From the NCBI GenBank assembly GCA_905250025.1, contig CAJNOJ010000231.1, forward strand, positions 62,001 through 126,000: DNA of 64,000 nt, read 5' to 3'. The notes under the pieces are model-generated. The model ran no database searches, was not told the origin of the DNA, and saw only the letters and a program-made list of their open reading frames with translations. This DNA comes from Adineta ricciae. Lineage: Eukaryota; Rotifera; Eurotatoria; Adinetida; Adinetidae. Shown here piece after piece: positions 1 to 64,000 of the stretch. The first letter of the stretch is position 1, and every line of letters begins with the position of its first letter. Both the position numbers and the translations under genes were made by a program.

Positions 1-316
1 CGCATTAAACCACCACGTGCAGACGGTTCCAATTCTCTCCATAATGAATCACTACGAAAAGCTTCACGAGCAGCTTCAACTGCTTTGTTGATGTCTTCCT
101 ACGTTTCGAAACGAAAAAAAACAAACTTTTTTTAGGTCAAACAATTTGAATCTAACGAACTCTGGTGCCTTCTTCTACGCGACAAATCTCTTCACCTGTA
201 CTAGGATTGAAAACAGGAAATGTTTTACCATTTGTCGCTGTATGCCATTCATTATTAATAAATATTTGAGTATATTTGATCTCAATATTCGGCACTTTCA
301 CCGTAAATGATGACAT
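1..316 (-). CDS. Aldehyde dehydrogenase, N-terminal exons, copy alpha (partial)
   Basis: N-terminal part of an ALDH1/2-like NAD(P)-dependent aldehyde dehydrogenase; the rest lies left of the window. Exon 1 (316 to 161) starts [13 protein letters not shown] and contains the family's beta-hairpin segment [15 protein letters not shown] and the FNPSTGEEI motif. A 62-nt GT-AG intron (160-99) follows, and exon 2 (98 to 1) reads [14 protein letters not shown]. The sequence matches the complete gene at 5301-7510 almost base for base, so it is its second copy (allele or duplicate). It sits upstream, on the minus strand, of an orphan gene pair, just as the other copy does. Truncation is caused by the window edge. 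Confidence 0.85.
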
Positions 317-885
317 CTCTAATCAATAGTAATATAATTAGCTGAAGATATTTGAAACTTAAACGTAATTACCATATGATTACTTGTAAAGAATGTAGCC
401 GACAAGAGCTGAATCTTACCTTCAGAAAATATTAGTATATGTTTTTTTGTAAAGCAATGCTTTTATATCTATTTTGCGCACTAAACCAAACTCATGTTAT
501 CATGACATGGCTCTCTTATCATTTATTTTCTTTTGTCATACCCTGCACACCCTGGTATTCAACAAATAGAGCTCATCCACAGTATTTCGCAATTATCATA
601 CGTCTGGCATATTGAAAAGAATATGGCCTGAACGGTGATATAAATACAATAGATAATGTTTATCTACATGATTTGTTTGAATAAGGTGCTAATAGAAACG
701 TTTTTACAGGAAAAAGGACGAGGAGAGAGACGAGACGGGACAGAAAATTATTCGTTCTGGTGCGATCTCTGCTTCATACATGAATCTTGTGTAGAAAGGA
801 TTTATTAGCATATTCTCAATGTTGCGAAGCATATAATACAAACCAAAGCAAACCAACTAGATTTGAAAGAAAGTTCAATATTTAT
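317..885. other. 5' flank of ALDH copy alpha, no gene seen
   Basis: AT-rich flank that aligns to 7511-7830 for its first 320 bases or so. About 430 bases (roughly 635-1063) are absent from the other copy. I see no RNA gene or mobile-element signature here. Confidence 0.5.
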
Positions 886-889
886 TTTC

Positions 890-1480
890 AACATTGCCAG
901 ACATTGAACATGTTCGTTGGAGAACGCTGTTGATATTGTGTTATTGACTTTTGATATTCTTTTCTATAAGATTCTGATGGAATGACAAAAATAAGAAAAG
1001 TAATGAGTGGTGGAATAAATGAAATGAAACATCCATTAAGAAGTACTGATATATCTTGTGCTGAATTCGTACATTTTTGATAAATAGGATAGGATCAAAC
1101 GCGGTAATCCAAGAAGAAATAAAACCACAAGTGCAATTAATAATCGTCGAAGTTGTTTACGTAATTCATCTGAATGAAGTTGATTTTTTAATGTAATGGA
1201 TGAAAGAATATCGTTGATTATCCCAAAGATAAAAGAATAGAATTGTTGAACAAATGTTTCATTTACGAATTGATTAATTGAGGGGCAATGATGAAATGAA
1301 TCAATTCTTTGAATTATTTTTTTGTTAAAGGAATATAATTCGGTTGAAGAATACCTAAATAGAAGATCTTATTCAATGTTTCAATAAACGTTAAATGAAA
1401 TGGTTTTAACCAATAAATTCTGATTGGATTGGTTGCCTGAGATATTGTTGATTTTTCTAATGTTTTTCGCGCTAATTTGT
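890..1480 (-). pseudogene. Decayed 7TM receptor (GPCR-like) fragment, copy alpha
   Basis: Reading the minus strand from 1480 to 890 gives broken frames that resemble the end of a rotifer-type rhodopsin-family receptor. A basic stretch QLRRLLIALVVLFLLGLPR looks like a TM6. After a one-base frame change comes NGCFISFIPPLITFLIFVIP followed by SESYRKEYQ, which looks like TM7 plus the short cytoplasmic helix. Upstream (LARKTLEKSTISQ) I do not recognise the sequence. Stops and frame changes show it is not functional. The receptor assignment rests on hydrophobicity and the TM7-like ending only. Confidence 0.35.
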
Positions 1481-1488
1481 AGTCTATG

Positions 1489-1558
1489 CAAGGGGGAAAG
1501 TGAGACTTCAGACTTCAAATACTATCTGAAGTAGATGAAGTCGCACTTTTCCCCCTTG
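1489..1558. other. 70-nt hairpin, copy alpha
   Basis: The arms 1489-1510 and 1536-1558 pair over 21 base pairs with one bulge and one A.G mismatch. Inside, 1512-1517 and 1527-1532 form a nested 6-bp stem (ACTTCA/TGAAGT). The same hairpin occurs at 8136-8208 with a compensatory change. Size and shape are precursor-microRNA-like; expression is unknown. Confidence 0.5.
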
Positions 1559-2421
1559 GTTGAGTTTCAGCTCATGTTTGGCGCCATTGGCATTCTATTG
1601 TAATTCATACGACGTTCTTTTTTTTCAGCATGGAAAGGCAAAAGATTTCTGCATAATTGTAACGAATCGGAAAGATCTCATTTCAAACGAAGGCTCACAA
1701 TTATTGGTCGAATTCTAAAAATAACATTTCAGATTGGTATTAACCCTTCCGTTCCGAAGATATATATATATATATTCATATTGCTCTGCTTCACAGCGAG
1801 AAAGATATCTATCTTCTGAATGGAAACATCAAATAAACATTTATTGCCTAAATTATCTTTCGTTGTTAAGAGAATAGAAATGTATGAGATTGTATAATTC
1901 GTTTTTCTCTAATTTCACTCAATGAAATGTCTAATAAAGTAATCAGAAACAAAGAAGAGAAGTGAAACGTTTAATAAGCGGTATTATATACGCGAGCGGT
2001 AGGAGTGTCGATGGTAGTGCTAAACAGCGAATTATTTTCAGATTCAAAGTATCTATCTAAATATGAAAATACGGATATTTTGATGTAACCATAGTTGCTA
2101 TAACGTCGAAACTTGATATCACTCAACTTACTACGAGTTCTTTTGTGTACTTTCAATTGGGATAACTATGCGCCGAACATCACTATGACGAAATATATCG
2201 CAATATAAGTGTTCGCGGAACAGCGTTACGCTTATTTACTTTCGGTCTGTAATTGTATTTTCTTTTCAGTAATAAATAACAACTTAGAAGAAACTTTTAC
2301 GAATAAATCTTTCGTTTTATCTAACCACGAAATATTTTATGATTACAATCAATGCATATATTTAAGTACTGGAAACGATAAATGGTTGTTGTCGCAGAGA
2401 CTTTCATCTTTAACATTCAGA
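1559..2421. other. Flank and probable 5' UTR/promoter of orphan gene alpha
   Basis: AT-rich sequence, with an (AT)n run near 1760, aligning to 8212-8654 with indels. A pyrimidine-rich acceptor-like site (ttttcag near 2268) suggests a 5' UTR intron before the orphan gene. No other gene seen. Confidence 0.4.
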
Positions 2422-2982
2422 ATGAATGCAGAAAAGAATACGACTGCTGCACATACATCAACATCACGATCGAACTCTTGGGATCCTCTCGAGTACTGTA
2501 GGAAGCACAACTTTTCTGTACAAAGTACTCCACCACTTTCGATACGTCAATATGTCCGATCTACAATAAGAAATAGTCATGGCGATGAACCATGGAAACC
2601 AAGTGGCATTTACCACGCAAAAATTAACAATGGTGACAGAAACTCATCGAAAGCGTTGCCCCATCTCAAGCCTGAACCACGAAAAGAGCCACATCAAGAT
2701 TCACGAACTCCTTGGTTTACAGCGGGTATTCATCGTTATGTAAAATCAGCATCACTGGAAACGAAAGAAAAAGAACGTCAAAGATTGAAAGATATGAAAA
2801 ATAAACCTAAAAACAACACGCAACCACGAACTGTCGTGAAAGAGAGGATACCCTGGCGACCATCCGGTAACAGAATCTTTAAGCCAGTGCCCTATTTTGA
2901 TTGTCCAAGTCTCCGATGGTCAATGGAGGATGTGAAACGCTCAATGCCTGAGTTTCAAACAACATCAACCAAATCATCATGA
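2422..2982 (+). CDS. Orphan small basic protein, copy alpha (186 aa)
   Basis: Start chosen at the ATG at 2422 because that is where close similarity to the second copy (8655) begins; the frame is open further upstream but diverges. The protein is hydrophilic and basic, with no signal peptide or TM segment. It has repeated PW[KR]PSG/TPWFTAG-type modules: PWKPSG (about residue 53), TPWFTAG (about 95) and PWRPSG (about 145), and a conserved end (FDCPSLRWSMEDVKRSMPE). I cannot name the family. Short repeated PW-rich modules in a small basic protein recall microtubule-associated ciliary proteins, but that is only a guess. It carries a 49-residue segment missing from the other copy. Confidence 0.7.
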   Translation: MNAEKNTTAAHTSTSRSNSWDPLEYCRKHNFSVQSTPPLSIRQYVRSTIRNSHGDEPWKPSGIYHAKINNGDRNSSKALPHLKPEPRKEPHQDSRTPWFTAGIHRYVKSASLETKEKERQRLKDMKNKPKNNTQPRTVVKERIPWRPSGNRIFKPVPYFDCPSLRWSMEDVKRSMPEFQTTSTKSS

Positions 2983-3059
2983 AACTTATGGAATTTTATT
3001 CTCCTTTTTGCAGAAAATTGTAAAAAAACTGAAAAATAGAGTATATTTAAGGAGTATGA

Positions 3060-4164
3060 TTAGTGCCAGAATCTTGCCATATGTTCCTGATCATTCGTTC
3101 TAAATACACAAAACACGTTTCCAATAAAAAAGAAAGAAAAATTGTAAAAAAATCAATCCTACTTATAGCAACGACTTCCATAGCGACATTTTTCTTTCTT
3201 GAAATCATCGGGATGTGAATATGTTCTTAAATGATCGATGGTTTTACTAAAAACGCAAGAAAATAAATACGGGAAAGAGAAAGACTCGATGCTTACTCAT
3301 AACACGCTCTCCCATATCGACATTTCACTTTTTTCAAGAGATCTGGATCTATTTCTTCTGGATGAACATATTTATTTCGGTGCTCGGAATCGTGTCTTTA
3401 CGACGAATAAATATATAGTAAAGCTTTTCTTAGATAATCAATTACCTGAAGCAATCCGCTCCATAACGACATTTGAGTTTTTCATCCTGTTGATTACCAC
3501 CGCTCATACGATAATCTGAATCACCTGGATGTGCAAACTCTTTCCGATGATCACGTTCAAAACTTCAAAACAAAAGTACATTGACAACTAGTCTATATTT
3601 ATAATCACAATCCTACTTGTAGCATGCTCGACCGTATCTACACGGACGGCGTGCACCGACTATTCATAATGCATTGGTTTAGGATTTCGCACAATCAAAT
3701 AAGATACTTACAAACTGAAGTCAATATCGTTGATGCTGGCGGATTAGCTGCAGGATTGCGATGGCCAGATCGAGGAAGTTTACCTAGAAGAAAATCCTAA
3801 ATATCTTTCTAGATAAAGCTGTTAACAGAATCCTACTGAGTTCCTGTCGCAGATCGATTGGTACTTGCATAAAACATACATTGTCAACAGAACAGAAATG
3901 TTCATGGAATATTTTGATAATGATACTCAATGAAGGGTGTCCTTTCATTTGTAAATATGTTGATTTGGCGCTAGCACGCTCTTCTGGATCTTTTTTCAAT
4001 AAAAGTTCAATAATTGCCTTGTAGCCACCTTCACGTGGGACAATAATATCTCTTGCATGTGGACTATTACAGAAATTTTCATATTCGAATTCGTTCTTCC
4101 ATGGAAATCTCTCGAAAAACAAGACATAGAACATGACACCGGCTGCCCATGCATCGGATTTTTT
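3060..4164 (-). CDS. Kinase-PBZ protein, C-terminal part with four PBZ fingers, copy alpha
   Basis: Exons read on the minus strand: 4164-3837, 3783-3712, 3659-3617, 3562-3446, 3395-3297, 3246-3163 and 3099-3060. All six introns are GT-AG and all phases agree up to a TAA stop. The first exon is the end of a kinase domain (SDAWAAGVMFYVLFFERFPW). After a short linker come four zinc fingers of the PBZ type, each split by an intron right after CY: CRYGRACY..HRKEFAHP, CRYGADCF..HRNKYVHP, CRYGRACY..HLRTYSHP and CRYGSRCY..HMARFWH. PBZ fingers bind poly(ADP-ribose) in APLF and CHFR. The 5' part is cut by an N run; the last 221 bases before it reappear exactly at 10252-10472, so the kinase body there is the missing half. 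Confidence 0.85.
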
Positions 4165-4166
4165 NN
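4165..4166. other. Assembly gap (NN)
   Basis: Contig end. The left side (3944-4164) is identical to 10252-10472, not to anything on the right, so the right-hand neighbour here is probably wrong. Confidence 0.8.
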
Positions 4167-4427
4167 GTGACGGCTAAGAACATGAATTATGCCTCAGTCG
4201 GATTTGGATCCGTGTTGATGATCTCATCGCTGGTGCATATATTCTCGGCACGATTTTGGTTCAAAGGTCCACGTACGAATATTGGCTCGACGACTGAACT
4301 GGAATCTTCAACAAATTCAGAATGAAGCATGATTCTCTTTATCTTTCTATGTTTGTAGTTTGAAAGTATTTTATTTGGAAAGAATATATTCGAGTCATTA
4401 TACAATGCGTTGTGATAGATCAGTAAA

Positions 4428-5057
4428 TTAGTTGCCTGTTGATAAAGCACCTGCACCGATTCCGAAACCAACACCTTTGGGACCAAATAAACGCTGATAA
4501 CAATCTAAAACAATCGAAGAACGAAAGTAAAGATATCCGTAACGGAAGATATTTAATTTTTACTGTTATCGTAAAGATTGCCATCGTGTTCAGAAAAATT
4601 TGCACCATTGATACTCTTTTTGCAATGAGTACATCGATAGCATAATTTATGAAAAGACTATAAATAAAGTATCAGAATGGACTTGAATTTCCTATTAGAA
4701 TTGATTACTTGTCCAACCGCTTTGACTTCCTCAGCAAAATAAACAGGTTTATTACAACGTGGACAAATGTTACCTTTGGGTTTTGAACTCGAAGCAGATG
4801 CAGTAAGACCCATGATACCATTGGCTACTGTCTTATCAGGATTCTATTGAGAAGAGAAAATAATAGCACCGTTGCGTTCGACTGATTTGTCGGTACTCAC
4901 AGCAGCATCTGACAAGGCCTTGCTATTGCCAGCTGATTTCTCAGCCAGTGGTGTCTAGAAAACAGAATTAAGAGCATGTGCTTTTTGATTTATAGTGAGC
5001 TGTTTTCTTTCTAACTTGATCAACAAGGTTATTGAGGCCACGCGGAATCCACGCCAT
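4428..5057 (-). CDS. Small single-LIM-domain protein (CRIP/CRP-like, 133 aa)
   Basis: Five exons on the minus strand (5057-5016, 4954-4901, 4843-4709, 4657-4564, 4504-4428) with GT-AG introns give 402 nt including the stop. The N-terminal part (MAWIPRGLNNLVDQ and a Ser/Ala-rich linker) is unrecognised. Then comes one LIM domain: CPRC, FHKLC, CTHC and YDNNCY, followed by the FGPKGVGFG tail typical of cysteine-rich (CRIP/CRP) proteins. LIM domains bind two zinc ions and mediate protein contacts, often with the cytoskeleton. The seventh zinc ligand, normally Cys in YCxxCY, is Asp here. It lies downstream of ALDH on the same strand. I see only one copy in the window. Confidence 0.8.
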
Positions 5058-5300
5058 GGTCGACACGCAAAAAAGAAATCTACGATTATAGTAGAGAAAA
5101 ACAAGTATCTCAAAAAAACAACGAACGAGTGATTATAAATATGGTCTATTTATTCAAGATAAAACGTCTTTTATTTGATACTTTATGCAAAAGAAATTCG
5201 AGACACTAAACAAGAAAAGTGAATCATCAATGTAGGTGTACGCATCGCTGGCAATAATTATTGTCCCATTATTCATCATTTATTTCCCACAGAAAAATCT

Positions 5301-7510
<2,210 letters not shown>

Positions 7511-7834
7511 CTCTGATCAATAGTAATATATTAGCTGAAGATATTTGAAACTTCAACGTAATTATCATATGATTACTTGTGAAGAAGTAGCCGACAGGAG
7601 CTGGTGAATCGTACCTTCAGAAAATGATAGTATATATTTTTTGTAAAGCAATGCTTTTATATCTATTTTGCGCACCAAACCAAGCTCATGTTATCATGAC
7701 ATGGCTCTCTTATCATTTATTTTCTTTTGTCATAGCCTGCACACCCTGATATTCAACAAATAGAGCTCATCCACAGTACTTCGAAATTATCATACGTCAA
7801 GTAGATTGAAAAGAATATGACCTGAATTCGCACA
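7511..7834. other. 5' flank of ALDH copy beta, no gene seen
   Basis: Aligns to 317-640 with small differences; presumed promoter of the ALDH gene. Nothing else visible. Confidence 0.5.
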
Positions 7835-8130
7835 TTTTCGATAAATATGATAGAATCAAACGTGGTAATCCCAGAAGGAATAAAATCAATTGTTGAGCAA
7901 ATGTTTCATTTTACGAATTTATTAATTGAGGGGCAACGATGAAATCAATCGATTCTTTGAGTTATTTTTTGTTAAAGGAATATAATTTGGTTGAAGAATA
8001 CCTAAATAGAAGATCTCATTCAATGTTTCAATAAAAATGAAATGAAATGGTTTCGAGCAATAAATGCTGATTGAATTTGTTGCTTGAGATATTGATGATC
8101 TTTCTAATGTTTTAACAGCTGATTTTTAAT
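7835..8130 (-). pseudogene. Decayed 7TM receptor-like fragment, copy beta
   Basis: Shorter counterpart of the relic at 890-1480. The part corresponding to the alpha TM7-like segment is missing (junction near 7826-7830), and more indels are present. It lacks any usable frame. Confidence 0.3.
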
Positions 8131-8135
8131 CTATG

Positions 8136-8208
8136 CAAAGGGGCGGAAAGCGAATCTTCAGACTTCAAATACTATCTGAGGTAGATGAAGTCTCGCTTTC
8201 TCCCCTTG
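8136..8208. other. Hairpin, copy beta
   Basis: Counterpart of the hairpin at 1489-1558. The stem is kept although the arms differ: AAAGTG/CACTTT in alpha becomes AAAGCG/CGCTTT here, a paired T-A to C-G replacement. Bulge positions differ slightly. Confidence 0.5.
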
Positions 8209-8654
8209 GTTGAGCTTCATGTCATGTTTGGAACTATTGACATTCTATTATCACTCATACGATGTTCTTTTTTCTCAGCATGAAAAGGCAAAGGATTTCT
8301 GCATAATTGTAATGAATCGGAAAATACGGATATATCAATGTAACCATAGTTGTTAACATCGAAACTTGACATCACTTAACGTATTACCATCTAGTTCTTT
8401 TGTGTATTTTCAATCGGGATAACTATGCGACGAACATCACTATGATGAATATATCGAAAAAGGAGTGCTCGGGGAATAGCGTTACGCTTATTTACTTTCG
8501 GTCTGTAATTGTATTTTCTTTTCAGTAATAAATAACAACTTCGAAAAGATTTTTACGAATAAATCTTTCTCTTTATCTAACGACGACATATATTTAAGTA
8601 CTGGAAGCGATAAATGGTCGTTGCCGCAGAGATTTTTCACCTTTAACATTCAGA
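8209..8654. other. Flank/5' UTR of orphan gene beta
   Basis: Aligns to 1559-2421 with deletions, including the ttttcag acceptor-like site near 8520. No further gene seen. Confidence 0.4.
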
Positions 8655-9068
8655 ATGAATGGAGAGAAGAGTACGACTGCTGCACATACATCAACATCAC
8701 GACCGAATCCTTGGGATCCTCTGGAGTACTGTAGGAAGCACAACTTTTCTGTTCAAAGTACCCCGCCACTTTCGATACGTCAATATGTCCGATCTACAAT
8801 ACGAAATAATCATGGCAATGGACCATGGAAACCAACTGGCGTTTACCACGCAAACATTAACATCGATGACAGAAACTCATCGAAAGTATTGCCCGATCTC
8901 AAGCCTGAACCACGAACTGTCGTGAACAAGGGGACACCCTGGCGTCCATCCGGTCACAGAATCTTTAAGCCAGTGCCCTATTTCGATTGTCCAAGTCTCC
9001 GATGGTCAATGGAGGATGTGAAACGCTCAATGCCCGAGTTTCAAACAACATCAACCAAATCATCATGA
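8655..9068 (+). CDS. Orphan small basic protein, copy beta (137 aa)
   Basis: Second copy of the gene at 2422, starting MNGEKSTTAAHTSTS. It keeps the WDPLEYCRKHNFSV and FDCPSLRWSMEDVKRSMPE segments and the PW[KR]P modules. It lacks exactly 147 bp (49 codons) present in the alpha copy, so one of its modules (TPWFTAG) and a Lys-rich stretch are gone. The frame stays open. It lies tail to tail with the kinase-PBZ gene, as in alpha. Function unknown. Confidence 0.7.
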   Translation: MNGEKSTTAAHTSTSRPNPWDPLEYCRKHNFSVQSTPPLSIRQYVRSTIRNNHGNGPWKPTGVYHANINIDDRNSSKVLPDLKPEPRTVVNKGTPWRPSGHRIFKPVPYFDCPSLRWSMEDVKRSMPEFQTTSTKSS

Positions 9069-9150
9069 AACTTATGGAATTTTATTCTCCTTTTTGCAGA
9101 AAATTTTCAAAAAAAACTGAAATATAGCTGAGTATATATATGGAGTATGA

Positions 9151-10250
9151 TTAGTGCCAGAATCTCGCCATATGTTCCCGATCATTCGTTCTAAATACAC
9201 ATGTTTCCAATAAAAGAGAAGGAAAATCGTAAAAAAAAGCAATCGTACTTATAGCAACGAGTTCCGTAGCGACATTTTTCTTTGTGGAAGTCATCAGGAT
9301 GTGAATATGTCCTTAAATGATCGATTGTTTTACTAAAAACGCAAGAAAATCAATACGAGAAAGAGAAAGATTCGATGCTTACTCATAACACGCTCTTCCA
9401 TATCGACACTTCACTTTTTTCAACAGACCTGGATCTATTTCTTCTGGATGGACATATTTATTTCGGTGCTCGGAATCATGTCTTTGCGACGAATAAATAT
9501 ATTATAAAGCTTTTCTTCGATACTCAATTACCTGAAGCAATCCGCTCCATAACGACATTTGAGTTTTTCATCCTGTTGATTACTACCGCTCACACGGTAA
9601 TCTGAATCACCTGGATGTGCAAACTCTTTGCGGTGATCACGTTCAAAACTTCAAAATAAAAGTACATTTAAAACTAGTCTATATGTATAATCACAATCCT
9701 ACTTGTAGCATGCTCGACCGTATCTACACGGACGGCGTGCACCGACTATTCAGAATGCATTGATTTAGAACTTCGCACAATCAAAAACGATACTTACAAA
9801 CTGAAGTCAATATCGTTGATGCCGGCGGATTAGCTGCAGGATTGCGATGGGCAGATCGAGGAAGTTTACCTAGAAGAAAATTCTAAATATCCTTCTAGAT
9901 AAAGTTCATAACGGAATCCTACTGAGTTCCTGTCGCAGATCGATTGGCACTTGCATAAAACATACATTGTCAACAGAACAGAAATTTTCGTGAAATATTT
10001 TGATGATAATACTCAATGATGGGTGTCCCTTCATTTGTAAATACGTTGATTTGGCGCTAGCACGCTCTTCTGGATCTTTTTTCAATAAAAGTTCAATAAT
10101 TGCCTTGTAGCCACCTTCACGTGGGACAATAATATCTCTTGCATGTGGACTATTACAGAAATTTTCGTATTCGAATTCGTTCTTCCATGGAAATCTCTCG
10201 AAAAACAAGACATAGAACATGACACCGGCTGCCCATGCATCGGATTTTTT
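9151..10250 (-). CDS. Kinase-PBZ protein, C-terminal part, copy beta
   Basis: Counterpart of 3060-4164 with the same exon structure. It holds the end of the kinase domain, then a 54-nt-class intron beginning GTAGGATT, the linker and four PBZ fingers (CRYGRACY, CRYGADCF, CRYGRACY, CRYGTRCY with their His pairs HRKEFAH, HRNKYVH, HLRTYSH, HMARFWH), ending at a TAA at 9151-9153. All fingers are intact, with only conservative substitutions relative to alpha (for example SRCY to TRCY). Keeping the zinc ligands in both copies supports a working protein. The kinase body of this copy is missing from the window, apart from a short N-terminal piece at 11412-11497. Confidence 0.85.
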
Positions 10251-10251
10251 N
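10251..10251. other. Assembly gap (N)
   Basis: The 221 bases on the right (10252-10472) repeat the sequence on the left (10030-10250) with differences, but match 3944-4164 exactly. An open reading frame runs through by chance and contains a spurious internal repeat. Confidence 0.8.
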
Positions 10252-11276
10252 TTCATTTGTAAATATGTTGATTTGGCGCTAGCACGCTCTTCTGGATCTT
10301 TTTTCAATAAAAGTTCAATAATTGCCTTGTAGCCACCTTCACGTGGGACAATAATATCTCTTGCATGTGGACTATTACAGAAATTTTCATATTCGAATTC
10401 GTTCTTCCATGGAAATCTCTCGAAAAACAAGACATAGAACATGACACCGGCTGCCCATGCATCGGATTTTTTATGCAAATGTCGAGCCATAACATTGTTC
10501 GAATCACGACGTAGAAATTCTGGTGAAGCAAAATAAACTGTATAAGCTTTATTAGCGTCGACAGTGATCAGTGCACATCTAGTATTCATTTTTTCTACCG
10601 TACCAAAATCAATTAGCTTGACATGGAAATGTTGACGCGGACTTTGAACAATGACCAGATTTTGTGGTTTAATATCACCGTGAATAATATTGAGTTTCTC
10701 GAGAAAGATCAATGCGCGAAGGACGTGAACAATAATGACAATACCAAACATAAATTTTTGTTGTGGTTCTCTGTGAGCAGCATTATTAAACCAAAAGGTT
10801 AACAGATCAGTTGCCGCTAATTCCATCGCAATAAAAATACTCTCTTTCGTAAATTTACAACCATAATAGTCAATGACAGGATGACTATCAATGGCAATGC
10901 TTTTAATTAAGCGTAGAAAGTGAATTTCACTTTGGATTTCTTCTTGAACGCCAGCAGTATTCTTCATAATTTTTACAGCCACTACACGATTACGTTTTCG
11001 ATCTTGTGCTTTGTAAACCTGTCCAAAACCACCTCGATTAATGAATTGTGTTATTTCATAATGTACACCATCGATTTCGATATGTTTTATATCATTTTGG
11101 TCGCCTAAATTCGGCTTGATTGGGTTCTTTTGAAAATTCAACAGCTTGCCCATTTGTTCAATGCTCGCTTCGTAATGTTTCTTGTTGTTACCATGATCTC
11201 TTGCAAAATTCTTTGCATGTTGAGCATTATGTATCATTACAGAATCATGTTGATGATCTGAAGGCGCTGCTCCCAT
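10252..11276 (-). CDS. Protein kinase body of the kinase-PBZ protein (path alpha)
   Basis: Start at the ATG at 11276 (MGAAPSDHQ). I prefer it to the in-frame ATG upstream because MGxxxS is an N-myristoylation signal and the same start is conserved in three copies. Kinase landmarks: glycine loop GGFGQV (82-87), VAVK lysine (102), HGDIKPQN catalytic loop (199-206), DFG (223-225) and SPE in place of APE (251-253). Lys, catalytic Asp and DFG Asp are present, so it is probably active. The usual HRD is HGD, making it a non-RD kinase. It lacks the C-terminal end here; that part lies at 3060-4164, joined by a 221-bp exact overlap. The combined model is 528 aa. I cannot place the kinase subfamily. Confidence 0.85.
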
Positions 11277-11401
11277 AGTCGACTTGCTTTTCCAACAAAA
11301 ATTGATCGATAAGGAATAAAACACACGTGTGTAAATATGAAATATTACTCAAGTGAGAAGGTATTTCGCAAGAGAACGGCGACGTCGTTTGAAACTTTTT
11401 T

Positions 11402-11411
11402 NNNNNNNNNN
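11402..11411. other. Assembly gap (10 N)
   Basis: Sequence 11191-11401 is repeated with differences from 11412 on. In contrast 11223-11401 is identical to 14477-14655, so the true right neighbour of this contig is probably 14656. Confidence 0.8.
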
Positions 11412-11497
11412 CCATGATCTCTTGCAAAATTCTTTGCATGTTGAGCATTATGTATCATTACAGAATCATGTTGATGATCTGAAGGCGCTGCTCCCAT
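11412..11497 (-). CDS. N-terminus of the kinase-PBZ protein, copy beta fragment
   Basis: Encodes the first 28 or so residues (MGAAPSDHQHDSVM...), identical in protein to the start at 11276, with the start codon at 11497. It is cut by the gap on its downstream side. It probably belongs to the beta gene whose end is at 9151-10250. Confidence 0.8.
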
Positions 11498-11985
11498 AGT
11501 CGACTTGCTTTTCCAACAAAAATTGATCGATAAGGAATAAAACACACGTGTGTAAATATGAAATTTTACTCAAGTGAGAGTGTATTTCGCAAGAGAACGG
11601 CAACGTCGTTTGAAAACTTTTTCTTCCTCACAGCACTTGCTCCGTTTTACTCGCGGAAGAAAAAAAGTGCACAAACGCAAGACGTCATGTTTGACGCCGT
11701 TGAAAGTAATATGCTGCATGTTCTTCTATCAGTGATACATATTTTGTTCTGCCGTTTTGTAACACTTTGTATGCCTATTACAGACAAATGTCAGTAGTTC
11801 GATGAATGTTTTTCTGCTCGGTTTCACGGAGTACGTAAAAATGATGTTTTTCAGTGGCCATTGAAACAGTTGTTTGTGCAGCATATTTATTATACACATG
11901 TCCAAGACGGTGTGTTTTGATGTAATTGTATCTCTAGTACAAATCAAATTGAGCATATGAATGATTTAACCTGTGCAGAATATTT
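11498..11985. other. Flank between kinase gene and deiodinase relic, copy beta
   Basis: Aligns to 14531-15000. Presumed promoter of the kinase gene on the minus strand. No further gene seen. Confidence 0.4.
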
Positions 11986-11989
11986 ATGG

Positions 11990-12290
11990 TTGAGTTTGCG
12001 GGAGAAGCTGTTGTACTCAAGAAAAATAAACGTCTGATCACGATGTATCTAATACGGCTATGACAACTAATTCGCCGCCGTAGATTACGTAGAAACAGAA
12101 CGGTCATGATCTGTATGTGAGATTGAATATGTTTTCCAGGATGTATTGTTGACCATGAGCAAGTCGTCGTTGGTTGATCGACGCACAAAATCGTTTTACC
12201 GGCTGGCCATTGGTCACGAGCGTGTGCCTCATTGATGTAAATGACCATAAAAACACGCTTCATTCGTTCGGCAGACGCCTGAAACTATGG
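11990..12290 (-). pseudogene. Deiodinase-like (thioredoxin-fold) relic, copy beta
   Basis: On the minus strand, from the ATG at 12263, the frame reads VFMVIYINEAHARDQWPAGK. This fits the iodothyronine deiodinase family signature FLxVYIxEAHxxDxW. After the following DQP the frame must change to continue as INQRRLAHGQQYI, which resembles the family's later helix. The frame change, and the absence of a recognisable active-site segment upstream, indicate decay. An upstream exon may end near 12358. The deiodinase link rests on one strong motif. Confidence 0.4.
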
Positions 12291-12404
12291 TCAGCTGGTC
12301 GATGAGAACTTTCGAGAATAGATTTACATCACATGTATGCATTCACCTTGGTGAGTTTCCGACGAGGAAGCGACCAGACAAAGTGAGGTTGAATTGAACT
12401 TCCG

Positions 12405-12640
12405 TAATAATAGCTTCATCTTTATGGTATACACCGATAAGTTCTTAAATTGGTTCAGATAATCGAAGACGTGTTTCGTAAGCGATCAGTTTTCGAATCG
12501 TTTCGATGAATCGCAATTCATTGAATTCTTTAATTGTTTCAAAGTCCATATGGTCAGAAGTACGAAAAAACATTAAACATCGAGCCCTTGAGAACAGTTC
12601 GTCTAAATCAACACCATTAGGTCGGGCGATTTGGTAAAGA
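12405..12640 (-). pseudogene. Unrecognised coding relic, copy beta
   Basis: The minus strand reads LDELFSRARCLMFFRTSDH and DFETIKEFNELRFIETIRKL, then a stop. It is counterpart to 15640-15880, where the stop is absent but no start is clear. Both are too similar to be non-coding drift, yet I do not recognise the domain. It may be an N-terminal exon of the deiodinase-like gene or a separate gene. Confidence 0.35.
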
Positions 12641-12649
12641 TGGAGGAAG

Positions 12650-13265
12650 ATAGAAGGAGGATTTGAACCAGAAGTCTTCTTGCGGTGTCAGTCATTATCT
12701 CATTATTTCATTCTACAGAACATGATGATAGAAAGAATACTAGCTCGCAAAAACAATGATAAAATAGGTGAACAGTCGTTCAGAGCTAGACTAATCTACG
12801 GATGGATTTGTATAAAGCCAATCGTTACTGTCTGCGCAAACAATATTCATTACACTTGAACGGCAATATTCTAGTCTATCATCGAACGGATATCCAGCAT
12901 ACTTGACAACTAGCGTGTAATTTCGACTACTTTCTCTATATCGTATCGCTTAACTACACATGAAGATATCTTTTCTCTAAGTATATAAATCGACGCGATT
13001 GTCTTATACGGCCATATAGTGCAATCGTTAACATCTATCCGTACAAAATGTGCTGTATTGCACAGTGCTCTTGATCACAAGATCATTAGAAAGCATTTCA
13101 AACTATCGTTTGCCTTTATTAGATTCCTTCTACTAGAGGTAGACATAACTACGATTAACATTTACCAATAATGAATAGTGCAGAGAACTATTAAATGTTA
13201 TAAGAAAATGTACTCTATGTTAGTATCTAACAAGAACAATGTCCTTCCAGTGGCCAAGCAATGAC
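12650..13265. other. Spacer downstream of CAP gene, copy beta
   Basis: AT-rich; aligns to 15910-16689, with about 70-80 bases more in the alpha copy. Nothing recognisable. Confidence 0.4.
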
Positions 13266-14174
13266 TCAACATAATGGTGGTACATTTGCTTCGAAATCAC
13301 CTTCCATATTGCCTCCGGGAAAGTAGTTGGCAACAACATACAGCCGGTTACTGTTTGATACAGCTCGACCAATACCCACATTCGTTGTCGCTTTCCAAAT
13401 CAATTGAGTAAAATGTCCAGTTGCCATTGAAAATCCCGGTTTGTTCCAGTTGTAGTCAGCAATTTCATTGTACCAAGATGTAACGGGTGCGTCACCTTTA
13501 TGCTTATAAGAAGAAAAATATGGAACTATCCAACTAAAACTACGCTAAAAGTTACCTGTGCTCGTCAAGACAGAACCCGATGAACTGTACATGTAAAGAT
13601 TTTCTCCCATCCATTGTCCATTGAATGTATTACCACTGTGCGCGAATGTATCAGTCGCAGCTAGTTTTTCCGCGTATTGTTGTGCGATGTCGTTTAATTG
13701 TGGATCCAATTGAAGTGACGGTACGCAATGTTTACTTCGATATTCGTTGTGTTTATCTAAAGCTTGTTGTCGGTATGTGCTGAGTGGCACTTCTTCATCT
13801 CCTAGAAACAATAAAACAAAATGTGAGAGAAAGAACTGAAAATTCTTGAATAAGCGCTGACAAGGCGGTATCTAAGCATCGAAAACAATTTCACGTTGTC
13901 ACTACGGTTTCGGGCTAAGTGTGCAACATTAGCTTTCATTCACATACTGATTCTTCATGCTTATATCGATGAAAAGTCTAACTAATGGTTATTTACTTTT
14001 GTTTGTCAGGAAACGAGCCGAACCACGTCTTCCATATTGGAATCGGTACTGACGTATGAGTTTTCGAAGACCTTGTTTTAGTTGGCGTTCATCAGAATCA
14101 TCAACAACATATCCAGCAACATAGAGTGCCGACAGACAAAGTGCGATCAATGTAACAACGAATTGTTTTTGCAT
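13266..14174 (-). CDS. CAP/SCP secreted protein, copy beta
   Basis: Three exons. Exon 1 from 14174 gives a signal peptide (MQKQFVVTLIALCLSALYVAG) and a basic propeptide-like stretch. Exon 2 begins with DEEVPLSTYRQQALDKHN and carries the CAP core HNEYRSKHCVPSL, the cavity His in FAHSGNTF, and GENLYMY. Exon 3, spliced at AAAG|GTGACG, has WYNEIADYNW, the signature GHFTQLIWKATTNVGIG and VVANYFPGGN, ending at 13266. The family (GAPR-1/PR-1/SCP) is secreted and binds lipids or sterols. Putative cavity residues (two His, two Glu) appear present. About 210 aa. A nearly identical gene lies at 16690-17623. Confidence 0.9.
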
Positions 14175-14391
14175 TCTAAAGAAAATATATAATTCAGATG
14201 TGACAAACTAGTAAATATGTCGATTGACATTTACCTGTCGTGAATGAGAAAGTGAATAGGCACATGTAGTATACAGAATTGAGTATATATAGGATTGATT
14301 TTGGCTGCTAATTATTCATGTGGAAAAGCGTGAGTGATGAAGACAGAACACCACCAACCTGTCTTCTTTTCTTTTCTAATTTAAAATACTA

Positions 14392-14433
14392 GTAACGCTC
14401 GTCGAGGCAGACTCGCTATATACCCTCGACTGA
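14392..14433. repeat. Short interspersed repeat, copy 1
   Basis: About 42 bases, taacgctcgtcgaggcagactcgct and ending ccctcgactga, with GTCGAGG and CCTCGAC facing each other as a short stem. The same unit occurs at 27141-27182. The flanking sequence no longer matches the CAP copy at 17840, so an element end may lie here. Confidence 0.45.
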
Positions 14434-14475
14434 ACCACTGACTGAAACTACAATAGTCTTATATGCGTTTTATGC

Positions 14476-14476
14476 N
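14476..14476. other. Assembly gap (N)
   Basis: The right side (14477-14655) is identical to 11223-11401, the end of an earlier contig. It does not match the left side. Confidence 0.8.
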
Positions 14477-14530
14477 AGCATTATGTATCATTACAGAATC
14501 ATGTTGATGATCTGAAGGCGCTGCTCCCAT
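14477..14530 (-). CDS. N-terminus of kinase-PBZ protein (repeat of 11223-11276)
   Basis: Eighteen codons (MGAAPSDHQ...), identical to the start at 11276 and probably the same DNA seen twice as a contig overlap rather than another gene. Confidence 0.75.
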
Positions 14531-14999
14531 AGTCGACTTGCTTTTCCAACAAAAATTGATCGATAAGGAATAAAACACACGTGTGTAAATATGAAATATT
14601 ACTCAAGTGAGAAGGTATTTCGCAAGAGAACGGCGACGTCGTTTGAAACTTTTTTCTTCCTCAGAGCACTTGCTCCATTTTACTCACGGAAGAAAAAAGT
14701 GCACAAACATGATGCGTCATGTTTGACGCCGTTGAAAGTAATATGCTGCATGTTCTTCTATCAGTGATACATATTTTGTTCTGCCGTTTTGTAACACTTT
14801 GCATGCCTATTACAAGCAAATGTCAGTAGTTCGATGAATATTTTTCTGCTCGGTTTCACGGACTACGTGAAAATGATGTTTTTCAGCAACCATTGAAACA
14901 GTTGTTTGTGCAGCATATTTGTTATGCACATGTCCAAGGCGGTGTGTTTTGATGTAATTGCATCTCTAGTACAAATCAAATTGAGCATATGAATGATTT
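14531..14999. other. Flank between kinase gene and deiodinase relic, copy alpha
   Basis: Aligns to 11498-11985. No gene seen; presumed kinase promoter region. Confidence 0.4.
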
Positions 15000-15395
15000 A
15001 ACCTGTGCGGAATATTTATGGTTGAGTTTGCGGGAGAAGCTGCTGTACTCAAGAAAAATAAACGTCTGATCACGCTTGAGATAGTATTGAAGACAAATGA
15101 AAGAAATTTATCTTCCAAGTGCGTATTCACCTTACTGACTTGGTATAGTTCACCATCATCATCAATTACATGTTTGATAATCCAATCTGAAAACTACAAT
15201 GAAGACGATGAAATATTTAAAAAGATCAATGTTAACAAACACGAGCACTTCGAATCTTACGTCATGGATGTATTGTTGATCATGAGCAAGTCGTCGTTGG
15301 TTGATCGACGCACAAAATCGTTTTACTGGCTGGTCATTGGTCACGAGCGTGTGCCTCAGCGATGTAAATGACTAGAAAAACATGTTTCATTCGTT
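15000..15395 (-). pseudogene. Deiodinase-like relic, copy alpha
   Basis: Minus-strand frame MKHVFLVIYIAEAHARDQ ends at a TGA exactly where the beta copy has the family's Trp codon (TGG). Beyond it, another frame gives INQRRLAHDQQYIHDVRF. After a possible intron acceptor (TTGTAG) comes WIIKHVIDDDGELYQ, which could be the family's C-terminal strand. A TGA could in principle encode selenocysteine, but the position is that of Trp and not of the active site, so decay is more likely. The opposite-strand frame at 15018-15371 is a shadow. Confidence 0.4.
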
Positions 15396-15639
15396 CGGCA
15401 GACATTCACCTTGGTGAGTTTCCGACGAAGAAGCGACCAAACAAAGTGGGGTTGAATTTCAAATGGTCTCATTATAAAAAAAAGAGCTCTTTCACTGCTG
15501 ACGCTTCTGAAAAAACGGCAGACAGCAGCGTACAACTCATTCACATCATGATATCGAAGATGTTCTACAACATGCTGCTGAATAATGTTGAGAATGCAGT
15601 TAGAATATTCAAAAAGAAGTTCTCAAACTTCTGAATGAA

Positions 15640-15880
15640 TTGAACTTATGTATAGTAAAAACTTCATCTTTCTGATATACATCGATAAGTTCTTGAATTG
15701 GTTCAGATAAACGAAGATGTGTTTCGTAAGCAATCATTTCTCTAATCGTTTTGATGGATCGCAATTCATTGAATTCTTTAATAGTTTCAAAGTCCATATA
15801 TTCAGAAGTACGAAAAAGCATAAAATATCGAGCCCTTGAGAACAGTTCGTCTGAATCAACACTATTAGGTCCAGGAGTTT
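15640..15880 (-). pseudogene. Unrecognised coding relic, copy alpha
   Basis: Minus-strand open stretch SDELFSRARYFMLFRTSEYM then DFETIKEFNELRSIKTIREM and LSEPIQELIDVYQKDE. No clear start. Charged and helical in look. Counterpart of 12405-12640, which has a stop after SEPI. Family unknown. Confidence 0.35.
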
Positions 15881-15910
15881 GATAAAGATGGAGAAAGATA
15901 ATTAGAAGGC

Positions 15911-16689
15911 GAATTTGCAGCAGAAGTCTACTCGTACACCTCCGGGAAAATATTCTTGGATTCTTTCTGATTGATCTTGAAAGTGTCAGTCATTATCTCG
16001 TTATTTCATTTTACAGAACATGAAGATAGAAAGAATACTAGCTCATAAAAACAATGTTGAAATATGTGAACAGTCGTTCAGAGCTAGAATAATCTTATAC
16101 AGATGAATTTGTATAAAGCCAATGGTTACTGTCGATAAATTATATATCACTTCTAGTCGTTGCTGTTAGTTAACGACATTAGAGAAATATTCTGGGCAAA
16201 CAATATCCACTACACTTGAACGTCAATATTCTAGTCTATAATCGAACGGATATCTAGCATACTTTACAACTATAGCATGTAGTTTCGATTACTTTCTCTA
16301 TATCGTATCGCTTAACTACACATTCATTATTCACTATGTCGGTAAATTTAAAGTTGAATTCTATAGTAGCTGAAGTCATTCATACCCATATCTTTTCTCT
16401 AAGTATATAAATCGACGCGATTATCTTATACGGCCATGTATAGTACAATCGTTAACATCTATCCGTACAAAACGTGCTGTATTGCACAGTGCTCTTGATT
16501 ACAAGATCATTAGAAAACATTTCAAACTATTGTTTGCCTTTATTAGATTCATTCTAGTAGGGGTAGACATAACTACGATTATCATTTACTAATAATGAAT
16601 AGTGCAGAGAACTATTAAATGTTATAAGAAAATGTACTCTATGTTAGTATCCAACAAGAACAATGTCCTTCCAGTGGCCAAGCAATGAC
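15911..16689. other. Spacer downstream of CAP gene, copy alpha
   Basis: AT-rich and aligned to 12650-13265. It holds about 70-80 bases (near 16130-16200 and 16320-16380) absent in beta. Nothing recognisable. Confidence 0.4.
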
Positions 16690-17623
16690 TCAACATAATG
16701 GTGGTACATTTGCTTCGAAATCACCTTCCATATTGCCTCCGGGAAAGTAGTTGGCAACAACATACAGCTGGTTACTGTTTGATACAGCTCGACCAATACC
16801 CACATTCGTTGTCGCTTTCCAAATTAATTGAGTAAAATGTCCAGTTGCCATTGAAAATCCCGGTTTGTTCCAGTTGTAGTCAGCAATTTCATTGTACCAA
16901 GATGTAACGGGTGCGTCACCTTCATGCATATAAGAAGAAAAACATGGAACTATCCAATTAAAACTATGTTAAAAATTACCTGTGCCTGTCAAGACGGAAC
17001 CCGATGAGCCGTACATGTAAAGATTTTCTCCCATCCATTGTCCATTGAATGTATTACCACTGTGCGCAAATGTATCGGTCGCAGCTAGTTTTTCTGCGTA
17101 TTGTTGTGCGATGTCGTTTAATTGCGGGTCCAATTGAAGTGACGGTACGCAATGTTTACTTCGATATTCGTTGTGTTTATCTAAAGCTTGTTGTCGGTAT
17201 GTGCTGAGTGGCACTTCTTCATCTCCTAGAAACCATAACACAAAATGTGAGAGATCGAACTGAAAATTCTTGAATAAGCTGACAAGGTTGGCATCTAAGC
17301 AGTGAAAACAATTTCACTTTGTCGCTACGCCTTCGGGCTAAGTGTGCAATCCAATATCTATCGAATGAAGTGCAACATTAGCTTCCATTCACATACTGAT
17401 TTTTCATGCTTATATCAATGAAAAGTCTAACTAATGGCTATTTACTTTTGTTTGTCAGGAAACGAGCCGAACCACGTCGTCCGTATTGGAATCGGTATTG
17501 ACGTATGAGTTTTCGAAGATCTTGTTTAAATCGACGCTCATCAGAATCATCAACAACATATCCAGCAACATAGAGTGCCGACAGACAAAGTGCAATCAAT
17601 GTAACAACGAATTGTTTTTGCAT
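16690..17623 (-). CDS. CAP/SCP secreted protein, copy alpha
   Basis: Same three-exon structure as 13266-14174: signal peptide from 17623, CAP exon (HNEYRSKHCVPSL, FAHSGNTF, GENLYMY) and last exon with GHFTQLIWKATTNVGIG, ending at 16690. Differences are few: DERQLKQG to DERRFKQD in the propeptide, YSSSGSVLTSTG to YGSSGSVLTGTG, and RAVSNSNRL to RAVSNSNQL near the end. The first intron is about 25 bases longer. It is intact and presumably secreted. Confidence 0.9.
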
Positions 17624-18518
17624 TCTACAGAAAATACATAATTCAGATGTGAGAAACTAGTAAATGTGTCGATTGACACTTACCTGTCGTGAATAAGAAA
17701 GTGAATAGGCACATGTAGTATACAGAATTGAGTATATATAGGATTGATTTTGGCTGCTAATTATTCATGTGGAAAAGCGTGAGTGGTGAAGGTAGAGCAC
17801 CACCAACCTATCTTCTTTTCTTTTCTAATTTAAAATATAACAGTAATTGAATGATCACCGAAATATTTGTGAGTGGCGGTAAAAGACACAGGCTTGCTTC
17901 TTATCATAAAAAAATATCAAATTAAGCATCTCACTGATGTCTACCACTAAGCGTGACTATTTAAGACAAGAAATGCATCGCGATAATCGATGATATACAT
18001 ATATATCTACTTTCATTTCGAATTATTCTTATAGTTAAAAGATGAGTAGATAATATGATATTATTTTCACTGTGTTTTGAATGGATATTTGACATACATC
18101 AATATTTTTCATTTGAGAAAAACCAAATTCGGTGGATTTTATCGCATGACTATTATTTATTTACTTGATTGAAATTGCGTATAATTCGATACAATGGGTG
18201 TGACAGAAAAGTGCGTTGTTTTCAAATCTCGTGGGTCAGTTTAACATTTTCGAGTAATTGCACGAGGTAAAATAGTGTCCGACATCATTTTGTGAAAGCA
18301 ACACATCATCTAACTAGATCATCTATCAGCTTTCAAAACTAGTTATGCTATGAACAGCAGATAACTTTCAAAATTCACTCGATTTCTTTATTTGAAATAT
18401 TACGTTAATTATAGATCGTGTTTATCGACAGAGAATAATTTTTTCAGAACTATTTTCATTGGATAGACTCCGGGATACTTGCTATCTGATTAGACGAGCA
18501 AAGCAATTTGACTTATTA
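17624..18518. other. CAP promoter and non-coding spacer
   Basis: The first 200 bases match the upstream region of the beta CAP gene; the rest is AT-rich with only weak similarity to 18950-19250. No gene seen. Confidence 0.4.
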
Positions 18519-18629
18519 TTAAAGAAAATAAAAAAATGGATATGTGTTCGTGATAAAATGACAAACGTTATCTGCTACTTTTGATTCGCTCTCATATCCT
18601 TCATACATATGTGAAGGAAACGATCGTAC

Positions 18630-18803
18630 CTTTTTCTTGAAATCACTATTGCTACGTCTACCATCTTTCGACTTCATTCGACGTAAGAGTTGCCGAAGAT
18701 CTTGTTTTAGTTGACGTTCATCAGGATCATCAACAACATACCCGACTGCATAAAATGCCGATAGACAAAGTACGATCAATGAAACAACGAATTGTTTTTG
18801 CAT
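18630..18803 (-). pseudogene. Orphaned first exon of a third CAP gene
   Basis: Start at 18803 (MQKQFVVSLIVLCLSAFYAVG), clearly the signal-peptide exon of the CAP genes, ending at a GT donor at 18629. No CAP core exon follows downstream on the minus strand (18630 to 17624). It also has diverged promoter sequence upstream (18804-19000) like the intact genes. It is either a remnant or a short secreted peptide. Confidence 0.6.
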
Positions 18804-19779
18804 TCTACAGAGAATATATAATTCAGATTTAAGAAACAAGCAAAGATGTTCATTGACGCTTGCCTGTCGTGAAGGAGAAAATAAGTCTATACAAGTAATG
18901 TACAGGGTTCAGTATGTGTATGATTCATTTTGGTTGATAATTATTCATGTGGAAAAGTGTCAGCAGTCAAAACAAGACACTTCTGTCTGAATTATTTTTT
19001 TCCTAACTCAAGGTATTGGTGTGCGTGAACGATTACGTCTGATACGTCTACTCGTGGTAGCATTATTAAACGAATACCGTCGTTATTATGCAAAAAGTAT
19101 GAAAATATTCATTTCACTGATGTCCACCATCAACCATGACAACTTAAGACAAGAAACCTATCAGACGATTGATAATATACGTACATACTTGCTTCCGTTT
19201 CACATATTACTAATTAAAAAGGTAACGGTGATTGATTCAATCAGACGAATATCATATATCTGATTGAAAGTGCGTCTGGCGACAAGTATATTGTTTTCAA
19301 GTCTCATGATGTTAGTTTGACATTTTCGACTAATACAAGGAGGTGAAGAAGTACTGTAGTCTATATTATCAAAGACACAAGCAACTAAACATTCAATTGT
19401 TGAATTTCTAACGTATAACATATCGTTAAAGAATGCCAGCTGATACAGTAATTGCAAATAGCTACGAACCATATCATACATGAAATCAATGATACTAAGC
19501 ACTTGTATTCAGTAGCTTTTTGAGAAACATTCATGATAGTTTGGTTAGTCCTCGTTCAACACTGTCTACTTTTTAGTTATTCGCATGAAGCACATTTGCT
19601 AGAATGATTGTCAACGAATATCATGTCAATGACTTTTCATCGATGGTATAGCGTACATAATGAAATTTATTGACAGTAATGATCAGCCAATGATGTTAAT
19701 TAGAGTAGGATATAGTCTATGCTGATGCCCAGAGCCAAATATCGGTCATCTGAGCAGTTCTACCCGATCATTGCTTGAC
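18804..19779. other. Decayed CAP-unit flank
   Basis: Similar at low level to 17624-18000 near its start. The open frames here (for example 19200-19502 minus) show no domain or codon pattern I trust. Confidence 0.35.
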
Positions 19780-20110
19780 ATAATCGAACGTTTCCTGGAA
19801 GATAGTTTGCAACGACATCCACGATATTCGTCTTTGAAACTGCTCGACCAACACCCAAGTGTCTCGTACTATTCTAGATTACTTGTGTAAAACGTTCGGT
19901 AGCTGATGACAAACTCTGTTTAAACCAATTATATTTGCCTATTTCACTGTGGCATTCTATTACGGGAACATAACCTTTGAGAATGAAAATAAAACAATCA
20001 AATTACTATATTCGAATTCTTTTCAAATTTATCTGTCAACGCTAGCGCAGAGCCAACGGAACGGTATGGAAACAAATTTTCTCCAGCAGCGAACAATGTT
20101 GATGTATAAC
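19780..20110 (-). pseudogene. CAP/SCP pseudogene, C-terminal remnant
   Basis: The minus strand shows AAGENLFPYRSVGSALA (20110 to 20040), then EIGKYNWFKQSL, RFTQVI followed by a TAG where the intact genes have Trp, then VGRAVSKTN and DVVANYLPGN. This is the last half of the CAP domain with the Trp of the HFTQLIW signature replaced by a stop. It is a fourth CAP unit, decayed. Confidence 0.65.
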
Positions 20111-20417
20111 TGCATTTCGTGAAATTGAGTGTTGTTTTAGAGGACGAATATTTTATCTGCTGTGAAAGCAGTGAATCGACGGTTATTTCAGATCACACGC
20201 AATTCGTCATGGAAATATATAGGGAACTAACACACCTTGACTTTATCGATAATCTTGTGTGTCCAACGTAAAAAAATCAAGCGAAATTCAGAATGCGTTA
20301 GGAAATCCTCTAAGAGAAACAAAAATAGCTGTTCACTTAAGAAGGAGTAGTCTTATGTTCAATGAAGCGGACCATCAAATCAAATTAAGAAAAACAGTAA
20401 TACTGCCGTTAAAAATT

Positions 20418-21167
20418 TTAATAATCTTTCATTTTAATATTTTGTTCAAATTTCAGTTCGAATTTATCTTCACCTCTGTATTTGCTTGTTTTTACGAACC
20501 ATTTTCCCTCAAACTGCTGCTGAGTTTCGTTCCAAGCCACTTGAATCGTCACATTGTGTCCGAGATTTTGCGTTCGATCACCCGTGCCTTGTCGATAGTT
20601 CTTGATTAAACCCATTCGATTGCTTTTTCTCGAATACATCCCTTCGATTTCATACTCTCCGACATCATCAATTCCATTGCCCGTTACTGTTGGTGTTTCG
20701 GGATCGAATAAAAGTCTAAAATGAAAAGGTCCATGCCATGAGTTGTATTGATAATACCGGTTCGACCAAAGTCCTGATTCAAATGGATTTCTATCGACAT
20801 TTTGGTTATCGGTCGATGGCAAGTTTACATAAGCGGTATTTGATTGTGATGGTGTGCCACTGGTTATTGATTTATAGGCAATGAATAAAAATACGATGCC
20901 TACAGTGCCTATAATTGCGTATCCGATCGTAGGATTGTGTTCAGGAGGACATGCATCACCTGTGCATGGACTTGATGAACGATAAGAACTGATACCTATA
21001 AAAGATAAGTATACATCAGAGATGACAAAATCAAACAGTAAAATTCTACTTCTTCGACTTCGAGAAAAGCTACTACTTCGAGAACTACGACTACCGCCAC
21101 CGCCTTGACATTGAACAACAACTGCGAAGGTTGTGACGATCAGAAATAGATGAAGGATGCCACGCAT
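20418..21167 (-). CDS. Signal-peptide/one-TM membrane protein, unknown function
   Basis: Starts MRGILHLFLIVTTFAVVVQC (signal peptide), followed by a Gly/Ser/Arg-rich stretch (SRSSRSSSFSRSRR), a small CTGDACPPE motif and one TM helix (IGYAIIGTVGIVFLFIAY). After it comes a 130-residue domain with WHGPFHFRLLF, DDVGEYEIEG and a Trp/Lys-rich end. A 54-nt GT-AG intron (21049-20996) has no stop and a length divisible by three, so the frame reads through whether or not it is spliced; spliced length is 231 aa. I do not recognise the cytosolic domain. It is divergent from and head to head with the amine oxidase, sharing about 375 bases of promoter. Confidence 0.65.
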   Translation of the reverse strand: MRGILHLFLIVTTFAVVVQCQGGGGSRSSRSSSFSRSRRSRILLFDFVISDVYLSFIGISSYRSSSPCTGDACPPEHNPTIGYAIIGTVGIVFLFIAYKSITSGTPSQSNTAYVNLPSTDNQNVDRNPFESGLWSNRYYQYNSWHGPFHFRLLFDPETPTVTGNGIDDVGEYEIEGMYSRKSNRMGLIKNYRQGTGDRTQNLGHNVTIQVAWNETQQQFEGKWFVKTSKYRGEDKFELKFEQNIKMKDY

Positions 21168-21543
21168 TGTATTCAGGAAAAAGTAGATAAATAGTGAAAG
21201 GTAATTTAAAACACGTGCGTCATTCTCGTCGCAACGTTGTTAAAATCAAACATTCGGTAGTGTAAACAAATTTTGTCGTGTATCCACGTCATCATCAATC
21301 ATCGATAGCAGAAAATGAAAAACAAAACGACAAAGTCTAATATTACTCATACACACTGTTTTCAAAAAGAATGTAGACTAAAAAAGATTCGTGAGAGCTC
21401 ACATTTTACATTCAAGTTACTCTGTAGAGAATACAAAATGATAAGACAATAATATTAACAACGTGGTGACAGCAAGATATCAGTCACTTTCTTTTGTTTC
21501 ATTTTGTCAGTGAGAAAGTTTCATTTTCTATTGAGATAGAACT
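21168..21543. promoter_or_regulatory. Divergent promoter region
   Basis: About 375 bases between two genes that point away from each other. No specific factor site recognised. Confidence 0.4.
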
Positions 21544-22869
21544 ATGGATATTTACGATGTGATTATTATCGGGTGTGGTTCAGCCGGTATTGGCGCTGGG
21601 ATCGAGTTCGAAAAGATGACATCCAAAAGTATCAATTATTTAATTTTAGAAGCACGAAATCGAATTGGTGGAAGAGCATATACTGATATAACAACATTCG
21701 GCAAGGATATTCCGCTCGACCATGGTGCGCATTATATTTGTCATCATGAAGAAAATAATTTTCTACGGCAATTCTATGTTCCATCTGAAAAGGACTTTGT
21801 CGAATCTGATTATTACGATAATTCAACAATGATTATATACGATCAACACGGAGCTATAATCGAAGATGAACTGATCAATAAAGCAACAAAGTGTGCGGAT
21901 GATTTACTAGCAGCTGCCGAAGAATATCCTAATGAAGCCCTTGACGTATCCGTGTTTGATTTAGTCAATACTCAATTAGAAGCGATCTCCGACTCACGAT
22001 TGAAATCACTGGTGAAGACGAATTTGAGTTATATTGAATGTCATGAAGCTTCAGATATGAAACAATTATCCAGTAAACTATATGGTAAAGGTGAAGGTGA
22101 TCTACCCGAATCGGATCTAACGATTACTGACGGTTTGGGTACACTAGTTCAACATATCGCTTCAAAATATAATCTGCCGATAAAACTAAATTCCATTGTT
22201 ACAGATATCGACGCATCCAACGACATAGTTCGCGTAACTACAAAAAACAATGAATTCTATCTATGTCGGTATGTTCTTCTGACAGTTCCGCTTGGTTGTT
22301 TAAAATCAAATTCAATTTCGATTAAACCTTCACTACCAACTTGGAAGAAAGATGCAATTGATCGAATGGGTTTTGGCTTGTTAAATAAAGTCTACGTTCA
22401 ATTTTCTGAACTCTTCTGGGATGCGACATTACGACGGATAACCATCGTCGAAGATGAATCGCAATTCTACTATTGTTTACCTGAATATCGAATGTTAGCA
22501 TTGTTTATTTCAGGCTCGATGGCTAGACGATTTGAGCAGAAAACAGACGAACAAATTGTCCGCGAAGTATTTCATTCACTTCAACGAATTTATCCAAAAT
22601 TGACGTATCCTGTTAAATGGCTCATTACACGTTGGGGATCCGATCCATTCTCCCAAGGTTCATATTCGAGTTTTCATCTTGGTAGTGATCTTAACACGGT
22701 CAAAGACCTATCTCGCGAAACACACGATGGTCGTATCTGCTGGGCTGGTGAACATACGAACTATAACGGATGTATCGGTTATGTTGATAGTGGATTTGAG
22801 AGTGGTATGCGGGAAGGAAAGCGATTGTTAGATTCATTTTTTGGTAAAGACAATGTTTTGACTTCGTAA
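21544..22869 (+). CDS. Flavin-containing amine oxidase (polyamine/monoamine oxidase type)
   Basis: Single open frame of 441 aa. It starts with the FAD Rossmann motif VIIIGCGSAGIGAG (residues 6-19), followed by LEARNRIGGRAYT (about 38-50), the hallmark of the amine-oxidase family. The C-terminal FAD contact WAGEHTNYNGCIGYVDSG is at about 400. The length is near that of polyamine oxidases. The enzymes oxidise amines with O2, giving an aldehyde, ammonia or amine, and H2O2. No signal peptide or TM helix is seen, so probably cytosolic or peroxisomal. It has no intron while neighbouring genes do, which fits acquisition from a microbe or retroposition. Substrate cannot be read from the sequence. Confidence 0.88.
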   Translation: MDIYDVIIIGCGSAGIGAGIEFEKMTSKSINYLILEARNRIGGRAYTDITTFGKDIPLDHGAHYICHHEENNFLRQFYVPSEKDFVESDYYDNSTMIIYDQHGAIIEDELINKATKCADDLLAAAEEYPNEALDVSVFDLVNTQLEAISDSRLKSLVKTNLSYIECHEASDMKQLSSKLYGKGEGDLPESDLTITDGLGTLVQHIASKYNLPIKLNSIVTDIDASNDIVRVTTKNNEFYLCRYVLLTVPLGCLKSNSISIKPSLPTWKKDAIDRMGFGLLNKVYVQFSELFWDATLRRITIVEDESQFYYCLPEYRMLALFISGSMARRFEQKTDEQIVREVFHSLQRIYPKLTYPVKWLITRWGSDPFSQGSYSSFHLGSDLNTVKDLSRETHDGRICWAGEHTNYNGCIGYVDSGFESGMREGKRLLDSFFGKDNVLTS

Positions 22870-23043
22870 ATGAATGATGCCTCTAGTTTCTGTGATCCTC
22901 TTATAGTCATACGTTTAGCATTTGAAATGCTAACGAGAATGTATAAGAAGGTGATGTGGTGAAAGATGAAAAAACGCAAGTTGATTTTTATATTTCAAGT
23001 GAAATTTTATTGAACATATTCAGTACAGAGATTAACAATACTA

Positions 23044-23385
23044 TCAATTTTCTAAACATTTTCCAACAAGTGGTGCATTGCATCGATCTGTAGAACAACA
23101 AGTAACATCCGTATACGTTGCTTTACTTATGTAGTCGCATCCAGCTTGATCTGCTATCAGGTATTGCCAAGTAAATTTGTCAGAATTCAGAGTTGCGTCG
23201 TCACAAAGATCCGTCATTTGTACGCATGTATTGTATCTGATACATAGATAACCAACACCGGGAATGATCTCATTGGAATCAGCGCTTAGTTTGCAATGAG
23301 TGCCATTACCTTCATAGCATCGAAGTGACCAGGTGTTAGCAAACAACAGAACGAAAACACCAAGTAACAATGAGCGATGACACAT
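23044..23385 (-). CDS. Small secreted Ly6/uPAR-type (three-finger) protein
   Basis: Start chosen at the ATG at 23385 (MCHRSLLLGVFVLLFANTWS), which gives a clean signal peptide; an upstream in-frame ATG (23439) would put charged residues before it. The mature part begins LRCYEG, has ten or so cysteines (YLCIRYNTC, LCDD, AGCDY) and ends DVTCCSTDRCNAPLVGKC. LxCY at the start and CCxxDxCN near the end are the signature of Ly6/uPAR domains. About 113 aa. No GPI-type hydrophobic tail, so probably secreted. Role unknown. Confidence 0.75.
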   Translation of the reverse strand: MCHRSLLLGVFVLLFANTWSLRCYEGNGTHCKLSADSNEIIPGVGYLCIRYNTCVQMTDLCDDATLNSDKFTWQYLIADQAGCDYISKATYTDVTCCSTDRCNAPLVGKCLEN

Positions 23386-24743
23386 GTTGTATAGAGTGAG
23401 TTGATGTAGCTCTCGACGAGTAGAAAATGGCCTATTCACAAATCAGACTGAATATTTATAAGAGAAGGGGAGATAAAGGACACAATGGCACAACACGGCG
23501 CAAACACACCAATCATTAGTGTTGACAAATAAAACTATGGCTAAAAGGACACTGTAACAGATTTCTTTCACAATGAGGGAAGGGGTCTCATTTCACTTTG
23601 ATGAGAATTCAATGCCCAAGGATCAACCGTATGGTTGGGTCACTTTTTAATTCAATTTATTTTTTAAAGTATATCTCTGTCCTATTTAACTTTACTTGTT
23701 TCACACTTGTAGTTCAGATTTTGAAATTTCATATATCAGCTTGTACAAGCGTAATACGATGACGCTATAAATATCGAAGTTTTGTACAGTGATTCTGAGA
23801 CATACGGTAAAACATAGGAAGCCAATTATTTGATACAAAGATACGTCTATCGAGGTAGAGTTACCTGATAATTATTAACTTTTCACACATGCTATTGTTT
23901 CGATGTACGGATATGACTAACTAATAGAGCATACATGTGGCCTTTTCATCGATCGTTATTGACAATTAACAAATTTTTGCGACAGCTCACATTAGAAAAT
24001 TAGTTTCTGTATGCTTTCGACTATTCTCTACACGATGGTGACAATGGTTTATCAAAGTATTAATTTCAAACTGCCACTGAAGTAACACGTTACGCGTACA
24101 AGCTGATATATTGTTTGGTCAGAACGACGATATTATCAATAAAGAATAAGAAATGTTCAAAATTTTCTTTTTTTCAGTTAAACTTCAGAAAAAAGAGGAG
24201 GATTGGGTAGCCAGTACTATTAGTTACAAATAGTATTGAAATAGACGAACACCAACTGAAGCAAGATGGTGTACTCATTTTGTGTCGTTATTAGGGAGAG
24301 ATTGTCTTTATATTTCTCTCAGTATCGAATCTTTAATTGAATTTGAATTCAATTGAACCACAGCCTGATCGATAAATTGTTTCTTACCTTAAAGTGCTCC
24401 TACTATACTGCTTGCATTGTTTTTTATTATCGATTAGACTCACTTTCTACAATAGATCTAAACATTCTTATCATATCTAACTTCATTTAGATATACATTC
24501 CTTTCTTTTTTGCTTCCCTGCGCAATATTTAAAGGTTACTTCGATTTAGATCAACTCAAGTATCAATGTAAATGAATCTTAGTAATTGATCGAAAAAGGA
24601 AGTGATAAAACTTGTTTTTTAGTAATACAATGCTCTTCCTAATAACATTAAGTATTTCATATACTTCCATGTAATATGATCTGATGTGTCTAGAGAAGTG
24701 AACAGACAATATGCATGTGTATATATAAAGAATAAGAAAATCA
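23386..24743. other. Intergenic region, nothing recognised
   Basis: About 1.36 kb of AT-rich DNA between two divergent genes. No RNA gene, repeat or decayed domain that I can support. Confidence 0.5.
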
Positions 24744-26432
24744 ATGTATAAAAAATCATTCACTAACAATATGTTATTGACAATATTGCTACATTTGCTT
24801 CTATTGAGTCGAGGGAGCAGTTTTCGTGATTCCGACGGGAATCAAAACGCAATACCTTCTACTATGATATCTTCCTACAGCAATGCAACAGATGCCGATT
24901 GGTACCGAAATGAAATGACTACTAAAGTGGTGCCTCTCTACAATGCTGCCTATAGAATACTTCACGACGACATCATACAACGTATTCTGCGTTTTGATGA
25001 AAGTTTAACTGAATCAAAGAATATTGATACGTCGACAATCAACCTTAGTCAAGAGTATACTCCCGTCATTGTAGGTGGTAATGATTCGAAATTAGACGAG
25101 ATTGCTTCGATTACTGAAGAAGACTCATCCATAATCGAAGCACAAGATAATACAACGGATCAAGAAGAAAAAAATGTACGAAAAAGAAGTATAATCGAGG
25201 AGACAACATATGCAGCATTATCAAGTGAAGATAACGACAGTGATCATATGAGCAGTAAAAGTGTGTCCAATATGGAGATTAATGTACGCTTAGCTGACGA
25301 GGCAGAACTTGATTCGTATGAATTAACAACGATGAGCGATGATATTATTACCAATGAGATAACTAAAGATATTCCAGTTACAAAGGCAGTAGACACTACT
25401 CAGTCATCTGTTATATCAATTGATCAAGCTAACGATGAACAGAATCGATTAAAAGTACTCGCAAATGATATAGGGATCGCTGCTAATAGTGTGTACAAAC
25501 ATTTAGAGAACGCTTCATTGGAATGTGAACATTTACGCAACAATTTGAATATAAGAATAATGGAGGTAACAGAAAATGTTTCGCAACACGAGAGTGAGCT
25601 TGAAAAATTACAACTCACCATCGAGAGTCTTGCAGCTAGCATACATATCGCAGAACAAGAAGTCACATTTGCTCAGCAACTCGTACGTGAACAAGAAGTG
25701 GCTGTTCAGAATGCTCAACATCAACATGACGCAGCTTGGGACAGGGTTAGAAAAGCACGTTTATGCCGGAGTGGACGTCGAAAGAAGCGTTTTATAGGAG
25801 GCTGGTGGTATAGAAATATTGAGCGGCCTATCAGTCAAGCTGTAGAGTTTGCAATAATTAAACCGGTATGTAGTGTTGCCAACATGGGTGGTATTGAAAG
25901 AGCCAAAGATGCAAGAGATTTAACAGAAAATGCACTAAATAATGCACAACGACAGCTAACAAATAAACAACAAGAGCTAGTCAACAAACGTGCACAACAT
26001 TCTAATTTAGAAATCCGTCGAAATCATGCGAATGCAGAAAAACAACAACTTCAGACACAACTTGCCGAGATGCAAACAAATTATGCAGCTATCTCATCTG
26101 TATTGAAACAGTTTCAACTTGTTAAAGTACATTTGTCCTCGATACTCATCTCTTCTAAATCGCTTAGGACTGAAATCAAACAACTCCTCGATTTTGAACT
26201 TGTCATCGAACCACTTAAAGCTCTCGCTGAACAAATGATCAAAGATCGATTAATGTCATCTTTTAATTTTCAAATTTCATCAAGTATCATTAACCAAGTT
26301 GATCAAATTCTAGATCGCTTAAGTGATAAATTAGAGCTTCTACCTCTTTTAAACATCAATGCTTCATTCTCCGAAGAGGATATCACTCTCTCTACTGTTG
26401 GAACTGATGCAGATTACAATACCGAAGATTAA
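24744..26432 (+). CDS. Secreted coiled-coil protein 1 (562 aa)
   Basis: N-terminal signal peptide (NNMLLTILLHLLLLSRGSS; the true start may be the second ATG at 24771). An acidic, Ser/Thr-rich region follows (about 30-240). Then come a long coiled coil (about 245-340), a dibasic site RSGRRKKRFIGGWW (about 345-358), a moderately hydrophobic middle (VEFAIIKPVCSVANMGG), a second coiled coil (about 395-465) and a helical end. RRKKR fits a furin-type cleavage site, so the precursor may be cut in two. Coil - hydrophobic segment - coil is an arrangement also found in helical membrane-inserting proteins, but nothing shows such a role. Its neighbour at 26592 has the same plan. Family unknown. Confidence 0.7.
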   Translation: MYKKSFTNNMLLTILLHLLLLSRGSSFRDSDGNQNAIPSTMISSYSNATDADWYRNEMTTKVVPLYNAAYRILHDDIIQRILRFDESLTESKNIDTSTINLSQEYTPVIVGGNDSKLDEIASITEEDSSIIEAQDNTTDQEEKNVRKRSIIEETTYAALSSEDNDSDHMSSKSVSNMEINVRLADEAELDSYELTTMSDDIITNEITKDIPVTKAVDTTQSSVISIDQANDEQNRLKVLANDIGIAANSVYKHLENASLECEHLRNNLNIRIMEVTENVSQHESELEKLQLTIESLAASIHIAEQEVTFAQQLVREQEVAVQNAQHQHDAAWDRVRKARLCRSGRRKKRFIGGWWYRNIERPISQAVEFAIIKPVCSVANMGGIERAKDARDLTENALNNAQRQLTNKQQELVNKRAQHSNLEIRRNHANAEKQQLQTQLAEMQTNYAAISSVLKQFQLVKVHLSSILISSKSLRTEIKQLLDFELVIEPLKALAEQMIKDRLMSSFNFQISSSIINQVDQILDRLSDKLELLPLLNINASFSEEDITLSTVGTDADYNTED

Positions 26433-26591
26433 TCTCAAAATAATACCAATATCCCCAAGGCTATCAGAGAAAACCCCATTTTCCGAATCACAACTGGATG
26501 AGTAATAAACTGGATTTTTCGTCTTTTATGATTCTCGATTTTTCATTTTCGAAAAAAGATTCCTATTGATCAAAATGATTTCCTATTTTAG

Positions 26592-29500
26592 ATGATAGAA
26601 GGAGAAATGCATCGTCTAAATAGAATTATTTATACTGCAGCAATTGGAATGATTATTTTTCTGGGATCAGTCGATGCCAGTTCGGTTACGTATGGTCTTC
26701 GGTTGAGACGAGCAACACCAAGTAAGCTATAATCTATTTTATTACATGGATTTAGATGTTTTATTTCAGAAGTGGACATTTCACTCAAAACACCCGTCAT
26801 CAATGCTCTTACAGAAAGAACAGCAATCGATGCTAGTTGGGAACAGTGTATGATTGTGGCACCTATGACTATACAATTATTAGGAGAATTACTAATTGTT
26901 TCAAGCGTGAAAGATGTTTCTTTTCGTGCTTTTTCACCGGATCGCCAGTTTATATATATTCGAAATCCCAATTCATTTCGAGCTACTCTGTTACAAATAT
27001 CATTTGGTAAGTGATAAGATGCAATAGAAACAAATTTATTAGTATATCCCAGGTAGATCGTTCGACTGAATAGATATTTGTCATAAAGAAAAAGACACCC
27101 TCATTCTCACGCACACCCACAGTATTTCTCTATAAATAAATAACGCTCGTTGAGGCAGACTCGCTCAACCCTCGACTGAAGCTCGCCTAATTCTAATGTT
27201 CCGATAAAGTGTTTTAAAAACATGTATTCATTTATGCATCTCGCAGTCGGTCATCGACATCTCTTCGGTCCGCCATTACCGACTGCTCTAGCTTACGTGT
27301 TGTATTCATCACCTACCGCAAACATCTCTTCTCTTCCCACTAAATACCTCACAAAAAAAATCAACTAGTTCAATTGATTGATCGTAAAGGAGCCAAATTT
27401 CTGCGGGAAAGGGACGTACATTTAGTAAATCCCGCCTTGTAAAAGAAGATCCGGGGTCCTTTATTGCAGGGGTAGGGTTTAGTACTTATTAGAAAAGATT
27501 CATACGGTTCTGACAACACAAAGCCACAAGATTATTCAGTTTCGAGGCGTCGCTCATTTGATTGATCGAATTTTTGACTATCGATATCTGATTGGTCAAT
27601 TTTGTATATGGACTGATGTTTCTATGCAACCTTTGACATTTGACCCCACCATCACCCCTCCATCCCTCATCGACTCAGACCCACCCCAACATTGGTTTTC
27701 AATGTTTTAAACAGTTTTCGAAGAAAAGTTTTTTTTGCCTTTGACATCTGACCCTGCCACATACACACAGACAGACAAACTATTTCTTTTCGTATGACCT
27801 TCCTTTCAGTCGAAGAAAAATTAACTTATATACGGGAATTATCTTGAAAACATCTTCAAATTATTTCATTCTATTGTTTGAGATTGATTTGGTATAGACA
27901 GTTTGTCCTTGCTACAAATCTTGTAAATATTTTTCATTCGTTTTTTAGCGGGATATCATGCTTTTCTTAGTGGTCATTCGACCATGAACACGATTCAGTT
28001 GCGAATGATCCAAATACCAAAACATATTAAAACGGCGCTTAAGCTTCTTGCTGCAAATTATCCGCGACGTATGCTCAATCGTTTACTTCCTCAAGTGTTA
28101 AATAATATAGAAGAGACAGGAAAGGAATGTGTGACAATAACTAACGCTACAAGTAATCAATTCTCTCAAGTAATGTTACTAGTTAATGAAGTAATCGAAA
28201 CAACAACGGAAACGCAGTCAGAGCACGAAAGCAAAGTAGAAGAAAATGAAAGAGAACTTGAAGTTTTACGTGAACAAAAAGCAAATTTGGAAAAAGAAAA
28301 AGAATTTCGTGCGAAGTTATATCAAGAGGCTACCGATATAGCAAACAAAGCTGAATCAGCTTATCAGCAAGCACTTAATGATATACCAACAGGATTGTCA
28401 GCGTTTCTACGAGACTTTGCTCGTGGTTTGCTTAAAATAGCTGATACAGTCGCGAGCGTTGCTGCTGCTACGCTTACTGGTTCGATGATGCAGGGAGGAA
28501 CAACATTCCCTCAACTCGCTAGCTCCACATTCTCAAGTGGTAACATTGGAGGCAAGAAACCAATTTCTTTCAGTCTCAGTAACACACTCAACATGGCAGA
28601 ACAATTCTCTAAAACAATACGATCGTTTCAAATTGCTGTATCAAATAAAACTAAAGACCCAAAAGCAATGACTGGTTTCAATATTGCTTTTCGGGCATTT
28701 CGAGAATTCGTCACGTCATTACACGATAATCCAGCGAAAGCAATAGCAATGAGACTAACTGGGAAAGCTGAGAAACTTGCAGCAAAGGCTGCCGAAGCTG
28801 CCAAAAAGATTAAGTCGAACAATGAGACTGGCCAAGAAATAATAACAGAAATAGAACAAATTTGCGATGATCTTGATTCATTGCAAAGTGCTAATCAACA
28901 GGCAAATCCGGAGACTGCTTCAAGAACTATATCCACGGTTGGATCTCATGATACTCCGAGTGCGGATGATTCATCTCAAAATGAAGTGCGAAAAGCTCAG
29001 ATAGCACAGACTCATCTCACAGAAATGCGACGTCGTCAAGATGAACAAGCTGCTGAATACCTTAAACTATTAGAGGTTATGCGTCAAATGAGTGCCAAGA
29101 TGATGACAATCAATTTAGCGACTATTAATTATAACGAAATCATCGCTATGCTCAGAAAAGCTTTGGAGTTACTTAGTAAAGTACATCAACAATGGGATAA
29201 CTTCGTGCGCTTCTTCAATCAAATGTCTGTATTGATCAAAGATATGATCAAAGGTCCATTGAAAAGATTCCTTCAAGTGGCTGGTGCCGGCACTGATGTA
29301 GAACATGCCATGCGTCTCCAATTGATAGATACGCTCAAAGAAGAGACCTACGGTATTCATCGTGAATCTTATATTCTTTTTGTTATGTCACGCACTTACT
29401 ACGAAGTATCAAGCAAATATTTAATGGGTCGACTCGCGGGCCTTTCAAGTATGCTTACCGCCCGAAATGAATCAGAACGAAGAGAATTAATGGAAACTTT

Positions 29501-29708
29501 GAAAAATCAGACGGATGTCGCTCTTGAAGAAATCGAAGCTCTCATTATCGAACGAAAAGCAGCCTTTGATACAGAACTAAATAAACGAAATACTGAACTG
29601 ACTGCATTAATTGATGAGCTAGGTGGTCCTAGTGAAAAAACTCAGCTTGCAATCGAAGAAGGTAAACGTTTGATCGACAGTGGTGCAGCTTGGGATGACG
29701 ATTCATGA
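26592..29708 (+). CDS. Secreted coiled-coil protein 2 (about 708 aa, three exons)
   Basis: Exons 26592-26721, 26770-27006 and 27949-29708 with GT-AG introns and consistent phases give 709 codons. Exon 1 encodes a signal peptide (LNRIIYTAAIGMIIFLGSVDAS) and ends near RLRRA. Exon 2 is a small domain (SLKTPVINALTERTAID...). Exon 3 has a coiled coil (about 190-260), a hydrophobic Ala/Gly segment (IADTVASVAAATLTGSMMQGG), then long helical stretches. The ATG at 27984 is internal, not the start. Like its neighbour, it has a Cys-containing segment (GKECV, compare LECEH) before the coil, so the two may be distant paralogues. The second intron is unusually long (942 nt) and carries an interspersed repeat. 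Confidence 0.72.
27141..27182. repeat. Short interspersed repeat, copy 2, inside an intron
   Basis: taacgctcgttgaggcagactcgct followed by ccctcgactga, as at 14392-14433. It lies in the only long intron of the window; the bases up to about 27900 may be inserted DNA. No transposase or terminal repeats seen. Confidence 0.45.
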
Positions 29709-30784
29709 AATCAGAAACTTGAACTTTATATCTCACAGTTCAATTTAATGTATCGTCGAAAAACGTTCAGCACAAAATTTCAATATTCTTTTGCACAATC
29801 CTTCTTTTTAATCCATGTTCATATATATATCAAAGTACCCTCTTTTGAAATATTAATGAGAAATAAAGAATTTTGATTGAAATCAACTAAAGATAATAAA
29901 TGATATCATAGTAGGTGTAGATGCGGCTGAAGGTCTGAAAACAAAAAACTTTTTCGACAAATAAGAAGTATAATGTGTGGACTCAGGTTACCGGGAACCA
30001 TAGGACTTGTCTCTAATTAATCTAACTGAACACGTTTTAACGTGTTGAAAATGTGCGGCCTATACGCGTTATTCTTAGTTCCTAGTCTACTTGGGTGAGT
30101 GAGATGAGGGTATGAATACTTTAGTTGATCACTTAAACCCACATCCACCAACTTTGTATAACCGCATATAGCTCATCTTGACCAACACCTGTAGAACTCT
30201 ATAACCTCAATTTTGATCCGGGTAAGGGAAGCGGAGCGCGAAAAAGGCCAGAGCTGCCCATCTCTGACTGCTACCGCAGAGAGTTCATTAAGAGCACACG
30301 ATTACTAGAATTCGCACTAGACAATTGTAGCAAATAATGGCAAGTACAAATATAACCCTGTACAGTTAGCGTATGATCATATAGCATATCGAATTAAACG
30401 GTATACGGTTTAGTCAAAAGTCTATTGATTAATATAAAAGCTAATGATTGATATACTAAGGGAAGATAATCATAGACTTTGACAAATAGGAGAGTCATAG
30501 AGAGGAAAGATGGCGTTTGATAAAACATATGACTCATACGCACAAAATAATAAAATGGGGAGAATTCATGTTTTTGTTGTGAATAGAATAGAAGAAAAGA
30601 AAAAGAGAAAATGTATGGTAGTATTGAAAAAAACCAACACATTTCACCCAGTATTTACACAAGGTATGTAATATTTTGTGTTATTCTCAACAGACGATAT
30701 TATCTGCGAAGCTCAAAACTGAACTTATTAAAAGCATATCAATGCAGAAGAGGCACAACAGACAGTAGACTTTGATCATATTAG
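29709..30784. other. Intergenic region, nothing recognised
   Basis: About 1.1 kb between genes on the same strand. A more GC-rich patch near 30220-30290 does not fold as a tRNA that I can see. Confidence 0.45.
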
Positions 30785-32932
30785 TTGCTCAAATTTTTCA
30801 ATAGTTCTTGCAATCATATAGGCAGTGTGCAAAAGCAGATTATTTGTATATTTCATAGGCGGTATCAGCGAAGTGATATGCTGGAAAACCATCGACTACA
30901 TATTATTTGGCTAAACGAAACTCAATCAATTGAAGAAGATTGTATTTCATCAGAGTTTCATTCTTTAATAAGCAATACAGCAAATAACATCAATAATATT
31001 ACAGTATTGCATGATAAACATGAATTTATAGATGAATTAAGTAAAATATCTAATTCAACAATAAAAATATTATTGATTATGATAACAAATTTACCGTTGG
31101 AAAATACAATTAATTCAGCATTCATACAATTAATGGAAGATTTAATTGAAATTGATTCTATATATCTATTTAGTCTTGACTCAACAGAAGACATAAGACA
31201 ATTCCCAGAAGGTACTAAAATACGTAGTTATTCGACAAATGAATCCGAAAAGGTATCACTTGTAGAAGAAAAACAAGATCAACAAAAAAATAAATCGATT
31301 GTCGAGCGAAGATTGTATGTTCAACTCATTATCTAGTTTTAGTAACGATGAAACTGGTTCATTTGTTTCTGACGAAGAAACAAAACGTCAAGAAGCTGAA
31401 TTTATGTATGCTGGAATTGTAAGAGACATTCTAGTTCAGATAAATTCAACCGAAGGTGAACTGCTGGACTATTGTCAGAAAAAATATATGCGAATAACAA
31501 ATCACAATTAGTATTTATCGATGAATTTCAAGAGTACTACGATCCATGCAATGCTATATTTTGGTATACTCGTGATACATTTCTCTATCGTTTTTTAAAT
31601 AAGGCACTTAGAGAACAGGACATCGACACACTTTATGGATTGAGATATTTTATCAAAGATTTGCATGAACAATTGATAGAGTTGCATCATTTATCGAAAA
31701 ATGACACTAAAAGCACGGCGAATGCTAATATTAAAACGATGTATCGAGGACAACTAATGAATCTAAATGAGTTTAATAAAAAAATTCGTTATCATATGAA
31801 TGGTTTCCTATCAGTAAATACATTTCTATCCACAACAACAAACAAAGAGCTGGCTATATTTTTCGTTAACGGTGAAATAGTACACATTCTCTTTCAAATT
31901 AATGCAGATGAAAGTATAACGAAATTTCCATTTGCAAAACTATCCAAAAAAAGTGCTTTTGGTAATGATGAAGGTGAAATACTGTTCGCCATGGGTGCTG
32001 TATTTCGAATCATGTTAATGGATAATGAATTATGGCATGTAACATTAAAACTTACTGACGAAGAAGACGACGATTTATGCAAATTAACGAAATATGTGAA
32101 AAATGATATTGTTCAACCCATCCCTTTGGTAAGTTTAGCAAAACTAATGGGTATACTTGCACGGTACGACAAAGCAGAAAATTTTTATATACTATCATTT
32201 GGTCCTGCTATTGCCAGCCAGAATGCTGGATGTATAGCTGCTGTATATAATGATCTTGGTCTTAATTATAAATTGATGGAACAAATCAATAAAGCTATCA
32301 GATGTTTTCAAATATCACTCGATTTGAAATGCAAACATTTCACAAATGCTGACACTAATCCATCATTAGCTATTACGTATAACAATCTTGGAGGGGTATA
32401 TTTTTCACAACAGGAATATGAACTTGCAGCACTCATGTACAGGAATGCGGCACGAATTCATCGTGCTAGTACAAATCCAGATCAAATCTCTCTTGCAATT
32501 TGCTACAACAATATCGGAACTGTCTGTAAAGAAATTCAGCGTTATGAAGAAGCGTTGTTAATGTATGAAATGTCGTTAGAAATTCGTTTGTCAGTACTTC
32601 CTCGCACTCATCCAATGATCGCAACGACATGTAATAATATTGCACACACTTATTATTTACAAGGACACAGTGAAAAGGCAGCTGAATATTGGAAGAAAAC
32701 CCTACTAATCCAGCAGACTTCCTTACCTTCAGATCATCTCCTTCTGGGCAAAACATATCAGAGTTTATCCATAGTATCGTATGAACACGGATTTCTTGAA
32801 CAGGCACTAGAATATGCTAAAAAATCGCAAAAAGTCAACTCGGTCAATTTTCCAACAGACCATCCAAAAGTCAAAGAAGAAAATGAATGGATTAGTCAGG
32901 TCGAAGAAGAATTGGATAAGCTTCATGTATAA
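30785..32932 (+). CDS. ART-TPR protein, short form (frame interrupted)
   Basis: Three domains in order. First, a Rossmann-like N-terminal domain (LHIIWLNETQSIEED, then KILLIMITNLPLE), starting at 30785 or at the ATG at 30878. Second, an R-S-E class ADP-ribosyltransferase domain: TMYRGQ (Arg), NTFLSTTTN (STT) and DEGEILFAMGAVFRI (ExE). Third, about five TPRs of kinesin-light-chain type (ITYNNLGGVYFSQQEYELA). The frame changes twice: around 31310-31345, where a 22- or 28-nt GT-AG stretch could restore it, and at about 31485 in aaaaaatatat, where two bases too many break it. Either it is a recent pseudogene or the run is a sequencing error. ARTs of this class transfer ADP-ribose to arginine. It has no myristoylation end, unlike its long relatives. 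Confidence 0.8.
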
Positions 32933-33600
32933 ATTCCTTTGTAGTTTCTTTTCAAAACAGATTATTATGATTTTATTATCTTTTGCTGAATGCGAGAATA
33001 AAAATTTTGAAATAAATAATTATAAAATTAAGTGCTCTCGGAAATGAATGATACAAAAAGTCCTTTATTTTAATTATTATGCACCAAAATCAATAGCAAT
33101 GATGTACGATTAAAAAATTCCACGACCTGATTGATAAAAATATCGTTATTTTGATTAGAAAAATTCAACATATTCATAATCGCTATTGATATATAATGAC
33201 TTGTTATTATCGTTTTCAATTCGTCTGAACACATAAGGAATCATCACATGACATGAAATAGATGTGGCGACGAATGACTACTGATTGTCAATATAGTGTC
33301 ACCCTCATCCTCACCCTCAAATATATATTTGATCTATTTAACTGTACTTGTTCGTCACTTGTGGTTCAATTTGTGAATCTCATCATCTAGATAAACAAGT
33401 TGACTATTTATCGTCAAACATGCTGTGACGTAAATGGTGCTTAGAATAAATATTAAAATCTCATATATTTGTTAAAGTATAAAACGAAGAGTAAATATTT
33501 CGCACAACTATTCATTAGTTTCCTTTTTCTTGTTGACAAATTGTTATTTTTGAACAAATAAATTGAATATAAAAGCTGAACTACGTTCACACTTGTCATT
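32933..33600. other. Intergenic region, nothing recognised
   Basis: AT-rich; no feature I can support. Confidence 0.45.
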
Positions 33601-33608
33601 AGATAAAA

Positions 33609-35800
33609 TGGGTAAAAACATGTTTTTACTTATTGCTCTTATGGCATGTTTACTAGAGATTGGGTTAACCACATTCGATCTCCAGTGGCACAATTTCGAT
33701 GCTTTTGGAAATAAATTAACTGCCAACGATTATCTTGTTCGTGTAACAAGAAACGACATCGAAAAATTGGCCATTTAATTCGGTCTATTTGATTCAAACA
33801 ACATTAGCGATCCATATGTTTAATTGATCATCCTGGACTATGTACTCTCGATGTTAATTTGATCTATCATCTGGCGGCTGGTAAACAGACGAATGATTCA
33901 GACTCATCGTCGATGATTGTTGTGTTCGTTGGTGAGGATTACACTTCAACAGATACATCGAGCAAAGGTTTTGTTTATTGGACGACTCTATAGCAGCTCA
34001 ATACTGTTCTGTCCGATTCAATCGAATATTCATTATTTTACTGTAGCAAACGATCATAAAGAATGCACAGTACTCGGTGGTTCATCCGTCGGGCACAGTT
34101 GCTGGCTTTGCCCAACAAAGCGGAATGAAAAATTATCAACATATGGTACAAGTAGCTGATAGCTAGACCTATTCAGCGGCCAGTCCTGCACGGCAATCAT
34201 CATTGATGAACTGGGATGCTGATGTAGTTAAATCAAAATATCTCATATCAGTTTCAATCGGCAGCGATTCAAATCAGGCGATTGTTGGAGTACAAATCAT
34301 AAACGCTGTTTTTCGCTTCGAGGTTGTGGTAGCATCGAATCAGTTGAATTACTTGGCAAGTCAACGGAATGGAGGATATATTGGATAAGGCAGAAGAGTA
34401 GCTTGGTTAAACGAAGATTCGACAAGACCCGTACTAGCGAATAAAGATCCCCTTTAATACGAATGGATGTCATCGAATATTTATATCCATAGTAACAGTG
34501 ATGTAAGGTTTGTAACGCCTCGAGTAGTTTTTCTCAACGACTAAATGCCGGTATGGAACGAATTCGGCACTATATGGATAACAACGGGCAAATGTGCGTC
34601 ATTCGGCCAGCACCAGCTAGTTACTTCTCGACAACCAACTCGATCGTGGAACAAATTTCAGCGCTTTTCATCACTATATCCATGTTGGCTGAGAATGTTC
34701 TATGTCCAGTCGGCATTAGCTTATCTATCACCATCTGAGTCGGATGTATTGGATGACATTCTTATGGAACATATTTTCGGGATCAGCAAATCATAACAGT
34801 GTGTTTCTTAATCAGTATCTAGGTGAAGCAGTGGGTAATTCGATATTCACATGCGACTATAGCCTTCCTAACGCTGAATTTTCTACCAGTATTCAATCGA
34901 TGATGATATCACGAGACGACGAGAAAGAATTCGTCTTCGACTTGCTTGACGAACAAGACTTGACACTGACCATCGACTTTGTCGACATTGAAGAATATCT
35001 TTATTCCATATATCATCCATTGGACATCAACTCTACTCAAGAATCTTAATAGTATATCGTCTCTGTTATCATTCACATCACAAAACATTCTGGACAGTTT
35101 CGATACACCTCGAAGGGTATCAATCCCATCGGTGGTTTTCGTACGAGTATCAAGGGACAAGCAGACGAAGGAAATACAGTAAATGATTACGCTGTACAAG
35201 AACTACAGTGCTCATCCTCACTTCATCGCTACGTGGAGGCATCATCACAAAGTTGCACAATTAAATTGGAGCTAACGAGAGTGACTAACGTAACAGAGTT
35301 TCTTCGTGTTGGAGATGAACATAGATTTGCAGGTCTTTGGCTCCTATTGATGAAGAATTCGATTGATGGCATATTTCATGAACGATCGAAGGCTCAGACT
35401 TATGCATTTTTCGCAATGACACTAACACTAGTTATGTCGACTGAATCATTGCTTTATATCGTAAACCAACAAACTCCGATAGCGCGATCAAATGAAATTA
35501 TTTTTCACGACCGACTCTTTACCATTTTTTGCTTGGAATTGTTTGGATTACTTTATCTTAGTATCAAATTACTATACATGTCACTCTAAAATCATTCGAT
35601 ATCATATCGAAAAATCACATTTTATACAAAAACAGGCTCGGTCATTCAACGCATTCGACAAAAGTAACGCCAATAGAACAGAACAAGACTGGGCAACTCG
35701 TATGCGATGTCGATAATAAGCCAGAAAATCCAGCAGACAAGCAAACGAATATCAAGAAAGCCATTCCTCTTCATACAGCAAACGTAGTTTAAGCACAAAG
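33609..35800 (+). pseudogene. Decayed coding region, family not recognised
   Basis: The plus strand begins with a signal-peptide-like frame at 33609 (MGKNMFLLIALMACLLEIGL, then FDLQWHNFDAFGNK). It continues as a chain of short open pieces in changing frames: GLCTLDVNLIYHLAAGKQ, HPSGTVAGFAQQSGMKNYQ, SLMNWDADVVKSKYLI, MERIRHYMDNNGQMC and others up to 35589. The pieces have protein-like composition, but stops and frame shifts separate them. This looks like one large secreted-protein gene that has decayed, or several. I do not recognise any domain. Confidence 0.4.
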
Positions 35801-35856
35801 TGACAGAAACATTCGTTGATACTTATATTTTTCTTTTCAAAAATAGACTTCCGAAC

Positions 35857-36909
35857 TCATATATTGATAGTAAAATTAGCAGTATAGTTCATGTAGCGTA
35901 TGGAATCGTTGGGATCGAAAGATAACGGTGCCCAATAGGTAAAATCATGTCCTTTAGCACCATCCGGAGAACTTTGCCATTTGTTTCCTTGCCAAATATA
36001 TCCGTAACTATCCGTCCCAGAAATTTTATATGGAAGAATGTTATACAGTTGAGCATGACCGTCATTTCCTAGGTTATTCATTGTGTCGAACGGACCGAGA
36101 GGAGACAGAGAACTATAGACAGTAACAGAAGATCCTTCTGAACAATAACAACAACACTGGCCGAAGACAGCATAGTAAACACCATTACGTTTGAACATAG
36201 CTCCACCTTCAACGAACGTTTGACCAAAGAAACCACTGTTAAATTCTTTTCCTAGTGAACTAAGATAATCATCTGAAAGCTTCTCAACCGACATTAGATG
36301 ATCTGGTTTATATACAGATGCGTCGATATGTGCATTGTATATAATATAAGCGTCACCATTGGTATCCTGAAAAAGATTTAGATCACCTGTGTTTTCCCAT
36401 GCTAAAGTAGTGACTTTGTCAGTTACAAGTTGAAAAGGACCTTGCGATGTATCGGCTATGGCTACAGCACACTGTGACTGAGAGACACCTGTGCCACTTG
36501 CAGGAAGAAAGTTAAACCACATGACCCATTTGTTTGTTTTTCGATTTGGTAAAACGCGAGGACCGAACATAATACCGGGCGTTTTCATGGACGACATTTG
36601 AAAAACATAGCCACGAAATGTCCACACGGAAAGATCTGGCGAGGTATATAAACTAACGTTATGATTGAGTTGAAATCCACAACCACCTACATGCCAAACG
36701 GTGCATCCTGATGGTCCTGGCGGTTCTTTACATAGACCATAACTTGCACCATAGTAATAATAAAGACCTGCGTAAAGGAAAACATTGCCATCGTGCGCAT
36801 CAAGAATTGATCCATTTGTATCTCGACGAGGAATGACATTGCTAATCGTTACGTTACGACAAGCAATGCCACTAAATATTGTTATCAACAAAACGATAAA
36901 CAACGCCAT
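35857..36909 (-). CDS. Secreted glycoside hydrolase family 43-like enzyme, copy alpha
   Basis: Single exon, 350 aa, with signal peptide MALFIVLLITIFSGIAC. GH43-type five-bladed propeller features: DAHDGNVFLYAGLYYYYG near residue 36 (candidate base Asp), SPDLSVWTFRG, a central GDLNLFQDTNGDAYIIY with an Asp, and FVEGGAMFKRNGVYYAVFG near 235 (candidate acid Glu). It ends with YIWQGNKWQSSPDGAKGHDF, resembling the exo-beta-1,3-galactanase branch. It would trim arabinose, xylose or galactose from plant, algal or microbial polysaccharides outside the cell. Being intronless and of a mainly bacterial/fungal family, it is a candidate acquired gene. A truncated second copy is at 43456-44165. Confidence 0.82.
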   Translation of the reverse strand: MALFIVLLITIFSGIACRNVTISNVIPRRDTNGSILDAHDGNVFLYAGLYYYYGASYGLCKEPPGPSGCTVWHVGGCGFQLNHNVSLYTSPDLSVWTFRGYVFQMSSMKTPGIMFGPRVLPNRKTNKWVMWFNFLPASGTGVSQSQCAVAIADTSQGPFQLVTDKVTTLAWENTGDLNLFQDTNGDAYIIYNAHIDASVYKPDHLMSVEKLSDDYLSSLGKEFNSGFFGQTFVEGGAMFKRNGVYYAVFGQCCCYCSEGSSVTVYSSLSPLGPFDTMNNLGNDGHAQLYNILPYKISGTDSYGYIWQGNKWQSSPDGAKGHDFTYWAPLSFDPNDSIRYMNYTANFTINI

Positions 36910-38791
36910 ACTGTTCGCTCTGTCGTGTCTCTTTTTTATTTATTTTTTCTCTCAATCGTTTCATTGTGTATCTCAGCAGCGCTATACTTATCAAACCAAG
37001 TAAACACACCTTTTTTTATCTCTCAACAATTGCATAAGGTTTTGCACGGCTTCGACTATTTCATAACACAAATTGAAAAATCAATTCAATGAAGTAAAAA
37101 AGAGACTTTTAACGATAAAAATCATGTCTTCCGACAAAGAGCGCTGTAAGCATGAGTCAGAGCACACAGTTTCATATATAATTCTCACGCTTGACGAGAA
37201 AAATGAAGACGTTAATTGTAGAAAAGACCCTCATTTACACGATTGGATATCCGAGTAAGGCTATCCTATTTGATAGTATGCGTTATATTGAAATCTATCC
37301 TCGTTCTGAACTGAATGATGATTACATCAGAATTTTCTACTGGTTTCGTAAGACTTCTCGTTCACTTTGAGTATTCGTTGATTGTATATGTGCGCGTTCG
37401 TCCTGCTATAATATTGCAATTTTATTATTGAAGAAGCTTTTGTTATTCTTTATCCAGTTTTTCAGAATTATTACCAACGAAATAATGAAGAAATCTTTTT
37501 GTCAAGCGGTTCACTCACCGCTTATATTCGATCAAAGAACGATGCTAGTCAAAAGAGAAATCCAGAGCTTTGCCTACGAAACCCGATTGCGAAAAGACGA
37601 ATGTTCAGCCACATCATTACAATTAGTTTATTGTGTCAGGAGAAGAAAGAGAATCGTAAACACGAGACGATCTACAAGGATAGAAAGAACCACTAGAGAA
37701 AGAACGAAACTGGATGATCACATTTTATTGAAACCAGAGAAGTCTTATGGTAATTAGCTCGGATCCGAGGCAGTCATTCGTCATATGTGGTCCCCATGAT
37801 AAGATTAGCACGACCGTAGACTGTGGTGTGAAATGATAACGAAGAACCGAAACTACTTCACTCAGAACGACCTGATCGATGAAGGTTGTTCCCGTATTAT
37901 CTACAGATATCTTTGTCGACTCACAGAAGTTCATTTCATCAATTCTCCGAGTAGAGCACAGTATGTTTTTACTACATCATTACATTGCCCTAATCGAGAA
38001 ACAGACCAAACCTTGATGGACGAATCATTATATCTACTCGCTGAAACGTATACTGGTTGAGTATCATTGAATATAAAGGATTCGTTCACATCATCGAATG
38101 ACCAAATACGTTCTGGGCCCCAATCAATCATCGATGGGTCGACTGTATGGTCTCATACCATGGTGAATGCCAATTTAATTTAAAATGTGTAATTATTTCT
38201 GAATTACAGAAATGATTAAAGAGAAAAATAACGAAATAAGGACTCACAATGTTGTCTGCACTATAAGGTGCTCCTGGTTGAAGTGGTATCGATTAAAAGG
38301 CATCTTTGTTCGATGCGACCCTGACAGCAATTAAGAAGTATCTATATCGAACGTCTTACATGTTGAGAAATTGTGGCAGATAGAAATATCGTGATACTTC
38401 AAATTGCTTCGCGCCTAGCTCTCACTTTTCCTGTCATGCATTGCATAAAACGACAGTTTCGGTTATATATTTCTTTGTACAAATCGACTACCCGTGACAA
38501 TTATCCATCAGATGTTCTGGAATTTATTTCGATGTTTCAAACGGACGAGTCGGCGCAGTTAAGGCAGCAAGTGTGCTACTATGTACACGCATACAACTCA
38601 GAGAGATGCATCGTTTTAGTCATGTCCTTCTTTACGTCATCATCAACCGACCATTATCAGATATTTGGAACATTTATTGGGTTTTCTCTCGATGCTGATG
38701 TCTGTGATAACATTTCAGTTTAAAAATTTATTTAAAACAGAGGTTGTGAATATCGTCAGTTGTAAACCAAGAACTGATAGACATTAAAATA
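36910..38791. other. Spacer with a decayed coding stretch, copy alpha
   Basis: Pairs with 44166-45849. On the minus strand 38131-37931 reads IDWGPERIWSFDDVNESF and further to SVSRLGQCNDVV, then 37934-37725 reads TGTTFIDQVVLSEVVSVL. These look like old protein-coding pieces of unknown family. The beta counterpart is more deleted, which supports decay without constraint. Confidence 0.35.
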
Positions 38792-40020
38792 TTAAAAATT
38801 AAAAGTATTCATTTTGACCAAATCAATGCAAAACAGTCCTATATGAAAAATAAGTAAAACTAGTTTCAAACTAATCGATGTGATCAGTTTTGGTGATAGC
38901 GATGACGTGGGAGCTGTTAGACATCCATAGTATCGTTGTACTTCAGCAATGTCGATCGAACTCATGCCGACTCGTTGTCCTAACGTTGACGTGATATTTC
39001 TTTTTGCTATGATAGTTGGTTGCCCGTTCGATGTAAATGCATTTCCTGCGTAATGCATCACTGATCCATAGTCATACGGTAATCCAAGCGAATCAATGTC
39101 GTCCACACTATACTTCGCAAAATTGAATTCCGTGCCTGTGAATACATAAAGATTTGCCATTAAACAGAAGTTTTTTTCATGATTATTTACCATTGATAAT
39201 GTTTTCCCATTGAATAGAAACATAGTCGTCTCGATCCGGGCGAGATTGTTCATGGAAAAATCCTAGAAGAATCAATAGAAAAGATTGATCTAATCCAAAC
39301 GAGCATGTTCATGTCTACCTAGGATATGAAGCAGTTCATGTTGAATAATTCCTGTTATCATACATGTGTATGGCGGTGCATACATTAACGTTAAAGTACG
39401 ATTTAACGTAAAGTTTTGTAGATAACCAACCTAGAGGAAAATTAAGAATATTTTAACGCTTATTATTGTTGAAAAAAATCGATTACGTGAGCTGAGCAAC
39501 CAGTGCCATTTTTAATTGTGATGAATATGGGATCGGTATTGGTTTTGGGTCGAAATTGAATACACATACGATCGTTAACTTTCGTCAAATTCTCCATTCG
39601 TCGCATCGCGTCAAGTATCAATGCAGAATGGTTTGATACTAAACAGAAATAAGTGAGAAGATGACAATGATGCTATTCCATTAAATACAAATGGATGACG
39701 TCATATCGTAAGGAATAACACCACTGGGCCAATGTTGCCATGTGGGTCGACTGGCTGCGCCCTTTGTTGCTGCATCTTCAGGAAAAACCATATCACCTTG
39801 GTAATGTCCACCTGAAACACAAGATCAGTAGAAAAATTTCTAATCTAAAAATAATTTACCCATCTGTTCTGGATTAACGGGATGTTTTTTCTATCGGAAT
39901 AGATATTCTGTCCATTTTTAATACAATATCGATAGATACTCTTACTTCAACTGTCGGCACTGCATCCAGCGAATTGGGATAAAACGTAGTGAGTATGATG
40001 AAGGCGACCAACCACTTCAT
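38792..40020 (-). CDS. Astacin-family zinc metalloprotease, copy alpha
   Basis: Multi-exon gene starting at 40020 with signal peptide [20 protein letters not shown]. Next come a short pro-part ([18 protein letters not shown]), the mature N-terminus ([16 protein letters not shown]), NGTGCSAH, the zinc motif in [24 protein letters not shown], and the Met-turn GSVMHYAGN. It ends RYYGC with a hydrophobic tail ([19 protein letters not shown]). These are all the expected M12A landmarks. Astacins cut extracellular proteins or digest food; the tail could anchor the enzyme to the membrane. Introns are about 50-60 nt. The beta copy is at 45850-47060. Confidence 0.88.
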
Positions 40021-40360
40021 TGTTGAGAGAGAAAATACAAAATAAAACCAAACTTTTCGAAAGCATCTGTTCTTATACGAGCTCGAAAAAGTTCTTTAAA
40101 CGTTTTATGCATGTCATAGAACACTTGATCCGATCGCATCTTTTCACCATGTCATTAAATCTACAGGTAGCTTTTACAACATCCAGCCGTCATATCATCG
40201 TTATCCATGATCAATAAAAATCGTATCCATGTCATCTTGTACAGAGAATCCACTCTGCTCGAAAATTTAGCTTGAATTCCTGTGTGATTAATCCTTGAAA
40301 AACAATTTATTTAAATATGACTTCTACTATTTGACAACAACAATATAAAAAAACATAGAA

Positions 40361-42125
40361 TCATTTCCATTTTATGTAAATCTCGTTCTTGGCTTTCTCG
40401 ATGATATAACCATCAAGTAACTTATGTTCATCGATCATTTTTGTTAAGTTTTCAATGACATTCTGTTCGAACTTTTCGAGTGTAAACGACAGAGTTCGAA
40501 GAGAATTGTCTATTTTCGGTTTAATATCCGTTAAAATCAGTCCAACCATCGATTCTGCATGCCGATAATCATTACATTTGACTTGAAGATGACCAATACG
40601 AGAAGATATAAGTATTAAAAAGAACAGATCGACCATTTGTTCCATTTTACGAAGAAAAATTTTCTCCAGACATTTCGTATGAAACATAAGACTTATCAGT
40701 CGAAGTTCGTCCTCTGATATATAAGATTGGTCAGAGAAATACAATGTTAATAATGTTAATGTCTTAACATCCGGTAAGAGAATGAGAATTTCATTCAATT
40801 TTTCCAAGGTGACCATCGATGAAAACTCTAAGTGATGAATTTGCGTGACAGTTAAGGCATGATGAATGTATTCAATAATGGTAATCGTTTTTGTCCAATA
40901 TTCAGGGGATGAGTTCGCTACCTTGAACTTGACAGATTTTGATAAGTCGACCGATTTTGCAGCATAGTCATACCATTTTGGTCTAGACAAACACAAAATA
41001 CAGATGATAATGCGAGGAAAGTTTCATTTTTACTTACCGGTATGGTTGAATCGAATAGATCAAATCTGTACAATCGTTCTCTACTTTGAATACCCATTGT
41101 CGTTCGAGCCAAAAGGCTGAACTAAATTGATTTTGATCTCCTAAATACATCGGTGTGTCATAGTTTTCGGAGAAATACACATAGTATTTAAAATAGAATT
41201 TCTCCAATTGAGGTAAGTTTTCCTGGAGAAAATATTCCCATCGATATGCGTCGAGATAGAGTATGTCATCGTGATGAATATCCAATGATAAAGAGTTTAA
41301 TTGTCTTGACGGTAGTTTCTTGATGAAAATTTCGAACTCATCATAGGACATTTGATAAATCTCAATCGAGACTGTTCTTAAACTGGTTAATTTCATTGCT
41401 TCGATTGCTTTCAAATCTACATCCTTAGTGATCGGATTCCATAACTTCAAATGTCGAACTTTGGGTGTGTATGATAAGACGGTAAAAAGATCCTTGGCAC
41501 AACAAGGATGATCCATATTCAAATATTCGATTGATGTAAACTGCTGCGCAGTTGGTATTGCCAATGGAATAGTGATATTGAAATCGTTGGAATCAGCTGC
41601 TCTGTATTTGAGATACTTCAATTTGGGTAAATTAAGTATCAATTGATAGATTTCGGCTTGATTTCCTATTTCAGTCGAAAGGTCGACCGTTAGTGCGATA
41701 AAACGTGGTAACGAAGACAAATGATAAAGAAGTGGTAGTAAAGATTCTAATTCGATTGAATAAAGAGCCAATGATTGAAGATGTTGAAATGATTGATCAA
41801 AATTGATTGTCAGAGCGATCAGTTGCGTATTTTCGAGGCTCGAGGAATGAATCGACACAATTTGATGCTGATGATAACAAAGAATATCGGTATAATTGTC
41901 GAGAAAGATTCTCTTTGCTCGATCATCGATATCATTGTCATTTAAATTCAATCGTGTTAAAGGCGAACTGAGAAGTGATTGAAAACGATTGTTAAGATTT
42001 GAAAATGCATGGAAAATGACGTATCCTTCAAGATAGTCGAAGATTTCACAAAAAATTTCGTCAGATAAATCTTCGATCATGGTTATCGACATCACTGAAT
42101 GTGTATAAAATGTTATCGAAATCAA
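40361..42125 (-). CDS. F-box/LRR-like protein, copy alpha (569 aa)
   Basis: Two exons, 42125-41038 and 40982-40361, give 570 codons including stop. The N-terminal F-box (IEDLSDEIFCEIFDYLEGY.. HAFSNLNNRFQSLL) is at about 15-55; the start could also be the ATG 33 bases later (MSITMIEDL). Repeated leucine-rich segments follow (HLQSLALYSIELESLLPLL, HLKLWNPIT, TLTLLTLYFS), as in F-box/LRR substrate adaptors of SCF ubiquitin ligases. Cytosolic. It belongs to an expanded family in bdelloids. The paralogue or allele at 47398-49163 is nearly identical with the same splice sites. Confidence 0.75.
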
Positions 42126-42358
42126 TTGTTATTTTCTGCATAGACCGCCGATTCTATTTAGACTATACCAAAACGCGTCCACACATGTATTGCACTCTAT
42201 GAATATTCTATTTCGTCTGAATTCTCTTGCGTTCTGTACAAACTCTTTACATGTAGTCAAACATATTTGGATCTAGTCTGGATTAACATTGTATAATATT
42301 TATCTTTCAACAAGATGGCGGTAGAAATATAGAGAAAAGGAAAAGTAAAACTGTTCAG

Positions 42359-43454
42359 TTATTGTTCCTTGCGCAGTCGTTCCACTAAATCTTCGTAGAG
42401 TTTTATTTTCGATAAGTCCGAACTAAAAGCTAAACGAGCAATAACAAGGGACCGTTCAGCATTGCTAATAGCTGCAGAAAGATTTTTAAGATCTTCATAC
42501 GCTCTGGCTGTGTTGTAGTACATGATAGCCATTGACTGATGGTTGGGCGAGGGCAACGTTTCTTGAATTCTGAGTGATTTTTCATACCATTCAATAGCTG
42601 ATGTTTTATCTTCCATTGATGAGTAGATTGAAGCAATGCCGCTATAGAGTGGGACTAACAATGGATCGTTCGAAGAGAGCTTCTTCTCTCGAATGGCAAC
42701 TGCTTTTTTGTAGTATTTGAGAGCCTGTTGTCGATCTTCGATAGCATTGTATGCAACAGCAAGATTGTTGTAGTTAGTCGCTAGATTAAGTTCATCTCTT
42801 GAAGGTGATCTTTCACGAATCGTAGCTGCCTCTGCATAAAAAGATATTGCACTGGTATAATCCTCCATGTCAAAATATACCGAAGCGATATTGTTGTAAG
42901 TTGATGCTAGCGTCAAATCATCGGACGGCAGACTCTGTTTACGAATAGCCAGTGCTTTCTGGTGATAATGTAAAGCATTAGATTTATCGTCTATAGACGT
43001 GTAAACGTTGCCGATATTGTTATAATTAGTGGCCAAGTCGAGATTAGCAGTCGCAGAAGAACTTTCACTAATAGCAATAGATTTCTTATAGAATTGAATC
43101 GCTTTTGTGTATTGTTTTAATAAATTATATTGTGCTGCAATGCTAGTACAGTTTGTAGCTAATACTAAATCGTTTACAGGAAGGAGCTTTTCTCGAATAT
43201 TTAATGCTTTCTCGTAATATTGAAGAGCATTTGACGCATCGTTCATCCAACTATAAGCAACTGCTGTATTATTATAGTTGGTTGCCAGTTCGGCCTCATC
43301 TCGCGATGCGCTGCCTTCTCGTATTGTTGCTGCCTTCTTGTAGAATAAAACAGCATTCGAATAGTCCTTCATATCGAAATATACAGAGGCAATACTGTTG
43401 TTGGTTGATGCAAGTGTTGGATCATCAGACGATAGTTGTCGTTCTCGAATAGTC
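42359..43454 (-). CDS. ART-TPR protein, C-terminal TPR tail (probably of copy A)
   Basis: About eight TPRs of 42 residues (TNYNNLAVAYNAIEDRQQALKYYKKAVAIREKKL type), ending at 42359 with LYEDLVERLRKEQ. It matches the tail of 49397-52213 but has fewer repeats. It is cut by the N at 43455, where the reading frame runs on by chance into antisense GH43 sequence. By position in the series GH43 - astacin - F-box - TPR it should be the end of the ART-TPR gene whose beginning is 52215-55261; about 200 nt would be missing between them. Confidence 0.8.
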
Positions 43455-43455
43455 N
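43455..43455. other. Assembly gap (N)
   Basis: Joins the middle of a TPR array to the middle of a GH43 gene; both genes are broken at this point, so the join is not a real junction. Confidence 0.85.
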
Positions 43456-44165
43456 GCTCCACCTTCAACGAACGTTTGGCCAAAGAATCCACTATTGAAT
43501 TCTTTTCCGAGTGAACTAAGATAATCATCCGTAAGTTTTTCGATCGACATCAGATGATCTGGTTTATATACCGATGCGTCGATATGTGCATTGTATATAA
43601 TATAAGCGTCACCATTGGTATCCTGAAAAAGATTTAGATCACCTGTATTTTCCCATGCCAAAGTGGTGACTTTGTCAGTTACAAGTTGAAAAGGACCTTG
43701 CGATGTATCGGCTATGGCTACAGCACACTGTGACTGCGAGACCCCTGTGCCACTTGCAGGAAGAAAGTTAAACCACATGACCCATTTGTTTGTTTTTCGA
43801 TTTGGTAAAACGCGAGGACCGAACATAATACCGGGCGTTTTCATGGACGACATTTGAAAAACATAGCCACGAAATGTCCACACGGAAAGATCTGGCGAGG
43901 TATATAGGCTAACGTTATGATTGAGTTGAAATCCACATCCACCGACATGCCAAACAGTGCATCCTGATGGTCCTGGCGGTTCTTTACATAGACCATAACT
44001 TGCACCATAGTAATAATAAAGACCAGCGTAAAGGAAAACATTGCCATCGTGCGCATCAAGAATTGATTCATTTGTATCTCGACGAGGAATAACATTGCTA
44101 ATCGTTACGTTACGACAAGCAATGCCATTAAATATTGTAATCAACAAAACGATAAACAACACCAT
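43456..44165 (-). CDS. Glycoside hydrolase 43-like, copy beta (5' part only)
   Basis: First 236 codons of the second GH43 copy (MVLFIVLLITIFNGIAC...), nearly identical to 36909-36200 and ending in FVEGG at the gap, just at the candidate catalytic Glu. The C-terminal third is not in the window. Truncation is due to the assembly gap, not visible mutation. Confidence 0.82.
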
Positions 44166-45849
44166 ACTGTTCGTTCTGTCGTGTCTCTTTTTTATTTATT
44201 TTTTCTCTCAATCGTTTCATCGTGTATCTCAGCAGCGCTATACTTATCAAACCAAGTAAACACACCTTTTTTTTTTATCTTTCAACAATTGCATAAGGTT
44301 TTGCACGGCTTCGACTATTTACTAACAGAAATTGAAAAGTCAATTCAATGAAGAAACCAAGAGACTTTTAACGACGAAAATCATGTCTTCCGACAAGGAA
44401 AGCTCTAAGCATCAGTCAGAGCACACAGTTTCATATATAATTCTCTACTGGTTTCGTAAGACTTCTCGTTCACGTTGAGTATTCGTTGATTGTATATGTA
44501 CGTGTTTGTTCTGCCATAATATGGCAACTATTATTGAAGAAGTTTTTGTTATTCTCTATATCTAGTTTTTCTTGGTTGACAAAATTATGCGAATGTTTCC
44601 AGAATTAGTATTAATGAAATAATAACGAAGTCTTTTTATCAAGCGATTCACTCATCGCTTATGTTCGATCAAAGAACGATGATAGTCAAAAGAGAAATCT
44701 AGAGCTTTGCCTACGAAACCGGATTGCGAAAAAATGCATGTTCAGCCACATCATTACAATTAGTTTCTTGTGTTAGGAGAAGAAAAAGAATCGTAAAGAC
44801 GAGACGATTTACAAGGGTACAAAAGGATCACTAGAGAAAGAACGGAATAGGATGATCATATTTGGTTGAAACTAGGAAAGTCTTATGCTAATAAGCTCGG
44901 ATCCGAGACAGTCATTCGTCATATGTAAGTCCTTGTGAAATGATAACCAAGAACCGAAACGACCTGATCGGTGAAGGTAGTTCCCGTATTATCTACAGAA
45001 ATCTTTGTCGACTCATAGTAGTGCGTTTTTGCTACATCATTAAATCGCCATAATGGAGAAATATAGACCAAATATCGATGGATGAATGATTGTATCTGCT
45101 CGCTGAAATATATGCTGCTTGAGTATCATTGAGTATAAATATCGAAATATCGATCAAAGGAAGGACATCTTTGTTCGATGCGACTCCGAGAGCATCAATA
45201 GACCACTAGTAATACCCATGTGCCATTACGAGATCTTCTAATTGCTTCAATTGTCAGCGTGGTCTCAGGATGCTCGTGCTTGTGTCAGGTATGGAAATGC
45301 CACGATATAGTGACCTAAAGAGAGTACCCGATAGCAATTAAGAAGTATCTATGTCGAACGTCTCACATGTTGAAAAATTGTGGCAGATAGAAAGATCTCG
45401 ATACATCAAATTGCTTCGTGTATTTGCATAAAACGACGGTTTCGGTTATATATTTCTTTGTAAAAAAAACGGCTATACGTGACAATTATCCATCAGATAT
45501 TCTAGAATTTATTTCGATGCGTCAAACGGACGAATCGGCAAGTTGAGCCAGTGAGTATGCTACTACGTACACGCAAACAGCCCAGAGAGATGCATCGAAT
45601 TGTTCTATTTGCTACGATATCATCTATACTTGTGGCTTGCCATATGCATCATTTTCAATCATGTTCTTCTTTATATAACCACCAACCTATCATTATCGGA
45701 TATCTTGAACATTTATTGGGTTTGCGCGCTCGGTGCTGATGTCTTCGACAACATTTCAGTTTACAAATTCATTCAAAATAAAGGTTGTGAATGTCGTCAG
45801 TTGTAAATCAAGAACTGATAGACATCAGAATATTAAGAGTCAAATGTAT
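44166..45849. other. Spacer with decayed coding stretch, copy beta
   Basis: Pairs with 36910-38791 but carries several deletions (for instance around 44440 and 45100-45180). No intact gene. Confidence 0.35.
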
Positions 45850-47060
45850 TTATTTGACAAAATCAACACAAGACAGTCCTATATGAAAAATAAGTAAAAC
45901 TAGTTTCAAACTAATCGATGTGATCGATTTTGGTGATAGCGATGGCGTGGGAGCTGTTAGACATCCATAGTATCGTTGTACTTCAGCAATGTCGATTGAA
46001 CTCATGCCGACTCGTTGTCCTAACGTTGACGTGACATTTCTTTTTGGTATGATAGTTGGCTGCCCGTTCGATGTAAATGCATTTCCGTCGTAATGCATCA
46101 CTGATCCGTAGTCATACGGTAATCCAAGCGAATCAATGTCGCCCTCACTATACTTCGCAAAATTAAATTCCGTACCTGCGAATACATAAAAATTTTCCAT
46201 TAAACAGAACCTTTTTTTCATGATTACGTACCATTGATAATGTTTTCCCATTGAATAGAAACATAGTCGTCTCGATCGGGACGAGATTGTTCATGGAAAA
46301 ATCCTAGAAGAATCAACAGAAAAGATTGATCTTATCCCAACAAGCATGTTTATGTCTACCCAGGATATGAAGCAGTTCATGTTGAATAATTCCTGTTATC
46401 ATACATGTATATGGCGGTGCATACATTAACGTTAAAGTACGATTTAACGTAAAGTTTTGTAGATAACCAACCTAGAGAAAAGTTAAGAATATTTTAACGT
46501 CTTTTATTGTTGAAAAAATCGATTACGTGAGCTGAACAACCAGTGCCATTTTTAATTGTGATGAATATGGGATCGGCATTGGTTTTGGGTCGAAATTGAA
46601 TACACATCCGATCGTTAACTTTCGTCAAATTCTCCATTCGCCGCATCGCGTCAAGTATCAACGCAGAATGATTTGATACTAAACAGAAATAGGTGAGAAG
46701 ATGACAATGATGCTGTTCCATTAAATACAAATAGATGACGTCATATCGTAAGGAATAACACCACTGGGCCAACGTTGCCATGTGGGTCGACTGGCTGCTC
46801 CCTTTGTCGCTGCGTCTTCAGGAAAAACCATATCACCTTGGTAATGTCCACCTGAAAGGCAAGATCAGTAGAAAAATTTCTAATCCAAAAATAATTTACC
46901 CATCTGTTCTGGATTAACGGGATGTTTTTTCTATCGGAATAGATATTCTATCCATTTTCAATACAATATCGAAAGGTACTCTTACTTGTACTGTCGGCAC
47001 TGCATTCAGCGAGTTGTGATAAAACGTAGTGAGTATGATGAAGGTAACCAACCACTTCAT
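45850..47060 (-). CDS. Astacin-family zinc metalloprotease, copy beta
   Basis: Start at 47060; same exon plan as 38792-40020. Retains the QHELLHILG segment followed by [14 protein letters not shown], the Met-turn GSVMHYDGN and the hydrophobic tail. Substitutions are scattered (AGNAF to DGNAF, SVDDID to SEGDID). I see no stop in the exons. The signal peptide remains although the start exon differs slightly. Confidence 0.87.
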
Positions 47061-47397
47061 TGTTGAGAGAGAAAATACAAAATAAAACCAAACTGTTCGA
47101 TAGCATCTGTCCTTATAAGAGCTCGATAAAGTCCTTTAAACGTTTTATATATGTCATAGAACACTTGATCCGATCACATCTTTCACCATGTCATTATATC
47201 TACAGGTAGCTTTTACAACATCCAACCATCATATCATCGTTATCCATGATCAATAAAAATCGTATTTATGTCATCTTGCACTGAGAACCTACTCTGCTCG
47301 AAAATCTAACATGAATTCCTTCATGATTAATCCTTGAAAAACAATTTATTTAAATATGATTTCTACTATTCGACAACAACAATATAAAAAAATAGAA

Positions 47398-49163
47398 TCA
47401 TTTCCATTTTATGTAAATCTCGTTCCTGGCTTTCTCGATGATATAATTATCAAGTAACGTACGTTCATCGATCATTTTTGTTAATTTTTCAATGACATTC
47501 TGTTCGAACTTTTCGAGTGTAAACGACAGAGTTCGAAGAGAATTGTCCACTTTCGGTTTAATATCCATTAAAATCAGTCCAACCATCGATTCTGCATGCC
47601 GATAATCAATACACTTGACTTGAAGATGACCGATACGAGAAGATATAAGTATTAAAAAGAACAGATCGACCATTTGTTCCATTTTACGAAGAAAAATTTT
47701 CTCCAGACGTTTCGTATGAAACATAAGACTTATCAGTCGAAGTTCGTCCTCTGATATATACGATTGGTCAGAGAAATACAATGTTAATAATGTTAATGTC
47801 TTAACATCCGGTAAGAGAATGAGAATTTCATTTAATTTTTCCAAGGTGACCATCGATGAGAACTCTAAGTGATGAATTTGTGTCACAGTTAAGGCATGGT
47901 GAATGTATTCAATAATGGTAATCGTTTTTGTCCAATATTCAGGGGATGAGTTCGCTACCTTGAACTTGACAGATTTCGATAAATCGACCGATTTTGCACC
48001 ATAGTCATACCATTTTGGTCTGGACGAACAGAAAATACAGATGATAATGCGAGGAAAGTTTCAATTTTTACTTACCGGTATGGTTGAATGGAATAGATCA
48101 AATCTGTACAATCGTTTTCTACTTTGAATACCCATTGTCGTTCGAGCCAAAAGGCTGAACTAAATTGATTTTGATCTCCTAAATACATCGGTGTGTCGTA
48201 GTTTTCGGAGAAATACACATAGTATTTAAAATAGAATTTTTCCAATTGAGGTAAGTTTTCCTGTAGAAAATATTCCCATCGATATGCGTCGAGATAGAGT
48301 ATGTCATCGTGATGAATATCCAATGATAATGAGTTTAATTGTCTTGACGGTAGTTTCTTGATGAAAATTTCGAACTCATCATAGGACATTTGATAAATCT
48401 CAATCGAGACTGTTCTTAAATTGGCTAATCTCATTGCTTCGATTGCTTTCAAATCCACATCTTTAGTGATCGGATTCCACAACTTCAAATGCCGAACTTT
48501 GGGTGTGTATGATAAGACGGTAAAAAGATCCTTGGCACAACAAGGATGATCCATATTCAAATATTCGATTGATGTAAACTGTGGCGCAGTTGGTATTGCC
48601 AATGGAATAGTGATATTGAAATCGTTGGAATCAGCTGCTCTGTACTTGAGATACTTCAATTTGCGTAAATTAAGCATCAATTGATAGATTTCGGCTTGAT
48701 TTCCTATTTCAGTCGAAAGGTCGACCGTTAGTGCGATAAAACGTGGTAATGAAGACAAATGATAAAGAAGTGGTAGTAAAGATTCTAATTCGATTGAATA
48801 AAGAGCCAATGATTGGAGATGTTGAAATGATTGATCAAAATTGATTGTCAGAGCGATCAGTTGCGTATTTTCGAGGCTCGAGGAATGAATCGACACAATT
48901 TGATGCTGATGATAACAAAGAATATCGCTATAATTGTCGAGAAAGATTCTCTTTGCTCGATCATCGATATCATTGTCATTTAAATTCAATCGTGTTAATG
49001 GTGAACTGAGAAGTGATTGAAAACGATTGTTAAGATTTGAAAATGCATGAAAAATAATGTATCCTTCAAGATAGTCGAAGATTTCACAAAAAATTTCGTC
49101 AGATAAATCTTCGATCGTGGTTATCGACATCACTGAATGTGTATAAAATGTTATCGAAATCAA
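47398..49163 (-). CDS. F-box/LRR-like protein, copy beta (569 aa)
   Basis: Exons 49163-48076 and 48019-47398, the same lengths (1088 and 622 nt) as the alpha gene. F-box and leucine-rich segments are kept; substitutions are few (TMIEDL to TTIEDL, LPKLKY to LRKLKY, HKLLDGY to RTLLDNY). Equal exon lengths and conserved frame imply both copies are functional. Confidence 0.75.
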
Positions 49164-49396
49164 TTGTTATTTTCTGCATAGACGGCCGATTCTATTTAGA
49201 CTATACCAAAACGCGTCCACAGATGTACTGCACTCTATGAATATTCTATCTCGTCTGAATTCTCTTGCGTTCTGTACAAACTCTTTATATGTAGTCAAAC
49301 ATATTTGGATCTAGTCTGGATTAACATTGTATAATATTTATCTTTCAACAAGATGGCGGTAGAAATATCGAAAAAAGGAAAAGTGGAACAGTTCAG

Positions 49397-52213
49397 TTAT
49401 TGTTTCTTGCGCAGTCGTTCCACTAAATCTTCGTAGAGTTTTATTTTCGATAAGTCCGAACTAAAAGCTAAACGAGCAATGACAAGGGATCGTTCAGCAT
49501 TGGTGACAGCTGCAGAAAGATTTTTAAGATCTTCATACGCTCTGGCTGTGTTGTAATACATTATAGCCATTGATTGATGATTTGGCGAGGGTAACGTTTC
49601 TTGAATTCTGAGTGATTTTTCATACCATTCAATAGCTGCTGTCTTATCTTCCATCGATGAGTAGATTGAAGCAATGCCGCTATAGAGAGGGACCAACAAT
49701 GGATCGTTCGAAGAGAGCTTCTTCTCTCGAATGGCAACTGCTTTTTTGTAGTATTTGAGAGCATGTTGTCGATCTTCGATAGCATTGTATGCAACAGCAA
49801 GATTGTTGTAGTTAGTCGCTAGATCAAGCTCATCCGTTGTTGGAGATTTCTCACGAATGGCAATAGATTTCTTATAGAATTCGATTGCATTAGCATACTC
49901 CTTTGTAGTATGACAGATTGATGCAATACTCGAGTAATTGGCAGCCTGTAAAGATTCATCTGGAGAGACAGACTTTTCTCGAGCAGCCACTGCTTTCCTG
50001 TAGTACCGAAGAGCATTCGCATCATCATTCATCCAGCTATAAGCAACTGCTGTATTATTATAGTTCGTTGCGAGTTCTGCATCATCTCCGGAAGAAGTCG
50101 CCTCACGAATGGCGATTGACTTCTCATAAAATTCGATTGCTTTCGCATACTCTTTCATCGCACTGTACTTCGATGCAATATTTGTGTAGTTTGAAGCCAG
50201 AACGAGATCGTTGCCAGAAAGCACTTTTTCGCGAATAACCACTGCTTTCTTATAGTATTGAAGAGCATTCGCATCATCATTCATCCAACTATAAGCAACT
50301 GCAATATTATTATAGTTCGTTGCGAGTTCGGCCTCATCTCGCGATGCGCTGCCTTCTCGTATTGTTGCTGCCTTCTTGTAGAATAAGACAGCATTCGAAT
50401 AGTCCTTCATATCGAAATATACGGAGGCAATACTGTTGTTGGTTGATGCAAGTGTTGGATCATCAGACGATAGTTGTCGTTCTCGAATAGTCAACGCTTT
50501 TTGGTAATATCGTAGAGCATTGGATGTATCATTGGTGTGACTATATGCGGCAGCAATGTTGTTGTAATTAGTAGCCAAGTCGAGTTCCTCAGTCGATGAA
50601 GATTTCTCTCGTATACGAAGACTCTTCTTGTAGAATGTCACTGCTTGTGTATAATCTTTGGTGTCGAAATAAACGGAAGCGATGTTAGAGAAAGTAGAGG
50701 CAAGTATGAGGCTATCAGGTGACAGTTTGTTCTCTCGAATCACTCGTGCCTTTTCGTGATAAGCCAATGCTTTAGAGTAATCTTGTAGTGAATGATAGAC
50801 TATTCCAATGTTGCTGTATGAAGTTCCTATGTCTCGATGATCTGCAGGCAGCGTTTTCTGTTCAAGTTCAAGTGATTTTTCGTAATACGAAAGTGCTTTC
50901 TCGTGCTCATTCATTGCACTGTAAGTTAAACCAAGATTATTATAAATCATAGCCGTCTCGCGACTCTCAGAATTCGGTGATTTGCGCTGGATCTTGAGCG
51001 CATTTTCGAAAAATGTTAGGGCAGTAGTATATTCTTTTGTTGCATGATGCAGCGATCCAATTCTACTGTAAGTCGCAGCTGCTTTAGCGGATTGGCTAAG
51101 CTGTGGATTATTCTGACAAATTTCACACGCTCTTTGGTAGTTGAACTGTGCAGTAGAATAATCCTTCATTGACTGGTACACTGATCCAATGTTGTTATAC
51201 GAAGTAACAATTGATGGATGATTCGGAGGTAACGAACTTTGTTCGATTTTAAGAGACTTTTTATAAGATGATAAGGCTTTTCGATGATCTTCCATGGCAC
51301 TATAAATTGTACCAAGATTATTGTAACTGATTGCGATATCTGGATGATTCGATGCAAATGAACGTTGACGAATTGCGAGTGCTTTCTCATAATATGACAG
51401 CGCGTTTGATTTATCGTCCATTGAACTGTAGACTGATCCATAATGATCGTAAATACTGGCGAAACTAGGGTGATTTTCGGGAAAAGCTTGCTTCTCGATT
51501 GCAAGTGCTTTGCCAAAATACGAAAGCGCCATGGAATAATCTTCCATCGCGTTGTATATCGATCCAATACAACTATAACTATGAGCTCGATCTGGATGGT
51601 TTTCTGGAAGCGATGCTTCTCGAATCTTCAGTGATTTTTCATAGTACTCTAGCCCTTTTGTTTTATCACCCATCGAGCTATAGACGGATCCCAAGTTCCC
51701 ATAGCTTGTGGCTAAGTCGGGATGTTTTGACGGAAGGGATCTTTTTCGAGTGTCAAGTGCTTTTTGAGCATATTCGAGAGCCTTGGAATAGTCACCCATA
51801 TCTTGGTGCAACCCACTTATATTACCATACGTGGTTGCTAAGTCAGGATGGTTAAGTGGTAATGTTTTTTGACGAATCGCAAGCGCTCTTTCGTAGAATG
51901 AAAGTGCCTGTTTATAATCTGCTAGTAAACGATGCACTAGTCCAATGTTCCCGTACGTAGTTGCAAGTGCTAGATCGTCAGTAGAAAGCGACTTTTCTTC
52001 TATGCTTAATGTTTTATGATAAGACGAAAGCGCAGAAGGATAATCACCCAACGACTGATAAACACCAGCAATATTGTTATATGTTGGAGCTAAAGATGAG
52101 TCTTCCGCTCCCACGGCATCGACTTTACCTTGAAGAGCCTTTTCATAATAGGTAAGTGCTGTCTTGTAGTCTCCTTTTGCACTGAACACATATCCCAGCT
52201 GATGATTAATGTG
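49397..52213 (-). CDS. ART-TPR protein copy B, C-terminal TPR array
   Basis: About 22 TPRs of 42 residues, consensus LATSYGNLGSVYSSMGDKxKAL then EYYEKxLxIRxxSLPxNHPD, of kinesin-light-chain type. The array forms a superhelix that should bind partner or substrate proteins. It ends LYEDLVERLRKKQ at 49397. Its upstream end (51993-52213) is repeated exactly at 56011-56231, so the true N-terminal half is 56011-57737. Joined there the gene has 4323 nt, an exact 1441 codons. Later repeats (IREKxxxxDELDLATNYNNIA type) differ from the early ones, so the array probably grew in two phases. Confidence 0.85.
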   Translation of the reverse strand, partial: HINHQLGYVFSAKGDYKTALTYYEKALQGKVDAVGAEDSSLAPTYNNIAGVYQSLGDYPSALSSYHKTLSIEEKSLSTDDLALATTYGNIGLVHRLLADYKQALSFYERALAIRQKTLPLNHPDLATTYGNISGLHQDMGDYSKALEYAQKALDTRKRSLPSKHPDLATSYGNLGSVYSSMGDKTKGLEYYEKSLKIREASLPENHPDRAHSYSCIGSIYNAMEDYSMALSYFGKALAIEKQAFPENHPSFASIYDHYGSVYSSMDDKSNALSYYEKALAIRQRSFASNHPDIAISYNNLGTIYSAMEDHRKALSSYKKSLKIEQSSLPPNHPSIVTSYNNIGSVYQSMKDYSTAQFNYQRACEICQNNPQLSQSAKAAATYSRIGSLHHATKEYTTALTFFENALKIQRKSPNSESRETAMIYNNLGLTYSAMNEHEKALSYYEKSLELEQKTLPADHRDIGTSYSNIGIVYHSLQDYSKALAYHEKARVIRENKLSPDSLILASTFSNIASVYFDTKDYTQAVTFYKKSLRIREKSSSTEELDLATNYNNIAAAYSHTNDTSNALRYYQKALTIRERQLSSDDPTLASTNNSIASVYFDMKDYSNAVLFYKKAATIREGSASRDEAELATNYNNIAVAYSWMNDDANALQYYKKAVVIREKVLSGNDLVLASNYTNIASKYSAMKEYAKAIEFYEKSIAIREATSSGDDAELATNYNNTAVAYSWMNDDANALRYYRKAVAAREKSVSPDESLQAANYSSIASICHTTKEYANAIEFYKKSIAIREKSPTTDELDLATNYNNLAVAYNAIEDRQHALKYYKKAVAIREKKLSSNDPLLVPLYSGIASIYSSMEDKTAAIEWYEKSLRIQETLPSPNHQSMAIMYYNTARAYEDLKNLSAAVTNAERSLVIARLAFSSDLSKIKLYEDLVERLRKKQ

Positions 52214-52214
52214 N
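52214..52214. other. Assembly gap (N)
   Basis: A 1954-codon frame runs through here, but it fuses the ART half of one gene to the TPR half of another. Confidence 0.85.
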
Positions 52215-55200
52215 TCGAAGTAAACAGCAGCGATATTAGAGAAAGTAGAGGCAAGTATGAGACTATCAGGTGAAAGTTTGTTTTCTCGAATCACTCGTGC
52301 CTTTTCGTGATAAGCCAATGCTTTAGAGTAATCTTTTAATGAATGATAAACTATTCCAATGTTACTGTACGAAGTTGCTACATCTCGATGATCCGCAGGA
52401 AGAAGCTTGTGTTCAATTTGGAGTTCCTTCTCGTAGTATGAGAGTGCTTTTTCATATTCTTTCATTGCAGAATAGGTCACACCGACCTGATTATAAATAT
52501 ATGCCAGTTCCCGATTTTCAGGAGCCGATAATTTACTATGTATTTTTAATGCTTTCTCAAAGAACGAAAGAGAAACAGTGTACTCTTTCGTCTGATAGTG
52601 CAGTGAACCAATTTTGGTGAAAGTATCAACTGACTTATCTGATTGGCGCAGTTGTGGATTATTCTGACAAATTTCACACGCTTTCTGGTAGTTAAACTGT
52701 GCGGTTGGATAATCCTTCATCGATTGGTAAACCGACCCGATGTTATTGTATGCGAGAACAAGCGATGGATGATTCGGAGGTAATGAGCTCTGTTTCAATT
52801 GAAGTGATTTTTTGTACGATGCTAATGCTTTTTGTTTATCTCCCATCGAGCTGTAAACCATACCGAGATTGTTATAACTAGTAGCCGTATCTGGGTGATT
52901 CGATGGAAGTGAAAACTGACGATTATGGAGTGCTTTCTCATAATATGACAATGCAGTTGACTTTTCATCCATTGAGCTATAAACTGATCCAAAGTTATCG
53001 TAGGTATCAGCAAAGATAGGATGATTTTCGGGAAAAGCCTGCTTCCGAATTTTAAGTGCCCTTTCGAAATAGGAAAGTGCTTTGGGATAATCTTCCATCG
53101 TGTTATGTATTGATCCGATGCAACTGTAACTACTGGCTCGATCTGGATGGTTTTCTGGAAGGGATGCTTCCCTTATTTCTAAAGCTTTTTCATAGTACTC
53201 CAGTGCTTTGCTTTTATCGTCCATCCAACTATAAACAGATCCCAAGTTTCCATAGCTTGTAGCTAAGTCGGGATGTTTTGCTGGGAGGGATCTTTTTCGA
53301 GTGTCGAGTGCTTTTTGAGCATATTCGAGAGCCTTTGAGTAATCGCCCATCTCTTGATAAAGTCCGCTCATATGACTAAACATAGATCCGCAATCCGGAT
53401 GATTCGGCGGTAACACTTTTTGACGAATTGCAAGTGCTTTCTCATAGAATGCTTTTGTCTTGTCGTAATTGGCCAATGTTCTATGCATTAATCCGATACT
53501 ACAATACGTTGTGGCAAGCAGAGGATCATCCGTAGTTAAAGACTTCTCTTCAATTCTCAATGCTTTCTCATACGATGAAAGTGCAGAAGGATAATCACCC
53601 AACGATCGATAAACACCAGCAATATTATGATAAGTCGGAGCTAAAGAAGGATCCTCAGCTCCTAGAGCATCTCCTTTGTTCTGAATAGCTTTTTCGTAAT
53701 ACGAGAGTGCAGTTCGGTAGTCACCTTTCTGACTAAAAACCCACCCAAGTTGATGATTTAAATATGACTGCCGTCGCCAATTGTTATCCTCTACTGACCC
53801 AATCTGCGTGCCATAAATATCGTGTGCTTGATTGTATTCTCCCATTTTCAGCATCAGATGACCAAGTTTACTCATTGAATCACCCTCACCTAGTTCTTTT
53901 CTCATGTAGTCACCAAGAACCTTCAGTTGCACATCATTGTCGCTCGTCAGTGCTAACTTCACTTGCCAAAATCGATCACCAACTTGTTCGGTACCCATGA
54001 TTCGAAATACTGTGTGCATCGAAAACAGATCTTCACTTTCACTTTCGAATGCACCTTCCTTGTCGACGAACGCAAATGGCACCGACGATATCTTCGGATT
54101 GATCTCCATCTCAAACAGCACTGCCACAACATTTTCATTGCCATGTGCATTTTGTGCAAAGCGCTGTGCAACTTTTATGTTCAGACTGGTCGATAGAAAG
54201 TTATTAAATGACAGCAGACCACCTTGACCCGTCCTGATCTTTTCCAGCTCTTCCGGAGCCACACCTTGACCTCGATAAACCACGAACTTACTGCCGTCGC
54301 GTGTTTCCGACTGTTGTCTGTGCAATTCGACAATCTGCCGATGTAGATCTTGCACGAAGAAGCCCATCTTCATGATTGTTTCCACATCTTGTGTCCGCAA
54401 AGCTCGATTGAGTGAACCATACAGAAATGATTCTTTCGTGTACCAGTAGACGGCCAAGTCACTCTTGTATTCGATGGCGAATTCATCGATGAGCGTCAGC
54501 TGATAAATGCTATCTGCATATTTGCTCTGACAGTATTCGACTAGCTTGTTCTTTGCATCGGGTTCATGTTTCATTTCGATGAGAATGTCTTTGAGTAGTT
54601 GTGAGTACATGAATGCTGGATCGAGCTCGTTGGTAGCTGACGTGGGAAGATCCATTCGACGTATGACACTGATCGGTGTCGAACCACCAATGAGAGCGCT
54701 ATCAGTTTTGATCTTCTGGTAAATGTCTTCGATGTTGAAGAGGATTTCTTTGACTTTTTTCGACCATTTGGCTGCCCAAGGTAGACGATGTTGTTTTGCT
54801 TGGCTGAAAATATAGATGGCATGGATTTGAGGTTTGTGATGAACAAGAGGCAGCAGTTGTTCGCCTAGTGCATCGGACACGATGAGAAAGACCTTTTTAT
54901 CTTGAACGGTATCGATATGGTGGAGACATTGTTGGATATCTGTGCATGTGTAGACTGATGGTGTAATTCGTTGAAGTTTTGTCAGCGTATCTTGATATGA
55001 TTTTTTAGACAAATCTATATTGGTATCTGTCCAGATAATCACAACATTTTGATTAGTCTGGCTAACCGGATTTATGGATGGATTTTTTATTTTTTTCTTT
55101 GAGTTGGATATAGACTTGGTATCATTGTCGTTATTGTTCGTCGTAGTCGGTTGCGTCGTAATAATATCTGATGTATTAATATTTTCTACTTGTGGGTCGT

Positions 55201-55261
55201 TTGTATGAAGTAAGGGCACCAGTGGCTCTTGAACAACATGCACGCTATTATTGCAGCCCAT
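52215..55261 (-). CDS. ART-TPR protein copy A, N-terminal half
   Basis: Starts MGCNNSVHV: Gly2 with Ser6 and Cys3 fits myristoylation plus palmitoylation, so probably membrane-bound. A low-complexity linker follows, then a Rossmann-like domain (about 72-185: VVIIWTDTNID, VFLIVSDALGEQLLPLV). Next comes the ADP-ribosyltransferase domain (about 215-425) with Arg330 in VVYRGQG, STS at 357-359 in NNFLSTSLN, and E408-S-E410 in ESESEDLFSMHTVFRI, the R-S-ExE signature of arginine-specific enzymes. About 13 TPRs follow up to the gap. Function: mono-ADP-ribosylation of proteins recruited by the TPRs (inferred). The tail is probably 42359-43454. Confidence 0.87.
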
Positions 55262-55812
55262 TTCTAATGTGAGGTGAAAACAACCTTTCTTTGAAATAAT
55301 TCAGATGATTGTTGTGAACTAGCTGACCGATATATTTTTTATGCTTTCAGTCTGAGTATTTGTCCTACTAAATCTATGCAGTAAACAAAGACTATAGATA
55401 TACAGAGAAATAGACTATTTGGTAGGGTTAAACATTTTACAAGGACTCAGCAGCGAACTACTTCCTACGTCTGAACTTGTTGCGGAGTCACACTTACTTC
55501 GGTGTCAGTACTTTAACTGAAGAGTATATGAATTTTTATCAAGAAAATTTCAAAAATCCTACCGCGAAGCACCTTTGAAAAGTCGTGTTGATGTATATAC
55601 TAATTGGGGATATATTTTTTATTAAGGATTTTTCCCAACTTCTTCAAATTTACCTTTTATTTTGATGCAACCGCAAGCTTTTGATATTCGTTTGGATCTC
55701 AATAATAGTTTTTACAGTATATAAAGAATTGTGATAAAATCTGTTTTTCGTCAAAACTCTTTTTTTGTCATGAGTATGCGGAGACTGTGTGATTTATGTT
55801 TATCAAGATAAG
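55262..55812. promoter_or_regulatory. Upstream region of ART-TPR copy A
   Basis: About 550 bases of AT-rich DNA between the start of copy A and an inverted TPR fragment. No specific site recognised. Confidence 0.4.
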
Positions 55813-56009
55813 GAGAATTGAAGAGAAGTCTTTAACTACGGATGATCCTCTGCTTGCCACAACGTATTGTAGTATCGGATTAATGCATAGAACATTGGCC
55901 AATTACGACAAGACAAAAGCATTCTATGAGAAAGCACTTGCAATTCGTCAAAAAGTGTTACCGCCGAATCATCCGGATTGCGGATCTATGTTTAGTCATA
56001 TGAGCGGAC
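55813..56009 (+). pseudogene. Inverted fragment of an ART-TPR gene
   Basis: About 197 bases in reverse orientation matching 53364-53560 of copy A, starting abruptly at gagaattgaag and encoding RIEEKSLTTDDPLLATTY and on to the gap at 56010. It has no ART domain and no start. It lies head to head with copy A. Either a truncated inverted copy or a chimeric contig end. Confidence 0.7.
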
Positions 56010-56010
56010 N
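56010..56010. other. Assembly gap (N)
   Basis: The right side (56011-56231) is identical to 51993-52213, a 221-base overlap with a different contig end. Confidence 0.85.
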
Positions 56011-57737
56011 TTTTCTTCTATGCTTAATGTTTTATGATAAGACGAAAGCGCAGAAGGATAATCACCCAACGACTGATAAACACCAGCAATATTGTTATAT
56101 GTTGGAGCTAAAGATGAGTCTTCCGCTCCCACGGCATCGACTTTACCTTGAAGAGCCTTTTCATAATAGGTAAGTGCTGTCTTGTAGTCTCCTTTTGCAC
56201 TGAACACATATCCCAGCTGATGATTAATGTGTGACTGTATCTGAGCGTTATTTTTCTCTCTTGAGCCGAAGTGTGTAGCATAAATATCTTCTGCTTGATT
56301 ATATTCTCCCATCTTCAGCATCAGATGACCAAGTTTACTCATTGAATCACCTTCACCAAGTTCTTTTCTCATGTAATCACCAAGAACCTTCAGTTGCACA
56401 TCATTATCACTTGTCAGAACTAACCTCACCTGCCACAACTGATCAACTTCTACGGCATCTATGATTCGAAACACCGTGTGCATCGAAAACAGATCTTCAC
56501 TTTCACCTTCGATTGCACTCTCTTTGTCGACGGACGCAAATGGAACTGACGATATTTTCGGATCGATCTCCATCTCAAATATCACAGCCACCACATTTTC
56601 ATTACCATGTGCATTTTGTGCAAAGCGCTGTGCGACTTCTATCTTCAGAGTGGTCGATAGGAAGTTATTAAACGACAGCAGACCACCTTGACCCGTCCTG
56701 ATCTTTTCCAGCTCTTCCAGAGCCACACCTTGACCTCGATAAACCACGAACTTACCGCCGTCGCGTGTTTCCGATTGTTGTTTGTAGCGTTCCACTATTT
56801 GTCGATGTAGATCTTGCACGAAGAAGCCCATCTTCATGATCATTTCCACATCTTGTGTCCGCAAAGCTCGATTGAGTGAACCATACAGAAATGATTCTTT
56901 CGTGTACCAGTAGACTGCCAAGTCACTCTTGTATTCGATGGCGAATTCATCGATGAGCGTCAGCTGACAAATGCTATCTGCATATTTGCTCTGACAGTAT
57001 TCGACTAGCTTGTTCTTTGCATCGGGTTCATGTTTCATTTCGATGAGAATGTCTTTGAGTAGTTGTGAGTACATGAATGCTGGATCGAGCTCGTTGGTAG
57101 CTGACGTGGGAAGATCCATTCGACGTATGACACTGATCGGTGTCGAACCACCAATGAGAGCGCTATCAGTTTTGATCTTCTGGTAAATGTCTTCGATGTT
57201 GAAGAGGATTTCTTTGACTTTTTTCGACCATTTGGCTGCCCAAGGTAGACGATGTTGTTTTGCTTGGCTGAAAATATAGATGGCATGGATTTGAGGTTTG
57301 TGATGAACGAGAGGTAGCAGCTGTTCGCCGAGTGCATCGGACACGATGAGAAAGACCTTTTTATCTTGAACGGTATCGATATGGTGGAGACATTGTTGGA
57401 TGTCTGTGCATGTGTAGACTGATGGTGTAATTCGTTGAAGTTTTGTCAGCGAATCTTGATATGAATTTGTTGACGGATCAATAGTGACATCAACCCAAAC
57501 AATGTCAACATGATCTTTGAATTTATTATTCGAACTAGTAGGAGGTTTGTGATTCTTTTTGTTTTCGCTTAATTGTTTTTCAGGACTTGGATTATTTGGT
57601 TTCAATTTGTCGTCCGTTGCAGCATTTGGCGTATGATCTGTGGGAGTAGACGTTTTGCTCGGGTCATCGTCCACATCAGGGCCCGAAGTGAGTTCGATAA
57701 CGTCGTCTATATCCGTAGTACTATTGGTGCAACCCAT
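56011..57737 (-). CDS. ART-TPR protein copy B, N-terminal half
   Basis: Starts MGCTNSTTDIDDV, again a myristoylation/palmitoylation-type end. The next 75 residues have no similarity to copy A, but from SYQDSLTKLQRITPSVYT on the two proteins are nearly identical for about 220 residues. The ART signature is complete: VVYRGQG, NNFLSTTLK and EGESEDLFSMHTVFRI. The first TPRs (HQLGYVFSAKGDYKTALTYY) run to the gap and continue at 52213. Key residues are intact, so it is probably active. It lies upstream of a receptor relic and a DUF3638-type gene on the same strand. Confidence 0.87.
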
Positions 57738-59030
57738 CTAAAGAAAATTCCTATTGGTTCGCGCTGAACCTACAATTTAAAATTCGTTCTAGTCGTAGTA
57801 AATGGTGATAGCTGTGAAATATTCCGAAACAGCGGTGAATACCTACTATTTGTTGCCGTCTCCTTTTGTAGAATTCGGTGTCGTTATCAAGACTTTGACC
57901 AAATAGATAAGGTGGTAAAAACGCACGTTTACAGAAGAGTTGTTGCAAAGAAAAACAAAAGTGAGTCTTTTTCTATGAAACGTTTCAATTACATGTTATT
58001 TTGATATATGCTGAATGGTATATCATTAGTTTGATAATGACCGTGAAAAGCGATGAGATAGAATAATGACATTAACGTGCGGTTGTTAAACAGCCACTGA
58101 TAACGTTGATGTAAAGTATCTTCGTGTTCGTCATAAATAGTTCTGCATCCAATTTGAAAGTTCCTGTGCGGATCGGATAAGTTGTCCAATTGTCGACGTC
58201 TATCTTCGATTTAGGACTATTGCATCAGTAGGAAATATTGCTCTTTTGTCACTTTCCAACGAATACAAACAGTTTGAATTGTTCTTAAGTCGTGAAACTT
58301 TGAGAAGTATTTTATTTAACTAAATAACACTCAAAAATGAATACACGCATCGAAATAGCTGATAGCCCAATCGCTTTCGTTATCAGCAAAATTTACATCT
58401 CCAAGATGTTCGAATAAATCAATACTATCTCGTCTGATTACAGATTGGTCAAATAGCAAAGTACTAGAATTACCTGAGAAACAAGCAGAACTTATTTCTG
58501 AATCAATTTATAAAATATATTTTGTAATTATGCATTTGAGGTCAAAGACTATTTAGGTTAAATATTTACTTTAACAAGAATTTCTCTAAAGCACAAGCTA
58601 TCCACATAACAATGACACGAAGTAGAAAAAAAATTCGATAGTGTAAACCAGATTAATGAACGCATTATCTGTACATAACCGAATCATCTTCATGTAAAAA
58701 TTTCATAATTAGATGATATTACCATATGAATATTCACGAATAGTTAGAAAAGAATTCACTAGTTTACTGAAGTAGCAATTTATAATCTTTACATCGCTTT
58801 TTTTATGATTTTGCATTGGTAACGAGAGAAACATACGTATGTATAATGCCTTTGGCCATCTCCTCTCGTTGCAAGATGAGCACGAATGTAATCTTAGTAT
58901 CTTCTGAGCCATGATTTATACCGATCGATATTTTCACCACTAGCTGTACAATGCAAAGTATCTCAATCGCTGGGTATTTTCCTATCTATATCATTATTGT
59001 CAGTAAAATATGCCATAAAGTTTCAATGAT
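57738..59030. other. Intergenic region, nothing recognised
   Basis: About 1.3 kb, AT-rich; presumed promoter of ART-TPR copy B at the left end. No gene or repeat I can support. Confidence 0.45.
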
Positions 59031-59039
59031 GTTGATCGC

Positions 59040-59717
59040 TATAATACATGTTTGTTCACACTTGTCTATGGATGTGCCTTACTCAGTTTGATTATTTTTA
59101 CACTACAAAATAATCTCCGACGGGTTGAATTTCAAGACTATCTGAGTTATTCAACATATGCTGCAGTGAATTATTCCGTTTTAATTCAAGCTCTCTATCG
59201 TTACATCAATGTTCAATATCCCAATTGTACGCTCTGGAAATCGTTCAAATCTCAACAATTTTTCATTTCTATAACATAGATCTTTAGTCACACACATCCG
59301 ATTGTATTTCTACTTGCTAATGAACTTATCTATGATGCTAATAATCAAATATGTCAAGTACCTTTTCGGTTGTCATTTTATTTACTCCATGGTTCATTTT
59401 TGACTTCCATCCTTCCAGTAGCGACCATTATGATCATTTATGTGAAATTGGTCTTCCATATATCCGACACCAGTTATCATCTTATGTCGTATACAAAGAG
59501 ATTTGCGAATGATTCGATGTACGGTCTTGACCATAATGATTTTATTAGCATTTGCCTTTCCTTATGTCCTAGTCGTAATCATGTCATTATCTCATAGGAC
59601 ACCGAAATATCATTTTCGAGTGATGGATATATTCTTACGTTAGATGAATCGTTATTGTTTGTTTTATTGATCATATTTTATATTACTGACGCATTGAAAG
59701 GATCTTTAATGACATGA
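59040..59717 (+). pseudogene. Rhodopsin-type 7TM receptor pseudogene
   Basis: The plus strand gives a TM3-like region (YSVLIQALYRYINVQYPN, the DRY-box area), then a TAG at 59277. After it come an extracellular loop (ELIYDANNQICQVPFRL) and TM5 (FLTSILPVATIMIIYVKLVF). After a frame shift near 59490 follow RIQRDLRMIRCTVLTIMILL and AFAFPYVLVVIMSLSHRTP (TM6). After another stop come DESLLFVLLIIFYITDALKG (TM7). Order and spacing fit a class A receptor of the expanded rotifer type. TM1-2 are not visible. One stop in the middle, one frame shift and one late stop make it non-functional. Confidence 0.65.
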
Positions 59718-59887
59718 AGAAAGAAACCGAATTAGATTGATTGTAACTTAATTCGACCGTTGTTCGCTCAGCGTTTACTCATTGAAAACGTGTCATATGG
59801 TCATGTTTATTCAGAAAAGTAACAAACAAAAATGAATGACATTGGTGTGATTATCATCGTGAAAAACCTGAGAAATGGCTGAAAGAC

Positions 59888-62722
59888 TCATAAAAGTGTC
59901 CGTGAACAATTGAAGATCAGATTTCCAACATGTGACGAGAGAGATGGATACGTATCATTCCGATTCTTCAATAATTGTTTAATGAATGTTAAAGGATTGG
60001 AATTGAATCGAGCATGTTCAAGCATTAACAGTGAACGATGTTTCGTTTCTTGAACGAATCCATCAGGAGAGATCCAACCATTTTCGAATGCATCTTCTTC
60101 AACTACTGTTCGAGGTTTAGGACATAATCCTAAATATTGACAGTAGGCCATATGCTCTTCGTTTGTTTCGAAATAAATAGTGCCATTGAAAACAAATAAT
60201 TCGACTAACCAATCAATAGGTAACATGAACGTATGATTACCATTAGTTGCCGGAATAGATGGAGGAATAGTTATCGTAGGTGTGTTGACAAAGATCGATT
60301 GATTTCGTTTTAAACGAGGTAAGAGCAATCGCAATGTAGTGGTAGACGTTCGTTCACATTGTTGTAATTGTCCTATTAACCAATTCGCTTCGAAAGCGCT
60401 GACAAAAAGAATATGTTCATTCCGATAGACGATTATCCAGCGTGGTGGGCGTAAGTATCGATCTAAAAATTCTTCTTGATTTTCAATGACACGTTGAAAT
60501 TCAGTTGTTATCCAAAAATTCGATCGCCAATTGTCCTGTTCACACATACTGGTCAATATTGAATCAGTAAAAGCATGCGCTAATGGACGAAATACGTGAG
60601 GCAATTCAGCAAAATTCAATGGAGGATCATCTGAATCTGTTAATCGTTTGACTTCATCATGCAGAATTGGTTTGCATGGATGAGCAATACGATAAGATTT
60701 CTGTTCATGCTCTTGGACACGTTCTTGTTCCTGTTCGACTTCTTGTTCCAATTCACGTTGCTGTTCTTCATCAACAAATTGCGACAACCGTTGTTTCGAT
60801 CCACCGTACGTATTCATTCGTTTTAGCACCGCAAAATGGATTTCTTCTGATGCAGGAATATTGGCATATTGATACTGATTGATGTAAATGTCGGATATCG
60901 ATTGAAAAGCTTTTGGTATACCATACACTCGTTTCAATTCCAAAATTTCCGATTCTAAACACTTCTCTGCTAATTCATCCATGATCCGGTTAGTAAAATC
61001 TTGTTGATGGCCTCGCCAATCAATGATTTGAAAGGCGCTCATTTTCCGTTGATAGCTAAGACTTTGCATTGCCCAGTAATACAATCCATCCCATGTCGCT
61101 CGTTGAGTATTTTCATAAACCCATCGCAGAATGTCTTTCAATTCGATTGATGGTTGTAGATTAGTTTTTAATGAAACGATCTGTCGATGAACTTCATCCG
61201 AGCTCCAGAACGTCAATGAATGACTTTCTCCTAGTCTTCTCATACGCATACATGCTTGCACGAAACGATCTTTCGTTAAACCATTGCCAAGTGTCACAGC
61301 CGCTGTGAAACCAGTAGGAAATTTGAAATCAGTTCCTCTCGTATGCACTTCATCGAGGTAGATAACACATCGGTCTAGCCGTTCACTTGCCGGCGAGCTT
61401 GAAAATGCTTGATGATGATATTGTCGATCACAAACAATAATGTGATCCGAGTGAAAATAAATGGCATAATCGATTTTCTTGTGATCTGATTGTTCTAACC
61501 AATTCACAGCTATTTCACGATTAGTACGATCAACAAATAGAGCACCAACATCGATAATAACATTTATCATTGTTCGATAACTAGCAATTTCGTTCAAGAT
61601 CATCTCTGAGGTCATAATAACAGGTAGATGTCGATAGCTTTCATTTACAGGCTGTAGTAAATTATTAATCACAATCGCATCAGTACTTTGTAGTTGAGGT
61701 AAATCACGCTGATGAATATGAATCGGTAGTAGTAGTTGGGTATCATTGGTACCGCTGAAGCCAGTAATCATTTTCGTTCGTTTTGCCGATGCTAAATCCC
61801 ATGAAGAAGCGATTAATTTATGAGGAAACTGTTTTGCTTCTTGTGGAAAAACAAAATGGTTAAGAAAGTAATTGACGACTACCATATTGTATCGTAGCAG
61901 TTGAAAAAGTTTATGAATTTCTTGGTGACATTCCTTGATGTTGACTTTTTTCCATTGCTTAAGATTTTGGGGAATGTCATGATCGTGCTCCTGCGTGATC
62001 CACTCGGTATAGACCATGTCGGGATCTCGTTCTTCTTGATTCAGACGATCAAAACACTGTAAAATTTGTGAACTCGTCAGTCCACTGTAATAATAGGATA
62101 GTTGGGTCAAAACAAGAGCTGTGTCAGGATGACCGAATTCAGTTCGATCTGCCGGAACATCTTTCGCTCGATAAGGAACGGCCATTAATCGGTTAAAGTT
62201 TTTGTTTAAATTGATGCCATAATTGACACGGTAACGTTTCTTTAGACAAACGAGCAAAACTTCACTTGATAGTAGACCACGAATGATAAGAAATGATTGA
62301 ATGTCACTTGAAGAGAACCGATCAATTAGAGAATCGATTGATATCTTGATATCTAATATAAAAGATAGAATACATTCTCGATCCGTTTTTCGATAGGGCT
62401 TTTGGTCGAGCCAATCGTTAACTATCTTAAGACATAGATCGGGAAACGATCGATGTGATAGAAAGCGAAATTCTGGAAAGGCACTTCGACTGTTCGATGG
62501 CTTGTAAAAGACATTCGTCGGATCGATCCGAGCGATCTCTGCAGCAAACTTCTTCACTGAATTCAATATCATTTGAATAAGTTGCCAACGTTCGATTCCA
62601 CCATCGATTCGCTGTTGTTTGCCAACAGTGTAAATTAACTGATATTTACAATGTAGAATTTCATCGGATTCGTCAAGAAGATCTCGTGCGAATGTTTTCA
62701 ACCATTGTTGAGTAATTAACAT
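59888..62722 (-). CDS. DUF3638/DUF3645-type giant protein, C-terminal part
   Basis: 944 codons without intron, open at its 5' end (gap at 62723) and ending at 59888. The diagnostic segment DEVHTRGTDFKFPTGFTAAV with TLGNGLTKDRFVQACMRMRR (about residues 455-495) is the helicase-like conserved block of DUF3638 (Pfam PF12340) proteins, found in fungi and many animals. Some databases label these as ubiquitinyl hydrolases, a label I would not rely on. A Glu/Gln-rich stretch (QRELEQEVEQEQERVQEHEQ) lies at about 665-685, followed by a C-terminal domain with several Trp. Full-length relatives are around 3000 aa, so the N-terminal two-thirds are missing here. It probably follows ART-TPR copy B on the same chromosome copy. 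Confidence 0.75.
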   Translation of the reverse strand: MLITQQWLKTFARDLLDESDEILHCKYQLIYTVGKQQRIDGGIERWQLIQMILNSVKKFAAEIARIDPTNVFYKPSNSRSAFPEFRFLSHRSFPDLCLKIVNDWLDQKPYRKTDRECILSFILDIKISIDSLIDRFSSSDIQSFLIIRGLLSSEVLLVCLKKRYRVNYGINLNKNFNRLMAVPYRAKDVPADRTEFGHPDTALVLTQLSYYYSGLTSSQILQCFDRLNQEERDPDMVYTEWITQEHDHDIPQNLKQWKKVNIKECHQEIHKLFQLLRYNMVVVNYFLNHFVFPQEAKQFPHKLIASSWDLASAKRTKMITGFSGTNDTQLLLPIHIHQRDLPQLQSTDAIVINNLLQPVNESYRHLPVIMTSEMILNEIASYRTMINVIIDVGALFVDRTNREIAVNWLEQSDHKKIDYAIYFHSDHIIVCDRQYHHQAFSSSPASERLDRCVIYLDEVHTRGTDFKFPTGFTAAVTLGNGLTKDRFVQACMRMRRLGESHSLTFWSSDEVHRQIVSLKTNLQPSIELKDILRWVYENTQRATWDGLYYWAMQSLSYQRKMSAFQIIDWRGHQQDFTNRIMDELAEKCLESEILELKRVYGIPKAFQSISDIYINQYQYANIPASEEIHFAVLKRMNTYGGSKQRLSQFVDEEQQRELEQEVEQEQERVQEHEQKSYRIAHPCKPILHDEVKRLTDSDDPPLNFAELPHVFRPLAHAFTDSILTSMCEQDNWRSNFWITTEFQRVIENQEEFLDRYLRPPRWIIVYRNEHILFVSAFEANWLIGQLQQCERTSTTTLRLLLPRLKRNQSIFVNTPTITIPPSIPATNGNHTFMLPIDWLVELFVFNGTIYFETNEEHMAYCQYLGLCPKPRTVVEEDAFENGWISPDGFVQETKHRSLLMLEHARFNSNPLTFIKQLLKNRNDTYPSLSSHVGNLIFNCSRTLL

Positions 62723-62723
62723 N
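62723..62723. other. Assembly gap (N)
   Basis: Right of it the same gene starts again: 62724-62913 equals 60967-61156 without a difference, then the two diverge. Confidence 0.8.
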
Positions 62724-64000
62724 CTGCTAATTCATCCATGATCCGGTTAGTAAAATCTTGTTGATGGCCTCGCCAATCAATGATTTGAAAGGCGCTCATT
62801 TTCCGTTGATAGCTAAGACTTTGCATTGCCCAGTAATACAATCCATCCCATGTCGCTCGTTGAGTATTTTCATAAACCCATCGCAGAATGTCTTTCAATT
62901 CGATTGATGGTTGCAGACTGGTTTTTAATGAAACAATCTGTCGATGGACTTCATCCGAGCTCCAGAACGTCAATGAATGACTTTCTCCTAGTCTTCTCAT
63001 GCGCATACATGCTTGCACGAAACGATCTTTCGTTAAACCATTACCAAGCGTCACAGCCGCTGTGAAACCAGTAGGAAATTTGAAATCAGTTCCTCTCGTA
63101 TGCACTTCATCGAGATAGATAACACATCGGTCTAGTCGTTCACTTGCCGGCGAGCTAGAAAATGATTGATGATGATATTGTCGATCACAAACAATAATGT
63201 GATCCGAATGAAAATAAATGGCATAATCGATTTTCTTATGATCTGATTGTTCTAACCAATTCACAGCTATTTCACGATTAGTACGATCAACGAATAGAGC
63301 GCCAACATCGATAATAACATTTATCATTTCTCGATAGCTAGCAATTTCATTCAAGATCATCTCTGAAGTCATAATAACAGGTAGATGTCGATAGTTTTCA
63401 TTTACAGGCTGTAGTAAATTATTAATCACAATCGCATCAGTACTTTGTAGTTGAGGTAAATCACGCTGATGAATATGAATCGGTAGTAGCAGTTGGGTAT
63501 CATTGGTACCGCTGAAGCCAGTAATCATTTTCGTTCGTTTTGACGAGGCTAAATCCCATGAAGAAGCGATTAATTTATGAGGAAATTGTTTTGCTTCTTG
63601 TGGAAAAACAAAATGATTAAGAAAGTAATTGACGACTACCATATTGTATCGTAGCAGTTGAAAAAGTTTATGAATTTCTTGGTGACATTCCTTGACATTG
63701 ACTTTTTTCCATTGTTTAAGATTTTGGGGAATGTCATGATCGTGCTCCTTCGTGATCCATTCGGTATAGATCATGTCGGGATCTCGTTCTTCTTGATTCA
63801 GACGATCAAAACACTGTAAAATTTGTGAACTCGTCAGTCCACTGTAATAGTATGATAGTTGGGTCAAAACAAGAGCTGTGTCAGGATGACCGAATTCAGT
63901 TCGATCTGCCGGAACATCTTTCGCTCGGTAAGGAACGGCCATTAATCGGTTAAAGTTTTTGTTTAAATTGATACCATAATTGACACGGTAACGTTTCTTT
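62724..64000 (-). CDS. DUF3638/DUF3645-type giant protein, second copy (internal part)
   Basis: Open along its whole length to the window edge, and parallel to 60967-62240 of the first copy. It includes the MAVPYRAKDVPADRTEFGHP segment and the DEVHTRGTDFKF block. Protein differences are few (DMVYTEWITQ to DMIYTEWITK, NESYRHLP to NENYRHLP, SAKRTK to SSKRTK). There is no stop or shift. Both ends are cut, by the gap and the window edge. It is probably the allele or homeologue of 59888-62722. Confidence 0.75.

Follow-up and report, generated by a model that had tools for sequence, protein, structure and literature searches.

Cells build poly(ADP-ribose) (PAR) as a chain at broken DNA, and bdelloid rotifers survive massive DNA breakage. 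A locus within a stretch of 64,000 nucleotides from Adineta ricciae (the window) raises the question whether these animals have a protein kinase equipped to read this chain and, if so, where it would act. By splice modelling, a protein of 528 residues can be read from the minus strand; it consists of a Ser/Thr-type kinase domain followed, after six introns, by four PBZ zinc fingers.

Gene structure and assembly

The initial annotation had treated positions 11276 to 3060 as a single uninterrupted gene. This is not the case, as repeats of 221 nt are found at the N gaps 4165-4166 and 10251: positions 10252-10472 are 100% identical to 3944-4164 (221 nt) and 99% identical to 10030-10250. The gene is read from 11276 to 10252 and then continues either from 3943 to 3060 (arm A) or from 10029 to 9151 (arm B). 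Because the 221-nt repeats flank N gaps, the 480-residue open reading frame at 9906-11348 includes assembly repeat. The features are:

10252-11276, minus strand: exon 1, running from the start codon through residue 341 (MGAAPS N-terminus; GGFGQV, VAVK, HGDIKPQN, DFG, SPEF); splice model, Pfam
3837-4164, minus strand: exon 1 end, arm A (3944-4164 is the exact repeat of 10252-10472); splice model, self-alignment
3712-3783, minus strand: exon 2, arm A, linker; splice model
3617-3659, minus strand: exon 3, arm A, N-terminal half of finger 1 (CRYGRACY); splice model and unguided search, as for exons 4 to 7 of this arm
3446-3562, minus strand: exon 4, arm A, C-terminal half of finger 1 and N-terminal half of finger 2
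3297-3395, minus strand: exon 5, arm A, C-terminal half of finger 2 and N-terminal half of finger 3
3163-3246, minus strand: exon 6, arm A, C-terminal half of finger 3 and N-terminal half of finger 4
3060-3099, minus strand: exon 7, arm A, C-terminal half of finger 4, then the stop codon
9923-10250, minus strand: exon 1 end, arm B; splice model, alignment
9798-9869, minus strand: exon 2, arm B; splice model
9703-9745, minus strand: exon 3, arm B, first half of finger 1; splice model and unguided search, as for exons 4 to 7 of this arm
9532-9648, minus strand: exon 4, arm B, fingers 1/2
9383-9481, minus strand: exon 5, arm B, fingers 2/3
9249-9332, minus strand: exon 6, arm B, fingers 3/4
9151-9190, minus strand: exon 7, arm B, end of finger 4 and stop
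4165-4166, no strand: N gap between the end of arm A and the start of arm B; alignment
10251, no strand: N gap at the junction of arm B with the shared kinase contig, flanked on both sides by the 221-nt repeat; alignment
11402-11411, no strand: N gap, followed by a second copy of the kinase start and 5' flank (11412-11622, 97%); alignment

Window positions 4167-10250 align to C231:58978-62000 plus window positions 1-4164 in three blocks of 92-94% and two of 86-87% identity, with parts unaligned. Most likely, the two apparent copies are haplotype arms of one gene, placed end to end by the assembly. The finger pattern had been called intact in both copies, and each arm does have four split fingers, but the copies are most likely not independent; since the arms look like haplotypes of one gene, their agreement is weaker evidence than claimed. 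Between the arms, exons are 94.5% identical (531/562) versus 87.9% (283/322) for introns (Fisher p 7e-4), and the 3' flank is 93.0% identical. The finger part has 15 synonymous changes at 94 sites and 8 nonsynonymous changes at 359 sites (dN/dS 0.126, Fisher p 2.4e-6) and, judged by these counts, is under purifying selection between the arms.

The splice sites of the gene model, with six GT-AG introns of 50-63 nt each in arm A, were chosen by hand with the finger motif in view. In an unguided control, every GT-AG intron of 40-80 nt was tried and 200 dinucleotide shuffles per sequence served as null: four distinct split fingers were found in each of arm A, arm B and a paralogue on contig C81, and none in the shuffles of the three sequences (600 in total). 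Model and search thus bear out the six in-phase introns that the initial annotation had placed between kinase and fingers, as well as the splitting of all fingers at the same place, a phase-2 intron two residues past the second Cys in each. At the level of sequence, the architecture of a kinase plus four fingers is real.

The best support for this architecture comes from outside the window: the C81 paralogue, at 51-53% identity, has the same kinase, finger order, four fingers, six introns and intron phases. In an ohnologue test, the neighbouring open reading frame 2422-2982 had its best non-allelic match (42%) at C81:140286, which lies 43 kb away from the kinase gene of that contig, and the neighbour at 21541-22869 had no match on C81. 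The gene beside the C81 kinase (about C81:93.1-94.9 kb) matched, among the tblastx matches listed, open reading frames at 51-57 kb of the window with 28-46% identity, which by eye resemble a commonplace type of repeat protein; in a blastn comparison of C81:90001-100000 with the window, only the kinase gene matched.

Kinase domain and PBZ fingers

The kinase domain is complete (Pfam PF00069, Pkinase, 1.9e-35; 123 bits at a cut-off of 31.7). The glycine loop GGFG, the VA-K lysine, HGDIKPQN, DFG and an APE-type SPE are all present and common to both paralogues; reading and Pfam thus agree with the complete core motifs (GGFGQV, VAVK, HGDIKPQN, DFG) noted initially. By these sequence features the protein is a member of the protein kinase superfamily, with predicted phosphotransfer activity. 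Its catalytic loop, HGD, is of the non-RD type. A Pfam search of the spliced protein returned no FHA domain up to E 1. Among the best 60 of 228 PDB matches, HIPK2/3, TTK and TNIK lead, Chk1 scores 56.9 bits and Chk2 is absent. The kinase exon alone (10254-11276), folded without alignment, gave a useless model (mean pLDDT 36.6).

A horizontal origin of the kinase was tried and rejected as a candidate: a scan of prokaryote genomes returned 519 pattern-matched stretches, of which one was confirmed, a remote generic kinase with 23% identity. None of 24 stretches from viral contigs was confirmed, and NCBIfam gave generic kinase scores only, far under the cut-offs (10 families). The prokaryote and viral scans each used two short peptides as patterns, so transfer is not excluded.

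The N-termini, MGAAPS in this gene and MGGKSS in the paralogue, share M1, G2 and S6, and both fit MGxxxS/T, the N-myristoylation consensus. The myristoylation-type end recognised in the initial annotation is thus found in the paralogue too; this supports it as a feature, though not the accompanying idea of a kinase tethered until needed. Such an N-terminus suggests membranes rather than chromatin.

That the four fingers following the kinase belong to the PBZ type, as first proposed, is confirmed by Pfam: zf-CCHH (PF10283) matches four stretches of the spliced protein (1.7e-21), and each finger scored singly (24.6-37.1 bits) exceeds the cut-off of 22.7. A single spacing had been given for all fingers; this applies to fingers 1-3 (Cx5Cx6Hx5H) but not to finger 4, which has Cx5Cx7Hx5H. 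In the paralogue, three of four fingers are above 22.7 bits; finger 2 still has the basic pair RK and scores 46.3 bits, and finger 4, in which the Gly of CxYG is N, fails the cut-off with 11.1 bits. An exact search of the 130 Mb genome with a half-finger DNA pattern plus splice donor found 10 sites, versus 3 for the reversed-pattern control: eight are at this locus (four fingers in two arms), one is in the paralogue and one on C214.

In human APLF, the two PBZ of the tandem and the linker between them, HPGDSDY included, can be aligned with fingers 1-2 (E 4.5e-11). The pocket residues Tyr, Tyr and Arg were scored by APLF numbering, in which the Arg of the PAR pocket is described as R387/R429 (PMC6264785), with fingers 3-4 matched by position only. 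With this limit for fingers 3-4, the Arg position is N, R, D and K in fingers 1-4, Arg being present in finger 2 only, and R, R, N and K in the paralogue. Tyr 1 is found in all four fingers here and in three of the paralogue's four, Phe taking its place in the eighth finger of the pair; the zinc ligands are present in all eight. The second position is aromatic in four of four fingers here (F in finger 2); in the paralogue, fingers 1 and 4 have T instead, which leaves two aromatic.

Proposed role and rival explanations

Recruitment to PAR is the likeliest role to be read from these domains. We propose, with about even confidence, a bdelloid Ser/Thr-type kinase with a four-PBZ tail, whose fingers would bind PAR and whose kinase would gather at sites of PARP activity. 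Finger 2 would be the likeliest to bind, aided by the others as in the APLF tandem. The kinase would collect where PARPs act, on DNA broken by drying or radiation or at other PARP sites, and would there phosphorylate neighbouring proteins. Because of the HGD (non-RD) catalytic loop, control might be mainly by local concentration: general knowledge of kinases suggests that this may outweigh activation-loop phosphorylation. What speaks against a plain reader of PAR at breaks is that the phosphate-contacting Arg of APLF survives in just one of the four fingers here and in two of the paralogue's four, and that both proteins begin with MGxxxS.

That start leads to a different reading, which we consider possible but rather doubtful: the products of an enlarged PARP family, PAR or ADP-ribosylated proteins in the cytosol, could be read by an N-myristoylated, membrane-anchored kinase that serves stress or immune signalling and does not act at DNA breaks. 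The invariant M1, G2 and S6 and the 125 exon-wise matches to the PARP catalytic domain in the genome, nuclear and other members taken together, are consistent with it; however, for the PBZ proteins studied to date, the main roles described lie in mitosis or the response to DNA damage (PMC4245714, PMC4030884). It is unlikely that the fingers are PBZ by descent but have lost strong PAR binding, to become a zinc-held structural or RNA- or protein-binding tail. The pocket Arg missing from three of the four fingers here and from two of the paralogue's four, the second Tyr absent from two paralogue fingers and the reported structural closeness of PBZ to RNA-binding C3H1 fingers (PMC4030884) point that way, but the conserved zinc ligands and Tyr 1, the score of paralogue finger 2 and the low dN/dS of the finger part argue against it. 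A gene-model artefact, in which the kinase stops soon after exon 1 while the finger exons are relics or form another gene, is highly improbable: without splicing both arms and the paralogue do meet a stop shortly past the kinase, and the scaffold is misjoined at the locus, but six introns with the same phases splice openly in three sequences, one of them about half diverged, the unguided search found fingers in no shuffle, exons are better conserved than introns (though the 3' flank reaches 93.0%) and the finger part is under purifying selection.

The proposed recruitment of a kinase to PAR has a setting in this genome and in published work. The 125 exon-wise PARP-catalytic matches of the genome belong to this setting. 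PBZ is also found on HPF1 and on ligase E/K, where one or two PBZ are a published bdelloid signature, and PBZ-like fingers are found on a microbial-type PARG protein. The APLF-like genes, named by eye, have fingers unsplit by introns, in a survey whose pattern could detect unsplit fingers only. In A. vaga, 17 PARP genes are reported as over-expressed after radiation (PMC10809525). A bolder version, tentative and on balance improbable, is a PAR-reading kinase pathway peculiar to bdelloids. In it, a non-RD kinase that can be lipid-anchored, with a PAR-reading tail of four fingers older than the paralogue split, would connect the enlarged PARP system with phosphorylation signalling once drying or radiation has struck, and would stand in for part of the H2AX route, reported as absent from A. 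vaga (PMC10665377).

Comparison with known systems

The initial annotation knew of no animal kinase of this make-up, and we found no report of one in the PBZ, kinase and bdelloid-repair literature, in titles and abstract openings among the matches listed; the combination of kinase and PBZ, however, is already described for Chk2 of Dictyostelium (PMC5087659, PMC4030884). The novelty is thus narrower than claimed: kinase plus PBZ is known outside animals, and the rotifer protein is apparently a new animal variant. Dictyostelium Chk2, known here by description only, likewise has a protein kinase and PBZ in one protein; the rotifer protein differs in that no FHA was found, in its four fingers and in being from an animal. 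With APLF it shares the tandem PBZ, aligned through fingers 1-2 and their linker, but a kinase domain is in place, no FHA was found, the RKNP segment is eroded and the fingers are split by introns. Bdelloid ligase E/K is described as an enzyme of the same lineage to which PBZ was added, one or two fingers after the core, but it is a ligase of bacterial origin and not a kinase (PMC6264785, PMC10665377). Among the known bdelloid PBZ proteins, ligase E and APLF belong to the response to DNA breakage. Mammalian CHK1 and PLK1 are reported as kinases steered by PAR, as is proposed for the protein here, but by other means: through a PbR motif in CHK1 and through direct binding of PAR in PLK1, with PBZ fingers mentioned for neither in the available part of the source (PMC8287952). 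A kinase with a PBZ array would link PAR directly to phosphorylation through a dedicated PAR-reading domain.

A kinase gene with a tail of split PBZ fingers

The window (C231:62001-126000) derives from a genome of 130 Mb in 1033 contigs and contains a minus-strand Ser/Thr-type kinase gene that starts at 11276 (N-terminus MGAAPS), has its kinase domain within a single exon and is followed by PBZ fingers (zf-CCHH, PF10283). Spliced through the first of two alternative 3' parts (arms A and B), the gene ends at 3060 and encodes 528 residues:

10252-11276, minus strand, kinase exon common to both arms
3060-4164, minus strand, arm A
9151-10250, minus strand, arm B
Introns 1-6 of arm A, minus strand, 53, 52, 54, 50, 50 and 63 nt, all GT-AG, phases 1,1,2,2,2,2

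Because the splice sites had been chosen by hand to suit the known finger motif, a control run tried all GT-AG introns of 40-80 nt behind the kinase. This unguided splicing returned exactly four split fingers each in arm A, arm B and a paralogue on contig C81, and none in dinucleotide shuffles (200 per sequence, three sequences). Pfam recognised a Pkinase domain (1.9e-35) and four PBZ stretches (1.7e-21) in the spliced protein; scanned singly, fingers 1-4 scored 29.2, 33.5, 37.1 and 24.6 bits (cut-off 22.7). Pfam and unguided splicing thus bear out the initial annotation, in which the kinase continued via six GT-AG introns into four split PBZ fingers. The exact half-finger pattern with a splice donor has ten matches genome-wide versus three for the reversed control: eight are the window fingers in the two arms, one is finger 3 of the paralogue and one is on C214. 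All four finger-splitting introns have identical phase and position, and the exons between them are therefore symmetric 2-2 units (117, 99 and 84 nt), which would fit array growth via exon duplication.

Assembly arms and the C81 paralogue

Arms A and B had been read as two gene copies, but look like the arms of one assembly bubble: 4167-10250 matches C231:58978-62000 (same contig) plus window positions 1-4164 in three blocks of 92-94% and two of 86-87% identity, with some stretches unaligned, and the arm ends overlap across N gaps, by 218 nt at 98.6% on the left (gap at C231:58974) and 221 nt at 100 and 99% on the right. Consequently, ~74 residues of the 480-residue ORF 9906-11348 are an assembly repeat. 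Since these repeats end at N gaps, a true tandem duplication is the less likely reading. Two further stretches, 11412-14475 and 14477-17837, are probably haplotype arms as well: they lie end to end across an N, their aligned blocks are 86-95% alike, and each contains a CAP/SCP-like ORF, named by eye (13545-13871, 16969-17313). In arm B, an aldehyde-dehydrogenase-like gene, also named by eye (5300-7530, minus strand), sits next to the kinase, and arm A has the first exons of this gene again at the start of the window (1-340).

In the finger part, the arms differ at 15 of 94 synonymous and 8 of 359 nonsynonymous sites (dN/dS 0.126; Fisher p 2.4e-6); at the kinase exon end dN/dS is 0.024 over the ~109 terminal codons, the only portion of that exon present in both arms. 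Identity between arms is 94.5% in exons (531/562), 87.9% in introns (283/322) and 93.0% in the 3' flank (226/243), and because of the flank the contrast of exons with non-coding DNA is not uniform.

The best paralogue genome-wide (C81:95.3-97.1 kb; 53% identity over the kinase exon, 51% over the whole protein) has four fingers and six GT-AG introns in the same phases; synonymous sites between the two genes are saturated, in kinase and fingers alike. The kinase with a four-finger PBZ tail is a real gene, and this one bdelloid has retained it as two diverged paralogues. Two observations would speak for an ohnologue pair: C81 contains the best non-allelic match of the neighbouring ORF 2422-2982, and the gene adjoining the kinase on C81 resembles repeat-type ORFs of the window at 51-57 kb (28-46%). 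Against this, nothing on C81 matches a second gene that neighbours the window kinase, and the kinase gene is the only blastn match between the C81 region and the window.

PBZ and PARP proteins in the genome

Genome-wide, there are 34 PBZ matches from a scan that misses intron-split fingers, and 125 PARP-catalytic matches, which were counted per exon, so that the gene number is lower. A published bdelloid signature is ligase E/K with PBZ after the catalytic core, one finger or two by form (PMC6264785, PMC10665377); here, the ligase OB domain adjoins one PBZ on C28 and two each on C78 and C392, and on this signature the genome was taken to be that of a bdelloid rotifer. HPF1 with an N-terminal PBZ finger is encoded at L049:3751-4539 on C110 (PF10228 1.6e-24, PF10283 3.4e-10), and L065 (C84) was assigned the same make-up by sequence likeness. 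At C357:65070-65711 a PBZ finger stands directly ahead of a PARP-catalytic match and shares its strand, so that the two may form a PBZ-PARP gene. PBZ-like fingers on a microbial-type PARG protein reach 21.4 bits, slightly below the Pfam cut-off. L060:2024-7399 (C365) encodes a long protein with a microbial-type PARG domain (1.1e-22) and many PBZ-like fingers, and by eye L059, L063 and L067 (C99) do likewise; most of these fingers are too diverged for Pfam. In a phmmer comparison of window fingers 1-2 with a small, hand-made set of eight segments, the best scores went to the PARG-like array on C99 and to one APLF-like gene, both named by eye. For A. vaga, a PARG with PBZ repeats (PMC4245714) and over-expression of 17 PARP genes after radiation (PMC10809525) have been published.

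Possible mode of action and comparable kinases

Fingers 1-2 align with both PBZ fingers of human APLF and the intervening linker; PBZ fingers bind poly(ADP-ribose) (PAR), a tandem ~1000 times more tightly than a single finger (PMC4030884, PMC6264785). The phosphate-contacting Arg position is N, R, D and K in window fingers 1-4 and R, R, N and K in the C81 paralogue, where T replaces the second Tyr in two fingers. These losses would count against full PBZ function, and finger 2 appears the best PAR-binding candidate in both proteins. The window kinase has the catalytic loop HGD and is therefore a non-RD kinase; with a profile of both paralogues matching HIPK2 (75.5 bits), TTK (73.6), TNIK (73.5) and Chk1 (56.9), it has no clear family. 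Judged from sequence, its likeliest role would be PAR-guided signalling via the PBZ tail, to which we give an even chance. Both N-termini fit the N-myristoylation consensus, which makes action at membranes or in the cytosol a serious alternative.

No animal kinase with PBZ fingers is reported among the literature matches listed, whose coverage leaves subscription papers largely outside. Dictyostelium Chk2 also joins a kinase to a PBZ (PMC5087659, PMC4030884), and mammalian CHK1 and PLK1 bind PAR by other means (PMC8287952). The combination of kinase and PBZ is thus already known, and the gene with the four-finger tail is apparently a new form of it.
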